From: Oxalobacteraceae bacterium
Lineage (GTDB): Bacteria > Pseudomonadota > Gammaproteobacteria > Burkholderiales > Burkholderiaceae_D
Direction: 5' to 3'
DNA length: 64,000 bases
NCBI GenBank assembly: GCA_947374865.1
Contig: CANCDR010000004.1
Span: 62,001-126,000, forward strand
In this document: positions 1 to 64,000 of the stretch, in pieces
Layout: each line of letters begins with the position of its first letter
Position numbering within the stretch: the stretch's first letter is position 1
Notes under the pieces: model-generated
What the model saw: the letters and a program-made list of their open reading frames with translations, nothing else
Told to the model about the DNA's origin: nothing
Databases searched by the model: none
Made by a program: the position numbers and the translations under genes

Positions 1-225
1 ACCTATGTCACCGTACCAAGAGGGATGGCTGAAAAACTCAAGCCGGTACTCGAGCGGAAAACACCGCTGATCGCTCCGATTGCGCAAGATAGTACGGTCG
101 CCACGCTCAAGATGGTCGCAGAGGGGAAAACCGTCGTCGAATTACCGCTCGTCGCGCTTGAGCAGATCAATCAGGCCAGCTTGTTTGGCCGCGCCTGGGA
201 TTCCGTCAGGTTATGGATCAAGTAA
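1..225 (+). CDS. D-alanyl-D-alanine carboxypeptidase, C-terminal end (partial)
   Basis: Only the last 74 codons lie in the window; the frame is open to base 1. The residues TYVTVPRG followed by a K/V/L-rich beta segment match the C-terminal membrane-proximal domain of penicillin-binding protein 5/6-type DD-carboxypeptidases (DacA/DacC). The end, RAWDSVRLWIK, looks like the amphipathic anchor helix that holds these enzymes on the periplasmic face of the inner membrane. The catalytic SxxK, SxN and KTG motifs would lie upstream and cannot be checked. It sits 96 bp before the D-amino-acid transaminase gene, an order common in Betaproteobacteria, which fits a shared role in D-alanine and peptidoglycan metabolism. 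Confidence 0.8.
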   Translation, partial: TYVTVPRGMAEKLKPVLERKTPLIAPIAQDSTVATLKMVAEGKTVVELPLVALEQINQASLFGRAWDSVRLWIK

Positions 226-321
226 GACGCCCATCTTTTCTGGCGCAGTAGTATTGTAATCACGCGTATCTGGTTTAATCTTCAACACCATGCTCACGGA
301 CTCTTTTAGAAAGTATGCCTC

Positions 322-1176
322 ATGAATGATCCTTTGGTTTACCTCAACGGCGCCATGACGCCACTCTCCGAAGCCAAAATTCCCGTGCTCGACCGGGGCT
401 TTATTTTTGGCGATGGCATCTATGACGTGGTCCCTTTTTATGGCCGCCGCCCTTTGCGTCCGACCCAGCACATCGCCCGACTCATGCGCAGTATGGCCGC
501 CATCGGCATCACCAGTCCGCATGATGAAGCCGGCTGGATGGCCCTGTGCGACAGCGTTGTGGCAGCCAGTCCGCTCGCCGATCAAATGCTCTATATCCAG
601 GTCACCCGCGGTGTCGCGCCACGCCGGCATACCTTTCCGGCGCAGGTAACGCCCACTGTTTTCATCATGAGTAATCCGCTGGTACCGCCTTCGGCCAGTG
701 AGCGAGCAACGGGACTCAGCTGCGTATCGCTGGACGACAAACGCTGGCTGCGTTGCGAGATTAAATCGACTTCCCTGTTGGGCAATGTGCTGGCGGCGCA
801 ATATGCCGTCGAACACGACGCAATCGAATCGATTCAATTCCGTGATGGCTTTCTCACCGAAGGTTCCTCCACGAATGCCTGGATCGTCAAGGACGGCGTA
901 CTACTCGCGCCGCCCAAAGATAATCTGATCCTCGAAGGCATCCGTTACCGCTTCATCGAAGAATTATGTATGGAATGCGGCATCCCTTTCGAAGCCCGAC
1001 GCATCAGCCGCGCCGAAGTCGACGAAGCCGATGAAATCCTGCTCAGCTCCGCCACCAAGGAAGTCATCAACGTCACCACTTTCGACAGCAAGCCTGTTGG
1101 TGACGGCCGTCCGGGGCCGGTGGGAGAACAATTATATGCGGCCTATCAGCGGGTGAAGGCGGGACTGGCGGGCTGA
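322..1176 (+). CDS. dat: D-amino acid aminotransferase (PLP fold type IV)
   Basis: This 284-residue protein is a class IV aminotransferase. The PLP-binding lysine is in the segment RCEIKSTSLLGN (about residue 142) and the family motif LTEGSSTNAW follows near residue 175. Enzymes of this group interconvert D-alanine and D-glutamate with their 2-oxo acids in the cytoplasm and feed peptidoglycan synthesis; the branched-chain enzyme IlvE and aminodeoxychorismate lyase share the fold. D-amino-acid specificity is inferred from the family resemblance and from position beside a DD-carboxypeptidase gene. The ATG start gives MNDPLVYLNGAM, the usual beginning of the family. ybeD, lipB and lipA follow on the same strand. 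Confidence 0.85.
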   Translation: MNDPLVYLNGAMTPLSEAKIPVLDRGFIFGDGIYDVVPFYGRRPLRPTQHIARLMRSMAAIGITSPHDEAGWMALCDSVVAASPLADQMLYIQVTRGVAPRRHTFPAQVTPTVFIMSNPLVPPSASERATGLSCVSLDDKRWLRCEIKSTSLLGNVLAAQYAVEHDAIESIQFRDGFLTEGSSTNAWIVKDGVLLAPPKDNLILEGIRYRFIEELCMECGIPFEARRISRAEVDEADEILLSSATKEVINVTTFDSKPVGDGRPGPVGEQLYAAYQRVKAGLAG

Positions 1177-1204
1177 ATTGTGCCCGCCCTATATAATGGA
1201 TCCT

Positions 1205-1474
1205 ATGACCGAATCCACTGAATCCCTCATTACTTACCCCTGCGACTTCCCCATCAAGGTGATGGGGCCGATGCAGGATGATTTCGCGGCGATCATCATC
1301 GCGCTCACTCTGCGGCATGACCCTGATTTTCATGCCGGGAAGGTCGACATGCGCCCCTCCTCGAAGGGCAATTATCTGTCCCTGACACTGACGGTGATGG
1401 CGACCAGCCGCGAACAGCTCGATAATCTTTACCGCGACCTGACCGGCCACCCGCTGGTTAAGTACGTGCTGTAA
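1205..1474 (+). CDS. ybeD: YbeD / DUF493 family protein
   Basis: A small protein of 89 residues with the ferredoxin-like DUF493 fold, recognised from [13 protein letters not shown] near the start and the alternating charged and aliphatic pattern after it. YbeD is a small cytoplasmic protein of unclear role that is almost always encoded next to lipB, and is suspected to have a regulatory role there. I chose the ATG at 1205 (MTESTES); an ATG at 1196 and a TTG at 1178 are also in frame. The TATAAT at 1192-1197 could be a -10 box, but no good -35 is seen, so read-through from dat is more likely. lipB starts 11 bp downstream. Confidence 0.85.
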
Positions 1475-1485
1475 GCGCCAACACA

Positions 1486-2136
1486 ATGGCCGCGCCACTT
1501 ATTCGCCAGCGCGGCCTGGAAGATTACGCCAGCTGTTATGCCGCCATGCAGGCCTTCACCGATGCGCGTGATGCCGATACGCCCGATGAACTGTGGCTGG
1601 TGGAGCATCCTCCGGTCTACACCTTAGGCCTGGGCGCAGATCCCTCGCATGTGCTTAACGCGCAGGCGATTCCGGTGGTGCAGACCGATCGTGGCGGGGA
1701 AGTCACTTTCCATGGACCGGGACAGGCGGTGGTGTATCTGCTGATCGATTTGAAGCGGGGTCGCGGACTGTTTGCGCGCGAATTTGTGCAGCAAGTAGAG
1801 CAGGCTGTGATCCTCACGCTGGCCGCGTATAATCTGGCCGGTGAGCGGCGTGAGGGCGCGCCCGGTATTTATGTCGCCGAGGGTACATGGCAGGGCGCCA
1901 AGATTGCCGCATTGGGGATTAAGATTCGCGCCTCGGGGCGTACTTACCATGGCGTGTCGCTCAATGTGGCGATGGACTTGCGCCCGTTTGCCGGCATTAA
2001 CCCTTGTGGCTACGCTGGTCTTGCCACCGTCGACATGCAGACCCTGGGCGTACAGGTCTCACTCGCTGCAGTACAGAATAAACTGGCACACCATTTAGCG
2101 ACATTATTGACGGCAAAAACCGACCGCGATTCGTAA
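1486..2136 (+). CDS. lipB: Octanoyl-[acyl-carrier-protein]:protein octanoyltransferase
   Basis: LipB moves octanoyl groups from acyl-carrier protein to the lipoyl domains of 2-oxo-acid dehydrogenases and the glycine cleavage H protein, the first step of lipoate assembly. In this 216-residue protein the motifs [13 protein letters not shown] (residues 68-80), [11 protein letters not shown] with the catalytic Lys139, and NPCGYAG with the acyl-carrying Cys174 are intact. Length is normal. The gene lies between ybeD and lipA on the same strand, 11 bp before lipA, so the two lipoate steps are probably co-transcribed. Confidence 0.95.
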
Positions 2137-2147
2137 AGAAAAACATC

Positions 2148-3176
2148 ATGCATAACGAGCTCCCTGCAACAGAATCAACGCCCACCGAAGGCGCCACAAC
2201 GACTGCCGACTTGATGCAGGCAATGCAGACCCCCGGCGCGACCTATAATCCGCTGGAAAAGCAAAAAGGCGCCGGCAAGACCGCCCGCATCCCGATCAAG
2301 ATCGTGCCGGCCGAGCGCCTGCCTAAACCGGACTGGATCCGTGTCAAAGCCGCGTCACCGAGCACACGCTTTTATGAAATCAAAGACATCCTGCGCGCGA
2401 ACAAACTCGTGACTGTATGCGAAGAAGCCAGCTGCCCGAACATCGGCGAATGCTTCGGCAAGGGCACCGCGACCTTCATGATCATGGGCGATAAATGCAC
2501 CCGTCGCTGCCCGTTTTGCGATGTGGGTCATGGCCGGCCTGATCCGCTTGATGTCAATGAGCCAGAAAATCTAGCCAAAACCATCGCCGCGCTCAAACTC
2601 AATTATGTCGTCATCACCTCCGTCGATCGTGATGACTTGCGCGATGGCGGCGCTGCGCACTTCGCCGAATGTATTCGACGGGTACGCGAATTATCCCCTG
2701 CCACGCGGATCGAAATCCTCACGCCCGACTTCCGTGGCCGGATGGACCGCGCACTGGAAATTCTTAAAGCTTCGCCGCCCGACGTGATGAACCATAATCT
2801 GGAAACTGCACCGCGGCTGTATAAAGAAGCGCGTCCGGGTTCCGATTACGCCTATTCACTGAACCTGTTAAAACGCTTCAAGGAACTGCATCCAAATACA
2901 CCGACCAAATCCGGCATCATGGTCGGCCTGGGTGAAACCGATGAAGAAATTCTGCAGGTCATGCGCGATCTGCGCGAACACCATGTCGACATGCTCACCA
3001 TCGGCCAGTACTTAATGCCCTCGGGCGATCATCTGCCCGTGCGGCGCTACGTGCATCCGGACACCTTCAAGATGTTTGAGGCCGAAGCCTACAAGATGGG
3101 TTTCGTCCACGCTGCCGTGGGCGCGATGGTGCGATCGTCTTACCACGCCGACCAGCAGGCACACGGTCTCGTTTGA
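2148..3176 (+). CDS. lipA: Lipoyl synthase (radical SAM)
   Basis: LipA inserts two sulfur atoms into the protein-bound octanoyl chain made by LipB. Both iron-sulfur motifs are complete: Cys91/96/102 (CX4CX5C) for the auxiliary cluster that donates sulfur, and Cys117/121/124 (CX3CX2C) for the radical SAM cluster. The serine ligand motif RSSYHAD is near the C-terminus. At 342 residues it is slightly longer than the E. coli enzyme, mainly through an N-terminal extension rich in Thr and Ala before [13 protein letters not shown] strong Shine-Dalgarno is not visible; translation may be coupled to lipB, which ends 11 bp upstream. Confidence 0.95.
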
Positions 3177-3196
3177 TGCGGACTTAAACGCGCGCC

Positions 3197-3646
3197 GTGA
3201 GTATCGTCGATAACCGCAAGGCGTTTCATGATTACTTTATCAGTGATCGCTATGAAGCCGGCCTGGTTCTGCATGGCTGGGAAGTCAAGGCCATACGCGC
3301 CGGACGGGTGCAGCTCAAGGAAGCCTACGTCATCGCCAATGAGGGCGAAATTTTTCTGTTCGGCGCGCACATCAGTGCACTCAATAGCGCTTCAACCCAC
3401 GTTCATCCGGAAGCGATCCGCACCCGCAAATTACTACTCAACGCGGCCGAGATCAAACGCCTGCTGGCCAAGGTCGATCAGGACGGCTTTACCATGGTGC
3501 CGCTCAATCTGCACTTTAAAGGCGGACGGGTGAAATGCGATATTGCCCTGGCTAAGGGCAAAAAGCAGTTTGATAAACGCAATACCGAGAAAGAACGCGA
3601 CTGGCAGCGTGAGCATCAGAAGATCATGAAAATTCATCGGCGTTAA
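3197..3646 (+). CDS. smpB: SsrA-binding protein
   Basis: SmpB binds tmRNA and delivers it to stalled ribosomes for trans-translation. The 149-residue protein begins [14 protein letters not shown] and keeps the conserved GWEVKAIR(A)GR and LLL-aliphatic barrel segments. It ends in the basic tail [18 protein letters not shown], which folds into a helix in the ribosomal mRNA channel. The start is a GTG at 3197, 20 bp after lipA; no ATG lies in a suitable place. The 280 bp that follow contain no gene I can support and no clear terminator. Confidence 0.95.
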
Positions 3647-3926
3647 ACTTTTTCGACCGATTGAAATAGAGTCAATGCTGCGGTTCAGGTTGAAATTCAG
3701 GCTGAACGAAAATCTATTGCACATCCATCCCACATCCATCGCACATTCAGAGAAAATATAAGCTAAATCAATGCCCGCTGCGGCACCGTGACAGCGCCCC
3801 AACAAGCGTTAAGATGTGGTCGAAAAAGCGCACAAATCGGTTGTAAATCGGCGCCGTTTCCTTGCTTAGATCCGCACTCTGCCACTACCATTTTCAGAGT
3901 CGCATGACAAAAATCTGGAGCGGTCG

Positions 3927-4964
3927 ATGCAGAATCGAGGACGAAATATTTGGCGTTATTTTCAGCGTGCCAGCTTGTATGCCGCGAGCCTACTGATGCT
4001 TGCCTGCGCGTCCTTCGGTCATCATCCCGAACAAGTCTTAATCCGTGATCCCCTGCTTGATCACTACACCGACCCCGAGCAAGCCAGCCAGACCGCCCGT
4101 CTGCAATGGGAGTTCGCCGTAATGAGCGAAAACGCCTACCGCGAAGGTCTTACACAAAACGACGAGGCGGCACACAAACGTATTCCGCATGCCAGACTGA
4201 GCGAAGCCAATGTGCGCCGCGCCTGTGCCGACGATTCGCTTGAACTGCCTTTGTCGGGCTGGCGTAAATGGGATTTTCCCGGACCGGAATTAAAGCAGCG
4301 TTTGCTCGACGAAGGTCTGTATATGGAGGTGCAGGAAAAATGGATCCCGCCGCACACCATTGCCGTCGTCTTTGAGGGTTCAAAATTAACCCGGCTCTCC
4401 GACTGGAAAGCCAATATGAACTGGGCCTTGCGTTTTATTCCAACCCATAAGGATCAGTACGTCCTCACCGCCAGTATCGTGCTCGATGCCTTCTACGCCG
4501 AACTCGCTAAACGCAAAGATGAACTGCAATTTGATCCGAACACCGGTATGCTGCACCGACGCGATGGCAGTCCGGTACGCATTGTCAGCGCCGGTCATTC
4601 ACTGGGTGCCGGACTGGCGCAGTATTTTGCCTACACCTTTCGCCGTCCGGCAGCCATGACGCCCGGGCCGCGCGTGACAGAAGTATTTGCCTTCGATCCC
4701 TCACCGGTGACCGGCTGGTTTTCCGCCGCCGATCAGGCGCGTGATGACAGCGTCACCGGACTGCAGATCCGGCGCATTTTCGAAGACGGTGAAATTCTCT
4801 CTTACCTGCGCTTACTGACCAGCCGGCTCGGCATGAGCGCGCAGAATCCGGCGATCTGGGAGTATCGCTACAATTTTGAAAAAGGGATTAATTCCTTCGA
4901 TAAGCATTCGATACGACGCCTCGCCTGTGGCTTAACGATGGCGGCCAAGCCCTGGGAAAAATAA
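3927..4964 (+). CDS. Lipase (class 3)-like putative lipoprotein
   Basis: This 345-residue protein has an N-terminal signal segment ending LLMLAC with Cys27 as a possible lipidation site. The lipobox is not perfect (M-L-A before the Cys). The motif GHSLGAG carries the likely nucleophile Ser225 and is set in the alpha/beta-hydrolase context of class 3 (fungal-type) lipases. Asp and His partners are plausible downstream but cannot be assigned with certainty. It is predicted to be exported and to act on ester substrates at the outer membrane or in the periplasm; the substrate is unknown. It stands alone after a 280-bp gap and is followed 32 bp later by pgeF. Confidence 0.65.
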   Translation: MQNRGRNIWRYFQRASLYAASLLMLACASFGHHPEQVLIRDPLLDHYTDPEQASQTARLQWEFAVMSENAYREGLTQNDEAAHKRIPHARLSEANVRRACADDSLELPLSGWRKWDFPGPELKQRLLDEGLYMEVQEKWIPPHTIAVVFEGSKLTRLSDWKANMNWALRFIPTHKDQYVLTASIVLDAFYAELAKRKDELQFDPNTGMLHRRDGSPVRIVSAGHSLGAGLAQYFAYTFRRPAAMTPGPRVTEVFAFDPSPVTGWFSAADQARDDSVTGLQIRRIFEDGEILSYLRLLTSRLGMSAQNPAIWEYRYNFEKGINSFDKHSIRRLACGLTMAAKPWEK

Positions 4965-4996
4965 AGCCTGGCGTAGCACAACACGTTAAAATAGGC

Positions 4997-5725
4997 ATGC
5001 ACGTTTTTGCCTTTTTACCGGATGCCCTTTTTGTGGATACTGCTTTGATCACCAGCCCCCTGCTCGCCAGTATTCCCGGCATTCGCCATGGCTTCGGTAG
5101 CCTCGCAGCGCCCATTCCGCCAGTCCTGCTCGAACATTGGCTGCGGCGGCCGGATAAAAAGCAGGTGCATGGCGATCAGGTCGCACAGGTGACGCACGTT
5201 CAACAGGCTTGTGGCGATGTCGATGGCGTCTATTCAGCTTTGCCAGACATCCCGATCAGCATCATCACCGCCGACTGTGTGCCCATCTTGCTGGCGCGAC
5301 GGGATGGCAAAAAAATCGCCGCCTTACATGCAGGATGGCGCGGGCTGATCGGCGGCATCGTTGATACTTTCTGGCGCGACTTGGCCGGGCAGAGTAAGGA
5401 TCCGCAAGATCATCCCTCCCAATGGGTCGCCAGCGTCGGCCCGGCGATCGGCGCCTGCTGCTACGAAGTCAGCCCTGAACTGGCAGAACAGTTTGTCGCC
5501 CATTTTTCCAGCCTGCCGGCCGCCCTGGTGCTGCCGCGCGAGCGACATCTTGATTTGCCGGCGATTGCCCGGCATGCCTTGTTAAATGCTGGTGTCGGCG
5601 AAGTGGATATCGTGCGCCATTGCACACGCTGCAGTCTGGATGCGCATCAATCCCCACGCCTGCGCAGTTACCGCCGCGGCGACCGCGGATCGCATCAGCA
5701 TTCGGGGCTGATCATCCTGGCATAG
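4997..5725 (+). CDS. pgeF: Peptidoglycan editing factor / multicopper polyphenol oxidase family
   Basis: Member of the YfiH/DUF152 family. The three metal-binding motifs are intact: QVHGD (His58), TADCVP (Cys94) and HAGWRG (His111). In E. coli this protein, PgeF, limits misincorporation of L-serine in place of L-alanine in peptidoglycan; other members act on purine nucleosides. The length of 242 residues is normal. The C-terminal region keeps HCTRCSLD and a YRRGDRGSHQHSGLI variant of the usual end. Its stop is 17 bp from the stop of the gene that converges on it, and no obvious terminator separates them. Confidence 0.88.
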   Translation: MHVFAFLPDALFVDTALITSPLLASIPGIRHGFGSLAAPIPPVLLEHWLRRPDKKQVHGDQVAQVTHVQQACGDVDGVYSALPDIPISIITADCVPILLARRDGKKIAALHAGWRGLIGGIVDTFWRDLAGQSKDPQDHPSQWVASVGPAIGACCYEVSPELAEQFVAHFSSLPAALVLPRERHLDLPAIARHALLNAGVGEVDIVRHCTRCSLDAHQSPRLRSYRRGDRGSHQHSGLIILA

Positions 5726-5742
5726 CGTGCACGCGATGGTAC

Positions 5743-7902
5743 TTAGCAGTCAGGCTGGCTAAGTGCGCGCATGGCGTCCTCAAACCGACATGTGTGCCTA
5801 AGCACAGATGGCAAGGCATACGGCTGGCCGTTGGCTAGCTCACTAGTGCGATCATCAATGATGCGATCATCAATGCTGCCGTCCTGACGGACTACGACCG
5901 CAGTCTCACGCTGCAGATTCTTGATGATGAAATAGTCGGTCATATCCGACGTATTGAAGGTATCGCTCAGGGCAATTAAACCGCTGGGACCATAGATCAG
6001 CAATTGATGATGCTGCTTTTGCTCGTCGTCCTGAGGGCTTTTTTCTCTCAGTTGGTCATTTTTGCGCTCTCCAACTTTGCCGATCAGCGCTGGCAAGCTA
6101 AGCAAAGGCAGGCTGCCACTACCGTAGAGAATGCGTTGCAGCGGCTTGCTGTCATTGTGCTTGATCGTTTGCGCAAAGGCAGGCTTCAACAGCGGCTCTG
6201 CCAGATTTTGTTGAACCACCAGCACGCCATCCATGCTGCTCTCCAGACTAACTGGCCGGACATCTGGTCCGGCGACATAATGCGTAACGATGCGCGCAAA
6301 GGCAGGGCCGCTATTATTAAGCGACTCGGTCATCAAGGCACCCTTGGCGTCATAGGTATAACAGGCATAGTAATCGTTGATCGTTCTGGCCCTGGCCGTG
6401 CGGCCGATCGTGCTGATGCGATCCTGCTGATCGTAGTGGTATTGCACACTCAGGGGTTCATCTTTCTGCGATGGGAAGGTAATTTCCTGTAATTTTCCTT
6501 GTGCGTTGTAGCGATAGCGAATCACATACGACTGCAAATCGAACGCGAAGCGGTAGGCCACGCTGGCGATGTGTCCTTGTGCGTCGTACTGCAGTTCTTG
6601 CGTATCTACGCGATTGCTCTTGCCGCCGTCGCCACTATCGTCACTTTCATCCCGATACAGGATTCGACTTAGCCGCCCTTTGCGATAGTCATTTTCTGCT
6701 ACGACGGTGATCGGCACGCCATACTGATAGCGTTTTTTCCACTGCATATTGAGCATCGGCGCGACAGGATTTTCTGCCAGCTTTGCCAGGAGATCTGGCT
6801 GCCATGACTGCGTCAGAGTACCCTCCTCGACTACCCTGCCAAAACGATCGTATTTGCGATAGCGAAGTGATTTGGCTTTGCCAGACACAGCCTGATCTGC
6901 GATCCAAAATCGTGGTTGGCCGGCCTGGTTACGAATCAGCCCTTGATCCGTGGCGGTAGAATCGTGCGCCTCCAACGGGATTTTTTCTTGCGGAGGACTT
7001 TGCAAGCCTGACTCCGCTGGCAATATCAGCGGCGTAGTACTTTGTGTGCTGACATACTCTTGCATGAGAGTGCGCTCACCATTCGTCCCCAAACGCGCTG
7101 TCTGCATGCCCGACTCCTGATCGAACACCTGTGCCGTAAAGTCTGCCTCAGCAGGCCCGATGCGCACATCATCAATCAATACCCCTGCACCATCGGCACG
7201 CAAGGCCGCCATCAGGCCGAGAATATTTTTTGCATGCAGATAGAGTTCGACGTACTGCCACTGGCGCGCGCTTTCTGCACTGCCGATGATCGTCCGCTCG
7301 CTGGGTTGAACCACCGCGCGCTGACTGCTCGCGCTCAAGCGCAACGTCAGACGGCGCTGCGACGGCACCTTTACGTAGGCCGATAAAACATAGGACTGCC
7401 ATGCTTCTGCTTCATCTGCTGCCGGCAAGCTGGGCAGTAGGGTGCGCTCAAGGGAAAACGCGGCGCTTTGACTGCGCACAGACTGCCGACCGGTGTTGGC
7501 ATCGGTGTTGATCACTTCGCCCTCACGTAAGGCCCATTGACTGCCCACTTCATAAGCTTCCATGCCCCAGAAATCGGCATTGGCGTGTTCGCCCGTGACC
7601 TGCGCACCCTCAAAGCGGGCGATGACGCGGCGCTGATCAAGATCTAGACCATGCGGGCCATTTTGTTCTGGCTGTGCCGGCTGTAAGCTGCCTGGCACAT
7701 TGGTGAATACAGGTTCAGAAAGCGTGGCTTGGATGTTGGCATCCGGCGTCCACTGGTTGGTCTGCTGCGCGCGCGCGATGCGGATGTCGCCAGCGAAGCA
7801 AAGGGAAAGCAAAAAAAAGCCGTATAAAAATACCTGCCTGGTTTTGCACCAAGTCGGGTAAAAAGTTGGATGTGTCTGACTGAAAAGAAGGTGCAAAGTC
7901 AT
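5743..7902 (-). CDS. Secreted YD-repeat (RHS-like) protein
   Basis: A protein of about 719 residues of unknown function. A hydrophobic stretch (VFLYGFFLLSLCF) followed by ARAQQ suggests a signal peptide. Residues of roughly 60-300 look like beta-rich ligand-binding modules. After about residue 330 come YD repeats of the RHS type (for example RYRYNAQGKLQEITFP and QYHYDQQDRISTIGR). Only a few repeats are present and there is no RHS core motif or toxin tip, so it is not a full RHS toxin. The ATG at 7902 is chosen; a TTG at 7923 is in frame too. It is flanked by unrelated genes and no operon is evident. Confidence 0.55.
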   Translation of the reverse strand: MTLHLLFSQTHPTFYPTWCKTRQVFLYGFFLLSLCFAGDIRIARAQQTNQWTPDANIQATLSEPVFTNVPGSLQPAQPEQNGPHGLDLDQRRVIARFEGAQVTGEHANADFWGMEAYEVGSQWALREGEVINTDANTGRQSVRSQSAAFSLERTLLPSLPAADEAEAWQSYVLSAYVKVPSQRRLTLRLSASSQRAVVQPSERTIIGSAESARQWQYVELYLHAKNILGLMAALRADGAGVLIDDVRIGPAEADFTAQVFDQESGMQTARLGTNGERTLMQEYVSTQSTTPLILPAESGLQSPPQEKIPLEAHDSTATDQGLIRNQAGQPRFWIADQAVSGKAKSLRYRKYDRFGRVVEEGTLTQSWQPDLLAKLAENPVAPMLNMQWKKRYQYGVPITVVAENDYRKGRLSRILYRDESDDSGDGGKSNRVDTQELQYDAQGHIASVAYRFAFDLQSYVIRYRYNAQGKLQEITFPSQKDEPLSVQYHYDQQDRISTIGRTARARTINDYYACYTYDAKGALMTESLNNSGPAFARIVTHYVAGPDVRPVSLESSMDGVLVVQQNLAEPLLKPAFAQTIKHNDSKPLQRILYGSGSLPLLSLPALIGKVGERKNDQLREKSPQDDEQKQHHQLLIYGPSGLIALSDTFNTSDMTDYFIIKNLQRETAVVVRQDGSIDDRIIDDRTSELANGQPYALPSVLRHTCRFEDAMRALSQPDC

Positions 7903-8035
7903 GTGAATGCACTGCGAGAACAAGGTTGGACGGCGTCGGTTAAGCTGAGTATAAATAAGTCATCCATTAATTAAAAGATAACTTTTCAAGCTAGCTGCCT
8001 TGCGCAACAATTACATTCTTCTGCCCCCTTCCCAC

Positions 8036-8072
8036 AAAAAAAATGCTCACGACCATTTCCTGTCGTGAGCAT
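8036..8072 (-). terminator. Rho-independent terminator after the BtuB-type gene
   Basis: The stem ATGCTCACGAC (8043-8053) pairs perfectly with GTCGTGAGCAT (8062-8072) around an 8-nt loop. Read on the minus strand it is followed by a run of eight T (8043 to 8036). It lies 26 bp downstream of the receptor stop codon at 8098. Confidence 0.88.
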
Positions 8073-8097
8073 TACCAGCGTATTAAAACGCTAGGAC

Positions 8098-9948
8098 TTA
8101 GCGCATCGCATAGCGCAAGCCGACAAACACATTCGATCCCGGCGTGGCGTAAAACTGCGCCAGTTCATAGTTTTTGTTGGTGACATTATTCCACCGGCCA
8201 AACAGTGTCCAGTTTGCGCCCAAGCGCTGGCTGGCAAGCAGGTTAAACAAAGTATAGCCACCCAGGCGCTGAAGATTATCCGCATCATCAAAACGTTGGC
8301 TGGAAAAGATCGTCTCCAGACCGAGCTTCATATCGCCAAGCGCATACTCGGCACCAAGACTGCCATGCTGTTTCGCACGGCGCGCTAATGTTTTGCCACT
8401 GGTTTGATTGCGCGGGTCTTGCAGATCGAGTGCCGCACGCAGCCTGATGCTGCCGATTTGTTCTTCTGCCGACAGGGACAATCCTCGCAACAGCGCGCTA
8501 TCGATATTGTAGGCACAGCCATAGGGATGACTGGCGCGCAGCACCGGACAAACGGGCGCATAGACCAGCAGATCGCTCAGCCGATTCTGGAATAACACCG
8601 CACTGACCTGACGCTCGCCCTGATCATAGTAAAGACCGAGTTCCCTATTACGACCCTGCTCAGGCTTGTTATTAGCGATGCCATAGCCGGGGTAATACAG
8701 TTCATTAAAGGTCGGCGCGCGAAAACTCGTGCCGGCGCTGGCATTGAAGCGCCAGCTGGTATCGATGCGATAGCCATATTCCGCACTGGTCGTGAAATGC
8801 CGGCCGAACTGACTGTTATCGTCCTCGCGCACAGCGATACTGCCACGTTGCGCACCACGGCGCAGATGATAGGAGGCAGCCACAGAATTGGTACTGCGAT
8901 CGCCCCTGATCTGCGCCGTATCGGCGTCCACATGTTCCACTCGCCGCTCCATCACCACCTGCAAAACATCTTTATCAAAGGTGATATCGCTCTGCCAGCT
9001 GAATTGATTTTGCCGACTATTGATAAAGTCATTGCCGTAGGACGCAAAGGTTTTAGATTGATCCGTCGTCTGGCCGATCTGCAGCACACTGCGCCAATTT
9101 GCCGCCAGTTGATTTTGCGAGACCAAGGCCACGCTGCTCAAACGCTGTTCGGTACGATCATCAAAGCCAGCACCAGCATCGAACTGGGCATCCACCCGGC
9201 TATTCAAAAATTGCACACCGAGCGTATGCCCCTCCGCCAGCGTCATCCCCAGACGCGTGCTGAGGCTGGACTTTTTATAGCCATCATTGTCCGCGTTATA
9301 GGTGTAAGGACCCGCCCCCGGTTTGGCAGCAGAAAAACCCGCCATGCGCTCGCTGGCGGCCTGAATCGCATAATGTATTTTGTGCGCGTCGGCCGTCGCA
9401 CCGCTCACGCCGGCTTCGAGCAAACGCAGACCGGCGCTGCCCACACCCGTCGTGACAGTCGCGTTGGGCGCGCCCTCACCTTGACGGGTAAATATTTGCA
9501 CCACGCCGCCCATGGCATCCGCGCCATACATACTCGACTGTGGGCCGAACACGACTTCGACGTGATCGATTTGTGAGAGTGGAATACTGCTCCAGGTCGC
9601 GCCGCCCAAGGTGCTCGATTCAACCCGGACACCATCGATGAGCACCAGGCTCTGGGTATTGCCGGTACCGCGAATAAAGACCGAAGCGGCCGATCCGGCA
9701 CCGCCGTAGCGGGTAATTTCAAAGCCGCGTTTTTGCTGCAGCAGGTCTTCCAGGGTGCGCGAACCGCTGAGAGCAATTTCTTCCGCGCTGATGATCAGGA
9801 TGTCGCTCAAGACTTCTTTGGCCGTCAGCGGCATACGGGCTGCTGTGACGATCACGGGTGAAAAAGTAGATTGGGCATAAGCCGACGACGCGCAGGCCAT
9901 GGCCACGACAGCGCAGCAAACGACGCGCATAGGTGAGGTAAGTTTCAT
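8098..9948 (-). CDS. btuB: TonB-dependent vitamin B12 receptor (BtuB type)
   Basis: Outer-membrane receptor of 616 residues. It has a signal peptide ending SSAYAQ, a TonB-box-like segment (SPVIVTAAR, about residues 30-38), a plug domain with GFEITRYGG, IRGTGNTQSLVLIDGVR and YGADAMGGVVQIFT, then a 22-strand-type barrel that ends in an aromatic/arginine tail (GLRYAMR). The ATG at 9948 was chosen because the signal peptide begins there; the frame stays open to 10062, inside the riboswitch. A cobalamin riboswitch directly upstream is the best evidence that the substrate is cobalamin. The IcmF-type mutase at 48.1-51.4 kb would be a user of this cofactor. Confidence 0.88.
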   Translation of the reverse strand: MKLTSPMRVVCCAVVAMACASSAYAQSTFSPVIVTAARMPLTAKEVLSDILIISAEEIALSGSRTLEDLLQQKRGFEITRYGGAGSAASVFIRGTGNTQSLVLIDGVRVESSTLGGATWSSIPLSQIDHVEVVFGPQSSMYGADAMGGVVQIFTRQGEGAPNATVTTGVGSAGLRLLEAGVSGATADAHKIHYAIQAASERMAGFSAAKPGAGPYTYNADNDGYKKSSLSTRLGMTLAEGHTLGVQFLNSRVDAQFDAGAGFDDRTEQRLSSVALVSQNQLAANWRSVLQIGQTTDQSKTFASYGNDFINSRQNQFSWQSDITFDKDVLQVVMERRVEHVDADTAQIRGDRSTNSVAASYHLRRGAQRGSIAVREDDNSQFGRHFTTSAEYGYRIDTSWRFNASAGTSFRAPTFNELYYPGYGIANNKPEQGRNRELGLYYDQGERQVSAVLFQNRLSDLLVYAPVCPVLRASHPYGCAYNIDSALLRGLSLSAEEQIGSIRLRAALDLQDPRNQTSGKTLARRAKQHGSLGAEYALGDMKLGLETIFSSQRFDDADNLQRLGGYTLFNLLASQRLGANWTLFGRWNNVTNKNYELAQFYATPGSNVFVGLRYAMR

Positions 9949-10035
9949 TGATGATTTTCTGATAGAGACAGCCAGCCTACTTCCCCGTGGGCCGGTTGAA
10001 AAAGAATCGCAGCCGGTCTGGCACTGGATTCCACC

Positions 10036-10225
10036 TGCTCTGGCCGGTATCCGGGCTCGCAAGTCTAACTATCCCACCTTCCCGTGTCGTGACACAGTGG
10101 TGTTAGGGACAGCCGGCTGTCAACATCGACAGCGCTTGTTTACCGTTGCGGGGGCAGCACACCTTAGTCGAATGCAGACTTTGTGTTTCCCGTTTAACGA
10201 CGTCCATGGGCATGGACGTGCGCAC
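10036..10225 (-). ncRNA. Cobalamin riboswitch
   Basis: Read on the minus strand, the leader holds the ordered conserved elements of the AdoCbl riboswitch class. These are AAACGGGAAAC-type segment near 10190-10200, GCTGCCCCCGCAACGGT near 10145-10160, CCCTAACACCACTG near 10095-10110, GGGAAGGTGGG near 10075, and a B12 box GAGCCCGGATACCGGCC at 10042-10058. It ends about 90 nt before the receptor start codon. Cobalamin binding is expected to lower receptor expression. The outer borders are approximate. Confidence 0.93.
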
Positions 10226-10353
10226 CAAAACATGGCTAGTTTAGTTGTTAATTGCCCTTTACGTCAATCCAGGGTGGGCGCAATGCCTGACCCGAGGCGC
10301 GCTAAACCATGTTATAAAGCACACTTGTCAACCATCGTAAGTGGCGCTTTCCC

Positions 10354-10713
10354 ATGCCGATGAAGCCCGCAAATGCCCTCTCCTGGCGCCAGCTCTGCTG
10401 GTTATTTGCGCTCGCCCTATCGCTCTTGGCGAGTCAATTTGTCGGCCAGCGACATCGCATCGATCACAGTGTTTGGCTCGCTAACGGGGCGCAATTATCC
10501 GAGCGTCCAAGCGGCTGGGCTGTGGGCAGCGAGGCGACCCATTCCTGTATCGCGCTCGACGCTGCCTGTCTGGCTGATCTGCTCACCGACGCACAGCATC
10601 CAACAGCGCCCCGCGCATTCACCAGCCCTTCACCGCTACCCCTACCCGGCGCAATCTGGGCGCCTTTCTTCAGCACGTATTTTCATTCTCGTGCGCCACC
10701 ACTGACACCTTGA
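10354..10713 (+). CDS. Small membrane-anchored protein of the metal-uptake operon
   Basis: A protein of 119 residues with one N-terminal hydrophobic helix (LCWLFALALSLLASQ) and a short Pro- and Ser-rich remainder that contains HSCIALDAACLADLL. I do not recognise the family with certainty; small proteins of this general shape (DUF2946-like) occur next to metal-transport genes. It precedes an outer-membrane protein and a ZnuA-like binding protein on the same strand, so a role in metal uptake is inferred only from context. A start at 10360 is also in frame. ATGTTATAA at 10309-10317 resembles half of a Zur operator, but the other half is poor. Confidence 0.5.
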   Translation: MPMKPANALSWRQLCWLFALALSLLASQFVGQRHRIDHSVWLANGAQLSERPSGWAVGSEATHSCIALDAACLADLLTDAQHPTAPRAFTSPSPLPLPGAIWAPFFSTYFHSRAPPLTP

Positions 10714-10781
10714 AAAAATGTGGCGTCCTCGCTTTAACGCCTGGGCGCTTTCGTGTCATACATTTTTTAAGAGGTCATCAC

Positions 10782-12224
10782 ATGTTGAAGAAATCCGTTT
10801 TAGCGACGGCGCTTGCCATCACATTTGGATTCACATCAAGCATCCCAGCGACTGCATTGGCAGCCGACGATGTGCAGGTCAAACAAATTCGCGCAGAAAT
10901 CAGTCAGATGAAAGCCGCTTATGAAGCGCGCATTCAGGCGCTTGAAGCCAAGCTCCAGAAGCTTGCTGGCGAAATAAGTGAGGCGTCTTCGTCAGCGACT
11001 CTTGCTGCCCAAACTCAGCCGCAGGCACTGATACAAGCGCCGATACAAGCGCCGCCTTCACCCACACCGCCAATGCCCTCTGCACAATCTAGTATTGCTG
11101 CATTTAACCCGGCCATTTCACTCATCCTCGGGGGCACCTACGCCAATTTATCGCAAGACCCGAAGCAGTACCGCATACAGGGCTTCATGCCCGGCAGTGA
11201 GATCGGCCCTGGATCCCGAGGCTTTAATTTAGGCGAATCGGAACTCACGCTATCCGCCAATGTCGATCCGCATTTCTCTGGCAAGCTCACCTTCTCGCTG
11301 GCGCCGGATAATAACGTCAGCGTAGAAGAAGCCTTTGCCGAAACCACCGCGCTATCGAACGGCATCAATGTTCGTGCCGGACGTTTTTTATCGGGTCTTG
11401 GTTACATCAATAATCAGCATGCCCATGCCTGGGATTTTGTCGATGCGCCGCTGGTGTATCAGGCGATGTTTGGCGGGCAGTACAAATCGGATGGGGTGCA
11501 AATGCGTTGGTTAGCGCCCACTGAACACTTCTTTGAACTGGGCGCTGAAGTGGGACAGGGCGCCGCCTTTCCGGGTAATGACCGGAACAAAAATGGCATC
11601 GGTTCAAGCGTCATATTTGCCCACCTTGGCGACGATATTGGTGAGAGCAGCAGCTGGCGTGCCGGCCTGTCTTATCTGACGAGCGGCGCCACCGATCGGG
11701 CCTATCAAGATCTGGATGCGGTGGGTAATAGCGTGAACACGCTTTTTAGCGGCAAGGCCAAAACCTGGGTCGTGGATGGAATTTTCAAGTGGGCGCCGAA
11801 TGGTAATGGCACACGTCAAAATTTCAAGCTGCAAGGCGAATATATGCAGCGCAAGGAAAGCGGCACGCTCGCAGCCGAGGGGGTCGGCAGTGGTGGTTAC
11901 AGTACCAAACAGTCGGGCTGGTATGTGCAGGGGATTTATCAATTTGCGCCTGCCTGGCGGGTCGGTCTGCGGCACGATGGACTCTCCTCCGGCACGCCGG
12001 CCATTGGTCAGGATAAGCAGAGTAGTCTGAGTGCATTAGATTTCTCTCAACTGGCACAATTCAATGCCCGGCGCGATGCAGTAATGCTCGATTTTAATCC
12101 GTCAGAATTTTCGCGCTTCCGTGTGCAATATGCGCGCGATCAGTCGCGTCCGGAAGTGACTGATCAGCAGATTTTCCTTCAATACATCATGAGTCTGGGC
12201 GCCCATGGCGCGCACGCTTTTTAA
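10782..12224 (+). CDS. Outer-membrane beta-barrel porin-like protein, metal-uptake operon
   Basis: A 480-residue exported protein. The signal peptide (MLKKSVLATALAITFGFTSS) ends near ALAA. A predicted coiled coil follows (about residues 30-70, IRAEISQMKAAYEARIQALE), then a Pro/Ala linker, then a long beta-barrel region that ends in Phe (HGAHAF), as expected for BamA-dependent outer-membrane proteins. The layout resembles trimeric porins with an N-terminal coiled coil. The chosen ATG has GAGGT 5-9 bases upstream. ZnuA- and ZnuB-like genes follow directly, so it may pass zinc or another divalent metal across the outer membrane; this is inferred from context. Confidence 0.7.
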   Translation: MLKKSVLATALAITFGFTSSIPATALAADDVQVKQIRAEISQMKAAYEARIQALEAKLQKLAGEISEASSSATLAAQTQPQALIQAPIQAPPSPTPPMPSAQSSIAAFNPAISLILGGTYANLSQDPKQYRIQGFMPGSEIGPGSRGFNLGESELTLSANVDPHFSGKLTFSLAPDNNVSVEEAFAETTALSNGINVRAGRFLSGLGYINNQHAHAWDFVDAPLVYQAMFGGQYKSDGVQMRWLAPTEHFFELGAEVGQGAAFPGNDRNKNGIGSSVIFAHLGDDIGESSSWRAGLSYLTSGATDRAYQDLDAVGNSVNTLFSGKAKTWVVDGIFKWAPNGNGTRQNFKLQGEYMQRKESGTLAAEGVGSGGYSTKQSGWYVQGIYQFAPAWRVGLRHDGLSSGTPAIGQDKQSSLSALDFSQLAQFNARRDAVMLDFNPSEFSRFRVQYARDQSRPEVTDQQIFLQYIMSLGAHGAHAF

Positions 12225-12236
12225 GGAGTAATAATT

Positions 12237-13148
12237 ATGAAAACATCTTTTTACCTCAATCGCCTCGCCGGCATTCTGTTGGCCGCCACGCTCTTGCCTG
12301 CCCATGCGGCCCTGAATGTCTTGAGCTGCGAGCCGGAATGGGCCTCGCTGGTGACCGAACTCGGTGGCGATAAGGTCAAGGTCAGCAGCGCCACATCAGC
12401 ACTGCAGGATCCGCACCGCATCGAAGCACGCCCGAGCCTGATCGCCCGCACTCGCAATGCCGATCTGCTGGTGTGCACCGGACTCGAGCTCGAAGTCGGC
12501 TGGCTGCCGGTACTGTTACAGCAGTCGGGCAATAGCAAAATTCAAGCTGGGCAGCCGGGTAACTTTGAAGCAGGTCAAGTCGTTGCGCGACTCGACATTC
12601 CCGGCCGCGTTGATCGCAGCGAAGGCGATGTGCATGCAGCGGGTAACCCGCACATTCAACAAGACCCGCGCAATATTGCCATCATTGCCGAGGCACTGGC
12701 AAAACGACTGGCCGAGCTGGATCCGGCCAACGCGAGCACTTATCAGGCGCGGCAAAAAGATTTTTCGCAGCGCTGGAGCAGCGCCATGAAAAAATGGGAA
12801 CTGCAGATCGCACCGCTTAAAGGCTTGCCCTTGGTCGAGCATCACAAGAATATGGAATATCTTTTGAACTGGACCGGCATGCGCGTCATCGCCACGCTCG
12901 AACCGAAACCTGGCGTTGAGCCGAGCGCAGCGCACCTGTCGAGCTTACTCGCGCAGCTACAACGCCAGCCGGCGAAGATGGTGATCCGCGCAGCCTACCA
13001 AGATGGTCGTGCTTCACAATGGCTCTCTGAGCACGCCAAGATTCCTGCGGTGTCACTGCCATTTACCGTTGGCGGCAGTGACAAGGCCAAAGATTTATTT
13101 GGTCTGTTTGACGACACCATCGCCCATCTCACCGAGGCAGCAAAATAA
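12237..13148 (+). CDS. Metal ABC transporter substrate-binding protein (ZnuA-like)
   Basis: Periplasmic cluster A-I binding protein of 303 residues with a signal peptide ending PAHA. Likely metal ligands are His60 (QDPHR), His139 (GNPHI) and His202/203 (VEHHK), plus an acidic residue in the C-terminal lobe. The long His-rich loop typical of high-capacity ZnuA is nearly absent (only EGDVHAAGNPH). It would deliver Zn2+ (possibly Mn2+) to the permease encoded immediately downstream; the stop and next start overlap as TAATG. Zinc is favoured because of the porin-like partner, but the metal cannot be fixed from sequence. Confidence 0.85.
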   Translation: MKTSFYLNRLAGILLAATLLPAHAALNVLSCEPEWASLVTELGGDKVKVSSATSALQDPHRIEARPSLIARTRNADLLVCTGLELEVGWLPVLLQQSGNSKIQAGQPGNFEAGQVVARLDIPGRVDRSEGDVHAAGNPHIQQDPRNIAIIAEALAKRLAELDPANASTYQARQKDFSQRWSSAMKKWELQIAPLKGLPLVEHHKNMEYLLNWTGMRVIATLEPKPGVEPSAAHLSSLLAQLQRQPAKMVIRAAYQDGRASQWLSEHAKIPAVSLPFTVGGSDKAKDLFGLFDDTIAHLTEAAK

Positions 13149-13906
13149 TGACTGACGCAATCGACCTGAGCATCATCCTGCCGGCCCTCCTGGCGGGCCT
13201 CATCGTCCTGGCAACCCATGTACCTCTGGGCGCGCAGGTATTAAAGCGCGGCATCGTATTTATCGACTTAGCCATCGCGCAGATTGCGGCATTAGGCGTC
13301 ATCTTAGCCGGCATGGCCGATCTGGATCCACAGGGCTGGATGATGCAGGCCGCAGCCGGCAGCGCCGCGGTGTTGGGCGCCTTCCTGCTGACCTGGACGG
13401 AAAAGCGCTGGCCGGAAGTGCAGGAAGCGCAGATCGGTGTGCTGTTCGTATTGGCGGCCACTGGCGGCCTGCTGCTGCTCGCACATAACCCGCATGGTGG
13501 GGAACATTTACGCGATCTGTTATCGGGCCAGATCCTGTGGGTGAGTTATCCGCAGCTGCTCTTGCCGGCCATTGGCACGGTCGCTATTTTGCTGGCGCTG
13601 CGTGTATTCCAAGAGCGTCTGTCGCGGCTGGGCTTTTATCTGATCTTCGCTCTGGCGGTGACGGCCTCGGTGCAGCTGGTCGGTGTGTATCTGGTATTTG
13701 CCAGCCTGATCGTGCCGAGTCTGGGGACGCGTAATCACGCACCATCCCGCCGGCTGCCACTGGCCTTCGGGATTGGCGGTGGCGGCTATGCGATTGGCCT
13801 GGTGCTGTCAACGCTGTTTGATTTGCCGTCGGGTGCGCTGATTGTGTGGTGTCTGGCTGGCTTGGCGATGGTGGTGTATTCCTTGGGGCCGAAACATAGC
13901 ACTTAA
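13148..13906 (+). CDS. Metal ABC transporter permease (ZnuB-like)
   Basis: An inner-membrane protein of 252 residues with about seven to eight hydrophobic helices and the ABC-3 family pattern (GAQVLKRGIVFIDLAIAQIAALG near the start, VGVYLVFASLIVPSL later). It should form the channel of a zinc/manganese importer with the ZnuA-like protein upstream. The partner ATPase (ZnuC) is not encoded next to it: the operon stops here and the next gene converges from the other strand 27 bp away. The ATPase must be elsewhere or be shared with another system. Confidence 0.85.
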   Translation: MTDAIDLSIILPALLAGLIVLATHVPLGAQVLKRGIVFIDLAIAQIAALGVILAGMADLDPQGWMMQAAAGSAAVLGAFLLTWTEKRWPEVQEAQIGVLFVLAATGGLLLLAHNPHGGEHLRDLLSGQILWVSYPQLLLPAIGTVAILLALRVFQERLSRLGFYLIFALAVTASVQLVGVYLVFASLIVPSLGTRNHAPSRRLPLAFGIGGGGYAIGLVLSTLFDLPSGALIVWCLAGLAMVVYSLGPKHST

Positions 13907-13933
13907 AGTTATTGTCATGGCCAGCCGAGCTTT

Positions 13934-15112
13934 TTAAAATACCTCAAATAACCCGGCTGCGCCCATTCCTGCGCCAATACACATTGTGACGACCGTGTAT
14001 TTAACTCCTCTGCGCTTTGCTTCGATGAGCGCATGTCCGACTAATCGGGAGCCCGACATGCCATAAGGGTGTCCCATGGCGATGGCACCACCGTTGACGT
14101 TAAATATATCATTGGATATTCCGAGCTGATCACGACAGTAAATTGCCTGAACGGCGAACGCTTCGTTCAGTTCCCATAACCCGATGTCATCAATCTTTAA
14201 TCCTGCCTTTTTTAGCAGCTTTGGTACTGCGAAGATCGGACCGATGCCCATTTCTGCAGGTTCGCAGCCAGACACAGCGAAACCCAAAAATCTTCCCATT
14301 GGCGTTAAGCCTTTTCTTTCTGCAGCTCTTTCGCTCATGACAACACATGCTGAGGCGCCATCCGATAATTGACTCGCGTTTCCCGCACTAATCACCCCAC
14401 CTTCGATGACTGGTTTGAGCTGAGTAAGCGCTTCAAACGTCGTGCCCGCCCGAATCCCTTCATCGTCGCTGGCGAGTACTTCCTGGATTGACTCAATTTT
14501 CGTTTGTCGATCAATGATTTTTGACTTTACTTTGATCGGTGCGATCTCATCTGCGAACTTACCCTCTCGTTGTGCTTGCGCTGCACGTTGTTGACTTTGT
14601 GCGCCATATTCATCCTGTCTTTCACGCGAAATATGATATTTTTTGGCGACGAATTCTGCTGTTTGTAACATTGGCCAATAAACTTCTGGCTTGTTTTTGA
14701 GGAGCCATTCATTTTCCAGATACTGCTTGTTATATTCGTTGGCTACCAAGGAAATTGATTCCAGGCCTCCGGCGACGAAGACATCCCCTTCGCCTGCCTT
14801 TACGCGATAGGCAGCATCAACAATGGCTTGCAGTCCTGAGGAGCAAAATCGATTCACTGTCACACCAGGCACACTGACGGGTAATCCAGCACGTATCGCA
14901 ATTTGACGCGCTATGTCATAGCCGGTAGCACCTTCCGGCGTGGCACAGCCCATGATGACATCTTCTACTTCCTGCGGTTCAATACCTGCGCGGGCTAAGA
15001 CTGTTTGTACCACGTGCCCCCCCAGATCAGCACCATGCGTCATATTGAACGCCCCGCGCCACCCTTTGCAAATTGGCGTGCGTGCGGTTGAAACGATGAC
15101 GGCTTGTGTCAT
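13934..15112 (-). CDS. Acetyl-CoA acyltransferase (thiolase, FadA-like)
   Basis: A degradative-type thiolase of 392 residues that cleaves 3-oxoacyl-CoA to acetyl-CoA and a shortened acyl-CoA. The acyl-accepting cysteine is Cys90 in [20 protein letters not shown] carries the catalytic His, and [13 protein letters not shown] holds the C-terminal proton-shuttling Cys. The GHPYGMSG form (instead of GHPLGxTG) is an unusual variant and may reflect a bulky or cyclic substrate. It lies 60 bp after the SDR gene on the same strand, so both belong to the operon that starts at the operator-promoter near 16.1 kb. Confidence 0.85.
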
Positions 15113-15172
15113 GATGATCCTTGTTAATTGTTATCTGATGAATTTTGGGGCGAACTATCTTGCAGATCGCAT

Positions 15173-15940
15173 TTACCTTGCTGTAAATCCGCCATCGACG
15201 ATGAGATCAGTGCCGGTGACGTAGCTAGAATCAGCAGAAGCCAGATAATAAATCGCATCCGCAATTTCACTTGGCGTTGCAAATCTTCCCATTGGCGTCG
15301 CTTTCATTAAGGCGCGGCGCATTTCCGCGCTCATTTTTTTAGCCCCTTTGCGAGGCATTTCAACATAGCCAGGTAAGACGCTGTTGACGCGAATGCCATT
15401 ACCCGCAGCAGCGCATTCCAGGGCCGCTACTTTACTTAATTGACGCACACCGCCCTTTGAGGCGGCATAGGCGGCATTATTTTGCACACCTACCGTTCCT
15501 ATGATGGATGAGACATTGACAATGCTTCCACCTCCATTTGGCGTCATTGCCATAATGGCGTGCTTCACACCGAGGAATACACCATCCAGGTTTACCGATG
15601 TGACAAAGCGCCAATCTGCAAGACTGGTGTTTACGATCGCACCTGGTCTTCCTACGCCAGCATTATTTACCACCGCATCAAGTCGTTGGAATCGTCGTTC
15701 GATTTGCCGCATGACGCGCGACCAGTGCGCTTCACGCTGCACGTCCAACACCATTGGGTGGACATCCAATCCTTCGCGGACCAATTTATTCGCTGCCACT
15801 GTAGTTTCCACCTTATCCAGATCAGCGATGACGACGATGGCCTGTTCCTGTGCAAAACGTCGGGCAGTCGCAAAGCCAATCCCCGAAGCCCCTCCGGTGA
15901 TCAACACCACCTTACCCGCCATGCTATTTTTCCGCGTCAT
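15173..15940 (-). CDS. Short-chain dehydrogenase/reductase
   Basis: A classical SDR of 255 residues. The cofactor motif TGGASGIG is at about residues 14-21, NNAG near residue 91, the catalytic Ser in VNVSSIIG and the YAASK pair Tyr/Lys near 158-162. The acidic Asp after the second strand (VIADLDK) favours NAD(H). It probably oxidises or reduces a hydroxyl/keto group on the substrate of the surrounding CoA pathway; the exact step is unknown. It is the first gene of a two-gene operon with the thiolase and faces the acyl-CoA dehydrogenase operon across a 415-bp divergent region with two TetR-type operators. Confidence 0.82.
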   Translation of the reverse strand: MTRKNSMAGKVVLITGGASGIGFATARRFAQEQAIVVIADLDKVETTVAANKLVREGLDVHPMVLDVQREAHWSRVMRQIERRFQRLDAVVNNAGVGRPGAIVNTSLADWRFVTSVNLDGVFLGVKHAIMAMTPNGGGSIVNVSSIIGTVGVQNNAAYAASKGGVRQLSKVAALECAAAGNGIRVNSVLPGYVEMPRKGAKKMSAEMRRALMKATPMGRFATPSEIADAIYYLASADSSYVTGTDLIVDGGFTAR

Positions 15941-16095
15941 ATTGCGCTCCTAGTTGAAGGGAGAAGGTTAATTTGTGCACAGATGCCTTGGCATCAACAT
16001 CGCAAGATACGCAGATGCCAACCTGCCACCTAAAGATGCGCAGGATGCCTTTTTAAACGTCGATGTACTTAGCCGATTAATAGGTTGATTAATTA

Positions 16096-16126
16096 ATTAT
16101 AATCGACCGACTGGTCGGGCGTGCAA
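16096..16126 (-). promoter_or_regulatory. Promoter with TetR-type operator (site a), drives SDR-thiolase operon
   Basis: On the minus strand a -35 box TTGCAC (16126-16121) and a perfect -10 TATAAT (16101-16096) are 19 bp apart. The spacer holds CCGACCAGTCGG (16118-16107), an imperfect palindrome of the same type as six other sites in the window. Repressor binding there would block RNA polymerase directly. Confidence 0.75.
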
Positions 16127-16187
16127 GCGGATCATAAACTTGCGAGGTAAATTCTGTCAAGTATCGGTAAAAAATAGTTGCCCACCA

Positions 16188-16217
16188 TTGACACCCGACC
16201 GGGCGGTCGAGTATTCT
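16188..16217 (+). promoter_or_regulatory. Promoter with TetR-type operator (site b), drives acyl-CoA dehydrogenase operon
   Basis: TTGACA (16188-16193) and TATTCT (16212-16217) are 18 bp apart, and the spacer contains the palindrome CGACCGGGCGGTCG (16196-16209). Boxes and spacing are the same as in site f. The leader to the gene start at 16356 is about 130 nt; I see no gene or structure in it. Confidence 0.8.
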
Positions 16218-16355
16218 AAATGTAACGTTCCAACAATTTTACCGCTGCACATGCCTCGAGTAAGGCGCTGGGAAGTGGCTAACCGCTCACCAACAGCGTC
16301 GACGCGCAAGTACCGAGGCGACCGAGAATACATACCAAACAAGAAAGCCGACAAA

Positions 16356-17618
16356 ATGAATTTCGAACAGTCCAAAAAATCGATCGAATGGATGGAAAAG
16401 GTCCGCGCTTTCATGGACGAGCATATTTATCCTGCGATTCCCATCTATGAAGCGCAGAAAAAGACGATCGATCGATGGAAGGAAACCACGCCGATTTTTG
16501 AAGAACTCAAAGCTAAAGCACGGGCTGCCGGACTGTGGAACATGTTTATGGCGCCGTCGGAACATGATGATGAATTTTTCACCAGTGTTGGTCTCACTAA
16601 CCTTGAGTACGCGCCGATTGCAGAGTTGATGGGACGCGTCTATTTTGCCGCAGAAGTCTTTAACTGTATGGCACCGGACACCGGTAACTTTGAAGTCTTG
16701 CATCGTTATGGCACCCCCGACCAAAAGCGCCGCTTCATGCTGCCTCTGGCGAATGGCGATACACGTTCTGCTTTCCTGATGACGGAGCCGGCTGTGGCAT
16801 CATCCGACGCGAGAAACATCCGCACCGAAATTCGTCGTGACGGTGACGAATACGTCATCAATGGTCACAAATGGTGGTCCTCAGGCGCGGCCCATCCGCA
16901 TTGCGCGTTCTACGTCGTTATGGGTCTTACGGACCCCAATGCTGAGACCTATCGTCAACAGTCGATGATTCTGGTTCCTGCGGGCACGCCCGGAATAAAA
17001 ATCGTCCGCCACCTTGAAGTCTTCGGTTTCGATCATGCGCCGCATGGTCATTTTGAGATCATTCTGGACAATGTGCGCGTGCCGGTCGAAAACATGATTT
17101 ACGGCGAAGGCCGCGGTTTCGAGATCGCTCAGGGGCGACTTGGTCCTGGTCGTATTCATCACTGCATGCGCAATATTGCCACTGCCGAAGTGGCGCTGGA
17201 AAAAATGTGCATTCGTTTAATGTCGCGCGAAGCTTTCGGCAAACGCATTCATGAACATTCGGTCTGGGAAGAGCGCATTGCCCACGCGCGCATCGACATT
17301 GAGATGGTGCGCCTACTCTGCCTAAAAGCAGCGTATATGATGGATACCGTCGGTAACAAGGCCGCCCGCAACGAAATTGCGATGATCAAGGTCATCGCAC
17401 CGCGCGTGACCCAAAAAATTATCGACATGGCGATACAAGCACATGGCGGCGGCGGTGTTGCGCAGGATTTCGGCTTGGCCGAAATGTTTGCCAATACCCG
17501 TATCGTTCGCCTGACCGATGGCCCGGATGAAGTACATTGCCGGACTGTAGCGCACCTCGAATGCAAAAAGTATGTAGATAGGGATTACGATAGCATCAAA
17601 GCTTACATGAAATCGTAA
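16356..17618 (+). CDS. Acyl-CoA dehydrogenase (ACAD10/11-like)
   Basis: An FAD-dependent acyl-CoA dehydrogenase of 420 residues. It introduces a 2,3-double bond into an acyl-CoA and passes electrons to ETF. Family marks are [13 protein letters not shown] with the flavin-contacting region, [10 protein letters not shown], and the C-terminal LTDGPDEVH. In that last motif the aspartate occupies the position of the catalytic glutamate of MCAD, as in the ACAD10/11 group. The ATG at 16356 (MNFEQSKK) is chosen; the frame is open upstream into the promoter, which cannot be coding. It heads a seven-gene operon with a CMD-like protein, a second dehydrogenase, an APH-like protein, a DUF6285-like protein and the DUF35/thiolase-like pair. 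Confidence 0.85.
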
Positions 17619-17708
17619 GCTCGGCCATTGCTATGCGATGGCACGCACTGCATCACCCACGGAGGTCCGTGAAATTTGAGAATCATGCAAAAGAGAAGAG
17701 GTGAGTTT

Positions 17709-18395
17709 GTGAACAAAAATAGTCCATTGCTGGATTCCCCCCTATTGCGCCGTATTGCACCACTAACACTGGGAGGTTATGGCCGATTTCGTACGATCGT
17801 TAACCAGGACGGCGCCCTCCCCGCAAAAGTAAAGGCCCTCTTCGTGGCTGTTGCAGCAACGAGCAAAGGTTTTGGCGAGATGGCCCAGCGCGAATTGCTT
17901 CGTGCGCGCGAACTTGGCCTGAGTTTCGACGAAGCTTCCTCGGCGGCGATCGTCCTCAGTAGCGTGCGTGGTGAAGCCGCAGCGCTGAAATTTATCGACT
18001 TGCTTGAAGTCGCCTATCCAGGCCAAACACAGGGCGATGCGCCGTTGAAAGAACTCGAGGTAGCGCCTGGCGAAGCGGAAAAAAACTTCCTTGCCTATTT
18101 CGGAACGATGCCGCCTCCGCTCGGCAAGTTCTTTGATCTCGTGCCGCTTGGCGCGGACGCTTACTATCTTATGCGCGAAGGAACCATCAACGGCACTGTG
18201 CTCGGACCAAAATACTCTGAATTACTATTGGTCGCGGTGCTGGTGGCTGACTATAGCCCGCTCGCGTCAGTGCATATTAAAGGTGCCCGTACCGCAGGCG
18301 CCAATGAGTCTGAAATCGCTGAAGCGATTATTTGCACCGTCCTGACCAGTGGCTTGTCGGCCTGGGTAAGTGGCGCTAATGCCATGGATGTCTAA
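17709..18395 (+). CDS. Carboxymuconolactone decarboxylase-like protein, copy 1
   Basis: A 228-residue alpha-helical protein of the CMD/AhpD-like superfamily. The signature region reads ELLLVAVLVADYSPLASVHIKGARTAGANESEIAEAI: the helix pattern and His are kept, but the CxxC pair of AhpD-type peroxidases is missing, so it is not a thiol peroxidase. The role is unknown; possibly decarboxylation or isomerisation of a pathway intermediate. The GTG at 17709 was chosen because AGAGGTGAG lies just upstream and the N-terminus then aligns with the paralogue at 28.8 kb (228 and 229 residues). TTG 17676 and ATG 17685 are alternatives. Confidence 0.72.
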   Translation: MNKNSPLLDSPLLRRIAPLTLGGYGRFRTIVNQDGALPAKVKALFVAVAATSKGFGEMAQRELLRARELGLSFDEASSAAIVLSSVRGEAAALKFIDLLEVAYPGQTQGDAPLKELEVAPGEAEKNFLAYFGTMPPPLGKFFDLVPLGADAYYLMREGTINGTVLGPKYSELLLVAVLVADYSPLASVHIKGARTAGANESEIAEAIICTVLTSGLSAWVSGANAMDV

Positions 18396-18412
18396 ATCGG
18401 GAATATCACTTT

Positions 18413-19585
18413 ATGGATTTTTCATTTTCCGCAGAACTGACTGAACTTCAAGAGCGTGTGCGGATTTTTATTCGCGAAAAAATTATTCCGTATGAGCGCG
18501 ATCCGCGGCTCACCGCGCACGGTCCCACCGAAGAGCTGCGAGATGAACTCATCACGCTGGCCAAACAAGCTGGTTTGCTGTCGTCGCATGTGTCACCAAC
18601 ATTTGGTGGGCTTGGTCTGGATCACCGTAGCAAAGCTGTGGTGTTTGAAGAAGCAGGGTATTCACTGCTAGGACCGGTCGCGCTCAATATTGCCGCGCCT
18701 GACGAAGGTAATATGCATTTATTGGAAGCCGTAGCGAGTGATGCACACAAGGCGCGCTGGCTCAGGCCATTGGCGGCAGGGGAAATTCGCTCGTGCTTTT
18801 GCATGACGGAGCCACCGCCTGGCGCCGGATCGGATCCGTCGATGTTACAAACTACCGCAGTCCGGGACGGCGACCATTTTATTATTAACGGAACCAAATG
18901 GTTCACGACTGGTGCTTATGGCGCATCCGTGGCAATCATCATGGCAAAACTAGAGGATGGTCGCGCTACGATGTTTTTGACGGATACCGATCGACCAGGA
19001 TTTGTCGTTGAACGTTTAATGCATAGCATGGATAGCTGCTTTCCCGGTGGCCACGGTGTAGTGCGCCTGGAAGGGCTGCGCATTCCCGCATGCGACATTT
19101 TGGGCGAGCTTGGCGAAGGTTTTAAGTATGCACAAATCAGGCTTTCGCCGGCACGGCTAACCCACTGCATGCGCTGGCTCGGTGCTGCACGTCGTGCGCA
19201 TGACATCGCCACTGACTACGCTCGGCAGCGCTTCGCCTTCGGCAAACCTTTGGGAAGCCATGAAGGCGTGAGCTTTATGCTCGCCGATAATGAAATCGAT
19301 CTCCACGCTGCGCGCCTATCGATCTGGCATACCGCGTGGGTGCTCGACCAGGGTCGTTTGGGCATTCATGAATCCAGCATCTCAAAGGTGTTGGCCTCGG
19401 AAGCCGAGTGGCGGATCGTGGATCGCTGTGTGCAGATCCTTGGCGGCCAAGGCGTTACCGATGAATACATGGTCGCGCGAATTTTTACTGACATGCGCGC
19501 CTTCCGCATCTATGACGGCCCTTCGGAAGTGCATCGCTGGAGCATCGGCAAGCGCGTTGTCAAGGGCATCGATCGAAGCCGATGA
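18413..19585 (+). CDS. Acyl-CoA dehydrogenase (ACAD10/11-like)
   Basis: Second dehydrogenase of this operon, 390 residues. CMTEPPPGAGSDPS and NGTKWFTTGAYG mark the flavin domain; FRIYDGPSEVHR near the C-terminus gives an Asp at the position of the catalytic base, as in the ACAD10/11 group. It likely oxidises a branched or cyclic acyl-CoA at the 2,3-position, with electrons going to ETF. The gene starts 17 bp after the CMD-like gene and overlaps the next gene by the ATGA arrangement at 19582-19585, so translation is probably coupled. Substrate unknown. Confidence 0.85.
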   Translation: MDFSFSAELTELQERVRIFIREKIIPYERDPRLTAHGPTEELRDELITLAKQAGLLSSHVSPTFGGLGLDHRSKAVVFEEAGYSLLGPVALNIAAPDEGNMHLLEAVASDAHKARWLRPLAAGEIRSCFCMTEPPPGAGSDPSMLQTTAVRDGDHFIINGTKWFTTGAYGASVAIIMAKLEDGRATMFLTDTDRPGFVVERLMHSMDSCFPGGHGVVRLEGLRIPACDILGELGEGFKYAQIRLSPARLTHCMRWLGAARRAHDIATDYARQRFAFGKPLGSHEGVSFMLADNEIDLHAARLSIWHTAWVLDQGRLGIHESSISKVLASEAEWRIVDRCVQILGGQGVTDEYMVARIFTDMRAFRIYDGPSEVHRWSIGKRVVKGIDRSR

Positions 19586-20610
19586 GCGCCACCATGAACC
19601 AAGTCAATCAAGACGCGCTAGCTACATTCATCGCTAAACGAGCCGCTGCGCGCAAGGCCAGTATCACACAAATAACGCGGCTATCAGGTGGTGCCATTCA
19701 AGAGAACTGGCTGATCCTGCTCACGCTCAGTGATGGTCCCATGGCCGGCAAGCTCGACCTGGTGATGCGCACCGACTCGCCCTCTGGCGTATCGCAAAGC
19801 CACAGCCGGGCCGCAGAATTTTCATTATTACAGACAGTGTATCAGTGCGGCGTTTGCGTGCCGGAACCACTCTGGTTGTGCGAGGATGCACAAATTATTG
19901 GCCGCCCGTTTTTCATCATGCGCCGCGTCGGTGGGAGCGCAGCTGGCCATGTTCTCGTCAAAGATTCGCAGTTTAGCGGCGATCGTATTCGGTTGGCCGA
20001 ACGGCTCGGTGAGGAGTTAGCGCGAATCCATACGATCAAGCCGCCAAACACCAGCCTATCTTTCTTGCCCATGCCGATCGGTGCACCGTCGCAGCACTTG
20101 GTTGGACGCGCGCGTCACGTTCTCGATACGAATAAGTTAACCCGTCCGGCTCTTGAATGGGGATTACGTTGGCTGGAAATCCACGCCCCACGTGAGGAGC
20201 AGATCGTACTGTGTCATCGCGACTACCGTACCGGTAACTACATGGTCGATGCTCAGGGTCTGACTGGTATTTTGGATTGGGAATTTGCCGGCTGGGGCAA
20301 TCCCTTAGAAGACATTGGCTGGTTCTGCGCAAAATGTTGGCGTTTTGGGGTCAATGCACGTGAAGCGGGTGGTATCGGTCAGCGGGAAGACTTTTACCGC
20401 GGCTACGAAAGGATCTCTAGCACAAGCATTGAGCGCGACGCTATCCGCTACTGGGAAGTGATGGCACACATGAATTGGGCCATCATCGCGCTACAGCAGT
20501 CGCTGCGGCATATATCTGGGGAGGAGCAGTCGCTCTTACTCGCTCTCACCGGCCACATTGTGCCGGAGCTTGAATACGAAATACTCCACATGACCAAGGA
20601 ATTCCCATGA
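19582..20610 (+). CDS. APH-family phosphotransferase-like protein, copy 1
   Basis: A 342-residue protein with the aminoglycoside-phosphotransferase/choline-kinase fold. The catalytic loop is HRDYRTGNYMV and the metal-binding segment ILDWEFAGWGNPLEDIGW. In bacteria and in human ACAD10/11 this domain is linked to acyl-CoA dehydrogenases, where it phosphorylates a 4-hydroxyacyl-CoA so that phosphate can be eliminated. Such a role here is inferred from the family and from its place directly after two ACAD10/11-like genes. It overlaps both neighbours by ATGA. A second copy is at 27.1-28.3 kb. Confidence 0.78.
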   Translation: MSATMNQVNQDALATFIAKRAAARKASITQITRLSGGAIQENWLILLTLSDGPMAGKLDLVMRTDSPSGVSQSHSRAAEFSLLQTVYQCGVCVPEPLWLCEDAQIIGRPFFIMRRVGGSAAGHVLVKDSQFSGDRIRLAERLGEELARIHTIKPPNTSLSFLPMPIGAPSQHLVGRARHVLDTNKLTRPALEWGLRWLEIHAPREEQIVLCHRDYRTGNYMVDAQGLTGILDWEFAGWGNPLEDIGWFCAKCWRFGVNAREAGGIGQREDFYRGYERISSTSIERDAIRYWEVMAHMNWAIIALQQSLRHISGEEQSLLLALTGHIVPELEYEILHMTKEFP

Positions 20611-21011
20611 GAGAAGCACCACTCGGTGATGACCTACTGGAAGCAGCGCATCGGGTACTCAAAGATACGCTGATTCCAGCACTGCCCATGGAGCAGCGCC
20701 ACGCCGCCATGATGGTGGCCAGTGCGATCGCCATCGCCATGCGTCAGTTCCGCAGCGGTGAATGGCAGGAGCAGGATGAATTCATTGCCCTCGGTAGTCT
20801 GCTCGCCGATAAGCCACCCCAAGCGCCGACTCATTCGCCAGTCGGTAAGGACGCGCTACGTGCTGGCCTGCAGACTCTTTACCACACATTGTGTCAGCAA
20901 ATCCGTATTGCGCAGCCTGGTGCAAGACCCCTTTCACCCGCTGTCTATACGCACCTGTTGCAATCCGTCAGTCAAACGCTCATGGACAGTAGTCCAAAAT
21001 ATTTTCGATAA
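20607..21011 (+). CDS. DUF6285-like small protein
   Basis: A 134-residue, mostly helical protein. From memory it resembles DUF6285 proteins, which are often encoded right after APH-like phosphotransferases in acyl-CoA clusters. LLEAAHRVLKDTLIPAL near the start and a central ALAIAMRQ-like helix fit this. The function is unknown, but tight linkage (ATGA overlap with the APH gene) suggests it is a partner or accessory of that enzyme. Only one of the two APH copies in the window has such a companion. Confidence 0.6.
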   Translation: MREAPLGDDLLEAAHRVLKDTLIPALPMEQRHAAMMVASAIAIAMRQFRSGEWQEQDEFIALGSLLADKPPQAPTHSPVGKDALRAGLQTLYHTLCQQIRIAQPGARPLSPAVYTHLLQSVSQTLMDSSPKYFR

Positions 21012-21043
21012 AAATTTACCATCCCTATACGAGGACAATATTC

Positions 21044-21499
21044 ATGTCTGACTCACTCTCGCTGGTCTGTGAAGAACTGATTGGATTCACGCAGGGTCAA
21101 GCACATCTGCAAGGTAGCCAGTGCGCCGATTGTGGCGAAACCTATTTTCCTGCCGTACATAGCTGTACACGCTGTCTGTCGACAAATATACAAGCCTATA
21201 ACTTAGGTAATGCGGGCGTACTTTGGTCATGGACCATTCAAGAATTTCTGCCTAAGCCACCCTATAACAGCGGCGAAACACCCGCCAATTTCAAACCCTA
21301 CGGCGTAGGCTATGTGCAGATGCCCTGCGGCCTGAAGCTGGAGTCGCGCCTCACCGAATCTCACCCTGACCAACTTTCGATTGGCATACCCATGAATCTG
21401 GTCCTCATTCCTTATCGCGTTGATGCAGACGGTAAAGTCGTTCACACCTTCGCCTTTGCGCCTACACGTCAGCACCCCACAGGAGCCTCCCATGCATAA
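21044..21499 (+). CDS. Zn-ribbon OB-fold protein (DUF35 / ChsH2-like)
   Basis: A 151-residue protein with the rubredoxin-like zinc ribbon CADCGETYFPAVHSCTRC (four Cys, about residues 27-44) followed by an OB-fold acyl-CoA-binding domain. DUF35 proteins are partners of thiolase-like enzymes; in actinobacterial steroid degradation the DUF35 domain of ChsH2 binds the aldolase Ltp2. Here the next gene, which overlaps it by 8 bp, encodes such a thiolase-like protein, so the two very probably form one complex. A GAGGA Shine-Dalgarno lies before the ATG. Confidence 0.85.
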   Translation: MSDSLSLVCEELIGFTQGQAHLQGSQCADCGETYFPAVHSCTRCLSTNIQAYNLGNAGVLWSWTIQEFLPKPPYNSGETPANFKPYGVGYVQMPCGLKLESRLTESHPDQLSIGIPMNLVLIPYRVDADGKVVHTFAFAPTRQHPTGASHA

Positions 21500-22646
21500 C
21501 GACGTTGCTATTATCGGTATTGGTATGCACCCTTTTGGTCGCCATGATGCACTCACCGGGCGCGCACAGGGCGCATTGGCGCTGCGCGCAGCTCTTAAGG
21601 ATGCCGGTGTAAGCTGGGACCAGGTTGACGTGGCATATGGCGGCAGCCATGATGCAGGTAATGCTGATGCGCTGGTCAATGACTTGGGCTTAACTGGCAT
21701 CCCCTTTATTAATGTCGCCAATGGCTGTGCGACAGGCGGTAGCGCACTATCGAGCGCGGTCGCAGCGATCCAGTCTGGCATGGCAGAAATCGCGGTTGCT
21801 GTTGGCTTTGATAAACACCCGCGGGGGGCCTTTAATCCCCATCCGCGTGACTGGGGCCTGCCTGACTGGTACGGCGAAACAGGTCTGATGTTGACCACTC
21901 AGTTTTTTGCATTGAAGACACGTCGCTACCTACATGATCATGGCATCAGCGAAGATGCTCTGGTACGCGTCGCGCAGCGTGCATTTCGTAATGGCGCCCT
22001 CAATCCGCATGCCTGGCGGCGGCGCGAAATGCACTTTGATGAAATTGCCCAATCCACTCCTGTCAGTCTGCCTCTTCGTCAGTACATGTTTTGTAGTCCG
22101 GCTGAGGGCGGAGCAGCACTCGTGCTTTGTAGTGCCAACATTGCTAAACGCTTTCAATCCCAAGCTGTCATCGTCAAAGCCGCCGTAGTGCGTACGCGCC
22201 ATCACGGTTCATTTGAAGTATTTAGCCCGGCGCTAGCGGCTACGCAGGCACCAGCGCCTACGGTGACTGCTTCCAGGGCCGCGTTCGAACAAGCCGGAGT
22301 CGGACCAGCTGACATTGATGTGATTCAAATTCAGGACACCGACGCAGGTAGCGAAATCATCCATATGGCCGAAAATGGTTTTTGCGAGCATGGCGAACAA
22401 GACAACCTGCTACGCGACGGAGTGACGGATATTAACGGCCGCCTACCGATGAATACCGATGGTGGCTGTATGGCCAATGGAGAGCCAATCGGCGCATCCG
22501 GTTTGCGCCAGGTGATTGAAATTTGTACCCAGCTGCGCGGCCAGGCAGGCGCTCGCCAGGTAGCTGGTAGTCCGCGACTGGGTTATACCCATGTCTACGG
22601 TGCACCTGGCGTTAGCGGGGTCACCATCCTCGAAAGGCAAAACTAG
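21492..22646 (+). CDS. Thiolase-like lipid-transfer/aldolase-type protein (Ltp2/SCP2 family)
   Basis: A 384-residue member of the SCP2-thiolase group. Cys79 is kept (NGCATGGSAL), but the position of the catalytic His reads GEPIGASG, with Glu instead of His. The C-terminal active-site Cys motif is also gone: the end reads HVYGAPGVSGVT. Together with the overlapping DUF35 gene this fits the Ltp2-type retro-aldolases that cut a beta-hydroxyacyl-CoA side chain without CoA, rather than a true thiolase. The ATG at 21492, preceded by AGGAG, was chosen. It is the last gene of the operon driven by site b. Confidence 0.78.
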   Translation: MHNDVAIIGIGMHPFGRHDALTGRAQGALALRAALKDAGVSWDQVDVAYGGSHDAGNADALVNDLGLTGIPFINVANGCATGGSALSSAVAAIQSGMAEIAVAVGFDKHPRGAFNPHPRDWGLPDWYGETGLMLTTQFFALKTRRYLHDHGISEDALVRVAQRAFRNGALNPHAWRRREMHFDEIAQSTPVSLPLRQYMFCSPAEGGAALVLCSANIAKRFQSQAVIVKAAVVRTRHHGSFEVFSPALAATQAPAPTVTASRAAFEQAGVGPADIDVIQIQDTDAGSEIIHMAENGFCEHGEQDNLLRDGVTDINGRLPMNTDGGCMANGEPIGASGLRQVIEICTQLRGQAGARQVAGSPRLGYTHVYGAPGVSGVTILERQN

Positions 22647-22672
22647 TCTCGTAGTGAAAAAAGGTAAATGAC

Positions 22673-22698
22673 TGCGCGGCGAATAAAATCGCCGCACA
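22673..22698. terminator. Candidate bidirectional hairpin between converging operons
   Basis: TGCGCGGCGA (22673-22682) pairs with TCGCCGCACA (22689-22698) around the loop ATAAAA, ten pairs with one G-U-type mismatch. It lies between the ends of two converging operons. No clear T run follows the stem on either strand, so its terminator role is only likely. Confidence 0.45.
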
Positions 22699-22722
22699 AC
22701 GCACGCCGTAGCATGCCAAACT

Positions 22723-24015
22723 CTAGCTGGATTTAGCCAGTATTGGACGGCGTAGCCACACCAATGAAAGCAGTGAGACAAGGCTGAGAATGACATAGGT
22801 CGCCAGCATCGGGCGCACTGTTCCGTCATAAGCATGACCTGCCACATAAGCCAGAAGACCACTAAGCGTTGCCACGAGAAAGCCGCATAGCGACGATGCT
22901 GTGCCGGCGATCTCGCCAAACGGATCCATCGCCAACGCCGTCAAATTCGGCAACAAGAGACCGAAAGCAAACATATTGCAAGATTGGAGAGCAATGAACA
23001 TCCACAAAGACGGCGCCTGAAATAAACTCGCGGTGAGTGCAAATCCATTCAAAAAAATCATGCTTTGTAAGCACCTGCGTACCAGCAGCGGGCACCCAAA
23101 CCGGAATACTAACTTGACATTGACGAGCGCTGCCAATGACATTGCGATCGATACTAAGGCCAGCAATAAGGTATAGCGCAAACCCATCCCAAAAGTTTGC
23201 TGAAAAATACTCTGTGAGGTGGTCAGAAATCCCAGGTGAGCGCCAGTGATCAATGCCAGGACGAGAATGGCGTTACAAGCCGGACCATGCGCGAGTACAC
23301 GTCGATAAGCATCTGCCAGCTGGATCAACGATATAGGCTGTCGTTGCGCTACTGCCAGAGACTCATGCAGGCGCAGGGTCGACCACAATAAAAGAGCAAC
23401 ACCGACCCCGACAATAGTGATCGCGATCGTGCGCCAGGAACCGAGTAATAAAATGCCTTGCCCAAGCATTGGTGATAGCAGAGGCTCAAGTAATAAAACA
23501 GTCATGACTAAGGAAAGTACGCGCGCCAAGGCCACGCCACTGTGGCGATCACGAACGATCGAAAAGATAACGACTCTCTGCCCACCTGCCCCGATACCCT
23601 GCAAAAATCGCACGGCCAGTAGCAACGTGAAATCTTTTGCTATGACAGTGAGCACGCTGCCAACTAAAAAAATCAACAGACCCGTCAGGAACAAAGGCTT
23701 ACGTCCATACCGATCACTCAATGGCCCAAATAGCAATTGCGCTCCGCCCATACCCAGTACAAACGCAGCGATGACTGCCTGACCCGCATTGCGACTGTTT
23801 TCTTGCATGTCTGCCCCAATTGCATGCAAGGCCGGCAGCAGCACATCAATCGCAAAAGCGCCAACAGCCAGACTGATGGCCACAAAGCAGATATATTCAA
23901 TATCTCCCATGGATGCTTGCGTGCCGCCAAGTCTTGGGGACGGCGCAATCATCCATGCAGACTTTGTCGGGCTATGCTTACTTTGCTGGTGATCGGTGAC
24001 GCGATTAGAGTCCAT
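22723..24015 (-). CDS. MFS transporter, Bcr/CflA-like
   Basis: An inner-membrane protein of 430 residues with about twelve hydrophobic helices. The MFS loop motif after helix 2, GPLSDRYGRKPLF, is intact. N-terminal sequence FAIDVLLPALHAIGADM fits the Bcr/CflA drug-efflux branch. In this setting it might export a toxic intermediate or import the growth substrate. It is the last gene of the minus-strand operon that starts at site c; its start overlaps the stop of the SDR gene by 11 bp. Confidence 0.78.
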   Translation of the reverse strand: MDSNRVTDHQQSKHSPTKSAWMIAPSPRLGGTQASMGDIEYICFVAISLAVGAFAIDVLLPALHAIGADMQENSRNAGQAVIAAFVLGMGGAQLLFGPLSDRYGRKPLFLTGLLIFLVGSVLTVIAKDFTLLLAVRFLQGIGAGGQRVVIFSIVRDRHSGVALARVLSLVMTVLLLEPLLSPMLGQGILLLGSWRTIAITIVGVGVALLLWSTLRLHESLAVAQRQPISLIQLADAYRRVLAHGPACNAILVLALITGAHLGFLTTSQSIFQQTFGMGLRYTLLLALVSIAMSLAALVNVKLVFRFGCPLLVRRCLQSMIFLNGFALTASLFQAPSLWMFIALQSCNMFAFGLLLPNLTALAMDPFGEIAGTASSLCGFLVATLSGLLAYVAGHAYDGTVRPMLATYVILSLVSLLSLVWLRRPILAKSS

Positions 24016-24811
24016 TAATGCTATGCCCGCCGTCGACGACCAGGACTGCGCCAGTCATATTGCTTGACGCGTTACTCGCTAACAGGAGTAGTGGCCCTGC
24101 CAGTTCATGACTTTGTCCCAATCGTCGCTGAGGGATGCGCTTGATGAGTGCGCGCCCTGCATCAGTAGCAAAAAAATCCTGATTCAGCGGTGTTTCCACA
24201 TAGCCTGGCGCCAAGGCGTTGACGCGGATGCCGTAGCGCGCCAGTTCCAGTGCCATGACTTTGGTTAATTGAATGACCGCCGCTTTCGATGTGGCATACG
24301 CCGCTAATTGCTGCGCCACCCGCAGACCAAGAATCGAAGCGATATTGATTATGCTGCCGCTTTTGCCAGCCTGTTGAAGTAGGCGTGCTGTTCTTTGTGC
24401 TACCCGCCATGTACCCTGCAGATTAACATCCATGATACTGGTCCAGTCACTCTCCTCCAGATCGAGAAATGGCTTGGTTAGGGTGATACCAGCATTATTA
24501 ACCACGATGTCTGGTACGCCCACTGCACTGACCATTTCTGCCATGGCGGCATCGACACTAACTGGATCAGCCACGTCCATCGATACAGCATAGGCACTGA
24601 CCCCAGATTGTCTTAATGCCTCAACGAGTCTTTGCCCTTCCGAAATTTTTCGTCCGGCGAGAATCAAGTTCGCACCTGACTCGCCGAGTATTTGCGCAAA
24701 ATCCCGACCAAGGCCACCAAAACCCCCTGTGATCAACGCAATTTTTCCACTCAGGTCAAATAAGCCACCTGAAACCGAGTTGGGTGTGTCAGTGAGGATG
24801 GAATGAGCCAA
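24005..24811 (-). CDS. Short-chain dehydrogenase/reductase
   Basis: A classical SDR of 268 residues: TGGFGGLGRDFA cofactor motif (about residues 28-35), NNAGITL, catalytic Ser in NIASILG and YATSK with Tyr and Lys, then PGYVET. It likely works on a hydroxy or keto group of a CoA-bound or free intermediate of the pathway. The substrate is unknown; related enzymes include gluconate 5-dehydrogenase-like and FabG-like SDRs. It lies 8 bp downstream of the acyl-CoA dehydrogenase gene and overlaps the transporter gene. Confidence 0.8.
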   Translation of the reverse strand: MAHSILTDTPNSVSGGLFDLSGKIALITGGFGGLGRDFAQILGESGANLILAGRKISEGQRLVEALRQSGVSAYAVSMDVADPVSVDAAMAEMVSAVGVPDIVVNNAGITLTKPFLDLEESDWTSIMDVNLQGTWRVAQRTARLLQQAGKSGSIINIASILGLRVAQQLAAYATSKAAVIQLTKVMALELARYGIRVNALAPGYVETPLNQDFFATDAGRALIKRIPQRRLGQSHELAGPLLLLASNASSNMTGAVLVVDGGHSINGL

Positions 24812-24819
24812 TGCGGTAC

Positions 24820-25911
24820 CTAAGATTCGCCAATGAAGCGCGCGAAATGCATTTCGCGCTTGCCAAATAATGCGGCGATCACCATAAGTCGTCGGAAGTA
24901 GTGGCTAATATCAAGTTCCTCAGTGAGCCCCAAGCCACCATGCATTTGTACCGCTTCATTGGCGACTTTACGGGCTGCATGCATGATGTAAGCTTTTGCT
25001 CCGCTGACTTGTCTGGCGCGTTCAGACGCCGGTAGCGCCATTGCACGCAGAGCGTACTGCGTCAATGCTGTAATTTCTTGCTGCAGAAAGAACATATCTA
25101 CTGCACGATGCTGTAAGGCCTGATTCGTGCCGATGGCTCGGCCGAATTGTTTGCGGATCTTGAGGTAATCCACCGTAGCATGACTGAGCTTGCGAACGAT
25201 CCCGAGGGTTTCTGCGCATTGGGCAACCGTCGCCAAGTCCAGCGACGCTGCAATGACAAGATCGGCACCCTCGGCCGACTGACCGTCCAGCCGTTGCGCA
25301 GGCGCCCGGTCAAAATACACATTGGCGGCGCCGCGATCATCGATCAAGCGATAGCGCTTTATTACCACGCCTGCGGCACTTGGATCGACTAGATAGGCTT
25401 GGCGAGCACTGCCTTGTTTGGCATCGCGCGCAAACACTACGAATTGATCTGCGATATCGCCATGCAGGATACCCTCATAGCTACCGCTGATCTTACCTTC
25501 GCCAAATACAGCCAGGGGTACATGACTGCCTGGTTCTGGATGTGCAATGGCTAATTTGATCCGTCCATCAGCTAACCGGGGCAGCAAATCTGCCTTTTGT
25601 TCGGCATTCCCCAATTGTCGTAGCAGCTCGGTCCCTATAATTGCGCTCACCAGGATGGGCTCCATGAGCAGGCGCGCACCAACTACTTCCATTAAGGCCG
25701 CCACGGCAAAAACATCCGCATCCATCCCGCCGTTTTTTTCTGGCAGGCGAAGTGCCAACCAGCCTAAATTGGCATACGCATTCCAAGCCTCTTGGCTGTA
25801 CCCGGCTGGATCTGCAAGTACCTTGTGCCGCGCAAGAAAACTGTATTTTTCTTCCGCATAGCGTTGCGCGCTCTCACTCAGCATGGCGGCAGTTTCAAAA
25901 TCGATCGTCAT
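24820..25911 (-). CDS. Acyl-CoA dehydrogenase subunit, probably without the catalytic acid
   Basis: A 363-residue acyl-CoA dehydrogenase-fold protein. At the C-terminal position where MCAD has its catalytic Glu the sequence reads AALFGKREMHF, so no acidic base is present there. The gene overlaps the next dehydrogenase gene by ATGA. Adjacent, unequal pairs of this kind form alpha2-beta2 heterotetramers in steroid side-chain degradation (FadE/ChsE pairs), where one subunit supplies the base and both share FAD. That arrangement is inferred here, not shown. HGGLGLTEELDISHYFRR is a well-kept family segment. Confidence 0.78.
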   Translation of the reverse strand: MTIDFETAAMLSESAQRYAEEKYSFLARHKVLADPAGYSQEAWNAYANLGWLALRLPEKNGGMDADVFAVAALMEVVGARLLMEPILVSAIIGTELLRQLGNAEQKADLLPRLADGRIKLAIAHPEPGSHVPLAVFGEGKISGSYEGILHGDIADQFVVFARDAKQGSARQAYLVDPSAAGVVIKRYRLIDDRGAANVYFDRAPAQRLDGQSAEGADLVIAASLDLATVAQCAETLGIVRKLSHATVDYLKIRKQFGRAIGTNQALQHRAVDMFFLQQEITALTQYALRAMALPASERARQVSGAKAYIMHAARKVANEAVQMHGGLGLTEELDISHYFRRLMVIAALFGKREMHFARFIGES

Positions 25912-27083
25912 AATCCCAGTACACCTTTGGCGACAATGTTGCGCTGGATTTCGGAGGCGCCGCCAAAGATAGTCGCTGCGCGGTTATAGAGGTGCTCTTT
26001 AATAATTCCACCAGCATCTTCTGGTCCCAGCGGCGGTGCTGCCCCCACATGCAATGCGTCTTTGTCATACGCGATACCGGCTAAACCCAAGCTATCGATC
26101 AAGGCCTCAGCGATGTCTTGGTACAGTTCCGTACCGCGTAATTTGATAAAGGAAGCTTCTGTACCGTTATCCGTCCCGAGCATCATCGACTCGACTGCGT
26201 GATAGGCCCCCTGTTCCAGTGCCAGAAAGCGAAGTTCTAGTTCGCCAATACGTTGATTTACTGCGCTATTATTTTCTTGAGCAAGGGTTTTAAGCCGATC
26301 TAAAGCATGCCACGCCATGCCCACGATCGCACCGGCGGTACGTTCATTTTTTAGAAGAAACTTGGCGTAGGTCCAGCCTTCGCCCTCAGCGCCCACCAGG
26401 TTACTTGTCGGCACGCGTACGTTTTCTAACCACACTTCATTAACGTGATGGTAACCATCCATGGTTGGAATTGCTTTAACTGTGACACCGGGGCTTTTCA
26501 TATCGATTAGCAGAAAAGAGATCGCTTTTTGTGCCTGCGCTTCACGCGTCGTTTTAACGATGCAAAAGAGCCAATCGGCCCACTGCGCATAGGTGGTCCA
26601 AACTTTCTGCCCATTAACAACATAAGCATCACCATCAAGAATGGCTTCAGTGCGTAAGCTGGCCAGATCAGAACCCGCACCAGGCTCAGAATAACCTTGT
26701 GCCCAGAAATCGTCGGTGCTCGATATGCTCGGCAGAAATCGATTTTTTTGTTCTTCAGTACCGAAGGTATAAATAACCGGTCCGACATATTTGACGCCGA
26801 ATGGAATCACCCACGGGCAAGCTAGACGAGCGAGTTGATCTTCAAACGCAAATCGTTCGAGTAGAGTCCAATTCTGACCACCATATTCTTTTGGCCAGTG
26901 CCCGATGGCCCAACTTTGAGCGTCCAATAGTTTCATCCAGCTGACATACTCGGCTTTATCCAGCACTTGATGGTGAGCTGATTTTTGCTTTAGGCTGTTC
27001 GGCATTTTATCTTCATAGAATGTACGAACTTCCGCTTGTAAATTCGCCGCACGAACTCGAGCGTCAGATAACAGATCACGCAT
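25908..27083 (-). CDS. Acyl-CoA dehydrogenase (FadE type), partner of the downstream subunit
   Basis: A 391-residue acyl-CoA dehydrogenase. GYSEPGAGSDLASL and NGQKVWTTYAQWA form the flavin region, and the end IFGGASEIQRNIVAKGVLGL is typical of the FadE group in which the catalytic Glu sits elsewhere in the fold. It would make an alpha,beta-unsaturated acyl-CoA and pass electrons to ETF. It probably pairs with the overlapping gene at 24.8-25.9 kb. The APH-like gene ends 32 bp upstream on the same strand. Confidence 0.85.
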   Translation of the reverse strand: MRDLLSDARVRAANLQAEVRTFYEDKMPNSLKQKSAHHQVLDKAEYVSWMKLLDAQSWAIGHWPKEYGGQNWTLLERFAFEDQLARLACPWVIPFGVKYVGPVIYTFGTEEQKNRFLPSISSTDDFWAQGYSEPGAGSDLASLRTEAILDGDAYVVNGQKVWTTYAQWADWLFCIVKTTREAQAQKAISFLLIDMKSPGVTVKAIPTMDGYHHVNEVWLENVRVPTSNLVGAEGEGWTYAKFLLKNERTAGAIVGMAWHALDRLKTLAQENNSAVNQRIGELELRFLALEQGAYHAVESMMLGTDNGTEASFIKLRGTELYQDIAEALIDSLGLAGIAYDKDALHVGAAPPLGPEDAGGIIKEHLYNRAATIFGGASEIQRNIVAKGVLGL

Positions 27084-27115
27084 CTTACTTGGCCTCCAGT
27101 TTCTCTAGTACCACG

Positions 27116-28261
27116 TCAATCACCGTTTGCCATTCGCCACGCAGCTTTCGCCAAGGGACCAATATTGTTGGCGATTTCTCCTGCATTCGCGGATGCTGCA
27201 TTGCCATCTTGCAATCTATAGGCAATGCCCTGCAAAATAGCAGCGGTCCGGAACAGATTGAACGCACGGTAAAATGGTAAGTCCACCTCGATGGCGAACC
27301 CCGTACGTTCACAATAGCGTTGTATGTATTCCTCCTGACTAGGAACACCCAGTGCCTTTAAATCTGCCGTGCTGAGCGTGCCGCGCGCATCGACACCTGG
27401 CGGCCGATACCACTCCATCATGTGATACATCAGATCGCCGATCGGATGACCAAGCGTAGACAGTTCCCAATCAATTACTGCGACGACCCGTGGCTCTGTC
27501 GGATGAAATAACAAGTTATGAAAGGAATAATCGCCATGAATAATCGACGATAAGCCATCATCAGGAGGCAATGCACTTGGCAACCACTCGATGAGCTGGT
27601 CCATTTCTGGTATGTCTCTGGTGCGCGATTCATTAAACTGACGTGACCAGCGAGATAGTTGACGTTCGAAGTAATTACCTGGCTTTCCGTAATCCGCCAC
27701 GCCAAGCGCCGCGTAGTCAACGGTATGCAACTGTGCCAATGTGGCGTTGGCTGAATCGAATACAGCAGCGCGATCTGCCACACTTAGATCCGGCATACGG
27801 CAATCCCAAAAAATTCGTCCGGGCACATGACTCATCACATAGAACATGCTACCCAACACGTCACTATCGGTACACAACACCATTGGCCGAGGTACCGGAA
27901 AGTTCGGCACAGCTGCGAGCGCTTGCATAATGCGAAATTCTCGGTCTACGGCATGTGCAGACTTCAGCAGAACACCGCGTGGCTGACGGCGCAAGACATA
28001 TTTTTTACTGGGTGTTTCGATGAGGTAGGTAAGATTGGATTGCCCGCCTTGAAATTGCTGGATTTTCATCGGCCCAGCATAGCCTTCTATGTTTTGTTGG
28101 AGATAGGCTTGCAAACGTACCTGGTCAATTTCGGCAACCTGTTGTACTTCACCGAGATCACCTATGTAGGTCTTTGGCGCACTGAACGTAGCCCGTGCCT
28201 CAGGGCCTGAGGACGCTGCATCGATTGGTTCCCTTGTACTACGCATTATTGGTTTGGTCAT
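27116..28261 (-). CDS. APH-family phosphotransferase-like protein, copy 2
   Basis: Second APH-fold protein, about 381 residues. It has GGQSNLTYLIET (nucleotide loop), YVLRRQPRG with the ATP-contacting Lys/Arg region, the catalytic loop IHGDYSFHNLLF and IDWELSTLGHPIGDL. This is the bacterial form of the ACAD10/11 N-terminal kinase domain, suggested to act on 4-hydroxyacyl-CoA. It heads the operon driven by site c and is followed by the two acyl-CoA dehydrogenase genes. The true start is uncertain: the first 30 residues look weakly conserved and internal ATG codons exist. Confidence 0.8.
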   Translation of the reverse strand: MTKPIMRSTREPIDAASSGPEARATFSAPKTYIGDLGEVQQVAEIDQVRLQAYLQQNIEGYAGPMKIQQFQGGQSNLTYLIETPSKKYVLRRQPRGVLLKSAHAVDREFRIMQALAAVPNFPVPRPMVLCTDSDVLGSMFYVMSHVPGRIFWDCRMPDLSVADRAAVFDSANATLAQLHTVDYAALGVADYGKPGNYFERQLSRWSRQFNESRTRDIPEMDQLIEWLPSALPPDDGLSSIIHGDYSFHNLLFHPTEPRVVAVIDWELSTLGHPIGDLMYHMMEWYRPPGVDARGTLSTADLKALGVPSQEEYIQRYCERTGFAIEVDLPFYRAFNLFRTAAILQGIAYRLQDGNAASANAGEIANNIGPLAKAAWRMANGD

Positions 28262-28445
28262 GGCAAGAAGTTCATCAGGCGATACATTTTTTCATGGTCG
28301 TCTCGATATTCACAGGAAATCCAGCTGACGCACGCGCCAAGCCTGAATGCATTTTTTCAGAGGTCATCCCGTTCACCTGCTCTCGCCAGCATGGGAGCCC
28401 CTTTGCCCTCCGCCTCAATGTCGAGTAGGCGGTAACTTGATTTGA

Positions 28446-28474
28446 ATACTACCAACCGACCGGTCGGCTGTCAA
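28446..28474 (-). promoter_or_regulatory. Promoter with TetR-type operator (site c), drives APH-ACAD-ACAD-SDR-MFS operon
   Basis: On the minus strand TTGACA (28474-28469) and TAGTAT (28451-28446) are 17 bp apart. Between them lies the perfect palindrome CCGACCGGTCGG (28456-28467). The leader to the coding start at 28261 is about 180 nt and has no feature I can name. Confidence 0.8.
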
Positions 28475-28575
28475 TTAATTCAACGGTCTTTTTGTTCTTC
28501 TGCGTTAAAACGATTCACGCACAGTATTCAACATCAGCATTGCGCATCTGGTGAGGAAGTTGTACTTTGAATCGT

Positions 28576-28604
28576 TTGACAACCGACCGGGCGGTTGGTA
28601 GTAT
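28576..28604 (+). promoter_or_regulatory. Promoter with TetR-type operator (site d), drives CMD-MDR-hydratase operon
   Basis: TTGACA (28576-28581) and TAGTAT (28599-28604) are 17 bp apart. The spacer holds CCGACCGGGCGGTTGG (28583-28598), one arm of which is degenerate. With site c it forms a divergent control region of 507 bp (28262-28768); the rest of that region shows nothing else I can support. Confidence 0.78.
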
Positions 28605-28768
28605 CGCCAATGCTTCTTCAACTTTTTTCTGACATTGCATCCTTCCTTTTGCTGCTATTTTCAGGCGTGCTATAGCGCTGCGTCACTATTAATACCCACT
28701 GCCGTGGCACACTCTCTATCAACAATGCACGCCAACATCACCTGACACTTTTATCCGGAATAACCACC

Positions 28769-29458
28769 ATGAACGATACGAATGCACTGCTCAACGTTGA
28801 CCTTTTGAAACGGCTTGCGCCGTTCACTCGCTCCGGCTACGCCTTGTTTCGCGAGGTGATCGATATGGATGGTGCGATGCCGGCCAAACTCAAACTTCTC
28901 TGTGCTGCCGTTGCTGCATGCAACCGAGGCTATATCGAGTTGGCTGTGACCGAATTGAAAGGCGCGGCGCTGAAAGGTCTCCAACAGCAAGAAGCAGCCA
29001 GTGGTCTTATTCTTCTTAGTAGCTTGCGCGGTGAAGGCGCGGCGCTGGCCTTTGATTCGATCATTCGCCAGGTTTATCCTGCCTCAGCTACTCCTACCAT
29101 GGATCCAGGACTTGAGCGCGCCATGCCGGGGGAAGCCGAATCCAATTTCCTGTCCTACTTTGGCAGCGTACCCCCCGCACTGGCAATCCTGTTGCGCCTT
29201 GTACCGCCCGCTGCCGATGCCTATTATTTGATGCGCAAAGGTACGATTGACTGTAACCAGCTTGATCGGAAGTCTGCTGAACTCATGTTGATTGCTGTAC
29301 TGGCGTCGGACTATAGCCCAATGGCCATTACCCATATCCGTGCTGCTCGAGCAGTCGGCGCTTCAGATGCTGAAATGGCAGAGGCGATTCTTTGTGCAGT
29401 GCCTTGTGCTGGTATCGCTGCATGGATGGGAGCAGGTATGCTCCTTGAAACATCGTGA
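28769..29458 (+). CDS. Carboxymuconolactone decarboxylase-like protein, copy 2
   Basis: A 229-residue paralogue of the protein at 17.7-18.4 kb, alignable from end to end without large gaps (for example SGYALFREVIDMDGAMPAK against GGYGRFRTIVNQDGALPAK). It has the same ASDYSPMAITHIRAARAVGASDAEMAEAI region with the His but without the CxxC redox pair. Function is unknown, as for copy 1. The ATG at 28769 is clear. It is the first gene of the operon driven by site d; the oxidoreductase gene follows 7 bp later. Confidence 0.75.
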   Translation: MNDTNALLNVDLLKRLAPFTRSGYALFREVIDMDGAMPAKLKLLCAAVAACNRGYIELAVTELKGAALKGLQQQEAASGLILLSSLRGEGAALAFDSIIRQVYPASATPTMDPGLERAMPGEAESNFLSYFGSVPPALAILLRLVPPAADAYYLMRKGTIDCNQLDRKSAELMLIAVLASDYSPMAITHIRAARAVGASDAEMAEAILCAVPCAGIAAWMGAGMLLETS

Positions 29459-29465
29459 TCACAAC

Positions 29466-30530
29466 ATGATGAACACACCGACTGCTCCGTTATTGAGTCG
29501 CCAATGGAACCTTCATCGTCGACCACTGGGCCGCACTATTGCTGACGATTTAATTTGTACGACCGTACCCGTTGCGCAACTTGCGCAAGATGAAATTCTA
29601 ATTCGGGTGAAATTACTTTGTATGGATCCGACCATTCGCAACTTTATGGATGAAGATCCCGGCTATGGATTACCGATTCCGCTCGGTGGCGTTGTTCGTG
29701 GAATGATCATTGGTGAAGTGATGTCATCCAAGGCAGAGCAGGTCGTGCCAGGAACCATGGTGTGGGGTTTTGGGTCTTGGAGTGATTATGTTGTGGGACC
29801 GGCCCGACAATTCTTTGCACTTCCCACACCGCTTGCTTACGACCTACCCGTTTATGCGCATGCAATGGGCACGATTGGACTAACAGCATATTACGGTATG
29901 TTCGATATTGCCGCCCTGCGCGCCGGCGATCAAGTTTTAGTCAGTGGGGCAGCAGGCGCGGTCGGATCTCTAGCTGGTCAATTTGCCCGTCTAGGCGGTG
30001 CAGGCAAGGTCGTGGGCATAGCCGGCGGTGCTGAAAAGTGTCTACGCGCTGTACGGGATTATGGCTATGATTTATGTATCGATTACAAACAGCTTGATTC
30101 ACTCTCGTCATCACTTAAGGCTGCATTCCCAAACGGGATTGATGTCATATTTGAGAATGTTGGTGGAGCACAGCTTTCATTGGCGCTGCAATATCTAAAT
30201 AAGCACGCACGCGTAGCACTCTGTGGGATGATCGATGGCTACGGCAACCATGATCGCCAGCCAAGTAAAGACGCTCTTTGGAATTTGGTGATTAAAAGCG
30301 CGCGCTTGGAGGGCTTTTTGGTGAGCAATATTCTTAATCATAAGCACCGCACTGATGCGATGCTGGCGCAAATTCACCAATGGATAACATCGGGTTCTTT
30401 GCGTTATGACCTGGATGTCCGTTTCGGCTTTGCGTGTATTCCCAGAACATTCGACTGTCTTTTTTCTGGTCAACATAGAGGACGACTCGTCGTCCAACTC
30501 GATGACGCTTTACCATCATGCCAACTATAG
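29466..30530 (+). CDS. NADP-dependent medium-chain oxidoreductase (alkenal/enone reductase type)
   Basis: A zinc-free medium-chain dehydrogenase of about 354 residues, of the leukotriene-B4 dehydrogenase / prostaglandin reductase group. LLCMDPTIRNFMDE and PIPLGGVVRG mark the N-terminal domain; SGAAGAVGSLAGQFARL is the NADP-binding loop. These enzymes reduce the double bond of alpha,beta-unsaturated ketones or aldehydes, so it may reduce a ring enone in this pathway. Two ATG codons in a row (29466, 29469) are possible starts. The gene overlaps the next one by 13 bp. Confidence 0.82.
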   Translation: MMNTPTAPLLSRQWNLHRRPLGRTIADDLICTTVPVAQLAQDEILIRVKLLCMDPTIRNFMDEDPGYGLPIPLGGVVRGMIIGEVMSSKAEQVVPGTMVWGFGSWSDYVVGPARQFFALPTPLAYDLPVYAHAMGTIGLTAYYGMFDIAALRAGDQVLVSGAAGAVGSLAGQFARLGGAGKVVGIAGGAEKCLRAVRDYGYDLCIDYKQLDSLSSSLKAAFPNGIDVIFENVGGAQLSLALQYLNKHARVALCGMIDGYGNHDRQPSKDALWNLVIKSARLEGFLVSNILNHKHRTDAMLAQIHQWITSGSLRYDLDVRFGFACIPRTFDCLFSGQHRGRLVVQLDDALPSCQL

Positions 30531-31864
30531 GCCACGTTACTTGGCAGCTCGACGGGTGTATCGCCATTGTCACCATCAGTCACCCACCAGTTAATACCCT
30601 CTGCCTGGAAGTGCGGATCGGCTTATTGGCTGCGATTGAACGCAGCTTTCAGGACCCTGTCGTTAAGGTGCTAATAATCATTGGCGAGGGGTCGACGTTC
30701 GTGGCTGGTGCTGATATTAATGAATTCGGCAAACCTTACGGCTTCCCTTCCTTGTACGTTATCTTGGACTTGATAATGAGCGGCACCAAGCCCGTTATTG
30801 CCGCACTCCATGGCAATGCACTGGGTGGCGGCCTTGAACTTGCCCTTGCCTGTCAGTGGCGCATTGCAAATCCGACTGCCTTACTTGGACAACCAGAGGT
30901 CAAACTAGGCCTGATGCCTGGTGGCGGAGGGACACAATGGTTGACTCGGATGGCAGGACCAGAAGTCGCGCTGGAAGTTTGCACCAGTGGTATGCCCATT
31001 AGCGCTGTTCAAGCGCTTAACTGCGGCGTCGTTGATCGAATCGTGGAATCTGATTTGCTCAACGGTGCGTTGGTATTTGCGCACGAGGTCGCTACCGGGC
31101 TGCTACCTGTTCGCGACCTACATTTGGCCACCGATAAGATTCGCCACATTGATGCCAATTTTTTTTCACAATATCGCTTGCGACACCAAGAAGTATGGCG
31201 AGGTTTATTGGCACCATGGAAGATCATAGACTGCATTGAGGCGGCTTGCACCATGTCATTCACTGATGGTTTCGCTATGGAACGGCAAGCATTTCAGGCA
31301 TGCGAAGCTGGCCCGCAAAGTCGGGCCATGATTCACTTATTTTTTGCCCATCGCACACGGCAAAAAAGTAGGAAAATAACTGTTTCGGCAGGTCACGGCC
31401 AGCCGGAACTGCGCGTCGGATTTCGATTGCGTGAAGTTTTCTGCCGTGAATCATCCTTTCTCCTTGGCGAAGGTATTTCGCCAGGCTTCATTGCACATTG
31501 CCTGCGTCAATTTGGCTTTAATAGCGACTTGCCTGAGCTGATCATGCATCTGCAGTTCGATTTCATTCCACTGCACCAACCCTTACCGACGCGTCTGACT
31601 GAGTCCGATATACTGCAGCATCTTCTTTACATGATGGCGATTGAAGGTGCATGCTTACTTGATCAACAGCTTATTTACTGTGCCGGCGATATTGACGTGG
31701 TCAGTGTGACTGAACTTGGCTTTCCTGCATACCGCGGGGGAATCATGTACTGGATGCAAGAAACTGGCGAGCAGGCAATGCAGGCTTCGCTCAATTCTCT
31801 GCTCGCTCGGCATGCGGGACGTTGGCAAGCACCCGCTATGCCGAATTTTTTCAATCGCTTATGA
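30518..31864 (+). CDS. FadB/FadJ-like hydratase lacking the NAD-binding domain
   Basis: A 448-residue relative of the multifunctional fatty-oxidation protein, whose usual length is near 700. The N-terminal crotonase domain is complete: FVAGADINEF oxyanion region, Glu107 (GGGLELAL) and Glu127 (GQPEVKLG). The linker (HLFFAHRTRQKS) is present, and the last 140 residues match the C-terminal 3-hydroxyacyl-CoA dehydrogenase domain (FRLREVFCRESSFLLGEG, FPAYRGGIMYWM). The Rossmann domain between them, with its GxGxxG motif, is missing. It should hydrate enoyl-CoA or do a related crotonase reaction but cannot bind NAD in the usual way. Confidence 0.8.
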   Translation: MPTIGHVTWQLDGCIAIVTISHPPVNTLCLEVRIGLLAAIERSFQDPVVKVLIIIGEGSTFVAGADINEFGKPYGFPSLYVILDLIMSGTKPVIAALHGNALGGGLELALACQWRIANPTALLGQPEVKLGLMPGGGGTQWLTRMAGPEVALEVCTSGMPISAVQALNCGVVDRIVESDLLNGALVFAHEVATGLLPVRDLHLATDKIRHIDANFFSQYRLRHQEVWRGLLAPWKIIDCIEAACTMSFTDGFAMERQAFQACEAGPQSRAMIHLFFAHRTRQKSRKITVSAGHGQPELRVGFRLREVFCRESSFLLGEGISPGFIAHCLRQFGFNSDLPELIMHLQFDFIPLHQPLPTRLTESDILQHLLYMMAIEGACLLDQQLIYCAGDIDVVSVTELGFPAYRGGIMYWMQETGEQAMQASLNSLLARHAGRWQAPAMPNFFNRL

Positions 31865-31898
31865 TTGACATTACAGACGTTCATGGTATATTTCACTA

Positions 31899-31927
31899 TC
31901 TGTCGACCGACCGGTCGGCCGTAAAAT
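31899..31927 (+). promoter_or_regulatory. Promoter with TetR-type operator (site e), drives crotonase-EthD-SDR-ligase operon
   Basis: The perfect palindrome CCGACCGGTCGG (31907-31918) lies just before a -10-like TAAAAT (31922-31927). The -35 box, TCTGTC at 31899-31904, is weak. The leader is only about 45 nt, with a good Shine-Dalgarno AAGGAG at 31962-31967. Confidence 0.68.
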
Positions 31928-31976
31928 TTCATTGCCAGGACTAAAGCGCCTGACATCACATAAGGAGAAATTGAAC

Positions 31977-32771
31977 ATGCTGGAAAAAGACGTTATCCAA
32001 TACGAAGTTGCAGACAACGGTGTTGCGACCATTTGGCTCAATCGCCCCCATAAGCGCAACTGTGTGAGCCCACAATTACTCCGGGATCTGGAAGCGGCCG
32101 TCGACCGTGCTGCTGCGGATACCAAGGCCTTGGCCGTGGTGTTTCGCGGTCGTGGCAATACATTTTGCTCGGGCGCAGATTTGGATCAGTTAGTCGGGCC
32201 TGTTCTGGCCGAAACTTCTTCTTCCCTACAATTGGCGATTGATTCGGCACGAACCTACGATAAGATATTCAATATGCGTAAGCCAACGATTGCAGCCGTG
32301 GAAGGCTATGCGGTTGCTGGTGGATTCGAGTTGATGATTTCTTGTGATTTTGCCTTGGCCACATCAGAAGCGAAAATCGGCGACTTTCATATCCGCCGTG
32401 CGCTGTTTGGCGGCGCAGGTCCCATCTATCGCTTGCCACGTATGATCGGTATGCGCCGCTCCAAGGAGTTGATGTTGACCGGCAAACTACTCACAGGAGA
32501 TCAATGTGCTGATTGGACACTAGTCAATGCCTCTGCACCACAGGCTGAATTTGATCAACTGATTGAAGATTTCTGTGCGCCTTTGATCGACAAGAGTCCA
32601 TTCTGTATGTGGATGACAAAAATGGCAGTTAACCGTGGCCTGGACGGCGATACCGATACACTGATTACACTCGAAACAATGACCTGTAACGTGGTACATC
32701 ACTCGGAAGATGCGAAGGAAGGTGTGCGCGCATTCCTTGAAAAACGTACGCCAAAGTGGACCGGTCGTTAA
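31977..32771 (+). CDS. Enoyl-CoA hydratase/isomerase family protein
   Basis: A 264-residue crotonase. FCSGADLDQL gives the oxyanion hole and GGFELMISCDFALA keeps the first acidic residue. The second catalytic Glu of true hydratases (normally in a PExxLG motif) is not seen; the region reads IGDFHIRRALFGGAG. It may therefore be an isomerase, a hydrolase or a C-C bond-cleaving member rather than a hydratase. The ATG at 31977 follows a strong Shine-Dalgarno. It is first in an operon with EthD, SDR and acyl-CoA ligase genes. Confidence 0.8.
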   Translation: MLEKDVIQYEVADNGVATIWLNRPHKRNCVSPQLLRDLEAAVDRAAADTKALAVVFRGRGNTFCSGADLDQLVGPVLAETSSSLQLAIDSARTYDKIFNMRKPTIAAVEGYAVAGGFELMISCDFALATSEAKIGDFHIRRALFGGAGPIYRLPRMIGMRRSKELMLTGKLLTGDQCADWTLVNASAPQAEFDQLIEDFCAPLIDKSPFCMWMTKMAVNRGLDGDTDTLITLETMTCNVVHHSEDAKEGVRAFLEKRTPKWTGR

Positions 32772-32791
32772 TTGATTGAAAGGTAAAGCAA

Positions 32792-33121
32792 ATGTCAGTC
32801 AATCTCGTCGTTTTATCGTCCCGTCCGCCAGACTGGACGCGCGAGCAGTTCACTACTTGGTGGCGTGGCGAGCATGCAGATTATGGGCGTAAGTTACCCG
32901 GGCTGCTTGCCTACCGCCATGGTGAAGTGGTGTTCGACTATGATCATCCAGACCAACCTGCCTGGGACGGCAATGCCGTACTGACATTTGCTTCGCGTGC
33001 AGCACTTGATGCGGCACTGAAGTCGCCTGAATGGGCTGCTGCAGTGGCGCATGTCGGCCGAATGAAAGGCAAACGAATTGCACTCATCACTGACGAAGTT
33101 AGCTTACTAGGCAAGGACTAA
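32792..33121 (+). CDS. EthD-domain protein
   Basis: A 109-residue ferredoxin-like alpha/beta barrel of the EthD family, seen from WTREQFTTWWRGEHADYGRKLPG near the N-terminus. EthD was named from the ethyl tert-butyl ether cluster, but such proteins occur in many catabolic operons, some as decarboxylases or lyases and some of unknown role. Here it sits between a crotonase and an SDR gene with gaps of 20 and 34 bp. Function in this pathway is unknown. Confidence 0.72.
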   Translation: MSVNLVVLSSRPPDWTREQFTTWWRGEHADYGRKLPGLLAYRHGEVVFDYDHPDQPAWDGNAVLTFASRAALDAALKSPEWAAAVAHVGRMKGKRIALITDEVSLLGKD

Positions 33122-33155
33122 AACTTTTGAACACCACATTACGCGGAGTGCCATC

Positions 33156-33953
33156 GTGAAAGAACATCTCCTACCGGGTTTTTTTGCCCGCCAGTTTCGG
33201 CTTGAGGGCAAGGTGGCCTTGATCATGGGTGGTCGTGGTGCGCTCGCCGAGGCCATCGCGGCTTGCTTGGCCGATCTCGGCTGCGCAGTTGCCCTTGCCT
33301 CAAGACACGAACAAGACTGCATCGCTATTGCCACGACCATTGGCGAACGCTTCCAAGTCAAATCAACGGGATTGCGCTGCGATATCTCCAAGGAAGAGGA
33401 AGTGGAGGCCACCATCAAGGCCACCGTAGATCAGCTTGGTAGCCTCGACATCTTGATCAATAATGCTGGTGCTTCATGGTGGGGGTTGCCTGAAGATATT
33501 CCACTTTCTGGCTGGCGGAAGGTCGTCGACGTCAATTTGACTGGCACCTTTTTGGCCTGTCGTCATGCTGCAAGACACATGATTGCCCATGGCGGGGGCA
33601 GTATGATCAACATCGCGTCTTCCGGCGCCTTTATCTCCTACAAGCCAGAGGATGGTCAGGTGGTCCCCTACACCACGACTAAGGCCGCCATGGTGCATCT
33701 TACCCGCGACTTGGCAGCGCAATGGGCCCATCACGGCATCCGTGTGAATGCGGTTGCACCGGGCTCCATCGAGACCGGGATGACTGAAACGCTGGAACAA
33801 GGCATACAACAAAAACTCCTCGACGGCATCCTCTTACGACGCTTCGCCCAACCTGTAGAGATGGTCGGTGCGGTGGCCTTGTTAGCGTCGAGCGCTGGTA
33901 GTTTTATTACCGGCCAAACTTATATTGTTGATGGAGGACAAACAATTGCCTGA
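33156..33953 (+). CDS. Short-chain dehydrogenase/reductase
   Basis: A 265-residue SDR. The cofactor loop is [12 protein letters not shown], a departure from the usual TGxxxGxG in that only part of the Gly pattern is kept. NNAGASWWG, the Ser in NIASSGAF and the catalytic YTTTK are present. It likely acts on a hydroxy or keto intermediate made by the neighbouring crotonase; details unknown. The start is GTG at 33156; GGAG lies 10 bases upstream. The stop overlaps the likely start of the acyl-CoA ligase gene. Confidence 0.8.
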   Translation: MKEHLLPGFFARQFRLEGKVALIMGGRGALAEAIAACLADLGCAVALASRHEQDCIAIATTIGERFQVKSTGLRCDISKEEEVEATIKATVDQLGSLDILINNAGASWWGLPEDIPLSGWRKVVDVNLTGTFLACRHAARHMIAHGGGSMINIASSGAFISYKPEDGQVVPYTTTKAAMVHLTRDLAAQWAHHGIRVNAVAPGSIETGMTETLEQGIQQKLLDGILLRRFAQPVEMVGAVALLASSAGSFITGQTYIVDGGQTIA

Positions 33954-35478
33954 ATTAATGAATAAAAATTTTCATGCAGGCGCTCTTACATGGACAGACG
34001 CTTCGCTATGGGATCAATTCTCCCAGCACCTTAGTGCTTCACCGCATTCTTTAGCAATCGTCAGTCCAGATGGTCAACTTTGGACCCGCGAAGACATGCA
34101 CAAGATGGCCTGTTCGGTGGCCGAGGCCCTCAGATGCGCCGGCGTACAAGCGCATGATCGCGTGATGTTACAAGGTAAAAAAACCGCCGCCACTCTGGCT
34201 GCAGCCTTGGGGATTTCGGCAGTCGGTGCCATCATCTGCCCGTATTCGCCCGACTTGGGCGATGCCGAACGAACTGTCCTTGATGAGCGTCTTAATTACA
34301 TTGCTTGTATCAGTGATGGCGCTGGCGATGCTATTCCAGACATGCCAACACTGAAGTTGTCTCTACGCAGCCGCATGCAACTGGAGGCACCTGACGAACG
34401 TGACGCGCAAACGGCACTTATAGGATTTACCTCCGGCACGACTGGGATCCCCAAAGGGGTCATGCACACATCGGCCGCGATGAACTACACCGTCCGCGCC
34501 TGTCAGCAGGTTGCTCGACTTGCGGAATACGATGCCATCCTCGGCATCGTGCCACTCGGTAGTGCACCGGGCTTTACTTTCACTGCACATTTTTCCTTAG
34601 CGTTGGGACATCCACTGATCATGATCGATCCTTGGGATGCGGCAAGGACGCTCAAGGCGATCGACGCCTACCAGTGTCGTTGGGGTATTTGTGTACCGAC
34701 GCACTTGGCAACGCTCATCGAATATGCCCGCACTAAAGGATGGAAGAATTCGAGCCCCCTGAAGGCTCTGGGCGTTGGTGGCAGTGCCATGACCCCCGAA
34801 TTAATTCAGGATGCACGGTCCTTGCTAGGCATAACTGCCTTGCGCATGTTTGGCATGTCAGAATGTATGGGGCACGCTTCGGTCGCGCTCGACGACGATA
34901 TGGAACGCATGATGCATTCGGACGGCATAGCATTTCCGGGCACGCGCGATGAAGCCTTCGATTTAGAAAACCAAATGTTGCCACGTGGTCAACGAGGTCA
35001 GGCAGGTGTTCTCGGACCCTCCTCGTTTCTCGGCTATTGTTACGGACTTGGCGAGCAAGAATACCGATTGACCAAGGAAGGATTTTTTCTCACTGGCGAT
35101 GAGGTGATAGTTTCCGCAGACGGTTACCTCAAGGTGGTCGGTCGTATCAAGGACCAGATTATTCGTGGCGGCTATAACATTGATGCTGCCGAGGTTGAAG
35201 CCGCCGTACTTCGTCATCCAGCTATTGCCATCGCCGTCGTCGTCGCAGTGCCAGAAAAACGCCTGGGAGAGCAGGCCTGTGCTGTGTGTTGTATTCGCCA
35301 AGGCAGCACACAGCCCACGCTCGACGAGCTCAGAGCCCATCTGACTTCGATCGGTCTGTCAAAGAAAAAATGGCCCGAATATTTACTCATCCGGGATGAA
35401 CTATCCTATACAGCGACTGGTAAAATCGACAAAAAGAAAATTGCTAAAGCCGCCATAGTGCAATTAGGGTTAATATAA
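33946..35478 (+). CDS. Acyl-CoA synthetase (AMP-forming)
   Basis: An ANL-superfamily ligase of about 510 residues that would activate a carboxylic acid with ATP and CoA, the entry step to CoA-bound degradation. GFTSGTTGIPKGVMHT is the phosphate-binding loop, TGDEVIVSADGYLKVVGR the hinge region and YTATGKIDKKKI holds the catalytic Lys. The start is uncertain: TTG 33946 has GGAGGA at the right distance, while ATG 33931 and ATG 33958 are in frame without a good ribosome site. It ends the operon that begins with the crotonase at 31.98 kb. Confidence 0.85.
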   Translation: MPELMNKNFHAGALTWTDASLWDQFSQHLSASPHSLAIVSPDGQLWTREDMHKMACSVAEALRCAGVQAHDRVMLQGKKTAATLAAALGISAVGAIICPYSPDLGDAERTVLDERLNYIACISDGAGDAIPDMPTLKLSLRSRMQLEAPDERDAQTALIGFTSGTTGIPKGVMHTSAAMNYTVRACQQVARLAEYDAILGIVPLGSAPGFTFTAHFSLALGHPLIMIDPWDAARTLKAIDAYQCRWGICVPTHLATLIEYARTKGWKNSSPLKALGVGGSAMTPELIQDARSLLGITALRMFGMSECMGHASVALDDDMERMMHSDGIAFPGTRDEAFDLENQMLPRGQRGQAGVLGPSSFLGYCYGLGEQEYRLTKEGFFLTGDEVIVSADGYLKVVGRIKDQIIRGGYNIDAAEVEAAVLRHPAIAIAVVVAVPEKRLGEQACAVCCIRQGSTQPTLDELRAHLTSIGLSKKKWPEYLLIRDELSYTATGKIDKKKIAKAAIVQLGLI

Positions 35479-35581
35479 TGTCGGCAATCTCATGGCGCGA
35501 CTCGTATTTTCTGCCCGACCGAGATATTAGACAAACCGGTGTCATCGAGACATGATAAAAATGATATAGCAAGGAAATCTC

Positions 35582-36232
35582 ATGAAGGCTGTCGAAAAAC
35601 TACCGACTAGCAGCAAAAATAAACGAATACGCCAAACTACCGCAGCCCATGACGAAAAGCGGCTTGAGATCATCGAGTGCTGCGCGTCCCTCTTTGACCG
35701 TGTTGGTTTCCATGGCATGTCCATGCAAATGCTCGCCGATGAAGTCGGGCTTGGAAAACCAACCCTTTACCATTACTTTTCGAGCAAGAACGACATCCTC
35801 TACGATATGCATCAGATGCACATTGATGCACTGATTAACGGGCTGCAGGTAGACATCGAGAGCGCCAGCACCAAACCAGAAGAGCTGCTTGAAAAAGCCT
35901 GCGCGCAGACGCTGCGCGAAATCGCCCAGCATCCTGGTTATGTTCGGGCGTACATGGATCATTACACAGAACTCGAGGGCACACAGCGCATCGAAATGCG
36001 CAAACGTCGTACCGAATATTTTTCACGTATTACCAGCATCATCAGCAACGGCATAGCCAGCGGCAGATTCCGTAAAGTCGATGTCGAACTCGCTACCCTC
36101 GCCTTCGTCGGCATGTGCAATTGGGCCTATAAATGGTACCCAAAAAGAGCAGATAAAACACCGCCCGAAAAAATGGCCAAATCACTGTGCGATATTTTTC
36201 TCGGTGGTTTGATCATCAAGTCTGGCAAGTAA
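35582..36232 (+). CDS. TetR-family repressor, candidate regulator of the whole cluster
   Basis: A 216-residue TetR protein. The N-terminal helix-turn-helix spans about residues 28-75 (ASLFDRVGFHGMSMQMLADEVG, then KPTLYHYFSSKNDILYD); the helical ligand-binding domain follows. It is the only TetR gene in the window and stands in the middle of seven matching palindromes in promoter spacers. The effector is probably an acyl-CoA of the pathway, as in other catabolic TetR repressors; this is inference. A single half-site (CCCGACCG at 35515-35522) lies before it, so autoregulation is possible but not supported by a full operator. Confidence 0.85.
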   Translation: MKAVEKLPTSSKNKRIRQTTAAHDEKRLEIIECCASLFDRVGFHGMSMQMLADEVGLGKPTLYHYFSSKNDILYDMHQMHIDALINGLQVDIESASTKPEELLEKACAQTLREIAQHPGYVRAYMDHYTELEGTQRIEMRKRRTEYFSRITSIISNGIASGRFRKVDVELATLAFVGMCNWAYKWYPKRADKTPPEKMAKSLCDIFLGGLIIKSGK

Positions 36233-36292
36233 TTTTCCCGCGATAATCACCACCATCTGCACGACGCAAAGCCCTTAAACTTGTTTGAAGTG

Positions 36293-36322
36293 TTGACACC
36301 CGACCGATCGGTCGGGTATTCT
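36293..36322 (+). promoter_or_regulatory. Promoter with perfect TetR-type operator (site f), drives MFS-SDR-SDR operon
   Basis: TTGACA (36293-36298) and TATTCT (36317-36322) are exactly 18 bp apart. The spacer is the perfect 18-bp palindrome CCCGACCGATCGGTCGGG (36299-36316). This is the best site in the window. The leader to the ATG at 36480 is about 150 nt, without an obvious gene. Confidence 0.88.
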
Positions 36323-36479
36323 CAATCGGCGCAAAAAATTTTGCTATCTCCACGTCTCATGAGTGCAGCGATTTCACCAAGGGGTGACGCTAAAGCTAAT
36401 GGATGGATGAATGAATGGTCGGGCGTTATGCCCAACGTTATTCAAGCTGGCAAATATAACGACAATAAAGGGTGGACAA

Positions 36480-37784
36480 ATGCATTCCGTACAAAGCAAA
36501 GCCGAACTTAATGCGCGACGTTATACGCTCATTCTTTTATTTTTTGTTTCTGTCTTCAGTTACATCGATCGCACTATCCTCTCAATTCTTCAAGTACCTA
36601 TCAAAGCTGATCTCGGCCTTTCAGACGCCCAATTAGGCGCATTGACCGGGCTGTCTTTTGCGCTGTTTTATGCCACCCTCGCACTGCCAATTGCCCGCTT
36701 GGCAGATAGAACGATACGCTCCCGTATGGTCGCCGTTTCACTCGGTATATGGAGCGGCATGACAGCGCTGACGGGGCTGGCAACGAACTACTTCAGTCTG
36801 ATTTTTTTTCGCATTGGCGTTGCAGTCGGCGAAGCCGGTAGTATCCCGGCCAGTCACTCGATCATCGCTGACGTTTATCCCCCTAGCAAACGCTCTGCCG
36901 CCTTTGCGCTCTGGGGCATCTCGCTGCCGGTAGGACTGATGCTCGGTTATGCACTGGCCGGCACGCTTGAACAAATGCTTGGCTGGCGCATGACGTTTGC
37001 CATTATCGGTGGCGCCGGCCTGTTGCTGGCACCACTCGTTTATTTCACCATGCGCGAACCTTTACGCGGTCGTTACGATCCTGCGCCATTGAAGGAAGTC
37101 CCTATGCCTTCAATGATGGAGGCCATTCACCATCTGTGGCGTCTTCGTACTATCCGCTATCTGTTTGCTGCAGGCGCCTGCCATACCTTTGCTTGGTGCG
37201 CAGTCAATAGCTGGAATGCGCCATTCTATGTTCGCGTGCATCACATGTCGCTGACCGAAGTGTCCCTCTATCTGGCTGCGCTAAATGGGGTTGGTAGTGC
37301 CTTGGGCATGTACCTTGGCGGCAGGCTATCCGACCACTTTGGCAAAAAAGATCCGCGTGGCCACTTAAATGTTGTGACTCTCTCGATGTTAATAATGGTG
37401 CCCTTCGGACTGGCGCAATATCTCGTGCCTTCCGTGGGACTTTCTATCGTTTTTGGCGCCTTTACCCTCACACTAATGCTGGTCTATTACGGCCCGATCA
37501 TTGCCGTTTCACAGTTCCTGGTGCCTCCTAATATTCGTGCATTTACGACTGCCATGTTGTTGTTGGTGGTAAATCTATTCGGTCTCGGTCTGGGGCCACT
37601 TACCACGGGTATCTTGAGTGATTTTTTAACGCAGCACTATGGCATGGCATCCGATTCGCTGCGCTACGCCATTAGCTTCTCGGTCCTTTTTTCGCTTCTG
37701 GCTGCCTTTCTGTTCTGGCGCGCCTCTGTCCATTTACCACATGAAATGGTGATCGACAATGACCATGCAGGCGATAAGGTATGA
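36480..37784 (+). CDS. MFS transporter (spinster-like branch)
   Basis: A 434-residue inner-membrane protein with twelve predicted helices. It begins with FVSVFSYIDRTILSI and has the loop motif LARLADRTIRSRMVA after helix 2, features of the spinster/hexuronate-like MFS branch common in catabolic clusters. It is likely an importer of the acid substrate across the inner membrane, a guess from its location as first gene under the perfect operator. The ATG at 36480 is preceded by AAGGGTGG; the frame extends upstream into the leader. Confidence 0.8.
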   Translation: MHSVQSKAELNARRYTLILLFFVSVFSYIDRTILSILQVPIKADLGLSDAQLGALTGLSFALFYATLALPIARLADRTIRSRMVAVSLGIWSGMTALTGLATNYFSLIFFRIGVAVGEAGSIPASHSIIADVYPPSKRSAAFALWGISLPVGLMLGYALAGTLEQMLGWRMTFAIIGGAGLLLAPLVYFTMREPLRGRYDPAPLKEVPMPSMMEAIHHLWRLRTIRYLFAAGACHTFAWCAVNSWNAPFYVRVHHMSLTEVSLYLAALNGVGSALGMYLGGRLSDHFGKKDPRGHLNVVTLSMLIMVPFGLAQYLVPSVGLSIVFGAFTLTLMLVYYGPIIAVSQFLVPPNIRAFTTAMLLLVVNLFGLGLGPLTTGILSDFLTQHYGMASDSLRYAISFSVLFSLLAAFLFWRASVHLPHEMVIDNDHAGDKV

Positions 37785-37813
37785 ATCCAACCCATGCATA
37801 AAAGTACATAGCA

Positions 37814-38572
37814 ATGACACTACTACAAGGTAAGGTTGCATTGATCAGTGGCGGCGCAAGTGGCCTGGGCGCTGCCTTTGTCGAAGCGTGTGCAGAACAA
37901 GGTGCCCAAGTGGTATTTGGCGACTTGTTAGATGATGCTGGAGAGAAGTTGGAACAGGCACTGCGTGCTCTTGGCGGTGATGTTACTTATGTTCCTCTGG
38001 ACGTTACCAAGGAGGCGGATTGGCGCAACGCTGTGCAGCGCACAATCGTTTGCTACGGCAAGCTCAATATTCTTATCAATAATGCTGGTCTCGTACTGCC
38101 AAAAGTACCGATCGAAGAGATTAACGCGCAGGATTGGGACCGCACATTTGCCGTGAATGGCAAAGGTGTCTTTTTAGGAACAAAATATGCCATCCCAGAA
38201 ATGCGACGTTGCGGTGGTGGCTCCATCATCAATATTTCCTCCTTAGCTGCTCTCGGGCAAGCAAGGCTTCAAGAGCCTGCCTATGCGGCCAGCAAGGCGG
38301 CAGTGCGTATTTTTACCAAGGTCACTGCAGGTCAGTATGCCGGCGATTCCATTCGATGTAATTCGGTACATCCAGGCCCTATCAACGCGGGCATGTTGCC
38401 GCGCTACCTGATTGACCCCGAAGCACTAAAACAGCGCATGTCCCGCATACCGCTTGGCCGCCTGGGTACCGCCGAGGAGGTTGTTGCCGGTGTTTTGTAT
38501 CTGGCCTCTGACCAGTCAGGTTTTACGACTGGCACTGAACTGGTGATGGATGGTGGCGCGTTGGTCGATTGA
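37814..38572 (+). CDS. Short-chain dehydrogenase (hydroxysteroid-dehydrogenase-like), tandem copy 1
   Basis: A 252-residue SDR with SGGASGLG cofactor loop, NNAGLVLPK, Ser in NISSLAAL and YAASK catalytic pair. Asp in FGDLLDD after the second strand favours NAD(H). The closest picture from memory is the 3-alpha/20-beta-hydroxysteroid and cyclohexanol-dehydrogenase-like group. It is clearly related to the SDR encoded 65 bp downstream. Both follow the MFS gene under site f. It would oxidise a secondary alcohol on a ring or side chain; substrate unknown. Confidence 0.82.
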   Translation: MTLLQGKVALISGGASGLGAAFVEACAEQGAQVVFGDLLDDAGEKLEQALRALGGDVTYVPLDVTKEADWRNAVQRTIVCYGKLNILINNAGLVLPKVPIEEINAQDWDRTFAVNGKGVFLGTKYAIPEMRRCGGGSIINISSLAALGQARLQEPAYAASKAAVRIFTKVTAGQYAGDSIRCNSVHPGPINAGMLPRYLIDPEALKQRMSRIPLGRLGTAEEVVAGVLYLASDQSGFTTGTELVMDGGALVD

Positions 38573-38637
38573 ATTCTGCTTATCTGACGATACGACTTGT
38601 CCGCTTAGCGGGCTACTTTCATGGAGATATTTAGTTA

Positions 38638-39393
38638 ATGAAATTACTTGGCAAAACGGCGCTCATTACCGGTGGTGCACGTAGTATTGGCGAAGCGACT
38701 GCCCGCGAATTCGCACTTCTGGGAGCTCATGTCGTTCTTGCCGATGTATTAGAGACTGAGGGACAAAAGGTTGTTGATGAGATCTGCGCGACGGGTGCTA
38801 GCGCAACGTTCGTTGCGCTTGACGTTCTCAGTGAAGATGCTTGGATTGAGGCGATTACTAGGACCATCTCAACGTACGGCAAGCTCGACATTCTCATCAA
38901 TAATGCCGGCATTGTTTCCGCGCCGGCCAGTATCGAAGAACGTACTGGAGAAGAGTGGGATCGCGTGATGGCGATTAACGTCAAAGGCGTTTTCCTTGGT
39001 GTGAAACATGCAATCCCTGTCATGCGTCTGTCGGGCGGCGGTGCCATCGTCAATATTTCATCCATGCGCGCGCTGGGTCAGTTCCGCACCACCGACGCCG
39101 CCTACGCCGCCAGCAAGGGCGCCGTTACCGTATTGTCGAAAGTGATCGCCGGCCAGTGTGCCAAGGATAGTATTCGCTGCAATTCGATCCACCCGGGTCC
39201 GATTGACACGGCCATGCTGCGCGCCGCTTTTCCTGACGCGCAAAGCATGCAACAAAGAATGCAACGGGTACCGCTTGGCCGCCCCGGTGCATTATCTGAT
39301 ATTGTCGCGGGTATTCTTTATTTCGCATCCGATGATGCGGCTTATACGACCGGCGCCGAACTGGTCATTGACGGTGGTGCGCTAGTCTACTGA
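38638..39393 (+). CDS. Short-chain dehydrogenase (hydroxysteroid-dehydrogenase-like), tandem copy 2
   Basis: A 251-residue SDR, alignable along its length with the preceding one: ITGGARSIGEAT loop, NNAGIVSAP, Ser in NISSMRALG, YAASK, and the shared RCNSIHPGPI segment. ADVLETE after the second strand favours NAD(H). The pair may act on two positions or two stereoisomers of one substrate. A GGAGAT Shine-Dalgarno precedes the ATG. The gene ends 38 bp from the end of the converging flavin oxidoreductase gene, with no clear terminator between. Confidence 0.82.
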   Translation: MKLLGKTALITGGARSIGEATAREFALLGAHVVLADVLETEGQKVVDEICATGASATFVALDVLSEDAWIEAITRTISTYGKLDILINNAGIVSAPASIEERTGEEWDRVMAINVKGVFLGVKHAIPVMRLSGGGAIVNISSMRALGQFRTTDAAYAASKGAVTVLSKVIAGQCAKDSIRCNSIHPGPIDTAMLRAAFPDAQSMQQRMQRVPLGRPGALSDIVAGILYFASDDAAYTTGAELVIDGGALVY

Positions 39394-39431
39394 CAGTAGG
39401 CGATGTATTAATTGCATGGAATCACCCGGCC

Positions 39432-41372
39432 CTAGAGTGCTTGTGCCAGTTTTTGGGCATCGAACACGGCATGCGACATGCGACGCGGGGTGACACAATC
39501 GCCGATACTATGCGTCTCCATTCCTGACGCCGACAATACAGAATCAAGACCCCGCACGGAGGCACGGCCGGTTTGCAGGACTAACAAGTCACATTCGACT
39601 TGCTCCACATCGCCGCTGGTGAGATTGATTAAGCATGCCTGGCCTGGCGTAACGCTCTCCAAGGTGGTCAGTACACTATACTGCGTACCGCCACTTCCTA
39701 GGCGGGCCAATAAAGGGCCGACACTTTCGGTGGGTATGGATGCGGCGATGGCGGACGATGGTGTGACGATACGTACCCGCCATCCGGCGATCACTAATGC
39801 TTCAGCAACGCCATAGCTCCACCAGAAAGCACTACCATCATCCACCAACACAGCCTGTCCGTTGCCGGTAGGTGCCGGGGCACCATTCTTTAGTACATCA
39901 AACCAGGTCATTACCTGTGCAGCAGTAAATTCGTCTGGCACCGGTTTTGCAAGCGCGCCGGTCGCGATGATCGCGACATCAAAGTCGTGGCCCAAGTCAG
40001 CGGCTGTGTGGATGTGGGCGCCAAGATGCAGGGGGACGGATTGACGTCGCAGTTCTGCCCCGAGGTAATCAATCAGACGCCTTAAGTCCTCACGATGGGG
40101 CACCGTCGAGGCATACAAAAATTGGCCGCCGATGCCGTCAGAGGCTTCGAACACGCTCACGGCATGACCACGCAAGGAGGCTACCCGCGCCGCTTCCAAC
40201 CCCCCCGGACCGGCGCCAATGACGGCGATACGACGTGGGTGAGTGGTGATGCCCTTGAAGGCAAATTCCGCTCGCAGCTCACGGCCTGCCATAGGATTCA
40301 CTGCGCAATGTAAATGGGGAGAAAATGAGCGGCAATCCTGATTCAAGCCCAAACAGGGCCGAATACGTTCTACCTGACCGTTCGCCGCCTTGCTGACCCA
40401 GTCAGCATCGGCGATGAATGCGCGTGCCATACCGACCAAGTCCGCCTGCCCTTCAACCAGAATACGTTCCGCAATCGCCGGGGTATTAATACGTTGACCA
40501 ACAATGATTGGCAGAGCGCAAGCTGCGCGGATCAACTGCGCTGCGCGTGCGGCGCTAGCCACCGGTTGCGTCACATCCTTCACATATCCGCCACGGGTAC
40601 CCACTGTAATGCTGAGATAGTCGGTCATACCCCATGCAGCGATTGCTTTGCTGATCTGAACGTTATCCTGAATCCCCAGCCCGTTCTCGATCTCCTCATC
40701 GGCGCTCAGCCGACAACCAAGGACAAAGTCATCGCCGCAATGGCGACGGATCGACTCCGTCACTTCACGCAGAAAACGTAAGCGATTTTCTAGTGAACCA
40801 CCATACGAATCTGAACGAAAATTGGTCGCTGGAGAGAGAAATTGTGCGACCAAATAGCCGTGTGCGCCATGAATTTCGACACCATCATGACGTGTACGTT
40901 TGAGATTGGCCGCACAGACACCAAAGGACTCAACAATCTCACGAATAGTCTTGTGGTCCATTTCGTGCGGCGGAAACGGGTCACGCGGAGAGCGGACAGC
41001 GGATGGCGCCATGGGCGCAAAGTCCGATTCACTGCCGATCATTTCGCGACCGAGGTGCACCAGCTGGCCGATAATTTTTACGCCATGCGCGTGAACCGCA
41101 TCCACCCGCTTGGCCAAGCCTTCCAGAACATGCTCGCTATACGGCGCCACCAAGTTACCCGCCTTTGTCGCCGTACTGGGGTGGACGATAGCCGCGCCGG
41201 TAATCATCAATCCAAGGCCTGATCTTGCCCGCGCCTCATAGTAAGCAATGTCATCTTCTGTAATGGCGCCATTGCGCACCATGCTTGTGCCATGAGGCAG
41301 CATCACGATGCGATTTGCCAGCTGCATTTTGCCAATGGCAGTGGGAGAAAATAAGCGGGGGAATGCTGTCAT
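39432..41372 (-). CDS. FMN/FAD enoate reductase (2,4-dienoyl-CoA reductase / BaiCD-like)
   Basis: A 646-residue multidomain enzyme: N-terminal old-yellow-enzyme TIM barrel (HGAHGYLVAQF, about residues 168-178), a short Cys-rich link, and C-terminal FAD/NAD domains beginning IAVIGAGPGGLEAARV near residue 380. Family members reduce dienoyl-CoA (FadH) or ring enones of bile acids (BaiCD/BaiH). In the 4Fe-4S motif three Cys are seen (340, 347, 356), while the second position is Leu343 and the spacing to the last Cys is short. Cluster binding may thus differ from FadH. It is the last of four minus-strand genes that start at the TonB receptor. Confidence 0.85.
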   Translation of the reverse strand: MTAFPRLFSPTAIGKMQLANRIVMLPHGTSMVRNGAITEDDIAYYEARARSGLGLMITGAAIVHPSTATKAGNLVAPYSEHVLEGLAKRVDAVHAHGVKIIGQLVHLGREMIGSESDFAPMAPSAVRSPRDPFPPHEMDHKTIREIVESFGVCAANLKRTRHDGVEIHGAHGYLVAQFLSPATNFRSDSYGGSLENRLRFLREVTESIRRHCGDDFVLGCRLSADEEIENGLGIQDNVQISKAIAAWGMTDYLSITVGTRGGYVKDVTQPVASAARAAQLIRAACALPIIVGQRINTPAIAERILVEGQADLVGMARAFIADADWVSKAANGQVERIRPCLGLNQDCRSFSPHLHCAVNPMAGRELRAEFAFKGITTHPRRIAVIGAGPGGLEAARVASLRGHAVSVFEASDGIGGQFLYASTVPHREDLRRLIDYLGAELRRQSVPLHLGAHIHTAADLGHDFDVAIIATGALAKPVPDEFTAAQVMTWFDVLKNGAPAPTGNGQAVLVDDGSAFWWSYGVAEALVIAGWRVRIVTPSSAIAASIPTESVGPLLARLGSGGTQYSVLTTLESVTPGQACLINLTSGDVEQVECDLLVLQTGRASVRGLDSVLSASGMETHSIGDCVTPRRMSHAVFDAQKLAQAL

Positions 41373-41621
41373 GGTTGCCGTTCTGACCTAAAAAAATCTA
41401 CTAAAAGATGTCAATTCGCGTTGGTACCCTTTCGAGGGTGGCTCAAAGCGAGCCATGGTGCTGGCTTAATTGATCGCTACGACATGATTACCCGCGCGCG
41501 CAAGGCACTGTGCTAGGTACTCAGAAATTCCCTCTTTTTTCCATTATTTAAAATGGCAGCCGCCCTTCTAGTGAGGCATTCTCACTAGCGCATGACGAAT
41601 ACAGCCCCTGACTCACCCTGC

Positions 41622-42509
41622 TCACCTAGCAGTTGGTCGAACATCCCGCTTACTCATCTCAAGCAAACTATCAAAGTGTGGCGCGCGTCGCTCAAGAATC
41701 GCTTCCATCCGCTCACGGATCGTGGCATCAAAATTTGTTGTTGTTAGCGCGTATAAGGTCTTATTCTGGACAGCCTCGAAGACTTGTTCAGCAACTGTTT
41801 CAGGTGAAATGGCGCTGTTGTACAGTGATGATGCAATGGCTTGTAGTTCGGCAGTTTCAGGCGCCGCGCCACCATCCGGCTGCAAGTTCTGAGGTCGATT
41901 ACGTTCGGACTCATAGATGCGGGTATTGACCAGCCCAGGACACAAAACAGTAACGCCGATCGGCGCTTGCATTTCTTCAAACGAGGCATACAAAGCCTCA
42001 CCAATGCGAACGGCTGCATGTTTCGCCGCACTGTAGACGGCCGAGCCGGAACCGCTTAACAGACCAGCGACAGATGCCGTGATGACGACGTGGCCTTCCG
42101 TTTTTTGCGCCAGCATGCGCGGCACAAAACTGTGCAAACCGTGGGCGACACCCATCGTATTGACGTCAAATGACCATTTCCAATCCTCCATGGGATATTC
42201 CCAAACTGGGCGATGACGGCCAGAAGGTACAACACCGGCGTTATTGCACAAAATATCGACGCTGCCAAAGCGCGAATAGGCGCAATCAGCGAGCGCAGCG
42301 ACACTGGCCGCATCTGCGACATCGGTGCGCTGGGCGATGGCCACATGACCTGCGGCGATCAGTGCATCCCGTACACGAACGGCAGCTGTCAGATCAATGT
42401 CGGCAATCACGATCCGCATGCCAGCCCTGGCAAAGCGCCAAGCCATTGCCTCGCCCATACCGCTGCCACTACCCGTGATGACGGCAACCTTGTCCTTAAA
42501 ATTTTTCAT
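41622..42509 (-). CDS. Short-chain dehydrogenase/reductase
   Basis: A 295-residue SDR: TGSGSGMGEAMA loop, NNAGVVPSG, Ser in ITASVAGL and YSAAK catalytic pair. ADIDL after the second strand suggests NAD(H). The C-terminal 60 residues are longer than in the other SDRs of the window and resemble the extended group that handles larger hydrophobic substrates. It lies between the flavoprotein gene and the enoate reductase gene on the minus strand; gaps are 87 and 249 bp, so it may not be strictly co-transcribed with the reductase. The 249-bp gap holds nothing I can identify. Confidence 0.8.
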   Translation of the reverse strand: MKNFKDKVAVITGSGSGMGEAMAWRFARAGMRIVIADIDLTAAVRVRDALIAAGHVAIAQRTDVADAASVAALADCAYSRFGSVDILCNNAGVVPSGRHRPVWEYPMEDWKWSFDVNTMGVAHGLHSFVPRMLAQKTEGHVVITASVAGLLSGSGSAVYSAAKHAAVRIGEALYASFEEMQAPIGVTVLCPGLVNTRIYESERNRPQNLQPDGGAAPETAELQAIASSLYNSAISPETVAEQVFEAVQNKTLYALTTTNFDATIRERMEAILERRAPHFDSLLEMSKRDVRPTAR

Positions 42510-42596
42510 GCCTATCTCCTGTTTCGACTTGTCTTTGTAATGTTGCTCACTAACGCATTACCGCTAAGATTCCGGGCGTCAGTTCGAAAGGGTAAC

Positions 42597-43931
42597 TTAC
42601 TGCCACCCAGCTGTGCGCGCGGCTGTGATTCCGAACGTCATCGCCAACGCCAACCCACCTGCGTAACCGATGCCAAAGGCGGCGCCGGCATCGCTGCCGG
42701 CGGCGAGAAGTCCAGGGATCGCTTGGCCCCTGGCATCCAGAACGCGCGCTGCGGTATCAATCGTTAATCCACCATAGGTGAACGTTATTGCCGGGTAAAC
42801 GACCAACGCATAAAACGGTGCCCGGTCATAAGGAATACATTCTTCACTACGTGGTGGGTCAAGCGTTTCCCATGCGTTACGGCAGCAAAAATTAAAATCA
42901 GCAATGGATTTGGCCACTTGTTCGCCGTTGAATCCTTGCGCTGATGCAAAGCCAGCGATGTCATCTACGGACGCGGAACATAATCCCGCGCCACCAAATT
43001 CAAGCGCCACAGCGAACTTGTCCATTGGCGTGGCGAATTTAACGATTGACTTGGTCGCCTGTTCTTCATGTACGCGGCTATCCCAGAAGCACAAAGCACG
43101 ACCATTTTTCTGCTGCACGGTGTAATAAGTATTGGTGTGATCACCATTGGTTTCATCACAAAAACGCAGACCATCCTCGTTAAGCAGCAGGGTGTAATCG
43201 CTGTGATATTGCGAGAGCATGGTATAGAGGCGCTCCTCCCCCCAGGATGGCGATGCACTGACCAAATGGCCATAGAATCCGTCATTCGTTGCGCGTACTT
43301 CGCCGCCCACTTGCTCGCCAAGCTGGATGCCCTCGCCCCGACTGGTCAAATTCGAGCGTAGAAGCATATTCCGTGCATTGGGATGGATATAGCGGGCGCG
43401 TAACTCAGGGTCACCTTGATAGCCACCCGTCGCTAGCAAAGTTGAAGCCGCATGCACATCAACGCAGCCATCCACGTGGCGGGTGCTAGCACCGATAATT
43501 CTTCCATCCGGGGTATGTAGGAGCTTCTCTACGGATGTGCCCAAAATGACATGCCCACCGGCTTGCTCAACAAGAGCAACACATCCTTGCAAATGGGCGA
43601 TGATGTCGATCTGATAGCCGTATCCGTGTAGGGCATCCATTTTTTCAGAGACGTCAATACCGCGCTCGCGTAGCCAACTCATCGCTTGCGGGTAAGTTGC
43701 ACACACCACGGCGCCGAGATCAGCTTCACCGGCACCATAATAGTTCATGCGTGCCTTGCTCGTTGCCGTCCACAACATGCCGCCGGAAAGTGCCGCTGAA
43801 CCACCAATCTTTTCTGCTTTTTCCACTACAACTACTTTGGCACCTCTTGACGCAGCCCAGCCAGCGGCTGATAAACCGGCCATACCAGCGCCGATCACTA
43901 GAAGGTCGCACTCAAGCACTTCGTTCGACAT
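42597..43931 (-). CDS. FAD-binding dehydrogenase (3-ketosteroid dehydrogenase / fumarate reductase-like)
   Basis: A 444-residue flavoprotein. The ADP-binding motif GAGMAGLSAAGWAA is near the N-terminus (about residues 14-27), followed by GGSAALSGGMLW. The C-terminal segment ITFTYGGLTID and GYAGGLALAMTFG close the FAD site. This fold includes 3-ketosteroid delta-1-dehydrogenase and fumarate-reductase-type enzymes. With an enoate reductase and SDRs in the same operon, dehydrogenation or reduction next to a ring ketone is plausible. The specific catalytic Tyr residues of KstD cannot be assigned, so the name stays general. Confidence 0.78.
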   Translation of the reverse strand: MSNEVLECDLLVIGAGMAGLSAAGWAASRGAKVVVVEKAEKIGGSAALSGGMLWTATSKARMNYYGAGEADLGAVVCATYPQAMSWLRERGIDVSEKMDALHGYGYQIDIIAHLQGCVALVEQAGGHVILGTSVEKLLHTPDGRIIGASTRHVDGCVDVHAASTLLATGGYQGDPELRARYIHPNARNMLLRSNLTSRGEGIQLGEQVGGEVRATNDGFYGHLVSASPSWGEERLYTMLSQYHSDYTLLLNEDGLRFCDETNGDHTNTYYTVQQKNGRALCFWDSRVHEEQATKSIVKFATPMDKFAVALEFGGAGLCSASVDDIAGFASAQGFNGEQVAKSIADFNFCCRNAWETLDPPRSEECIPYDRAPFYALVVYPAITFTYGGLTIDTAARVLDARGQAIPGLLAAGSDAGAAFGIGYAGGLALAMTFGITAARTAGWQ

Positions 43932-43996
43932 ACGCTTTCGTCCCTGATTTATCTCGAAAATTTATTACATGTACTTTACTTTAACTTATCAGCTGC

Positions 43997-44028
43997 AGGC
44001 TACACCGCAGCGGTGTGCGGTGTAGCCT
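43997..44028 (-). terminator. Strong hairpin just after the TonB-dependent receptor gene
   Basis: AGGCTACACCGCA (43997-44009) pairs perfectly over 13 bp with TGCGGTGTAGCCT (44016-44028), loop of 6 nt. It starts 9 bp beyond the receptor stop. No T run follows, so it may be a partial terminator or an mRNA-stabilising element between the receptor and the enzyme genes. Confidence 0.55.
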
Positions 44029-44036
44029 GTCACCTG

Positions 44037-46496
44037 TTAGAAACGGCTTTCAAATTGCAAAGTGACCATACGTGGTTCCCCGGCAACGGCAAAGACTTCC
44101 CCTGTACCGCCTGGTTTGTCGAGACCAAGCGTGGCGTAGTGCACATTACTTAAATTGCGACCGATGAGTGCAACCGACCATTTTTCATCCGCCGAACCAA
44201 TCTTTACACCCGCATTAAAGGTAGTAAATCCAGGTTGATAGGATAAAGGATTCAAGTTCAAGCCAGCAAAGTAGCCATCTGTGCGTCGCACGTCAGCATT
44301 AACGCCACCTTTCATGGAAGGTGATAGTTTGAAGTCATACGTGCTGCCGAATGTGAATATCTTTTTAGGCGCACGGTAGACTTCCAGCCCCGACATATTC
44401 TGAATGAATTTTCCACTCGCCGATTTGACGCACCCTTGTGCCACTGTTTGTGCTGTGTAGCACTGGGCATTCGCGAAATCTTCAAAGTGCGCATCATTGT
44501 AGGTAGCTGATCCTTTTATGGCCAATCCACGAACAGGACGATACGTTGCCTCAAGTTCTATACCTTGGCTAATGGTGCTCGCGGCGTTTTGCGTTACATA
44601 GGTTGTACTACCACCATCGAGCGCAATCAGGGACGTCAAGGGCAAACCGGTATAAGCATAATGGTAGAGGGTTGCCGAACCTGTCAGCTTACGATCCATC
44701 AACGATGCCTTAGCACCGAATTCATAGCCCTTCACCTTTTCAGCTGAAAATGACAATGAACTGACATTCGCAGCAGTAGCAGACATCGTACCTGGGTTGG
44801 AATAGCCACCGGCTAAATAGCCTGTCTTATAGGCACCATAGACCATCATGTCGTTACTCAGATGCCATGAGAGGGTTGCTTCTGGCGATAAATTTGTCTC
44901 GGTCTTTGAAGCACCAACAACTTGACCCATTGGCAAGTAAGCTGCTTTTGTTGCCGCTGGTAAGGCCTGGTTGAGAAAATCGTTGCGTGAATCGAAAGAC
45001 TTATTCTCTGATGAATACCGTGCACCGCCGGCGAACTCAACTGTCTTTGATAACTGCGCTGTGATCTGCGCAAATATTGAATAGGCATCACTCGTGTTGT
45101 GCTGGCGATTATCATGCGTATTATATTTTCCAGTCGCTGGATCCATAGGTGAAGGTCCGTTTGCACCACCTACATATAACGTGCGTTCGTTTTTTTCGAA
45201 GTGCCCACCAAACGCATAGTTGAACATGCCATCCAATTTGGTGACAGCACGCAACTCCTGATACAAACTCTTATTTTTTTCATCGCTATACGACCAGTAG
45301 TAGGAATACGCAGTACCGTCCGAATTTCCCTGATTTACGTAGTCGTAATCGTAGTAACCGGTGACTGAGGTTAATACCATTTTATCTAATTTATAATTCA
45401 TTGCCAGCACGGGCATCACGGTATTATTTCGCCCATAAGGCAAACCACTACCGTTGCTCTTCACCTCCGGCCATGCTTGAATGATAGTTGGCGAGATCCA
45501 GCCTTGGGAAACCCGATTATCCAATACGCATTCGCCAACTGGATCGTAAATCAGCGCATTTGTCGCCGACAAAGTAGCAGGACTGCTTTGGCCTGGCTTA
45601 CATCCCATGACCTCGCCTAAGGATTGCTGCCCAGTACTCTCGAAGCGACTAAGCAAGAGTTTAAAGGAGGCATCGAACGTGCCGTTATCGTATTGCAGTG
45701 TGAATCGTGCACCCTGCTTGGTTTCACCACCCAAACGTTCTTGCGCAGCTGGCACGAAGGTGCTACCGCTAGCGGCTGTACGCGACAAATCTACCAGTCC
45801 GCCTACCGCATTGTTACGGATGTAACCTTTACTATTACTACTGATGGTGGCGATGCGGTAGCCAAGCTTATCGTTTAGAGGGCCAGAAATGGCTGCTTCT
45901 ATTTTATTTTCTGCTGATGTACTTTCGTAGCCGGCGCGAATATACCCCTCAAATTCTTTGCTGGCCCCTGCAGATTTCATTGATACGACACCACCAGGGG
46001 AATTTTTACCAAAGAATAGCGCTTGCGGACCCTTCAGTACGCTAATCGAATCCAGATCAAACAGGGCATCGCTAAGAATACGGCCGCGGCTGATGGCCAT
46101 GCCGTCGTAGTCGATCAGAATGGATTGTTCAACACCTGAATCAATACTCGTTGAATTGACGCCACGCATGGAGATGGATGCACCACTGCCGGTGAATGCA
46201 CGATCCAAGGTGATTTGCGGTACGACAATCTTAATATTTTGGGGTGCCGTCAGGTCATATTGACGCAGCTCCTTTTCACCCACGGCCGTTGCTGCAACCG
46301 GCACATCCAGCAGACGCTCAGAACGACGCCGGGCTGAGACGACGACAGAGTCGACTTCCTCTGCCGCCACCGCTTTATTGTCCGATGCGGAAGGCGTTAC
46401 TGATTGTTGTGCCAACACGCTATGCGAGACAAGTAGCGCCGATCCACTGAGTAATGATGCGGATACATGTCCTAACCATTTTTTCTTCAAGTTCAT
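44037..46496 (-). CDS. TonB-dependent outer-membrane receptor
   Basis: An 819-residue receptor with signal peptide (ending VLAQQ), a TonB-box-like VDSVVVSARRR near residue 49, plug domain (ISMRGVNSTSIDSG, VLKGPQALFFGKNSPGGVV) and a long barrel ending in ESRF. This type is common for uptake of hydrophobic or large substrates in Proteobacteria that degrade sterols, terpenes or lignin compounds. No metal-chelate signature is evident. Its promoter carries a TetR-type operator (site g), so it is very probably expressed with the catabolic genes and imports their substrate. Confidence 0.87.
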   Translation of the reverse strand: MNLKKKWLGHVSASLLSGSALLVSHSVLAQQSVTPSASDNKAVAAEEVDSVVVSARRRSERLLDVPVAATAVGEKELRQYDLTAPQNIKIVVPQITLDRAFTGSGASISMRGVNSTSIDSGVEQSILIDYDGMAISRGRILSDALFDLDSISVLKGPQALFFGKNSPGGVVSMKSAGASKEFEGYIRAGYESTSAENKIEAAISGPLNDKLGYRIATISSNSKGYIRNNAVGGLVDLSRTAASGSTFVPAAQERLGGETKQGARFTLQYDNGTFDASFKLLLSRFESTGQQSLGEVMGCKPGQSSPATLSATNALIYDPVGECVLDNRVSQGWISPTIIQAWPEVKSNGSGLPYGRNNTVMPVLAMNYKLDKMVLTSVTGYYDYDYVNQGNSDGTAYSYYWSYSDEKNKSLYQELRAVTKLDGMFNYAFGGHFEKNERTLYVGGANGPSPMDPATGKYNTHDNRQHNTSDAYSIFAQITAQLSKTVEFAGGARYSSENKSFDSRNDFLNQALPAATKAAYLPMGQVVGASKTETNLSPEATLSWHLSNDMMVYGAYKTGYLAGGYSNPGTMSATAANVSSLSFSAEKVKGYEFGAKASLMDRKLTGSATLYHYAYTGLPLTSLIALDGGSTTYVTQNAASTISQGIELEATYRPVRGLAIKGSATYNDAHFEDFANAQCYTAQTVAQGCVKSASGKFIQNMSGLEVYRAPKKIFTFGSTYDFKLSPSMKGGVNADVRRTDGYFAGLNLNPLSYQPGFTTFNAGVKIGSADEKWSVALIGRNLSNVHYATLGLDKPGGTGEVFAVAGEPRMVTLQFESRF

Positions 46497-46677
46497 TTTT
46501 GAGTCTCCTCCATAGGGATTTTTAAGCTATTTACCCAGGTTAATTAAATATCTGGGCTGTCTTTTTTCGACATAAAACCGCCTGCGAAACACCATACATG
46601 ATGGCTTTCTTCTGCAAAGTTGATTACTTCACCCCTAAATATTTCATCAGGCAACAAACAGAACATTGGGCTCAAGT

Positions 46678-46707
46678 AATATAGCCGACCGTCCGGTCGG
46701 CCGTCAA
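46678..46707 (-). promoter_or_regulatory. Promoter with TetR-type operator (site g), drives TonB receptor and flavoprotein genes
   Basis: On the minus strand TTGACG (46707-46702) and TATATT (46683-46678) are 18 bp apart. The whole spacer is GCCGACCGGACGGTCGGC (46701-46684), palindromic except for the central two bases. The leader to the start codon at 46496 is about 175 nt. Confidence 0.85.
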
Positions 46708-46799
46708 CAATTTATTTCTTGTTTTCCTGAATATTTCAATGTGTTGACGAGCATCGCAGTGACAGCGCTATCAATCGATTGCAGGAAACAGACAATCGC

Positions 46800-46836
46800 A
46801 AAAAAATCCCGGATTTGGCGGATGCCAAAACCGGGA
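46800..46836 (-). terminator. Rho-independent terminator after the thiolase gene
   Basis: TCCCGGATTTGGC (46807-46819) pairs with GCCAAAACCGGGA (46824-46836) with one A-A mismatch and a 4-nt loop. Read on the minus strand it is followed by seven T (46806-46800). It lies 61 bp beyond the thiolase stop and separates that operon from promoter g. Confidence 0.88.
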
Positions 46837-46897
46837 GTTGACCGCAGCTAAAGCTGGATTACTTATAGTCAACCAAGTTGAGAGGCACAAAAATCAT

Positions 46898-48085
46898 TTA
46901 GATTCGTTCAAAAATAGCGGCGATTCCTTGGCCGCCGCCAATGCACATGGTAACCAACGCATAGCGCCCCCCCGTACGATGTAACTCGTAGATCGCCTTG
47001 GTCGCAATGATGGCGCCGGTTGCACCCACTGGATGACCAAGTGATATGCCGGAACCATTTGGATTAAGTTTTGCGGGATCAAAATCGAGTTCCCGCGCGA
47101 CCGCACAGGCTTGAGCTGCAAAGGCCTCGTTTGCTTCGATGACGTCAAGATCCTGCATACGCAAACCTGTTTTTTTCAATACCAGACGCGTCGCTGGCAC
47201 GGGACCTATGCCCATGTAAAGCGGCTCGACTCCAGCATGTGCATAGCCCACTAATCGCGCCAAGGGTGTCAAACCAAGCGTTACAGCGTGTTGTGCTTCT
47301 GCTAGCACCAGCGCTGCTGCACCGTCATTAATACCTGAGGCGTTACCGACAGTTACGAGTCCATCTTTTTTAAACGCCGGCTTCATCTTTGCCATATCTT
47401 CCGCCGACACACCGGCACGCACATGTTCATCCGTCTCGAACTGAAGCACGCCTTTGCGGGAGGCGACCTCAACCGGCACAATCTGCTGCTTAAAATAGCC
47501 TGCGGTAATCGCTGCGGCAGCACGCTTTTGACTTTCCATTGCCAGCGCATCTTGCATTGCACGGGTGATGCCATAACGCTCGGCGACGTTTTCGGCGGTA
47601 ATACCCATGTGCACCTTAGCCCAGGGATCGTGCAGAATGCCACTCATGTAGTCGAGTACCTGCGTGTCTCCCATTCGGGCACCCCAGCGTGCGGCAGGCA
47701 CGAGGTAAGGGCCACGACTCATGGACTCGGCTCCGGCACCGATCGCGACATTACAATCCCCCAGAAGAATCGACTGCGCTGCCGAAATGATGGCCTGTAA
47801 AGCGGAGCCGCACAATCGGTTCACATTGTAGGCGGGCGTTTCCTGTGGAATGCCAGCGTCAATGGATGCGATACGACTCAGATAAGCATCACGTGGTTCG
47901 GTCGGGATGACGTTACCCATGACGACATGACCGACTTCAGCGGGCGCCACGCCGGAACGCAAGAGTGCTGCTTTGACAGCTGTTGTCGCCAACGTAGTGA
48001 GTGGCACATCCTTGAGAGAACCGCCAAAAGTACCTATGGCTGTCCTGGCCGCACCAACGACGACGACTTCACGTTGCTTCATCAT
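46898..48085 (-). CDS. Acetyl-CoA acetyltransferase (thiolase)
   Basis: A canonical thiolase of 395 residues: Cys92 in NRLCGSALQA, GHPVGATGAII with the catalytic His and CIGGGQGIAAIFE with the second Cys. Unlike the thiolase-like protein at 21.5 kb all catalytic residues are present. It would cleave acetoacetyl-CoA or a longer 3-oxoacyl-CoA. The gene follows the IcmF-type mutase by 19 bp on the same strand and a strong terminator follows it, so mutase plus thiolase form one operon. With the 3-hydroxyacyl-CoA dehydrogenase at 52.8 kb this makes a route from isobutyryl-CoA through butyryl-CoA to acetyl-CoA plausible. Confidence 0.9.
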   Translation of the reverse strand: MMKQREVVVVGAARTAIGTFGGSLKDVPLTTLATTAVKAALLRSGVAPAEVGHVVMGNVIPTEPRDAYLSRIASIDAGIPQETPAYNVNRLCGSALQAIISAAQSILLGDCNVAIGAGAESMSRGPYLVPAARWGARMGDTQVLDYMSGILHDPWAKVHMGITAENVAERYGITRAMQDALAMESQKRAAAAITAGYFKQQIVPVEVASRKGVLQFETDEHVRAGVSAEDMAKMKPAFKKDGLVTVGNASGINDGAAALVLAEAQHAVTLGLTPLARLVGYAHAGVEPLYMGIGPVPATRLVLKKTGLRMQDLDVIEANEAFAAQACAVARELDFDPAKLNPNGSGISLGHPVGATGAIIATKAIYELHRTGGRYALVTMCIGGGQGIAAIFERI

Positions 48086-48104
48086 TTATCCTTTTATTTT
48101 GCTG

Positions 48105-51100
48105 TTACATACTTCGGCGATACTGGCCGCCGACTTCAAAAAGCGCTGCGCTGATCTGACCAAGAGAACAAACCCGTACGGCCTCCATCAATTTCTCAAA
48201 GACGTTTTCGTCGGCGATGACTGACTGCTGTAGCTCTGCCAACATACGTACTGAATCGTTCTGATGTCGGGCATGAAAGTCTGCCAGGCGATTAAGCTGC
48301 GACTGCTTCTCTTGCTCGGTAGAGCGGGCCAGTTCGATTGTCGGCATCTCGATTGAAGCTTTGGGGTTGAGAAAAGTGTTAACGCCGATAATGGGCAAAG
48401 TTCCGTCATGTTTCTGATGCTCGTAGAGCATTGATTCTTCTTGAATTTTTCCGCGCTGGTAGCCTGTTTCCATGGCGCCTAATACGCCGCCGCGTTCGGC
48501 GATACGCTCAAATTCCTGCAGCACAGCCTCTTCGACCAGATCAGTCAATTCTTCGATAATGAAGCTGCCTTGATTGGGGTTTTCATTTTTGGCCAAGCCC
48601 CATTCGCTATTAATGATTAATTGGATCGCCAGTGCACGACGGACAGATTCGTCTGTAGGCGTCGTGATCGCTTCATCGTAAGCGTTGGTGTGTAATGAAT
48701 TGCAGTTATCGTAGATCGCAATGAGTGCTTGTAGAGTGGTACGGATATCGTTGAAGTCGATTTCTTGCGCATGCAGCGAACGACCTGACGTCTGAATATG
48801 GTACTTCAGCTTTTGCGCACGCTCATTGGCGCCATATTTTTCCTTCATGGCGACCGCCCAGATGCGACGCGCAACGCGACCTAGTACGGTGTATTCTGGA
48901 TCCATGCCATTGGAGAAAAAGAAAGAAAGATTCGGCGCAAACTCATCAATTTTCATACCGCGCGCCAAATACGCTTCAACGAAGGTAAATCCATTCGAAA
49001 GGGTAAAAGCCAATTGCGAAACCGGGTTTGCACCAGCCTCGGCAATATGATAACCAGAGATCGATACTGAGTAAAAATTACGCACCCGATGATCGACGAA
49101 ATACTGCTGAATATCGCCCATCACCTTGAGTGAAAACTCGGTCGAAAAAATACAGGTGTTTTGTCCCTGATCCTCCTTGAGAATATCGGCCTGTACAGTG
49201 CCTCGCACATTTTGCAAAACCCATTCGTGGATTTTTGCGTCCTCATGCGTATCAGGTACACGACCATGCTTTTGATAAAACGACTCCCGCTGCTGATCGA
49301 TCGCCGTGTTCATAAACATCGCCAGGATGGTCGGCGCCGGACCATTGATGGTCATCGATACCGAGGTCGTTGGATGGCACAGGTCAAAGCCGTCATACAG
49401 CACTTTCATGTCGTCGAGGGTCGCGATCGAGACGCCTGCATTACCGACCTTTCCGTAGATGTCTGGCCGGATAGCCGGATCAGCACCATACAGGGTGACT
49501 GAATCAAACGCCGTCGACAAACGTTTGGCTGCCATGCCTTCGGAAACTAGCTTGAAACGGCGATTGGTGCGGAATGCATCACCTTCTCCGGCGAACATCC
49601 GGGTTGGATCTTCATTTTCACGTTTGAAAGGAAATACACCTGCAGTGAATGGAAAGGCGCCAGGGACATTCTCGGCCATCAACCAGCGCAAGATTTCGCC
49701 ATGGTCTTCAAACTTTGGTAGCTGCACTTTACGGATGATCGACCCTGACAGGGTCTTATAGACAAGGCGGGTACGGACCTCCTCAAATCCGTCACCACGG
49801 CGGACCTTGACCACGTAGTCTTCGCCAGCATAGGCGGCTTTCAATTCGGGCCAGGACGCAATCATTTGTTTAGCCGCTGGATCAAGCGCATTCTCTCGCT
49901 CTGCAATGAGCGCATCAAGATCGGCATGTTTGGCATTGGCAGTCGCCATGCGTTTGGCTTCGGTTAGATGCTGTCGTTCGCGTATGTACTTAACCTGTTG
50001 CGCGGCATGTCGATGATAGCCGCGTACAACATCGGAAATCTCCGCCATGTAACGCGCGCGTGCCGGCGGCACGATTGCATTCTTGCTGTTTGAAGCATGT
50101 GAGTTAATGATAGGCAGCTTGCTCGGATTGACTTTCAATCCGAGTTTTTGTAAACATGGCAGCAGACCTTGATACAAAGCGGTGACGCCGTTATCGTTGA
50201 AGAACGACGCTTGCGTGCCATAGACGGGCATCGCTTCAAGTGGCGTGGAAAATAGTTCTCGATTGCGCTGGTATTGTTTTGCCACGTCGCGCAAGGCATC
50301 GTCTGCACCCTTGCGATCAAACTTGTTGATGACGACAAAGTCGGCAAAATCTAACATGTCGATTTTTTCCAGCTGCGAAGCGGCGCCAAACTCAGGCGTC
50401 ATGACATACATCGAAAGATCAACCAGCGGCACGATCGCTGCATCACCTTGACCGATACCCGAAGTCTCAATAATGATGAGATCAAAGCCGGCGACTTTAC
50501 AGGCCGCGATCACGTCTGGCAATGCCTGCGATATTTCTGAGCCAGCGTCACGCGTTGCTAAAGAACGCATGAAAATCCGTGACTGGCCGTTCCATGGATT
50601 AATCGCATTCATGCGAATACGATCACCAAGCAGTGCACCACCGGATTTACGCCGCGAAGGATCAATCGAAATCACGGCGACATTGAGCGCGTCCTCTTGA
50701 TCCAGTCGGATGCGACGAATCAGTTCATCCGTCAAAGATGACTTGCCAGCACCGCCTGTGCCAGTAATCCCCAGGACCGGCACCTTGCTCAAGCTAGCCG
50801 CATCGATCAATTCTGCCTTCAGTGCAGCGTTGATCTGCCCGCCCTCCAATGCTGTGATCAACTGCGCCAACGGACGTTGACGCGCCAGCATGGTGCCGCT
50901 AGTAAGCCCGGATAGCGTCTTGGGTGCCATTAAAGATAAGTCGACATCGCAAGCTTGCAGCATCGAGAGGATCATACCCACCAAACCCATTCGCTGGCCA
51001 TCTTCCGGACTGAAAATATGTGTCACACCATAGGCATGCAGATCGGCGATTTCGGCCGGTACGATCACACCGCCACCACCACCAAAAACCTTGATATGAG

Positions 51101-51395
51101 ATCCACCACGCTCGCGCAACAAATCAATCATGTACTTAAAGTACTCGACATGACCACCTTGATAACTGGAGATGGCAATACCTTGTGCATCCTCTTGCAA
51201 CGCCGCGGTGACGATTTCATCGACTGAACGGTTATGCCCCAGGTGGATGACTTCAGCGCCATTCGCCATCAAAATGCGGCGCATAATATTGATCGAGACA
51301 TCGTGACCATCGAACAGCGAGGCTGCTGTCACGAATCGGACTTTATTTAGCAGCTTGATGTCGGTCAGTTTGTTTGTCAAAGACAGGTCTGTCAT
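48105..51395 (-). CDS. icmF: Fused B12-dependent isobutyryl-CoA mutase (IcmF type)
   Basis: A 1096-residue fusion in the order B12-binding domain, MeaI-type G-protein chaperone, and large mutase subunit. [11 protein letters not shown] holds the cobalt-coordinating His31. [14 protein letters not shown], near residue 210, is the P-loop of the GTPase, which gates cofactor loading. The substrate barrel occupies about residues 550-1090. Length and order match IcmF, which interconverts isobutyryl-CoA and n-butyryl-CoA; some members also convert pivalyl-CoA and isovaleryl-CoA. Choice between these needs the active-site residues to be aligned. ATG 51395 was chosen over TTG 51413. AdoCbl would depend on uptake, consistent with the riboswitch-controlled receptor at 8.1-10 kb. 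Confidence 0.9.
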
Positions 51396-51426
51396 AGAAT
51401 TTGTGCGCCGCAATATGAGGGGGTTG

Positions 51427-51447
51427 TGTTTCTGAGTATAAGAAACA
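51427..51447. promoter_or_regulatory. Inverted repeat upstream of icmF
   Basis: TGTTTCT (51427-51433) and AGAAACA (51441-51447) form a 7-bp inverted repeat with a 7-bp spacer, 32 bp before the mutase start. It may be a binding site for a regulator; it is unlike the TetR operators of the cluster. The AraC-type gene downstream is a candidate, without direct evidence. Confidence 0.35.
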
Positions 51448-51555
51448 TGTTCACACTAACCTATGATAAAAAGGGTCAAATTTACTGCACTTATTTACCA
51501 CGAGGTGCTACTAGGTCAGCGCATGGGCCTTACTCACCGCGATATCTAAGCCACT

Positions 51556-52569
51556 TCAGCGTTGATGTACTCTGCCTGTGCGGAAATCACTAGGTTTATG
51601 GCCGGTCCACTTTTTAAACGCGCGATGGAAAGCGCTAACTTCAGCAAAACCCAATTCAGCAGCAATCTCTGTTGCGCTTTTATTTGTATGGCAAAGAAAG
51701 TCACATGCCATGGCACGCCGCAGATCGTCTTTGATGGCTTGAAAAGACTGACCTTCTTCCTCTAGCCGACGCCGCAAGGTAGACGGCGACATACGAAATA
51801 ATACGGCGAGGGATTCAAAATCCGGCCAGCGCGAATGCGCCGCAGCGCGCAGGTGGCGTCTGATACGCGGCGCCAGACCGGTAGTGTTTTTATATTTTAA
51901 AATGAAATTGGCTGGTGCGCCGCGAATGAAATCACGGGCATGACGCGTATTTTGAATAACAGGAAGACCCAGTAAGGATTTATCAAATACCAACATCGTA
52001 CTGGGCGCATTAAATCGAAGACTTTCTGAATACATCACGTGATATTCTTCGCTGTAATCTGGTTCCGGATAAGCGAATTCTGCAGCCAGAATGGGGATGC
52101 GTCGTCCAGTCAGCCAGCAGGCTATACCGTGCTGCATGATCAGCAGGGTTTCGTAGCCAAACACGCGAGGTGAAAACGCGCTGGGTCGCTCGCTAATGGA
52201 CAAGCAGGCATTCTCTCCCTTGACCTCCAGCCGGCATTGAAAATCATCGAGCAGCAAATTAAAAAAACCTAGCATGTGTAATAAAGCCGAATTGAGCGTC
52301 TTGCAATGTACAAGGGTCCGGCACAAAAAAGAAAAACTGCCAATCTTCATGCGTCGGCTATCCTGGCCAAATAGTTCGTCGTCAAGCAAGCGTGCGACGC
52401 CAAGCCATAAAATGGCAAACTTCCGAGAATCGATCCGCCCCGCTTTGTTTTCAAGTACCGAGAGCGGAATGGCCGCTTCACGCAGCAAGGTTTGCGCGTC
52501 GAGGCCGCGAGCGAGGACGGGCGCCAGGGCCGAACAGACGAATGTGTTTGAGATGCTGCCTTTTTCCAT
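51556..52569 (-). CDS. AraC-family transcriptional regulator
   Basis: A 337-residue regulator. The N-terminal part (about residues 15-200, LARGLDAQTLLREAAIPLSVL) fits the arabinose-binding-like domain of the OruR/ArgR AraC branch. The C-terminal DNA-binding domain has two helix-turn-helix units (LAVLFRMSPSTLRRRLEEEGQSF and ATEIAAELGFAEVSAFHRAFKKWTG). It is likely an activator that responds to a pathway metabolite. It lies between icmF (same strand, upstream) and the divergent 3-hydroxyacyl-CoA dehydrogenase gene. The intervening 267 bp hold a TATACT box at 52749-52754 but no TetR palindrome. Confidence 0.83.
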   Translation of the reverse strand: MEKGSISNTFVCSALAPVLARGLDAQTLLREAAIPLSVLENKAGRIDSRKFAILWLGVARLLDDELFGQDSRRMKIGSFSFLCRTLVHCKTLNSALLHMLGFFNLLLDDFQCRLEVKGENACLSISERPSAFSPRVFGYETLLIMQHGIACWLTGRRIPILAAEFAYPEPDYSEEYHVMYSESLRFNAPSTMLVFDKSLLGLPVIQNTRHARDFIRGAPANFILKYKNTTGLAPRIRRHLRAAAHSRWPDFESLAVLFRMSPSTLRRRLEEEGQSFQAIKDDLRRAMACDFLCHTNKSATEIAAELGFAEVSAFHRAFKKWTGHKPSDFRTGRVHQR

Positions 52570-52836
52570 ATCAGGTATGCCAACTAAGTTTGATACTGCG
52601 AATGACTCACGAAGCGACTCGGCGCTTTGATTCCAAGCCTCATTATAAATATGCAGATTACCACTTGAATGGGCTTAGGCCGGGGCAGCGACATTTTCCG
52701 TCAAGATAATTGACATTTTTTATCATAGGACAGCCTTACAATTTTTTCTATACTCCATCGCAATGCATTATATGTTGGCGAATTCTATCGGCGACATTGG
52801 GTTCTTATCTATAGCATTTTCATAAAGGTGTATGGT

Positions 52837-53685
52837 ATGTCGATACAATCAATCGGAATTGTCGGTGCAGGTCTGATGGGGGGCGGAATAGCCCAGGTTT
52901 GCGCTGCTGCTGGGCTAGATGTGATTTTGTGCGACATCCATCAGGATGTGGTCGATCGTGCCATCAAAACGATTAGCGGTAACCTTGAGCGCCAGGTCAC
53001 CAAAGAAAAGCTTACCGCCGATCTTGCTGCAGCAAGCTTAGCCCGCATCAAGGGAAGTACCCATCTAGCCGATCTGTCGATCTGCGATTTTCTGATCGAG
53101 GCTGCTACAGAAAATCTCGATATCAAACAAAAACTGTTAAAACAGCTCGATGCCGTTGCCAAACCAGGCAGTATCATCGCTACGAACACATCGTCCGTCT
53201 CCATCACCAAACTTGCAGCTTGCCTGAGCCAGCCAGAGCGACTGGTTGGCATGCACTTCTTCAACCCCGTCCCTGTTATGGCGCTTGTCGAAGTAATCCG
53301 TGGCATTCAAACCAGCAACCTTGTATTTGACGCCACATTAGCCCTTGCCGAACGTATTGGCAAGACCTCAATCAGCGCAAAAAATTCTCCTGGCTTTGTC
53401 GTTAATCGTATTCTGGTACCAATGATTAATGAGGCCATCTTTGTATTGCAAGAAGGTCTTGCGAGCGCAGAGGAAATCGATGCCGGCATGAAGCTGGGTG
53501 CCAATCATCCCATTGGACCGCTCGCCTTAGCTGACCTGATCGGCTTGGAAACTCTGTTGGCAGTCATGGAAGTGCTGCATCGCGATTTCAATGACCCGAA
53601 ATATCGTCCAGCACTGCTGTTACGCGAAATGGTCGATGCTGGTTATTTAGGCCGCAAAACCAAACAAGGTTTCTATACCTATTGA
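52837..53685 (+). CDS. 3-hydroxybutyryl-CoA dehydrogenase (3-hydroxyacyl-CoA dehydrogenase)
   Basis: A 282-residue enzyme of normal length. The NAD-binding motif GAGLMGGGIAQ is at about residues 9-19, followed by Asp in LCDIHQD. NTSSVSITKLA and the catalytic His in GMHFFNPVPVM are present, as is the C-terminal domain GKTSISAKNSPGFVVNRILVPMINEA. It oxidises 3-hydroxyacyl-CoA to the 3-oxo form for the thiolase. The ATG at 52837 has AAAGG upstream; GTG 52828 is in frame. Because the FadJ-like protein at 30.5 kb has lost its NAD domain, this enzyme or an SDR must supply that step in the cluster. Confidence 0.9.
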   Translation: MSIQSIGIVGAGLMGGGIAQVCAAAGLDVILCDIHQDVVDRAIKTISGNLERQVTKEKLTADLAAASLARIKGSTHLADLSICDFLIEAATENLDIKQKLLKQLDAVAKPGSIIATNTSSVSITKLAACLSQPERLVGMHFFNPVPVMALVEVIRGIQTSNLVFDATLALAERIGKTSISAKNSPGFVVNRILVPMINEAIFVLQEGLASAEEIDAGMKLGANHPIGPLALADLIGLETLLAVMEVLHRDFNDPKYRPALLLREMVDAGYLGRKTKQGFYTY

Positions 53686-53736
53686 GCTGATTCACTCTTC
53701 GTATGATGATGTCATGGTTATCCTCGTTGATACTTT

Positions 53737-54528
53737 TTAACGGCCTTTAAATGCTGCCGGACGCTTTTCAAAAAAGGCGTTCAGCCCTTCCGCAAAGTCT
53801 TGTGTTGAAGCGCATGCTCGGAAACTGGTTTGTTCGGCCGCCATTTGCTCTTCTATCGATAATTCAAACGATTGACGTAACAAAGCCTTAATACGGCCGA
53901 ATGCAAATGTGGGACCATCAGCCAGGCGACGTGCAAAGGCATCGGTTTCTGCTGCTAGAGTCGCTGCTGGTACGACGCGATTCACCATATTCAAGCGCAA
54001 TGCCTCATGTGCATCAATAGTCTCTGCGGTGAGCGCCAGCTCCATCGCTTTGCGCAAGCCGATGATACGCGGCAGCGACCATGAACTAGCGCCATCAAGT
54101 GATGCACCAATACGTGAATAGGCCAAGGTAAAGCGCGCATTATCGGCTGCGATGGCAAGATCACAGGCCATCGCCAGACTCACACCTGCGCCGGCTACCG
54201 CGCCATGTACCGATGCGATAACAGGTTGTGGGAGGCGGGTCATGAAGGCCAGCGCTTCATGTAAAGGTCCGATGATGGCATCCGCAGTGTCTCCCGCATT
54301 GGGAAGATCGGCATGAAAGGCACCGACATCACCGCCTGCCATGAAGCCTTTGCCTGCGCCATTGAGAATAATGACGCGCACATCCGGTGTTGAGGACAAA
54401 TCCTTGAGCGCATCAAGAAAGTCAGTAGCCAGGGATGCATCAATCGCATTTAATACTGCTGGTCTGTTGAAGGTAATACGCGCTATGCCTTGGTCAATCG
54501 ATAATAAAATTGGTGAATTCAATTGCAT
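53737..54528 (-). CDS. Enoyl-CoA hydratase/isomerase (PaaG-like)
   Basis: A crotonase of about 263 residues. FMAGGDVGAFH gives the oxyanion region. The usual first Glu position is Val (GAGVSLAMACD), and the Asp in SRIGASLDGASSW matches the catalytic Asp of PaaG-type isomerases. Thus an isomerase or a ring-opening-associated role is more likely than hydration. ATG 54528 is chosen; ATG 54543 and ATG 54579 are in frame. It converges on the 3-hydroxyacyl-CoA dehydrogenase gene, 51 bp away. Confidence 0.78.
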   Translation of the reverse strand: MQLNSPILLSIDQGIARITFNRPAVLNAIDASLATDFLDALKDLSSTPDVRVIILNGAGKGFMAGGDVGAFHADLPNAGDTADAIIGPLHEALAFMTRLPQPVIASVHGAVAGAGVSLAMACDLAIAADNARFTLAYSRIGASLDGASSWSLPRIIGLRKAMELALTAETIDAHEALRLNMVNRVVPAATLAAETDAFARRLADGPTFAFGRIKALLRQSFELSIEEQMAAEQTSFRACASTQDFAEGLNAFFEKRPAAFKGR

Positions 54529-54629
54529 GTTTTGAGAGCCCATATGTGAGGGAATACCGATAACTTCGATGAAGTCCAACTGAATTATGTGTGCCTGTTC
54601 AGCAGGATTGTTATTTAAAATTAGAACGA

Positions 54630-54722
54630 TTAAATGATGTGAGCGTCAATCCAGGACAGTACGTTCACATCAGCAGGTTTCAATTCAGCCAAAATGACAT
54701 TGGTAACGAAAAAATCATCCAA
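54630..54722 (-). pseudogene. Remnant of a FitB/VapC-type PIN-domain toxin gene
   Basis: On the minus strand 30 codons read VTNVILAELKPADVNVLSWIDAHII then a stop. This matches the N-terminus of PIN toxins of the FitB/VapC kind (consensus V-D-T-N-V-L-S-E-L with K-P and W-L-D-A). The native start ATGATTTTT overlaps the antitoxin stop but is in a different frame, so about one base has been lost. The catalytic Asp (DTN) is Val and the remaining 100 residues are absent. It cannot encode an active nuclease. Confidence 0.6.
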
Positions 54723-54954
54723 AATGCATCAGCGAAGCCGGGTTCCTGTCGCGTTCGATACCGAGATCAACGAAGCCCACTTCGCGACCAATTTCTGCCA
54801 GTAGTGAACCCAACTTAATCCTAGACTCGGGCCGAACGGCACTTTCGAGGATCGCGCGGATTTCTACTCCGGCACTGCGGTCACTTGGTGCGGCACGAAC
54901 TCGCCAAGCACGGTGCGTTACATCTAGCAAGTTGCGCACAGTAACGGAGTCCAT
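54715..54954 (-). CDS. FitA-type antitoxin (ribbon-helix-helix)
   Basis: A 79-residue protein beginning SVTVRNLLDVTHRAWRVRAA, with RSAGVEIRAILESAV after it: the ribbon-helix-helix DNA-binding pattern of FitA/VapB antitoxins. The C-terminal half (LGSLLAEIGREVGFVDLGIERD) is the toxin-binding tail seen in alphaproteobacterial and betaproteobacterial members. It still looks intact, but its toxin partner immediately downstream is reduced to a fragment. The pair marks the right border of the catabolic island, where mobile-element scars are often found. Confidence 0.65.
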   Translation of the reverse strand: MDSVTVRNLLDVTHRAWRVRAAPSDRSAGVEIRAILESAVRPESRIKLGSLLAEIGREVGFVDLGIERDRNPASLMHFG

Positions 54955-55059
54955 TGATTACACGCCTTCTATTCAATATCAATAATTTTATGCTACCTCA
55001 ATTAATATCATTTATGCGCAAATTTACGAATGATTTATCTTAATCTGTTTGAGCGTGCA

Positions 55060-55494
55060 TCAATGCGCATGCTTGACCACAGCCTGCGGCGTAAAGCGCG
55101 CCTGCTCGGCTGGTTTGCCGGCCATGGTGATGGAGACGACTACTTTCGTATCGGCGCTGGCAGCAAACTTACCCACCCCTTTGAGCTTGTTATCCCCATC
55201 CGGAATTAGTGTGACGGTGGCCTTCTGTTTGCCGCTCATGATGGTCGCGGTGCCGGTGGCGCCGGCCGTTGGAATCTTGGTGCCGGCATGGTCGGTGACG
55301 AAGATCAGGATCTGATTTTCATTTTCCTGCTTAGTGTCGTGCTGATGTTCACGTTGCTGATCATTCGCCAGCACCAACTCAAAATGATACACCCCAGCCA
55401 TGCGCAGCTGTCCGCCATTCGGCGCCTTCTGCGTATCGAGCACCGCATCGGTATGCGCTAAAAGGGGTGCGCTCATCAAACCCAAAATAACCAC
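55060..55494 (-). CDS. Secreted small protein, signal peptide probably frameshifted
   Basis: A protein of 144 residues whose mature part begins at about HTDAVLDTQKAPNGGQL; it is beta-rich, with a His-containing C-terminus (VVKHAH), possibly a metal-related periplasmic protein. I do not recognise the family. The first in-frame start is a GTG at 55494, which gives a signal peptide without the positive N-region. In another frame, ATG 55529 reads MCPLKKYFNQS, which would supply it. One base lost near 55495-55500 (or an assembly error) would explain both. The outer-membrane protein gene ends 20 bp upstream of that ATG. Confidence 0.5.
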   Translation of the reverse strand: MVILGLMSAPLLAHTDAVLDTQKAPNGGQLRMAGVYHFELVLANDQQREHQHDTKQENENQILIFVTDHAGTKIPTAGATGTATIMSGKQKATVTLIPDGDNKLKGVGKFAASADTKVVVSITMAGKPAEQARFTPQAVVKHAH

Positions 55495-55548
55495 GGAGAC
55501 TGATTAAAGTACTTCTTTAACGGACACATCTGCCGGAAAGAAAGTCTG

Positions 55549-56307
55549 CTAGCGCAAGATTTGCACGCCCAGTTGTAATTGCAAATTCTCCTGCCCATCG
55601 CTGCGCGGACCAAACTCGCGGCCGATACCTGCGCGTAGTAAAAACGATGGCGACAGATTCCATTTAAAGCCGGCGCTCACCAAGGTCTGGCTTGACTCCT
55701 GAGGTAACCGGGATCGTTTGACTTCAAGCCGGCATTCAACATCTATAGCACATTGATGCAGCAACTTCAGGCCATAGGCGGATTCGTGGGGCGTCACTTT
55801 GGCGAAGATTCGAGAAACTTCTGCATACATCCCCAAGTCGCCAACTTTAAAGCCGGCCGTCAGAGGCAATACGAAGCGACTGCCTGGATCAACGATACCC
55901 CTAAGTTCAGCATCGTGGTCCAGATTCCAGCTATATTGAGGAAATGTGGCGAGAGAAAAGCCTACTATATCTTGATCAAGGAAACGCCATTTACTGCCGA
56001 TGATGGCAGCGCCCAGACCTGACTGAGGCTGCTCTGCGTGCAAGGATTGTGTAATCCGGGCAGCTGCAACCAGCAGCTGCACACGATCGCCCCAGCCATA
56101 ATTGAGATCCATTTCAGGAACAGCGATGTTCCAGCCGCTCATCGTCCGCGCACCGCTGGCACCAAAATTTATTTCCCAGCGTTTATCGCCTGGTGTATCT
56201 GTGTCTTCCACCGCACGTACCGGTGAAAAAAGCAGACAAGCCCAGAACCCTACTAGGGCAAGACGACTGCGATGTGATGAGAGAAAATAAAAGAAATTTG
56301 CGCGCAA
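55549..56307 (-). CDS. Outer-membrane beta-barrel protein
   Basis: A 252-residue exported protein: a basic N-terminus and hydrophobic stretch (ALVGFWACLLFSPVRA), then a series of amphipathic beta strands (SGWNIAVPEMDLNYGWGDRVQLL, GAAIIGSKWRFLDQD, SAGFKWNLSPSFLLRAGIG) ending LQLQLGVQILR. The pattern resembles small transporter-like barrels (for example the phenol-degradation MetA group). Function is unknown. It probably forms an operon with the small secreted protein just downstream on the minus strand. Confidence 0.65.
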   Translation of the reverse strand: MRANFFYFLSSHRSRLALVGFWACLLFSPVRAVEDTDTPGDKRWEINFGASGARTMSGWNIAVPEMDLNYGWGDRVQLLVAAARITQSLHAEQPQSGLGAAIIGSKWRFLDQDIVGFSLATFPQYSWNLDHDAELRGIVDPGSRFVLPLTAGFKVGDLGMYAEVSRIFAKVTPHESAYGLKLLHQCAIDVECRLEVKRSRLPQESSQTLVSAGFKWNLSPSFLLRAGIGREFGPRSDGQENLQLQLGVQILR

Positions 56308-56344
56308 AAAAAGACCTCAAATATTCGAAAAGGGCCGCCTTACA

Positions 56345-56602
56345 TCAGAAGCAGCGTATCCAACCCATGTTCGTGCGGCGTTCGAAATGAGCAAAGGCAC
56401 GATAAATATTATAAAGCACCGACAACATCAGCAAAGCGCCACAAGAAACAACACAGGCAGGCGATGCAGCAGGACCAAATTGATCTTTACCAGACCAACA
56501 ATCCAAATCATCTGTAAATAAATCACCGAGTGGGAAAACTGACCCGACCAGGCAAAGCGGACCAAGACAACTTCGAGCACAATGAATAGGCGTCAGGGCC
56601 AA
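56345..56602 (-). CDS. Small Cys-rich hypothetical membrane protein
   Basis: A reading frame of 85 codons between the outer-membrane protein gene and the TlpA-like gene. Its product has six Cys (HCARSCLGPLCLVG, DLDCWSG, ACVVSCGALLML) and one hydrophobic helix (ALLMLSVLYNIYRAF). I do not recognise a family. It fills an otherwise empty stretch of 385 bp (56308-56692) and looks more protein-like than chance, but no ribosome site is clear. Treat as tentative. Confidence 0.35.
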   Translation of the reverse strand: MALTPIHCARSCLGPLCLVGSVFPLGDLFTDDLDCWSGKDQFGPAASPACVVSCGALLMLSVLYNIYRAFAHFERRTNMGWIRCF

Positions 56603-56692
56603 AATAAAAAGCCCGTCGCATCTCTTGGCTCAACGGCACACTGGAAGTTTTACTTATATCGATAGATCGTGCTGTAGCACGCTCAGGAATGC

Positions 56693-57244
56693 TCAGCTTT
56701 TCAAAGCCTTCTCAAGCAAGACATGCAAAGCACTGAATTCCGGCTCCCCCACATAGCGCTTGATCACCTTACCATCGCGCCCAACCAAATAGGTGGTTGG
56801 CGTGAGTTTGACGTCACCATAGGCATGGGCAATTTCACCGCTCAGATCTAACACTACCTTAAACGGCAGCTGGCGTGTCTGGGTAAAATTGAGCACATAG
56901 TTTGGCGCATCGTAGCTCATCGCCACAGCGATGAATTCCAATCCTTGCGGCTGATATTTTTTATAGGTTTCGACCATCTGCGGCATTTCGTGAATGCAGG
57001 TGGTGCAGCTGGTGGCCCAAAAATTGACCATGAAGACTTTACCGCGCAAGGCTTCTGCTGGAATGACTTCACCGGTGATCGTTTTAAAACTGAGCTCGGG
57101 TGCCGGCTGCGCAGTGGAGACAGAAAAATACGCCAACATCGCGAGCGCACCAGCCAGCGCAAGAGCGAGCAGGCTTAACCAGAGCCGTCGGCGCGGTGCA
57201 GGGGTGGGGTCGGGCTGGTGTTCGGAGATCATTGCGTCTGACAT
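56693..57244 (-). CDS. TlpA/ResA-like thioredoxin, Sox-associated (possible SoxW)
   Basis: A 183-residue protein with one N-terminal membrane helix (WLSLLALALAGALAMLAYFSV) and a periplasmic thioredoxin domain with the active site CTTC (Cys80, Cys83; WATSCTTCIHEMPQM). The cis-Pro region reads TPTTYLVG. Proteins of this type keep cysteines or heme sites reduced in the periplasm. Location just after soxB suggests a role in keeping the Sox carrier protein SoxY or cytochrome cysteines active, like SoxW; this is inference. The gap to soxB is 37 bp on the same strand. Confidence 0.8.
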   Translation of the reverse strand: MSDAMISEHQPDPTPAPRRRLWLSLLALALAGALAMLAYFSVSTAQPAPELSFKTITGEVIPAEALRGKVFMVNFWATSCTTCIHEMPQMVETYKKYQPQGLEFIAVAMSYDAPNYVLNFTQTRQLPFKVVLDLSGEIAHAYGDVKLTPTTYLVGRDGKVIKRYVGEPEFSALHVLLEKALKS

Positions 57245-57281
57245 GATGAATGCGCCAATCAGTATCTGTAAATGCAGCCTA

Positions 57282-58985
57282 TTATAAAGCCTCGGACAGA
57301 CCTGGATTGTTCTTCACGCCTTTGATGATCGGCAGATTGAGTGCACTCGGTCGGATCGTCTTGTGCGCCTTCAGATAACGCGTCATCAAATCCCAGATCG
57401 GCTCGCCGCTGGCACCCTCGGCCACCGGCGCCCAGCCGGCGACCTTGTACTGTTTATTCGCATCGAGTGCCTTGCCATGCAGGCGCATGTCGGAAATACG
57501 CCGACCCGCGCCGGCGGCAGGATCAATCGTGTAATGCAAACCGCCTACTCGCACCATATCGCCCCCCTGCTGATAATACGGATCCGGGTTAAACAGATTA
57601 TCGGCCACGTCTTCCAGAATGGTCTTGATGGTCGCGCCAGTCATGTTGGTCAGACTGGTGGATGGATAGGTAATCGCCGTCTGGTCCATCAGATGTTCGA
57701 GCGTGATGGCCTGCCCTGGCAAGAGCGAGGTCCCCCAGCGAAATCCGGGCGAGAAAGCGATCTCGGCATTTTTTTCTGCCATCAGGCCGTCGAGGATCAA
57801 TTGATCGATCGTGCCATTGAAATTACCCCGCCGGTACAGCAAGCCTTCACTGACCGACAGTGTTTGTGCCAACTTGTCCGCATACGGTGCGCGCAGTGTT
57901 TCGATCAGCGTGGACATGGCCGGATCGGCCGGCAGCAGGTTGGCAAAAATCGGCATCAGCTTGTAATGGAAATCGCTGATGCGGCCATTCTTTACATCGA
58001 AATCCAGCACGCCGAGGAACTTACCGTTGGAACCAGCGTTCGTGACCAGCGTTTTTCCTGCCGCGTTGGCGACGATGACCGGCGCCGGCACGCCGTCGTG
58101 GGTATGACCGCCGAGAATGGCATCGATGCCGGTCACGCGTGCGGCCATTTTCAGATCAACGTCCATGCCATTGTGCGATAACAGCACCACGACCTGCGCC
58201 CCTTTGGCGCGCGCGGCATCCACAGTGGCCTGCATGGTCTGTTCCTGAATACCGAAGGTCCAATCGGCCACCAGATGGCGTGGATTAGCGATTGGGGTAT
58301 AGGGAAATGCCTGGCCGATAATAGCCACGGCAACGCCATTCATCTGCCGCAATGTGAAGGGTTCGAATACCGGATCGCCGAAGTCGGCGGTGGTGATATT
58401 TTGTGCCAGGAACTGGATGCGGTCTTTGAAGTCATGCTCGACGATCTGCTTGACGCGTTCAGCGCCGAGCGTGAACTCCCAGTGGCCGGTCATGATATCG
58501 ACGCCAAGTAGTTTGGCTGCCTCGACCATATCTTGCCCGCGCGTCCAGAGGGCGGTCGCCGAACCTTGCCAGGTATCGCCGCCATCAAGCAGTAGCGCAT
58601 TGGGCCGCCCGGCTTTGAGACGCTGAATCAGCGTAGCCAAATGCGCGAAGCCGCCGACCTTGCCAAAAGTATTGGCCGCAGCAGCAAAATCAAGATGCGT
58701 GAAAGCGTGCGCCTGCGCAGAATGGGGAGCGATGCCAAACTGCCGTAGTAAGGCATCGCCGACCAAATGCGGCGCCTTGCCAGCCAGCGCACCGATGCCT
58801 AAATTGACATTCGGTTCGCGAAAATAAATCGGCTTGAGTTGCGCATGACAGTCGGTAAAGTGCAGCAAATGCACATTACCAAAACGCGGCAGGTCGTACC
58901 AGTCACCCGCCTGGACCAGACTGGGCAAGGCCATGCCCCCCGCGCTGGCCACGGCCAGCATTTGCAAGAATTCACGTCGTTGCAT
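57282..58985 (-). CDS. soxB: Thiosulfohydrolase SoxB
   Basis: A 567-residue periplasmic enzyme with a Tat-type signal (MQRREFLQML). It releases sulfate from the sulfonated SoxY carrier. Metal-binding motifs of the 5'-nucleotidase fold are complete: FTDCHAQ (Asp45, His47), GGDTWQGSA, GHWEF and GGHTHDG. Two manganese ions are used in known SoxB. Length is normal. It follows soxX by 44 bp in a compact operon. Confidence 0.95.
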   Translation of the reverse strand: MQRREFLQMLAVASAGGMALPSLVQAGDWYDLPRFGNVHLLHFTDCHAQLKPIYFREPNVNLGIGALAGKAPHLVGDALLRQFGIAPHSAQAHAFTHLDFAAAANTFGKVGGFAHLATLIQRLKAGRPNALLLDGGDTWQGSATALWTRGQDMVEAAKLLGVDIMTGHWEFTLGAERVKQIVEHDFKDRIQFLAQNITTADFGDPVFEPFTLRQMNGVAVAIIGQAFPYTPIANPRHLVADWTFGIQEQTMQATVDAARAKGAQVVVLLSHNGMDVDLKMAARVTGIDAILGGHTHDGVPAPVIVANAAGKTLVTNAGSNGKFLGVLDFDVKNGRISDFHYKLMPIFANLLPADPAMSTLIETLRAPYADKLAQTLSVSEGLLYRRGNFNGTIDQLILDGLMAEKNAEIAFSPGFRWGTSLLPGQAITLEHLMDQTAITYPSTSLTNMTGATIKTILEDVADNLFNPDPYYQQGGDMVRVGGLHYTIDPAAGAGRRISDMRLHGKALDANKQYKVAGWAPVAEGASGEPIWDLMTRYLKAHKTIRPSALNLPIIKGVKNNPGLSEAL

Positions 58986-59029
58986 GCCGGCCTAAAGTAG
59001 CTGAAATGTTAAAAGCGCCTGAACCCTCA

Positions 59030-59656
59030 TTACTGATTAACCGGTGAAGCAGGGTCAAGCAGTAGCCCGACCAGATCAGCAATTTGCTCAGATGAGAGAA
59101 TTTTTGCATGGCCAAAACGTGGCATGTTCGAGCACAGGTTATAGGCTTCGGCGTTGAAAATTTTATTGTAGGTGTAGTCGACGATTTCCTTGCTCTGACC
59201 GCGCAGCTTGCCATACTGGTACAGCGAGGGGCCCAGATTACCGTAGGAGATTTCCTGTGGCGTCATCTGATGGCAGGCGTAACAGTTACCACCCTTGGGT
59301 CCGTCCGCCGCATCAGAAAACTGCAAACCACGACCTTCCTGGGCGAGTTTTTCGCCGGCCTTCCAGTCGCCTATTAATTTTCCAGAAGCCGGTCTTTGCA
59401 CGGCGGCCAGCTGCGCGGCACGAATACGCTCAGCTTTTTCTGGTGCGATGTTTTTACCGGCATCGACCGTGCATTCGCGCTGCACCTCGTCTTGATTCAA
59501 ACGATCGATGGAAGCCATGCCCTTGCTGGCAAACGAAGCACGCATGACCTCAATGGCCTTGGCGGCGGCTTCCTTGTCGCTGATGGTCGTTGCGCAGCCG
59601 ATCAAGCCTGCGGTGATCAGAACAGCGCTCAGGCCGATGACGATTTTTCGATTCAT
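59030..59656 (-). CDS. soxX: Cytochrome c SoxX
   Basis: A 208-residue monoheme cytochrome c, partner of SoxA in the complex that joins thiosulfate to SoxY. The heme motif CYACH is at residues 125-129 and Met178 in NMPRFG is the likely axial ligand. The N-terminus has a lipoprotein-like signal (AGLIGC, Cys21), which is less common for SoxX. ATG 59656 was chosen; ATG 59659 is next to it and AAGAG lies upstream. The gene is 38 bp after soxA. Confidence 0.92.
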   Translation of the reverse strand: MNRKIVIGLSAVLITAGLIGCATTISDKEAAAKAIEVMRASFASKGMASIDRLNQDEVQRECTVDAGKNIAPEKAERIRAAQLAAVQRPASGKLIGDWKAGEKLAQEGRGLQFSDAADGPKGGNCYACHQMTPQEISYGNLGPSLYQYGKLRGQSKEIVDYTYNKIFNAEAYNLCSNMPRFGHAKILSSEQIADLVGLLLDPASPVNQ

Positions 59657-59694
59657 CATATGTATTCTCTTGGTCGTATTCAGTGGAAAGTCGA

Positions 59695-60519
59695 TTAACG
59701 CTTCATGGCCGGCGCGGCAAAGGTGCCGCCTTCCGCATTTTTTGCCAGGTACATGGTCAGCGCCGTGATAGCCTCCGAGGTGTACTGCGCTTCGGGAAAA
59801 CGCTGTTGACGAAAGCAATCCCACAGCCGGTGCTGCATGGTGCGCACTTCACCTTGCGAGACACGATATGCAGGCCAGGTCGCAAAGGCTGCCTGGGCAT
59901 CTTTGGCATCCAGCAAATTGGGTAAATTCTGCAGACGGATACGCTGCGCAGGTGCGCCATGGCAGGTGACGCAGCCAAAATCATGCGGCCCAGCGCGATA
60001 AAAGAAAATCTGTTTGCCGATTGCGTAGGCTTCTTTTTCCAGAGGATGATTTTGTGGCGGATCGATCTTCATGCCCTTGGATTTTGCGGCGATAAACGCG
60101 ACCAAGGCCTGCATATTGGAATTGGCACCGAAAGGATTTTTCTTGGCGTCGGCTTCGCTCATTCCCTGCAGCGTTGTCATACACGTCACCAGACGCGATT
60201 CGAGATCCTGCACTTTATTCGTATCCGCAAAATAACGCGGTAACTTCACGTAGGCGCCAGCGACTTTTCCCGGCCCTTGGCCCAGATCACACTGTGCCAG
60301 CGAGACCATCTTGGGTCCGCCCGGCTTGCGCCACAAATCTTCCCCCTTGTCTTCGGCCAGATCGGCTGGATTATCGTCGGCCAGCATCTGTCGGTAACGG
60401 GCGATTTCATCCGTAGTCGATGTTGCCTGCGCAAAGGCGAGCGTCGGCGACAAAACGCTCATACCGATGACGGCAGCGAAGGCGGTAACACTACAGGCGA
60501 TAGAAATACGTTTATGCAT
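59695..60519 (-). CDS. soxA: Diheme/monoheme cytochrome c SoxA (monoheme form)
   Basis: SoxA forms with SoxX the L-cysteine S-thiosulfotransferase that attaches thiosulfate to SoxY. This 274-residue protein has a signal peptide ending AFAQA and one heme motif CVTCH (residues 183-187). Cys235 in WDCFRQQRF is the conserved persulfide ligand. In diheme SoxA the N-terminal half also has a heme motif; here only Cys77 and Cys113 remain, which probably form a disulfide, so this is the single-heme type. The chosen ATG has AGAGGA at good distance. Confidence 0.93.
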   Translation of the reverse strand: MHKRISIACSVTAFAAVIGMSVLSPTLAFAQATSTTDEIARYRQMLADDNPADLAEDKGEDLWRKPGGPKMVSLAQCDLGQGPGKVAGAYVKLPRYFADTNKVQDLESRLVTCMTTLQGMSEADAKKNPFGANSNMQALVAFIAAKSKGMKIDPPQNHPLEKEAYAIGKQIFFYRAGPHDFGCVTCHGAPAQRIRLQNLPNLLDAKDAQAAFATWPAYRVSQGEVRTMQHRLWDCFRQQRFPEAQYTSEAITALTMYLAKNAEGGTFAAPAMKR

Positions 60520-60572
60520 GTTGGTCCTCTTTGGGTTCAATCCTTGCTTGGTCGGATTGCGGCATCTTAATC

Positions 60573-61028
60573 TTATGGATGTAAATACGCATAGCCCTCA
60601 CGCGCCTGGAGACGCGCTACTTCCGCCACGCCGGAGGGAACAATTTTTGCATCCATTGAAACTTTGTTGGCCGGGATATTGCGCGCCGTGAGCGTGTTAT
60701 TACAGACCTTGAATTCCACCCCGCGTCCTGCCAAAGCGGCAACTGGCGCATCGTAGCTCTGGCCATTACGGTCCTGCGCGCCGTCGAGTAAAAATTTGAT
60801 GCCATCACCATGCGTGACGACGATAATTTTTGCGCTCGGATCGGCCTGCAAATGATTACGAATATTGGCCAAGGCGCGCGAGGACTGGTCATTGCCTTCG
60901 GAGAGGTGATACACCACCTTGACGACCGGGTCCTTGGCCAGATCAGCGGCCTGCACACCAGTACATGTCACGGCCAAGCCAAACAGCATGGCTAGCTGCA
61001 AAAATAAACCTCGTATGGGCTTATCCAT
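60573..61028 (-). CDS. DsrE-family periplasmic sulfur-handling protein
   Basis: A 151-residue exported protein (signal peptide ending GVQAAD) with the DsrE/DsrF-like fold: VKVVYHLSEGN start, IIVVTHGDGIKFLL, and one Cys in VEFKVCNNTLTARNI that may carry sulfur. DsrE-like proteins pass sulfane sulfur between partners in sulfur oxidation. It lies between soxZ (5 bp away) and soxA (53 bp) on the same strand, so it is translated together with the Sox proteins, and a role in sulfur transfer in the periplasm is likely but not shown. Confidence 0.8.
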   Translation of the reverse strand: MDKPIRGLFLQLAMLFGLAVTCTGVQAADLAKDPVVKVVYHLSEGNDQSSRALANIRNHLQADPSAKIIVVTHGDGIKFLLDGAQDRNGQSYDAPVAALAGRGVEFKVCNNTLTARNIPANKVSMDAKIVPSGVAEVARLQAREGYAYLHP

Positions 61029-61033
61029 GATGC

Positions 61034-61345
61034 TTATGACACCGTCGCTTCGTCGCTGCGCTTGTCACCGGTATTGTCGACCCAGGTCACGTTGACTTTG
61101 TCTCCCTTGACTGCGCCCTTAAATTTAAACGACAGGAAGGGATCTTTCGAGATCGACGGGCCAAACTGGGCCTGCATTACTTCGCGCACTTTGTGCCGCA
61201 CCGTGACACTTTGGATAAAATGCGCCGGCACCGTCTTGCCCGCGGCATCTTTGCGCAGACCAGTTTCCATATCGTGCTTCATGAGGATTTTCACTTCTGT
61301 TACGCCTGCATTTTCAATCGCGCGAACGCGCATGGGATCAGCCAT
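61034..61345 (-). CDS. soxZ: Sulfur compound chelating protein SoxZ
   Basis: A 103-residue beta-sandwich protein without a signal peptide; it forms a heterodimer with SoxY and is exported with it. Typical segments are RVRAIENAGVTEVKILMKHDMETG at the start, PAHFIQSV in the middle and KVNVTWVDNTGD near the end. Length is normal for SoxZ. It follows soxY by 55 bp and the DsrE-like gene follows after 5 bp. Confidence 0.95.
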   Translation of the reverse strand: MADPMRVRAIENAGVTEVKILMKHDMETGLRKDAAGKTVPAHFIQSVTVRHKVREVMQAQFGPSISKDPFLSFKFKGAVKGDKVNVTWVDNTGDKRSDEATVS

Positions 61346-61400
61346 GATCTTGCCTCTTATTTGTAGAGATATTCGTTAGGATAAAAATAGTACCGCGTCA

Positions 61401-61868
61401 TTAACCGCCGCAGCCACCAAGGGTCACCTTGATTTCCTTGGTCGCGATGAGCCATTTTCCATCTGCCTTGACCAGCGCATGCACGTTCGAGGTCTGGCCC
61501 ATTTTGACGCGCGTGGCGACCGTCGCTTCGGTTCCGGCGGGAAGCATGAAATTGGCCGACAGGGTATTTGGATTTTTTTCTACCAGGATGGCGATTTGCT
61601 GTACGTTGCCCAGCGACGTTGTTACCCCGACTGGCACCACGGCGCCGTTTTCAGCAATGTCCGGCGCGACGAGCGTAATCTCTTTAGACAGTGCGGGCAT
61701 ACTGCCGCCCATAGCCTTGACGACCTCGGCGAGCGACTTGGCGTCGAAGGCACCTTTGTTCCAGTCTTGCGCCTGAGCGAATACATCGGACGGCTTGAAC
61801 AGACCGGCGGCCAGCGCCAGACTGACTACGGTGGAGATGCGCAGGGCATCACGGCGTTGCTGATTCAT
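61401..61868 (-). CDS. soxY: Sulfur carrier protein SoxY
   Basis: A 155-residue protein that carries the sulfur intermediates on its C-terminal cysteine; the end reads VTLGGCGG, the exact flexible SoxY arm. The N-terminus has a twin-arginine-like signal (QQRRDALRIS, then a hydrophobic stretch ending VFAQ), consistent with Tat export of the folded SoxYZ pair. It begins 127 bp after soxD; this gap could hold an internal promoter but none is clear. Confidence 0.96.
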   Translation of the reverse strand: MNQQRRDALRISTVVSLALAAGLFKPSDVFAQAQDWNKGAFDAKSLAEVVKAMGGSMPALSKEITLVAPDIAENGAVVPVGVTTSLGNVQQIAILVEKNPNTLSANFMLPAGTEATVATRVKMGQTSNVHALVKADGKWLIATKEIKVTLGGCGG

Positions 61869-61995
61869 CTTGCTGCTCCTTATTCATGCAAAAACGATAA
61901 CCCGCGTTTGATAATCTAAACAATCATACACAATTACCGACCCAAGCTGCTTGCTTCTTCTCTGGCACACATTCTCTCGCTACTTGAGGATGTGT

Positions 61996-63108
61996 TTATT
62001 TATTCTCTAATTTGTCGGCGCCGGTCAAAATCCAGCGGGCGATCATCGTCAGTTCAGCTGCCGATAAATGCGCCTGTGCCGGCATGGGGATCGTTCCCCA
62101 ATTACCTGCACCACCATTTTTTATGCTGGCTTGTAAAAGGCTAATCGACCTCGCCTGCGCATCAGACGACGTATCAGACCTGACCAAATATTTGCTACGC
62201 ACGGCAGTCCAGGAGGGGCCGACCAGCGCCCTATTTTCAGCATGACAGGCAACACAGCCATGCTTCTTGATCAACTCGGCAGGCTTGGCAGACGCTTCGG
62301 TAGTGCGCATCACCGATACTGAGGCCATGCTCGCTGTGGACATCGCCAGCGGCGCTGGCAGCAACGTATTCGCCCCACGCACCGGACCGACCAGGCGATT
62401 CTGCTCAGCGTTATTGCCATGCGCATTACGCGCATAGTCGGGTAAAAAAGAGAGGATTTTTTCTGCCTTGCCGCACGCGCTCATGCATGCCGTGTTCTGC
62501 ACATCAGGCTTACCCTTGACAGTACGCATACCGTGCGCAGTCGTCATGCCATACCGGTTTGGCAGTCGCTGCTGTACTTGGACGATGTTACGTTCTGACA
62601 GTTGGAAGTCATCCGGCAGTACTTCGGCCATATTCAAAATATAGGCCGTCACGGCATAGACCTCATCAGTCGTGAGCGACTTGGGGGCATTCCATGGCAT
62701 GGCACGATTGATATAGTCCCACAGTGTCGACAGTGTGGAGAGCTTCATCATGGTAGTGCGTTGAGGCTGCGCGTCATTGGCCAGCGTGGCGACATGACCG
62801 GATTGGATATCCGCGGCAGTCGTGCCGCCGATCATGGGGGTAAATACCTCGTTCGATTCACCGAAGGTGCCATGGCAGCTGGCGCACCGGCTGTCCCAAA
62901 CCACCATACCCTGTGCGACGGTGCCTGCGCCTTTGGGCAAGCCTTTAAAATCAGGACGCACATCGATATCCCAGGCAGCGACTTCTCGGGCGGTCGCCGG
63001 ACGACCAATGCCGGGATACGTTTCACCTGCCAGCGCCGGGAAGGCCAGGGCGAAAACAGCTATCGTCGTCAGCAGATTTCCGACGTATCGATCATTCAAG
63101 GTGAACAT
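61996..63108 (-). CDS. soxD: Diheme cytochrome c SoxD
   Basis: A 370-residue protein with signal peptide (FALAFPALAG) and two c-type heme motifs: CASCH (residues 75-79) and CVACH near residue 290, with Met ligands in the second cytochrome domain (TIPMPAQ). SoxD pairs with the molybdoprotein SoxC as sulfane dehydrogenase, moving six electrons from SoxY-bound sulfane sulfur to cytochrome c. ATG 63108 is chosen; it overlaps the soxC stop by 17 bp, which supports coupled translation. Confidence 0.92.
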   Translation of the reverse strand: MFTLNDRYVGNLLTTIAVFALAFPALAGETYPGIGRPATAREVAAWDIDVRPDFKGLPKGAGTVAQGMVVWDSRCASCHGTFGESNEVFTPMIGGTTAADIQSGHVATLANDAQPQRTTMMKLSTLSTLWDYINRAMPWNAPKSLTTDEVYAVTAYILNMAEVLPDDFQLSERNIVQVQQRLPNRYGMTTAHGMRTVKGKPDVQNTACMSACGKAEKILSFLPDYARNAHGNNAEQNRLVGPVRGANTLLPAPLAMSTASMASVSVMRTTEASAKPAELIKKHGCVACHAENRALVGPSWTAVRSKYLVRSDTSSDAQARSISLLQASIKNGGAGNWGTIPMPAQAHLSAAELTMIARWILTGADKLENK

Positions 63109-64000
63109 TACGCAGCTCTCCGTTAATGCCGACCTGCCACGACTGAATGGCATTATTATGATAAATCGATTTCGCTCCCCGCACCGCCCGCAGCTGGTTC
63201 AGGCGCGGCTGAACGGCACCGCTGTCATCGATAGCGCGTGACTGCAAGATGGCCGGCTTGCCATCCCAGGTCCAGGGAAAATTAAAGCGCGTCAGGCATT
63301 TTGACAGCACCGGCGATTCCAGTCGCGCAGTGCGCCAGTTTCGCCCGCCATCGACCGACACATCAACGCGGCGGATCTTGCCACGTCCCGACCATGCCAG
63401 GCCGCTGATGTTAAAGAAACCTTGTCCAACCAGCGTTTGTCCGCCGGACGGTGTCGTGATCACGGATTTACATTCCTGGATCGAAGTGTACTGTCGCTGC
63501 TGACCATCCGGCATCAAATCGACGTAATGCAGGGTTTCATCCTTGGTCGCGTAAGGCTGGTCGCCCACTTCAATACGGCGCAGCCACTTCACCCACGATA
63601 CACCCTGCACACCCGGCACTACCAGGCGCAACGGATAGCCGTTTTCGGGACGTAGCATTTCGCCATTCATCCCGTAGGCGACCAGTACATCGTCAAGCGC
63701 AATGTCGATCGGGATGGTGCGCGTCATGCCGGAGCCATCGGCACCTTCGGCGAGAATAAATTTGCCGTTCTTTTTATCGTAGCCACAGTGTTCCAGCAAC
63801 AGCGACAAAGGCACGCCGGTGAACTCACAACAAGACATCATGCCATGCGTGTACTGCACGGTAGGTACGGCGACGTTGCCCCATTCCATACCGGTATTGG
63901 CACCGCATTCAATAAAATGCATGCGCGATACTGAAGGCAGTCGCATCAGATCATCCATGCTGAATACCCGCGCTTGCTTGACCAGCCCGTTAATCATCAG
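63092..64000 (-). CDS. soxC: Sulfane dehydrogenase molybdoprotein SoxC (partial)
   Basis: The N-terminus lies beyond the window; the frame is open to base 64000. About 302 C-terminal residues are seen. FIECGANTG contains the Cys that binds the molybdenum of the pterin cofactor, and the sulfite-oxidase fold segments YGMNGEMLRPENGYPLRLVVPG and GVSWVKWL are present. The dimerisation domain follows (RRVDVSVDGGRNW). SoxC lets the Sox system oxidise thiosulfate completely without sulfur globules. It is the first visible gene of the operon soxC-D-Y-Z-dsrE-A-X-B. Confidence 0.95.
   Translation of the reverse strand: MMINGLVKQARVFSMDDLMRLPSVSRMHFIECGANTGMEWGNVAVPTVQYTHGMMSCCEFTGVPLSLLLEHCGYDKKNGKFILAEGADGSGMTRTIPIDIALDDVLVAYGMNGEMLRPENGYPLRLVVPGVQGVSWVKWLRRIEVGDQPYATKDETLHYVDLMPDGQQRQYTSIQECKSVITTPSGGQTLVGQGFFNISGLAWSGRGKIRRVDVSVDGGRNWRTARLESPVLSKCLTRFNFPWTWDGKPAILQSRAIDDSGAVQPRLNQLRAVRGAKSIYHNNAIQSWQVGINGELRNVHLE

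Follow-up and report, generated by a model that had tools for sequence, protein, structure and literature searches.

The closest described relatives of the gene treated here are the MFE of Ralstonia eutropha H16 (6ium) and rat peroxisomal MFE1 (2x58, 6zib), chains of about 700 residues in which a crotonase domain (A), a linker helix (B), an NAD-binding domain (C) and two further domains (D and E) follow one another. In the excerpted text of two papers, domain E is described as packing on the linker helix of rat MFE1 (PMC5715344) and as being in tight contact with that helix (PMC10988713), and D and E together have the topology of the HAD dimerisation domain (PMC10988713). The HAD catalytic residues of rat MFE1 are given as Ser410, His431, Ser434, Glu443 and Asn481 (PMC5715344, excerpt). 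The same excerpt, citing Kiema et al. 2002, reports full hydratase activity for a rat variant made without domain C, and loss of that activity in constructs without D/E. Judged by titles, no description of a natural MFE1 without the NAD domain was found in the literature.

The window, a stretch of 64,000 nucleotides from a contig of an Oxalobacteraceae genome, carries an MFE1 gene that is real and intact but domain-trimmed (Table 1). There is no internal stop or frameshift in its 448 codons (ORF 30518-31864, + strand), in agreement with an earlier note on this DNA that had called the frame intact. As the source genome is a draft in 44 contigs, two pieces of a full-length gene might have been wrongly joined during assembly. 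We give this almost no credence: the gene (C4:92518-93861) is well inside its contig, with the window reaching C4:126000, two independent in-frame losses have left non-homologous spacers, and the identical architecture occurs in other genomes, as described below.

Table 1. Features of the MFE1-like gene and of its surroundings (positions in the window).
Feature	Position	Strand	Basis
NAD-domain-less MFE1/FadJ-like gene	30518..31864	+	448 codons, single open frame
Domain A, crotonase fold, residues 7-258	30536..31291	+	PF00378, 125 bits; model
Catalytic Glu107 (= rat MFE1 Glu103)	30836..30838	+	alignment to 2x58; rat role from PMC5715344 (excerpt)
Catalytic Glu127 (= rat MFE1 Glu123)	30896..30898	+	alignment to 2x58; rat role from PMC5715344 (excerpt)
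Domain B, linker helix/helix-10, residues 259-284	31292..31369	+	alignment
Junction 1, site of missing NAD domain (domain C)	31370..31402	+	phmmer; pLDDT <50 over 286-295
Start of domain D, residues 296-335, ~40 residues	31403..31522	+	alignment; model
Junction 2, missing second half of D, residues 336-360	31523..31597	+	pLDDT ~60 from 341
Domain E, residues 361-438	31598..31831	+	30.9 bits to 6ium 597-677; model helices
Upstream MDR-family reductase	29292..30530	+	CurA-like, below cut-off; longest frame
Downstream enoyl-CoA hydratase/isomerase-family gene	31932..32771	+	family match
SDR oxidoreductase	33156..33953	+	NCBIfam match below cut-off; same gene run
Acyl-CoA ligase	33925..35478	+	family match
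Overlapping acyl-CoA dehydrogenase gene pair	24820..27083	-	larger one resembles pimC
Stand-alone 3-hydroxybutyryl-CoA dehydrogenase	52828..53685	+	449 bits, cut-off 408

Crotonase domain, linker helix, D start and domain E align in order with 6ium and the rat enzyme. By phmmer, residues 9-284 of the window protein match 5-280 of 6ium, residues 294-335 match 471-512, and residues 359-438 match 597-677. The E stretch is significant alone (30.9 bits, i-Evalue 1.1e-6), while the D start, at 6.6 bits and an i-Evalue of 26, is assigned by its order between the other two, by the alignment and by the model. Between these blocks are two losses. The first replaces about 190 chain residues (6ium 281-470) by about 9, which bears out the gap seen by the earlier note, and takes out the NAD domain with its GxGxxG motif and most HAD catalytic residues. 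In the second, residues 336-358 stand against chain positions 513-596, a net loss of about 60 residues that amounts to the second half of D. The C-terminal remnant thus consists of domain E preceded by about 42 residues of D. The earlier note had both domains flanking the NAD domain preserved; this holds for the crotonase part, but the C-terminal domain lacks half of D. The second loss had been missed there.

The rat HAD residues Ser410, His431, Ser434 and Glu443 fall in the gap, and Asn481 corresponds to F302 in the alignment. With the NAD domain and half of D missing, the window protein would be unable to oxidise 3-hydroxyacyl-CoA. On the hydratase side, the crotonase Glu pair is kept, as had been claimed: E107 and E127 align with the rat pair and are invariant in a 24-row alignment (A1). 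The helix-10 residues that contact CoA in rat MFE1 are also retained, as F275 (rat Phe271) and R279 (rat Lys275).

Pfam finds only crotonase families in the window protein. At E<=10, no match is listed to the NAD-binding family PF02737, nor to PF00725 under filters that drop most matches above about 0.1. This means that automatic annotation would tend to hide a class of such proteins. The NCBIfam FadJ/FadB equivalogs score far below their cut-offs (PRK11154, 176 bits against 869; TIGR02440, 131 against 968). A monofunctional enoyl-CoA hydratase, a crotonase domain alone of about 260 residues, was considered and rejected, given the presence of E, a weak D start and a match to the MFE1 chain over its whole length.

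An AlphaFold2 model made from 24 input sequences has a mean pLDDT of 86.1 and a pTM of 0.86. Its weak parts are residues 1-3, 281-300 (junction 1), 341-360 (about 60, junction 2) and 431-448 (60-64); the remnant blocks, junctions and last 18 residues excepted, have pLDDT values of 77-92. The D start forms two helices (296-317 and 322-332). The model superposes on both reference enzymes over the whole chain: VIA-align places 441 residues on rat MFE1 (6zib/6z5f) at 2.4-2.5 A with Z 37, spanning chain positions -1 or 0 to 711 with low-confidence stretches left out, and 440 residues on 6ium at 3.6 A with Z 37.6. Foldseek also puts these enzymes first, its top 20 being made up of 6ium, rat MFE1 and Arabidopsis MFP2, but fits them less closely (rmsd 4.8-7.6 A, TM-score 0.80-0.84). 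In the model the remnant has its rat MFE1 place and linker and D/E keep the MFE1 arrangement, although half of D is missing. The earlier note had singled out the junction near residue 290 for structure prediction: the junction is itself modelled poorly (pLDDT <50 over 286-295), and the remnant flanking it is placed as in rat MFE1. The model was built on full-length relatives, with an input alignment in which a few positions next to junction 1 are wrongly placed, and may be biased toward the ancestral arrangement.

The window protein amounts to a natural counterpart of the laboratory variant without domain C (PMC5715344, excerpt): both retain A, B and D/E without the NAD domain, and the window protein differs in being natural and in also lacking half of D. 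The economical reading is therefore a hydratase-only MFE1 with a braced helix-10, and we consider it probable that the window protein is such an enzyme. This reading is supported by the intact frame, the two in-frame losses, the 13-nt overlap with the upstream gene, the retention of the Glu pair, F275 and R279, the model, and, as described below, the recurrence of the architecture on separate branches and the low dN/dS at the E end of two L031-like proteins. Against it stand the fast evolution of E, the changed salt-bridge positions, the relaxed look of D/E in L072, the looser Foldseek fits and the lack of a close orthologue among the listed matches. In the mechanism that we infer, domain A would hydrate trans-2-enoyl-CoA by means of Glu107 and Glu127, and the linker helix would form a lid on the active site and hold CoA through F275 and R279. 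The D-start helices and E would pack on the linker helix and keep it over the hydratase site, which would be why they were retained, and the dehydrogenase step would be done by another enzyme. Delta3,Delta2-enoyl-CoA isomerase activity is perhaps also retained. If this is right, evolution has repeated the laboratory deletion showing that the MFE1 hydratase needs D/E but not the NAD domain.

The remnant of such a hydratase might instead have a new job, either docking of a partner (the neighbouring SDR or the acyl-CoA dehydrogenases) or self-association. The topology that D and E share with the HAD dimerisation domain (PMC10988713, excerpt) would suit this, the loss of half of D would bare a new surface, and the faster evolution of E described below could represent remodelling. 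It is nevertheless improbable, as the rat deletion result (PMC5715344, excerpt) accounts for the retention with no new role. Judging from the same deletions, a brace on the linker helix is also a better explanation than the dimerisation or substrate binding for which, the earlier note suggested, the C-terminal domain may have been kept.

Full-length enzymes predominate among the relatives. In the genome collection, 26 of 27 loci are frames of 659-800 aa (two reaching a contig end), and the remaining one, L031 of Vreelandella zhaodongensis, has 495 aa. Among 60 relatives (the window's own genome included), 47 have a match under 1e-20, and the listed matches that extend to query residue 270 or beyond belong to frames of at least 648 aa, save for the window gene and a match in G015 that contains a stop. 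The other member of the genus has a 695-aa frame with 39% identity. The nearest relative, the full-length L013, is 48% identical over the crotonase part, and no other listed match to the window protein exceeds that value. No close orthologue is present among the matches listed for the 60 relatives or for overlapping sets of 399 genomes of the order, 398 of the phylum, 392 of the family and 350 of the class. For the family and class sets, matches were listed only under E 1e-63 and 1e-66, and for the phylum set the listing covers the best matches up to a cap, so that weaker short forms could be missed there. The plasmid collection has 168 records with a match to the window protein; two of these (H7 and H8) reach at least 80% cover, and H8 is full length (708 aa). 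No second copy was found in the two genomes of the genus of G979. Neither of the full-length loci L013 and L021 has the gene cluster of the window nearby, judged by at least 3 of 16 probe genes.

Short forms do occur elsewhere. One of them, L072, from a genome of the window's own order (G379), has 442 aa and the architecture of the window protein with almost identical boundaries: it matches 6ium over 2-281, 469-513 (5.5 bits) and 595-657, and its D start gives a partial match to Pfam 3HCDH (26 bits). Another, L088 of G726, is of the window type too. In the family of that genome (f95), 11 of 198 genomes, G726 included, have a match that covers almost all of the query. The ten others match at 39-47% identity, in frames of 448-579 aa, and one match has an internal TGA. 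This family belongs to another class of the phylum, probably the Alphaproteobacteria, going only by its resemblance to a Pseudorhodobacter sequence. Its members (L088, L095-L104) have the domain content of the window protein with similar boundaries, as in L096, which matches 6ium over 4-291, 485-523 (not significant alone) and 605-694; in both L096 and L101, the E part matches Pfam 3HCDH. They differ from the window gene in forming their own clade and in that 6 of 11 have lost one or both catalytic Glu residues. Across the 13 aligned short forms (window gene, L072, L088 and L095-L104), G333, E376, G377, D393, G408 and G417 are common to all. Because a conserved family of this architecture exists in another lineage, with L072 as a further case, the deletion is not unique to the window gene. 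The earlier note would have taken the gene as degenerate if all homologues were full length and the deletion were found here alone, which is not the case. A conserved group with this architecture thus exists in f95, but the window gene falls outside that clade, and the enzymes nearest to it are full length and at most 48% identical.

Other trimmed forms differ in what remains of the dehydrogenase part. L031 and three proteins 53-55% identical to it (L085-L087) resemble the window protein in having the hydratase part kept and the dehydrogenase part defunct, but of E they keep only a short remnant, and their NAD region is shrunken and degenerate; in L031 it has no Pfam NAD match. L080 (608 aa) is without the GxGxxG stretch and, by reading, without half of D, yet the second half of its NAD domain still matches PF02737 at 35 bits. 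Reading the sequence of L114, which is on a plasmid of Pseudorhodobacter turbinis and is truncated where the record ends, places it with L080. Three further loci (L075-L077) are crotonase and linker only. Set aside were L073, L074, L078, L079, L081 and L090-L092, cut by a contig end, and L089, which holds a run of N; additional short frames, in G1058, G1034, G1038, G1073, G835, G892, G834, G825, G1137 and G1629, were listed and lie outside the analysed set.

A maximum-likelihood tree was computed from the crotonase-linker columns of 61 rows; 35 loci that were the window's own, repeats, near-identical copies or cut frames were excluded. It groups the window gene with the full-length L013 and L021 (93/94), with the qualifications that the bootstrap is unsettled, the L013/L021 branch is not starred and the composition of the window row is unusual. 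A quicker tree agrees on this group (0.993). The L088 family is a clade of its own (100/99), L072 stands beside the full-length L093 (100/100), and the L031-like proteins have a separate place. In these sequence trees, then, the window gene, L072 and the L088 family are on separate branches. A single origin of the window gene and L072 is rejected (p-AU 8e-7); one of the window gene and the L088 family is rejected less firmly (p-AU 0.024, for a group named after the tree had been seen).

We suggest tentatively, and with somewhat more doubt than conviction, that on at least three independent occasions bacterial MFE1s lost the NAD domain together with half of D and kept the D start and E. They would make up a natural hydratase-only class, with the window gene as one case, in which the remnant serves as a brace for helix-10 (or as a surface for partner docking), and the forms with a degenerate NAD region (L080, L114 and the L031-like proteins) would be other stages or routes. 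The short forms offer material on what E does for the hydratase, and on why part of a two-step fusion outlives the loss of one step.

With the other listed matches at most 48% identical, constraint on the remnant of the window gene is judged here by comparison. In 586 full-length pairs with a crotonase identity of 0.35-0.50, mean identity in E is 0.52; the window gene, compared with 38 full-length rows, averages 0.32 in E and 0.41 in A. With the topology fixed, its terminal branch has an E/A ratio of 2.61. The 39 full-length rows have a median of 0.91 and a 90th percentile of 2.03, the highest among the long ones being 2.89 (L082). Ratios are 0.53-1.68 in the L088 family, 2.36-3.42 in the L031-like proteins, 1.0 in L080 and 6.27 in L072. 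From these ratios, E of the conserved family evolves at a near-normal rate and that of L072 looks relaxed, with the window gene intermediate. Codon comparisons, in which several other dS values are saturated, give a dN/dS for L085 against L086 of 0.14 in A, 0.33 in the degenerate C and 0.085 at the E end (71 codons, few changes), and for L085 against L087 of 0.09 in A and 0.16 at the E end, with dS near 2. For L072 against L093 the values are 0.29 (A), 0.69 (D start) and 0.82 (E), and for the full-length pair L013/L021 they are 0.14 (A) and 0.29 (E).

The linker-E contact counts against the main reading. The Glu and Arg of the rat salt bridge between linker and E (PMC5715344, excerpt) correspond to positions 278 and 404, which in the window protein are His and Ala; 12 of the 13 short forms have Glu at the first (rat Glu274), and 12 of 13 have Arg at the second. 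In a pattern scan that ignores kinship, Arg at the 404 position occurs in 16 of the 17 short or degenerate rows that were scored and in 11 of 38 scored full-length rows (three rows unscored; four crotonase-only or broken rows left out). L013 and L021, the full-length neighbours of the window gene, are already without this Arg.

A rival possibility is that the gene is decaying, its dehydrogenase part deleted and D/E left over as passive debris, with the crotonase part active or not. Such decay would fit the missing close orthologue among the listed matches, an E domain that evolves more quickly than that of most full-length rows, the private change H278, and the dN/dS values of D/E in L072, the other lone case. 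It accords poorly with two separate in-frame losses within 448 codons free of stops and frameshifts, with the retained catalytic and CoA-contact residues, with a codon-position GC pattern in the D start and E like that of the crotonase part, and with the identical set of pieces retained in the conserved f95 family. On balance decay is unlikely, though not to be dismissed lightly, and the hydratase with a braced linker helix stays the preferred reading.

The setting of the gene is a catabolic CoA-ester cluster. The first 13 nt of the gene, from its ATG on, overlap the end of the upstream frame for the MDR reductase, the real start of which may be further in. Downstream, on the same strand, a run of genes encodes the hydratase-family protein, an EthD-domain protein, the SDR and the acyl-CoA ligase; the frame after the ligase (35582-36232) is TetR-like to the eye and had no match in a family search at the limits used. 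A divergent upstream set comprises the acyl-CoA dehydrogenase pair, an APH-family gene, an SDR and an MFS transporter. PimF is the MFE type of pimeloyl-CoA degradation clusters. The window likewise has an acyl-CoA dehydrogenase pair, and the large subunit of that pair resembles pimC, the likeness being below cut-off (355 bits to the pimeloyl-CoA dehydrogenase large subunit, cut-off 624).

It is plausible, as proposed earlier, that the dehydrogenase step has moved to another gene. Four proteins of the genome have a near-complete match to PF02737: one of 730 aa (C15), in which both HAD domains are confirmed, the product of the gene at 52828, one of 514 aa (C27) and one of 799 aa (C5); two further PF02737 matches are short. 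The 3-hydroxyacyl-CoA step might also be done by the neighbouring SDR. Among the other short forms, L031 has a stand-alone gene for an HAD as its immediate downstream neighbour. An HAD probe found no such gene in the stretches examined around L085-L088, L072 and L107-L112, which counts against the main reading. Behind L085-L087 comes a pair of acyl-CoA dehydrogenase genes like that of the window (42-44% and 28-31% identity).

One or both of the catalytic Glu residues of the crotonase domain are absent in six of the eleven members of the short MFE1 family in genome family f95 (L095, L099, L101, L102, L103 and L104), with Asp or Gln at those positions, and part of the family may therefore not be hydratases.

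MFE-derived proteins also occur in other lengths. Three loci (L075, L076 and L077) encode frames of 298–327 aa that consist of crotonase and linker only, the C-terminal dehydrogenase-derived domains D and E being absent; in these, helix-10, the linker helix over the hydratase site, would have to be held by some other means. At the other extreme, L049 (G040:C5, 241–3576) is a frame of 1112 aa, with about 400 additional residues N-terminal to the MFE. A plasmid of Pseudorhodobacter turbinis (NZ_CP039965.1) carries an MFE1-like frame, L114 (3896–5746), of at least 617 aa, as it runs off the end of the record. Read from the sequence, its NAD domain is degenerate and half of domain D is absent; it looks like an intermediate between full-length and short MFE1 forms.

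An acyl-CoA dehydrogenase pair of the kind found in the window cluster follows short MFE genes with a degenerate NAD region (L085–L087) and full-length ones (L020, L022 and L032) alike. Elsewhere in the window lie the mutase fusion, which we take to be IcmF-like, and SoxB.

Crotonase-linker frames of other genomes, and two genes of the window
Feature	Position	Strand	Basis
L075, crotonase-linker MFE-derived frame	3221–4114		
L076, crotonase-linker MFE-derived frame	2811–3791		
L077, crotonase-linker MFE-derived frame	3385–4323		
Fused B12-binding, MeaB GTPase and methylmalonyl-CoA mutase domains, 1102 aa	window 48105–51413	-	
Thiosulfohydrolase SoxB	window 57282–58985	-	865 bits vs cut-off 550
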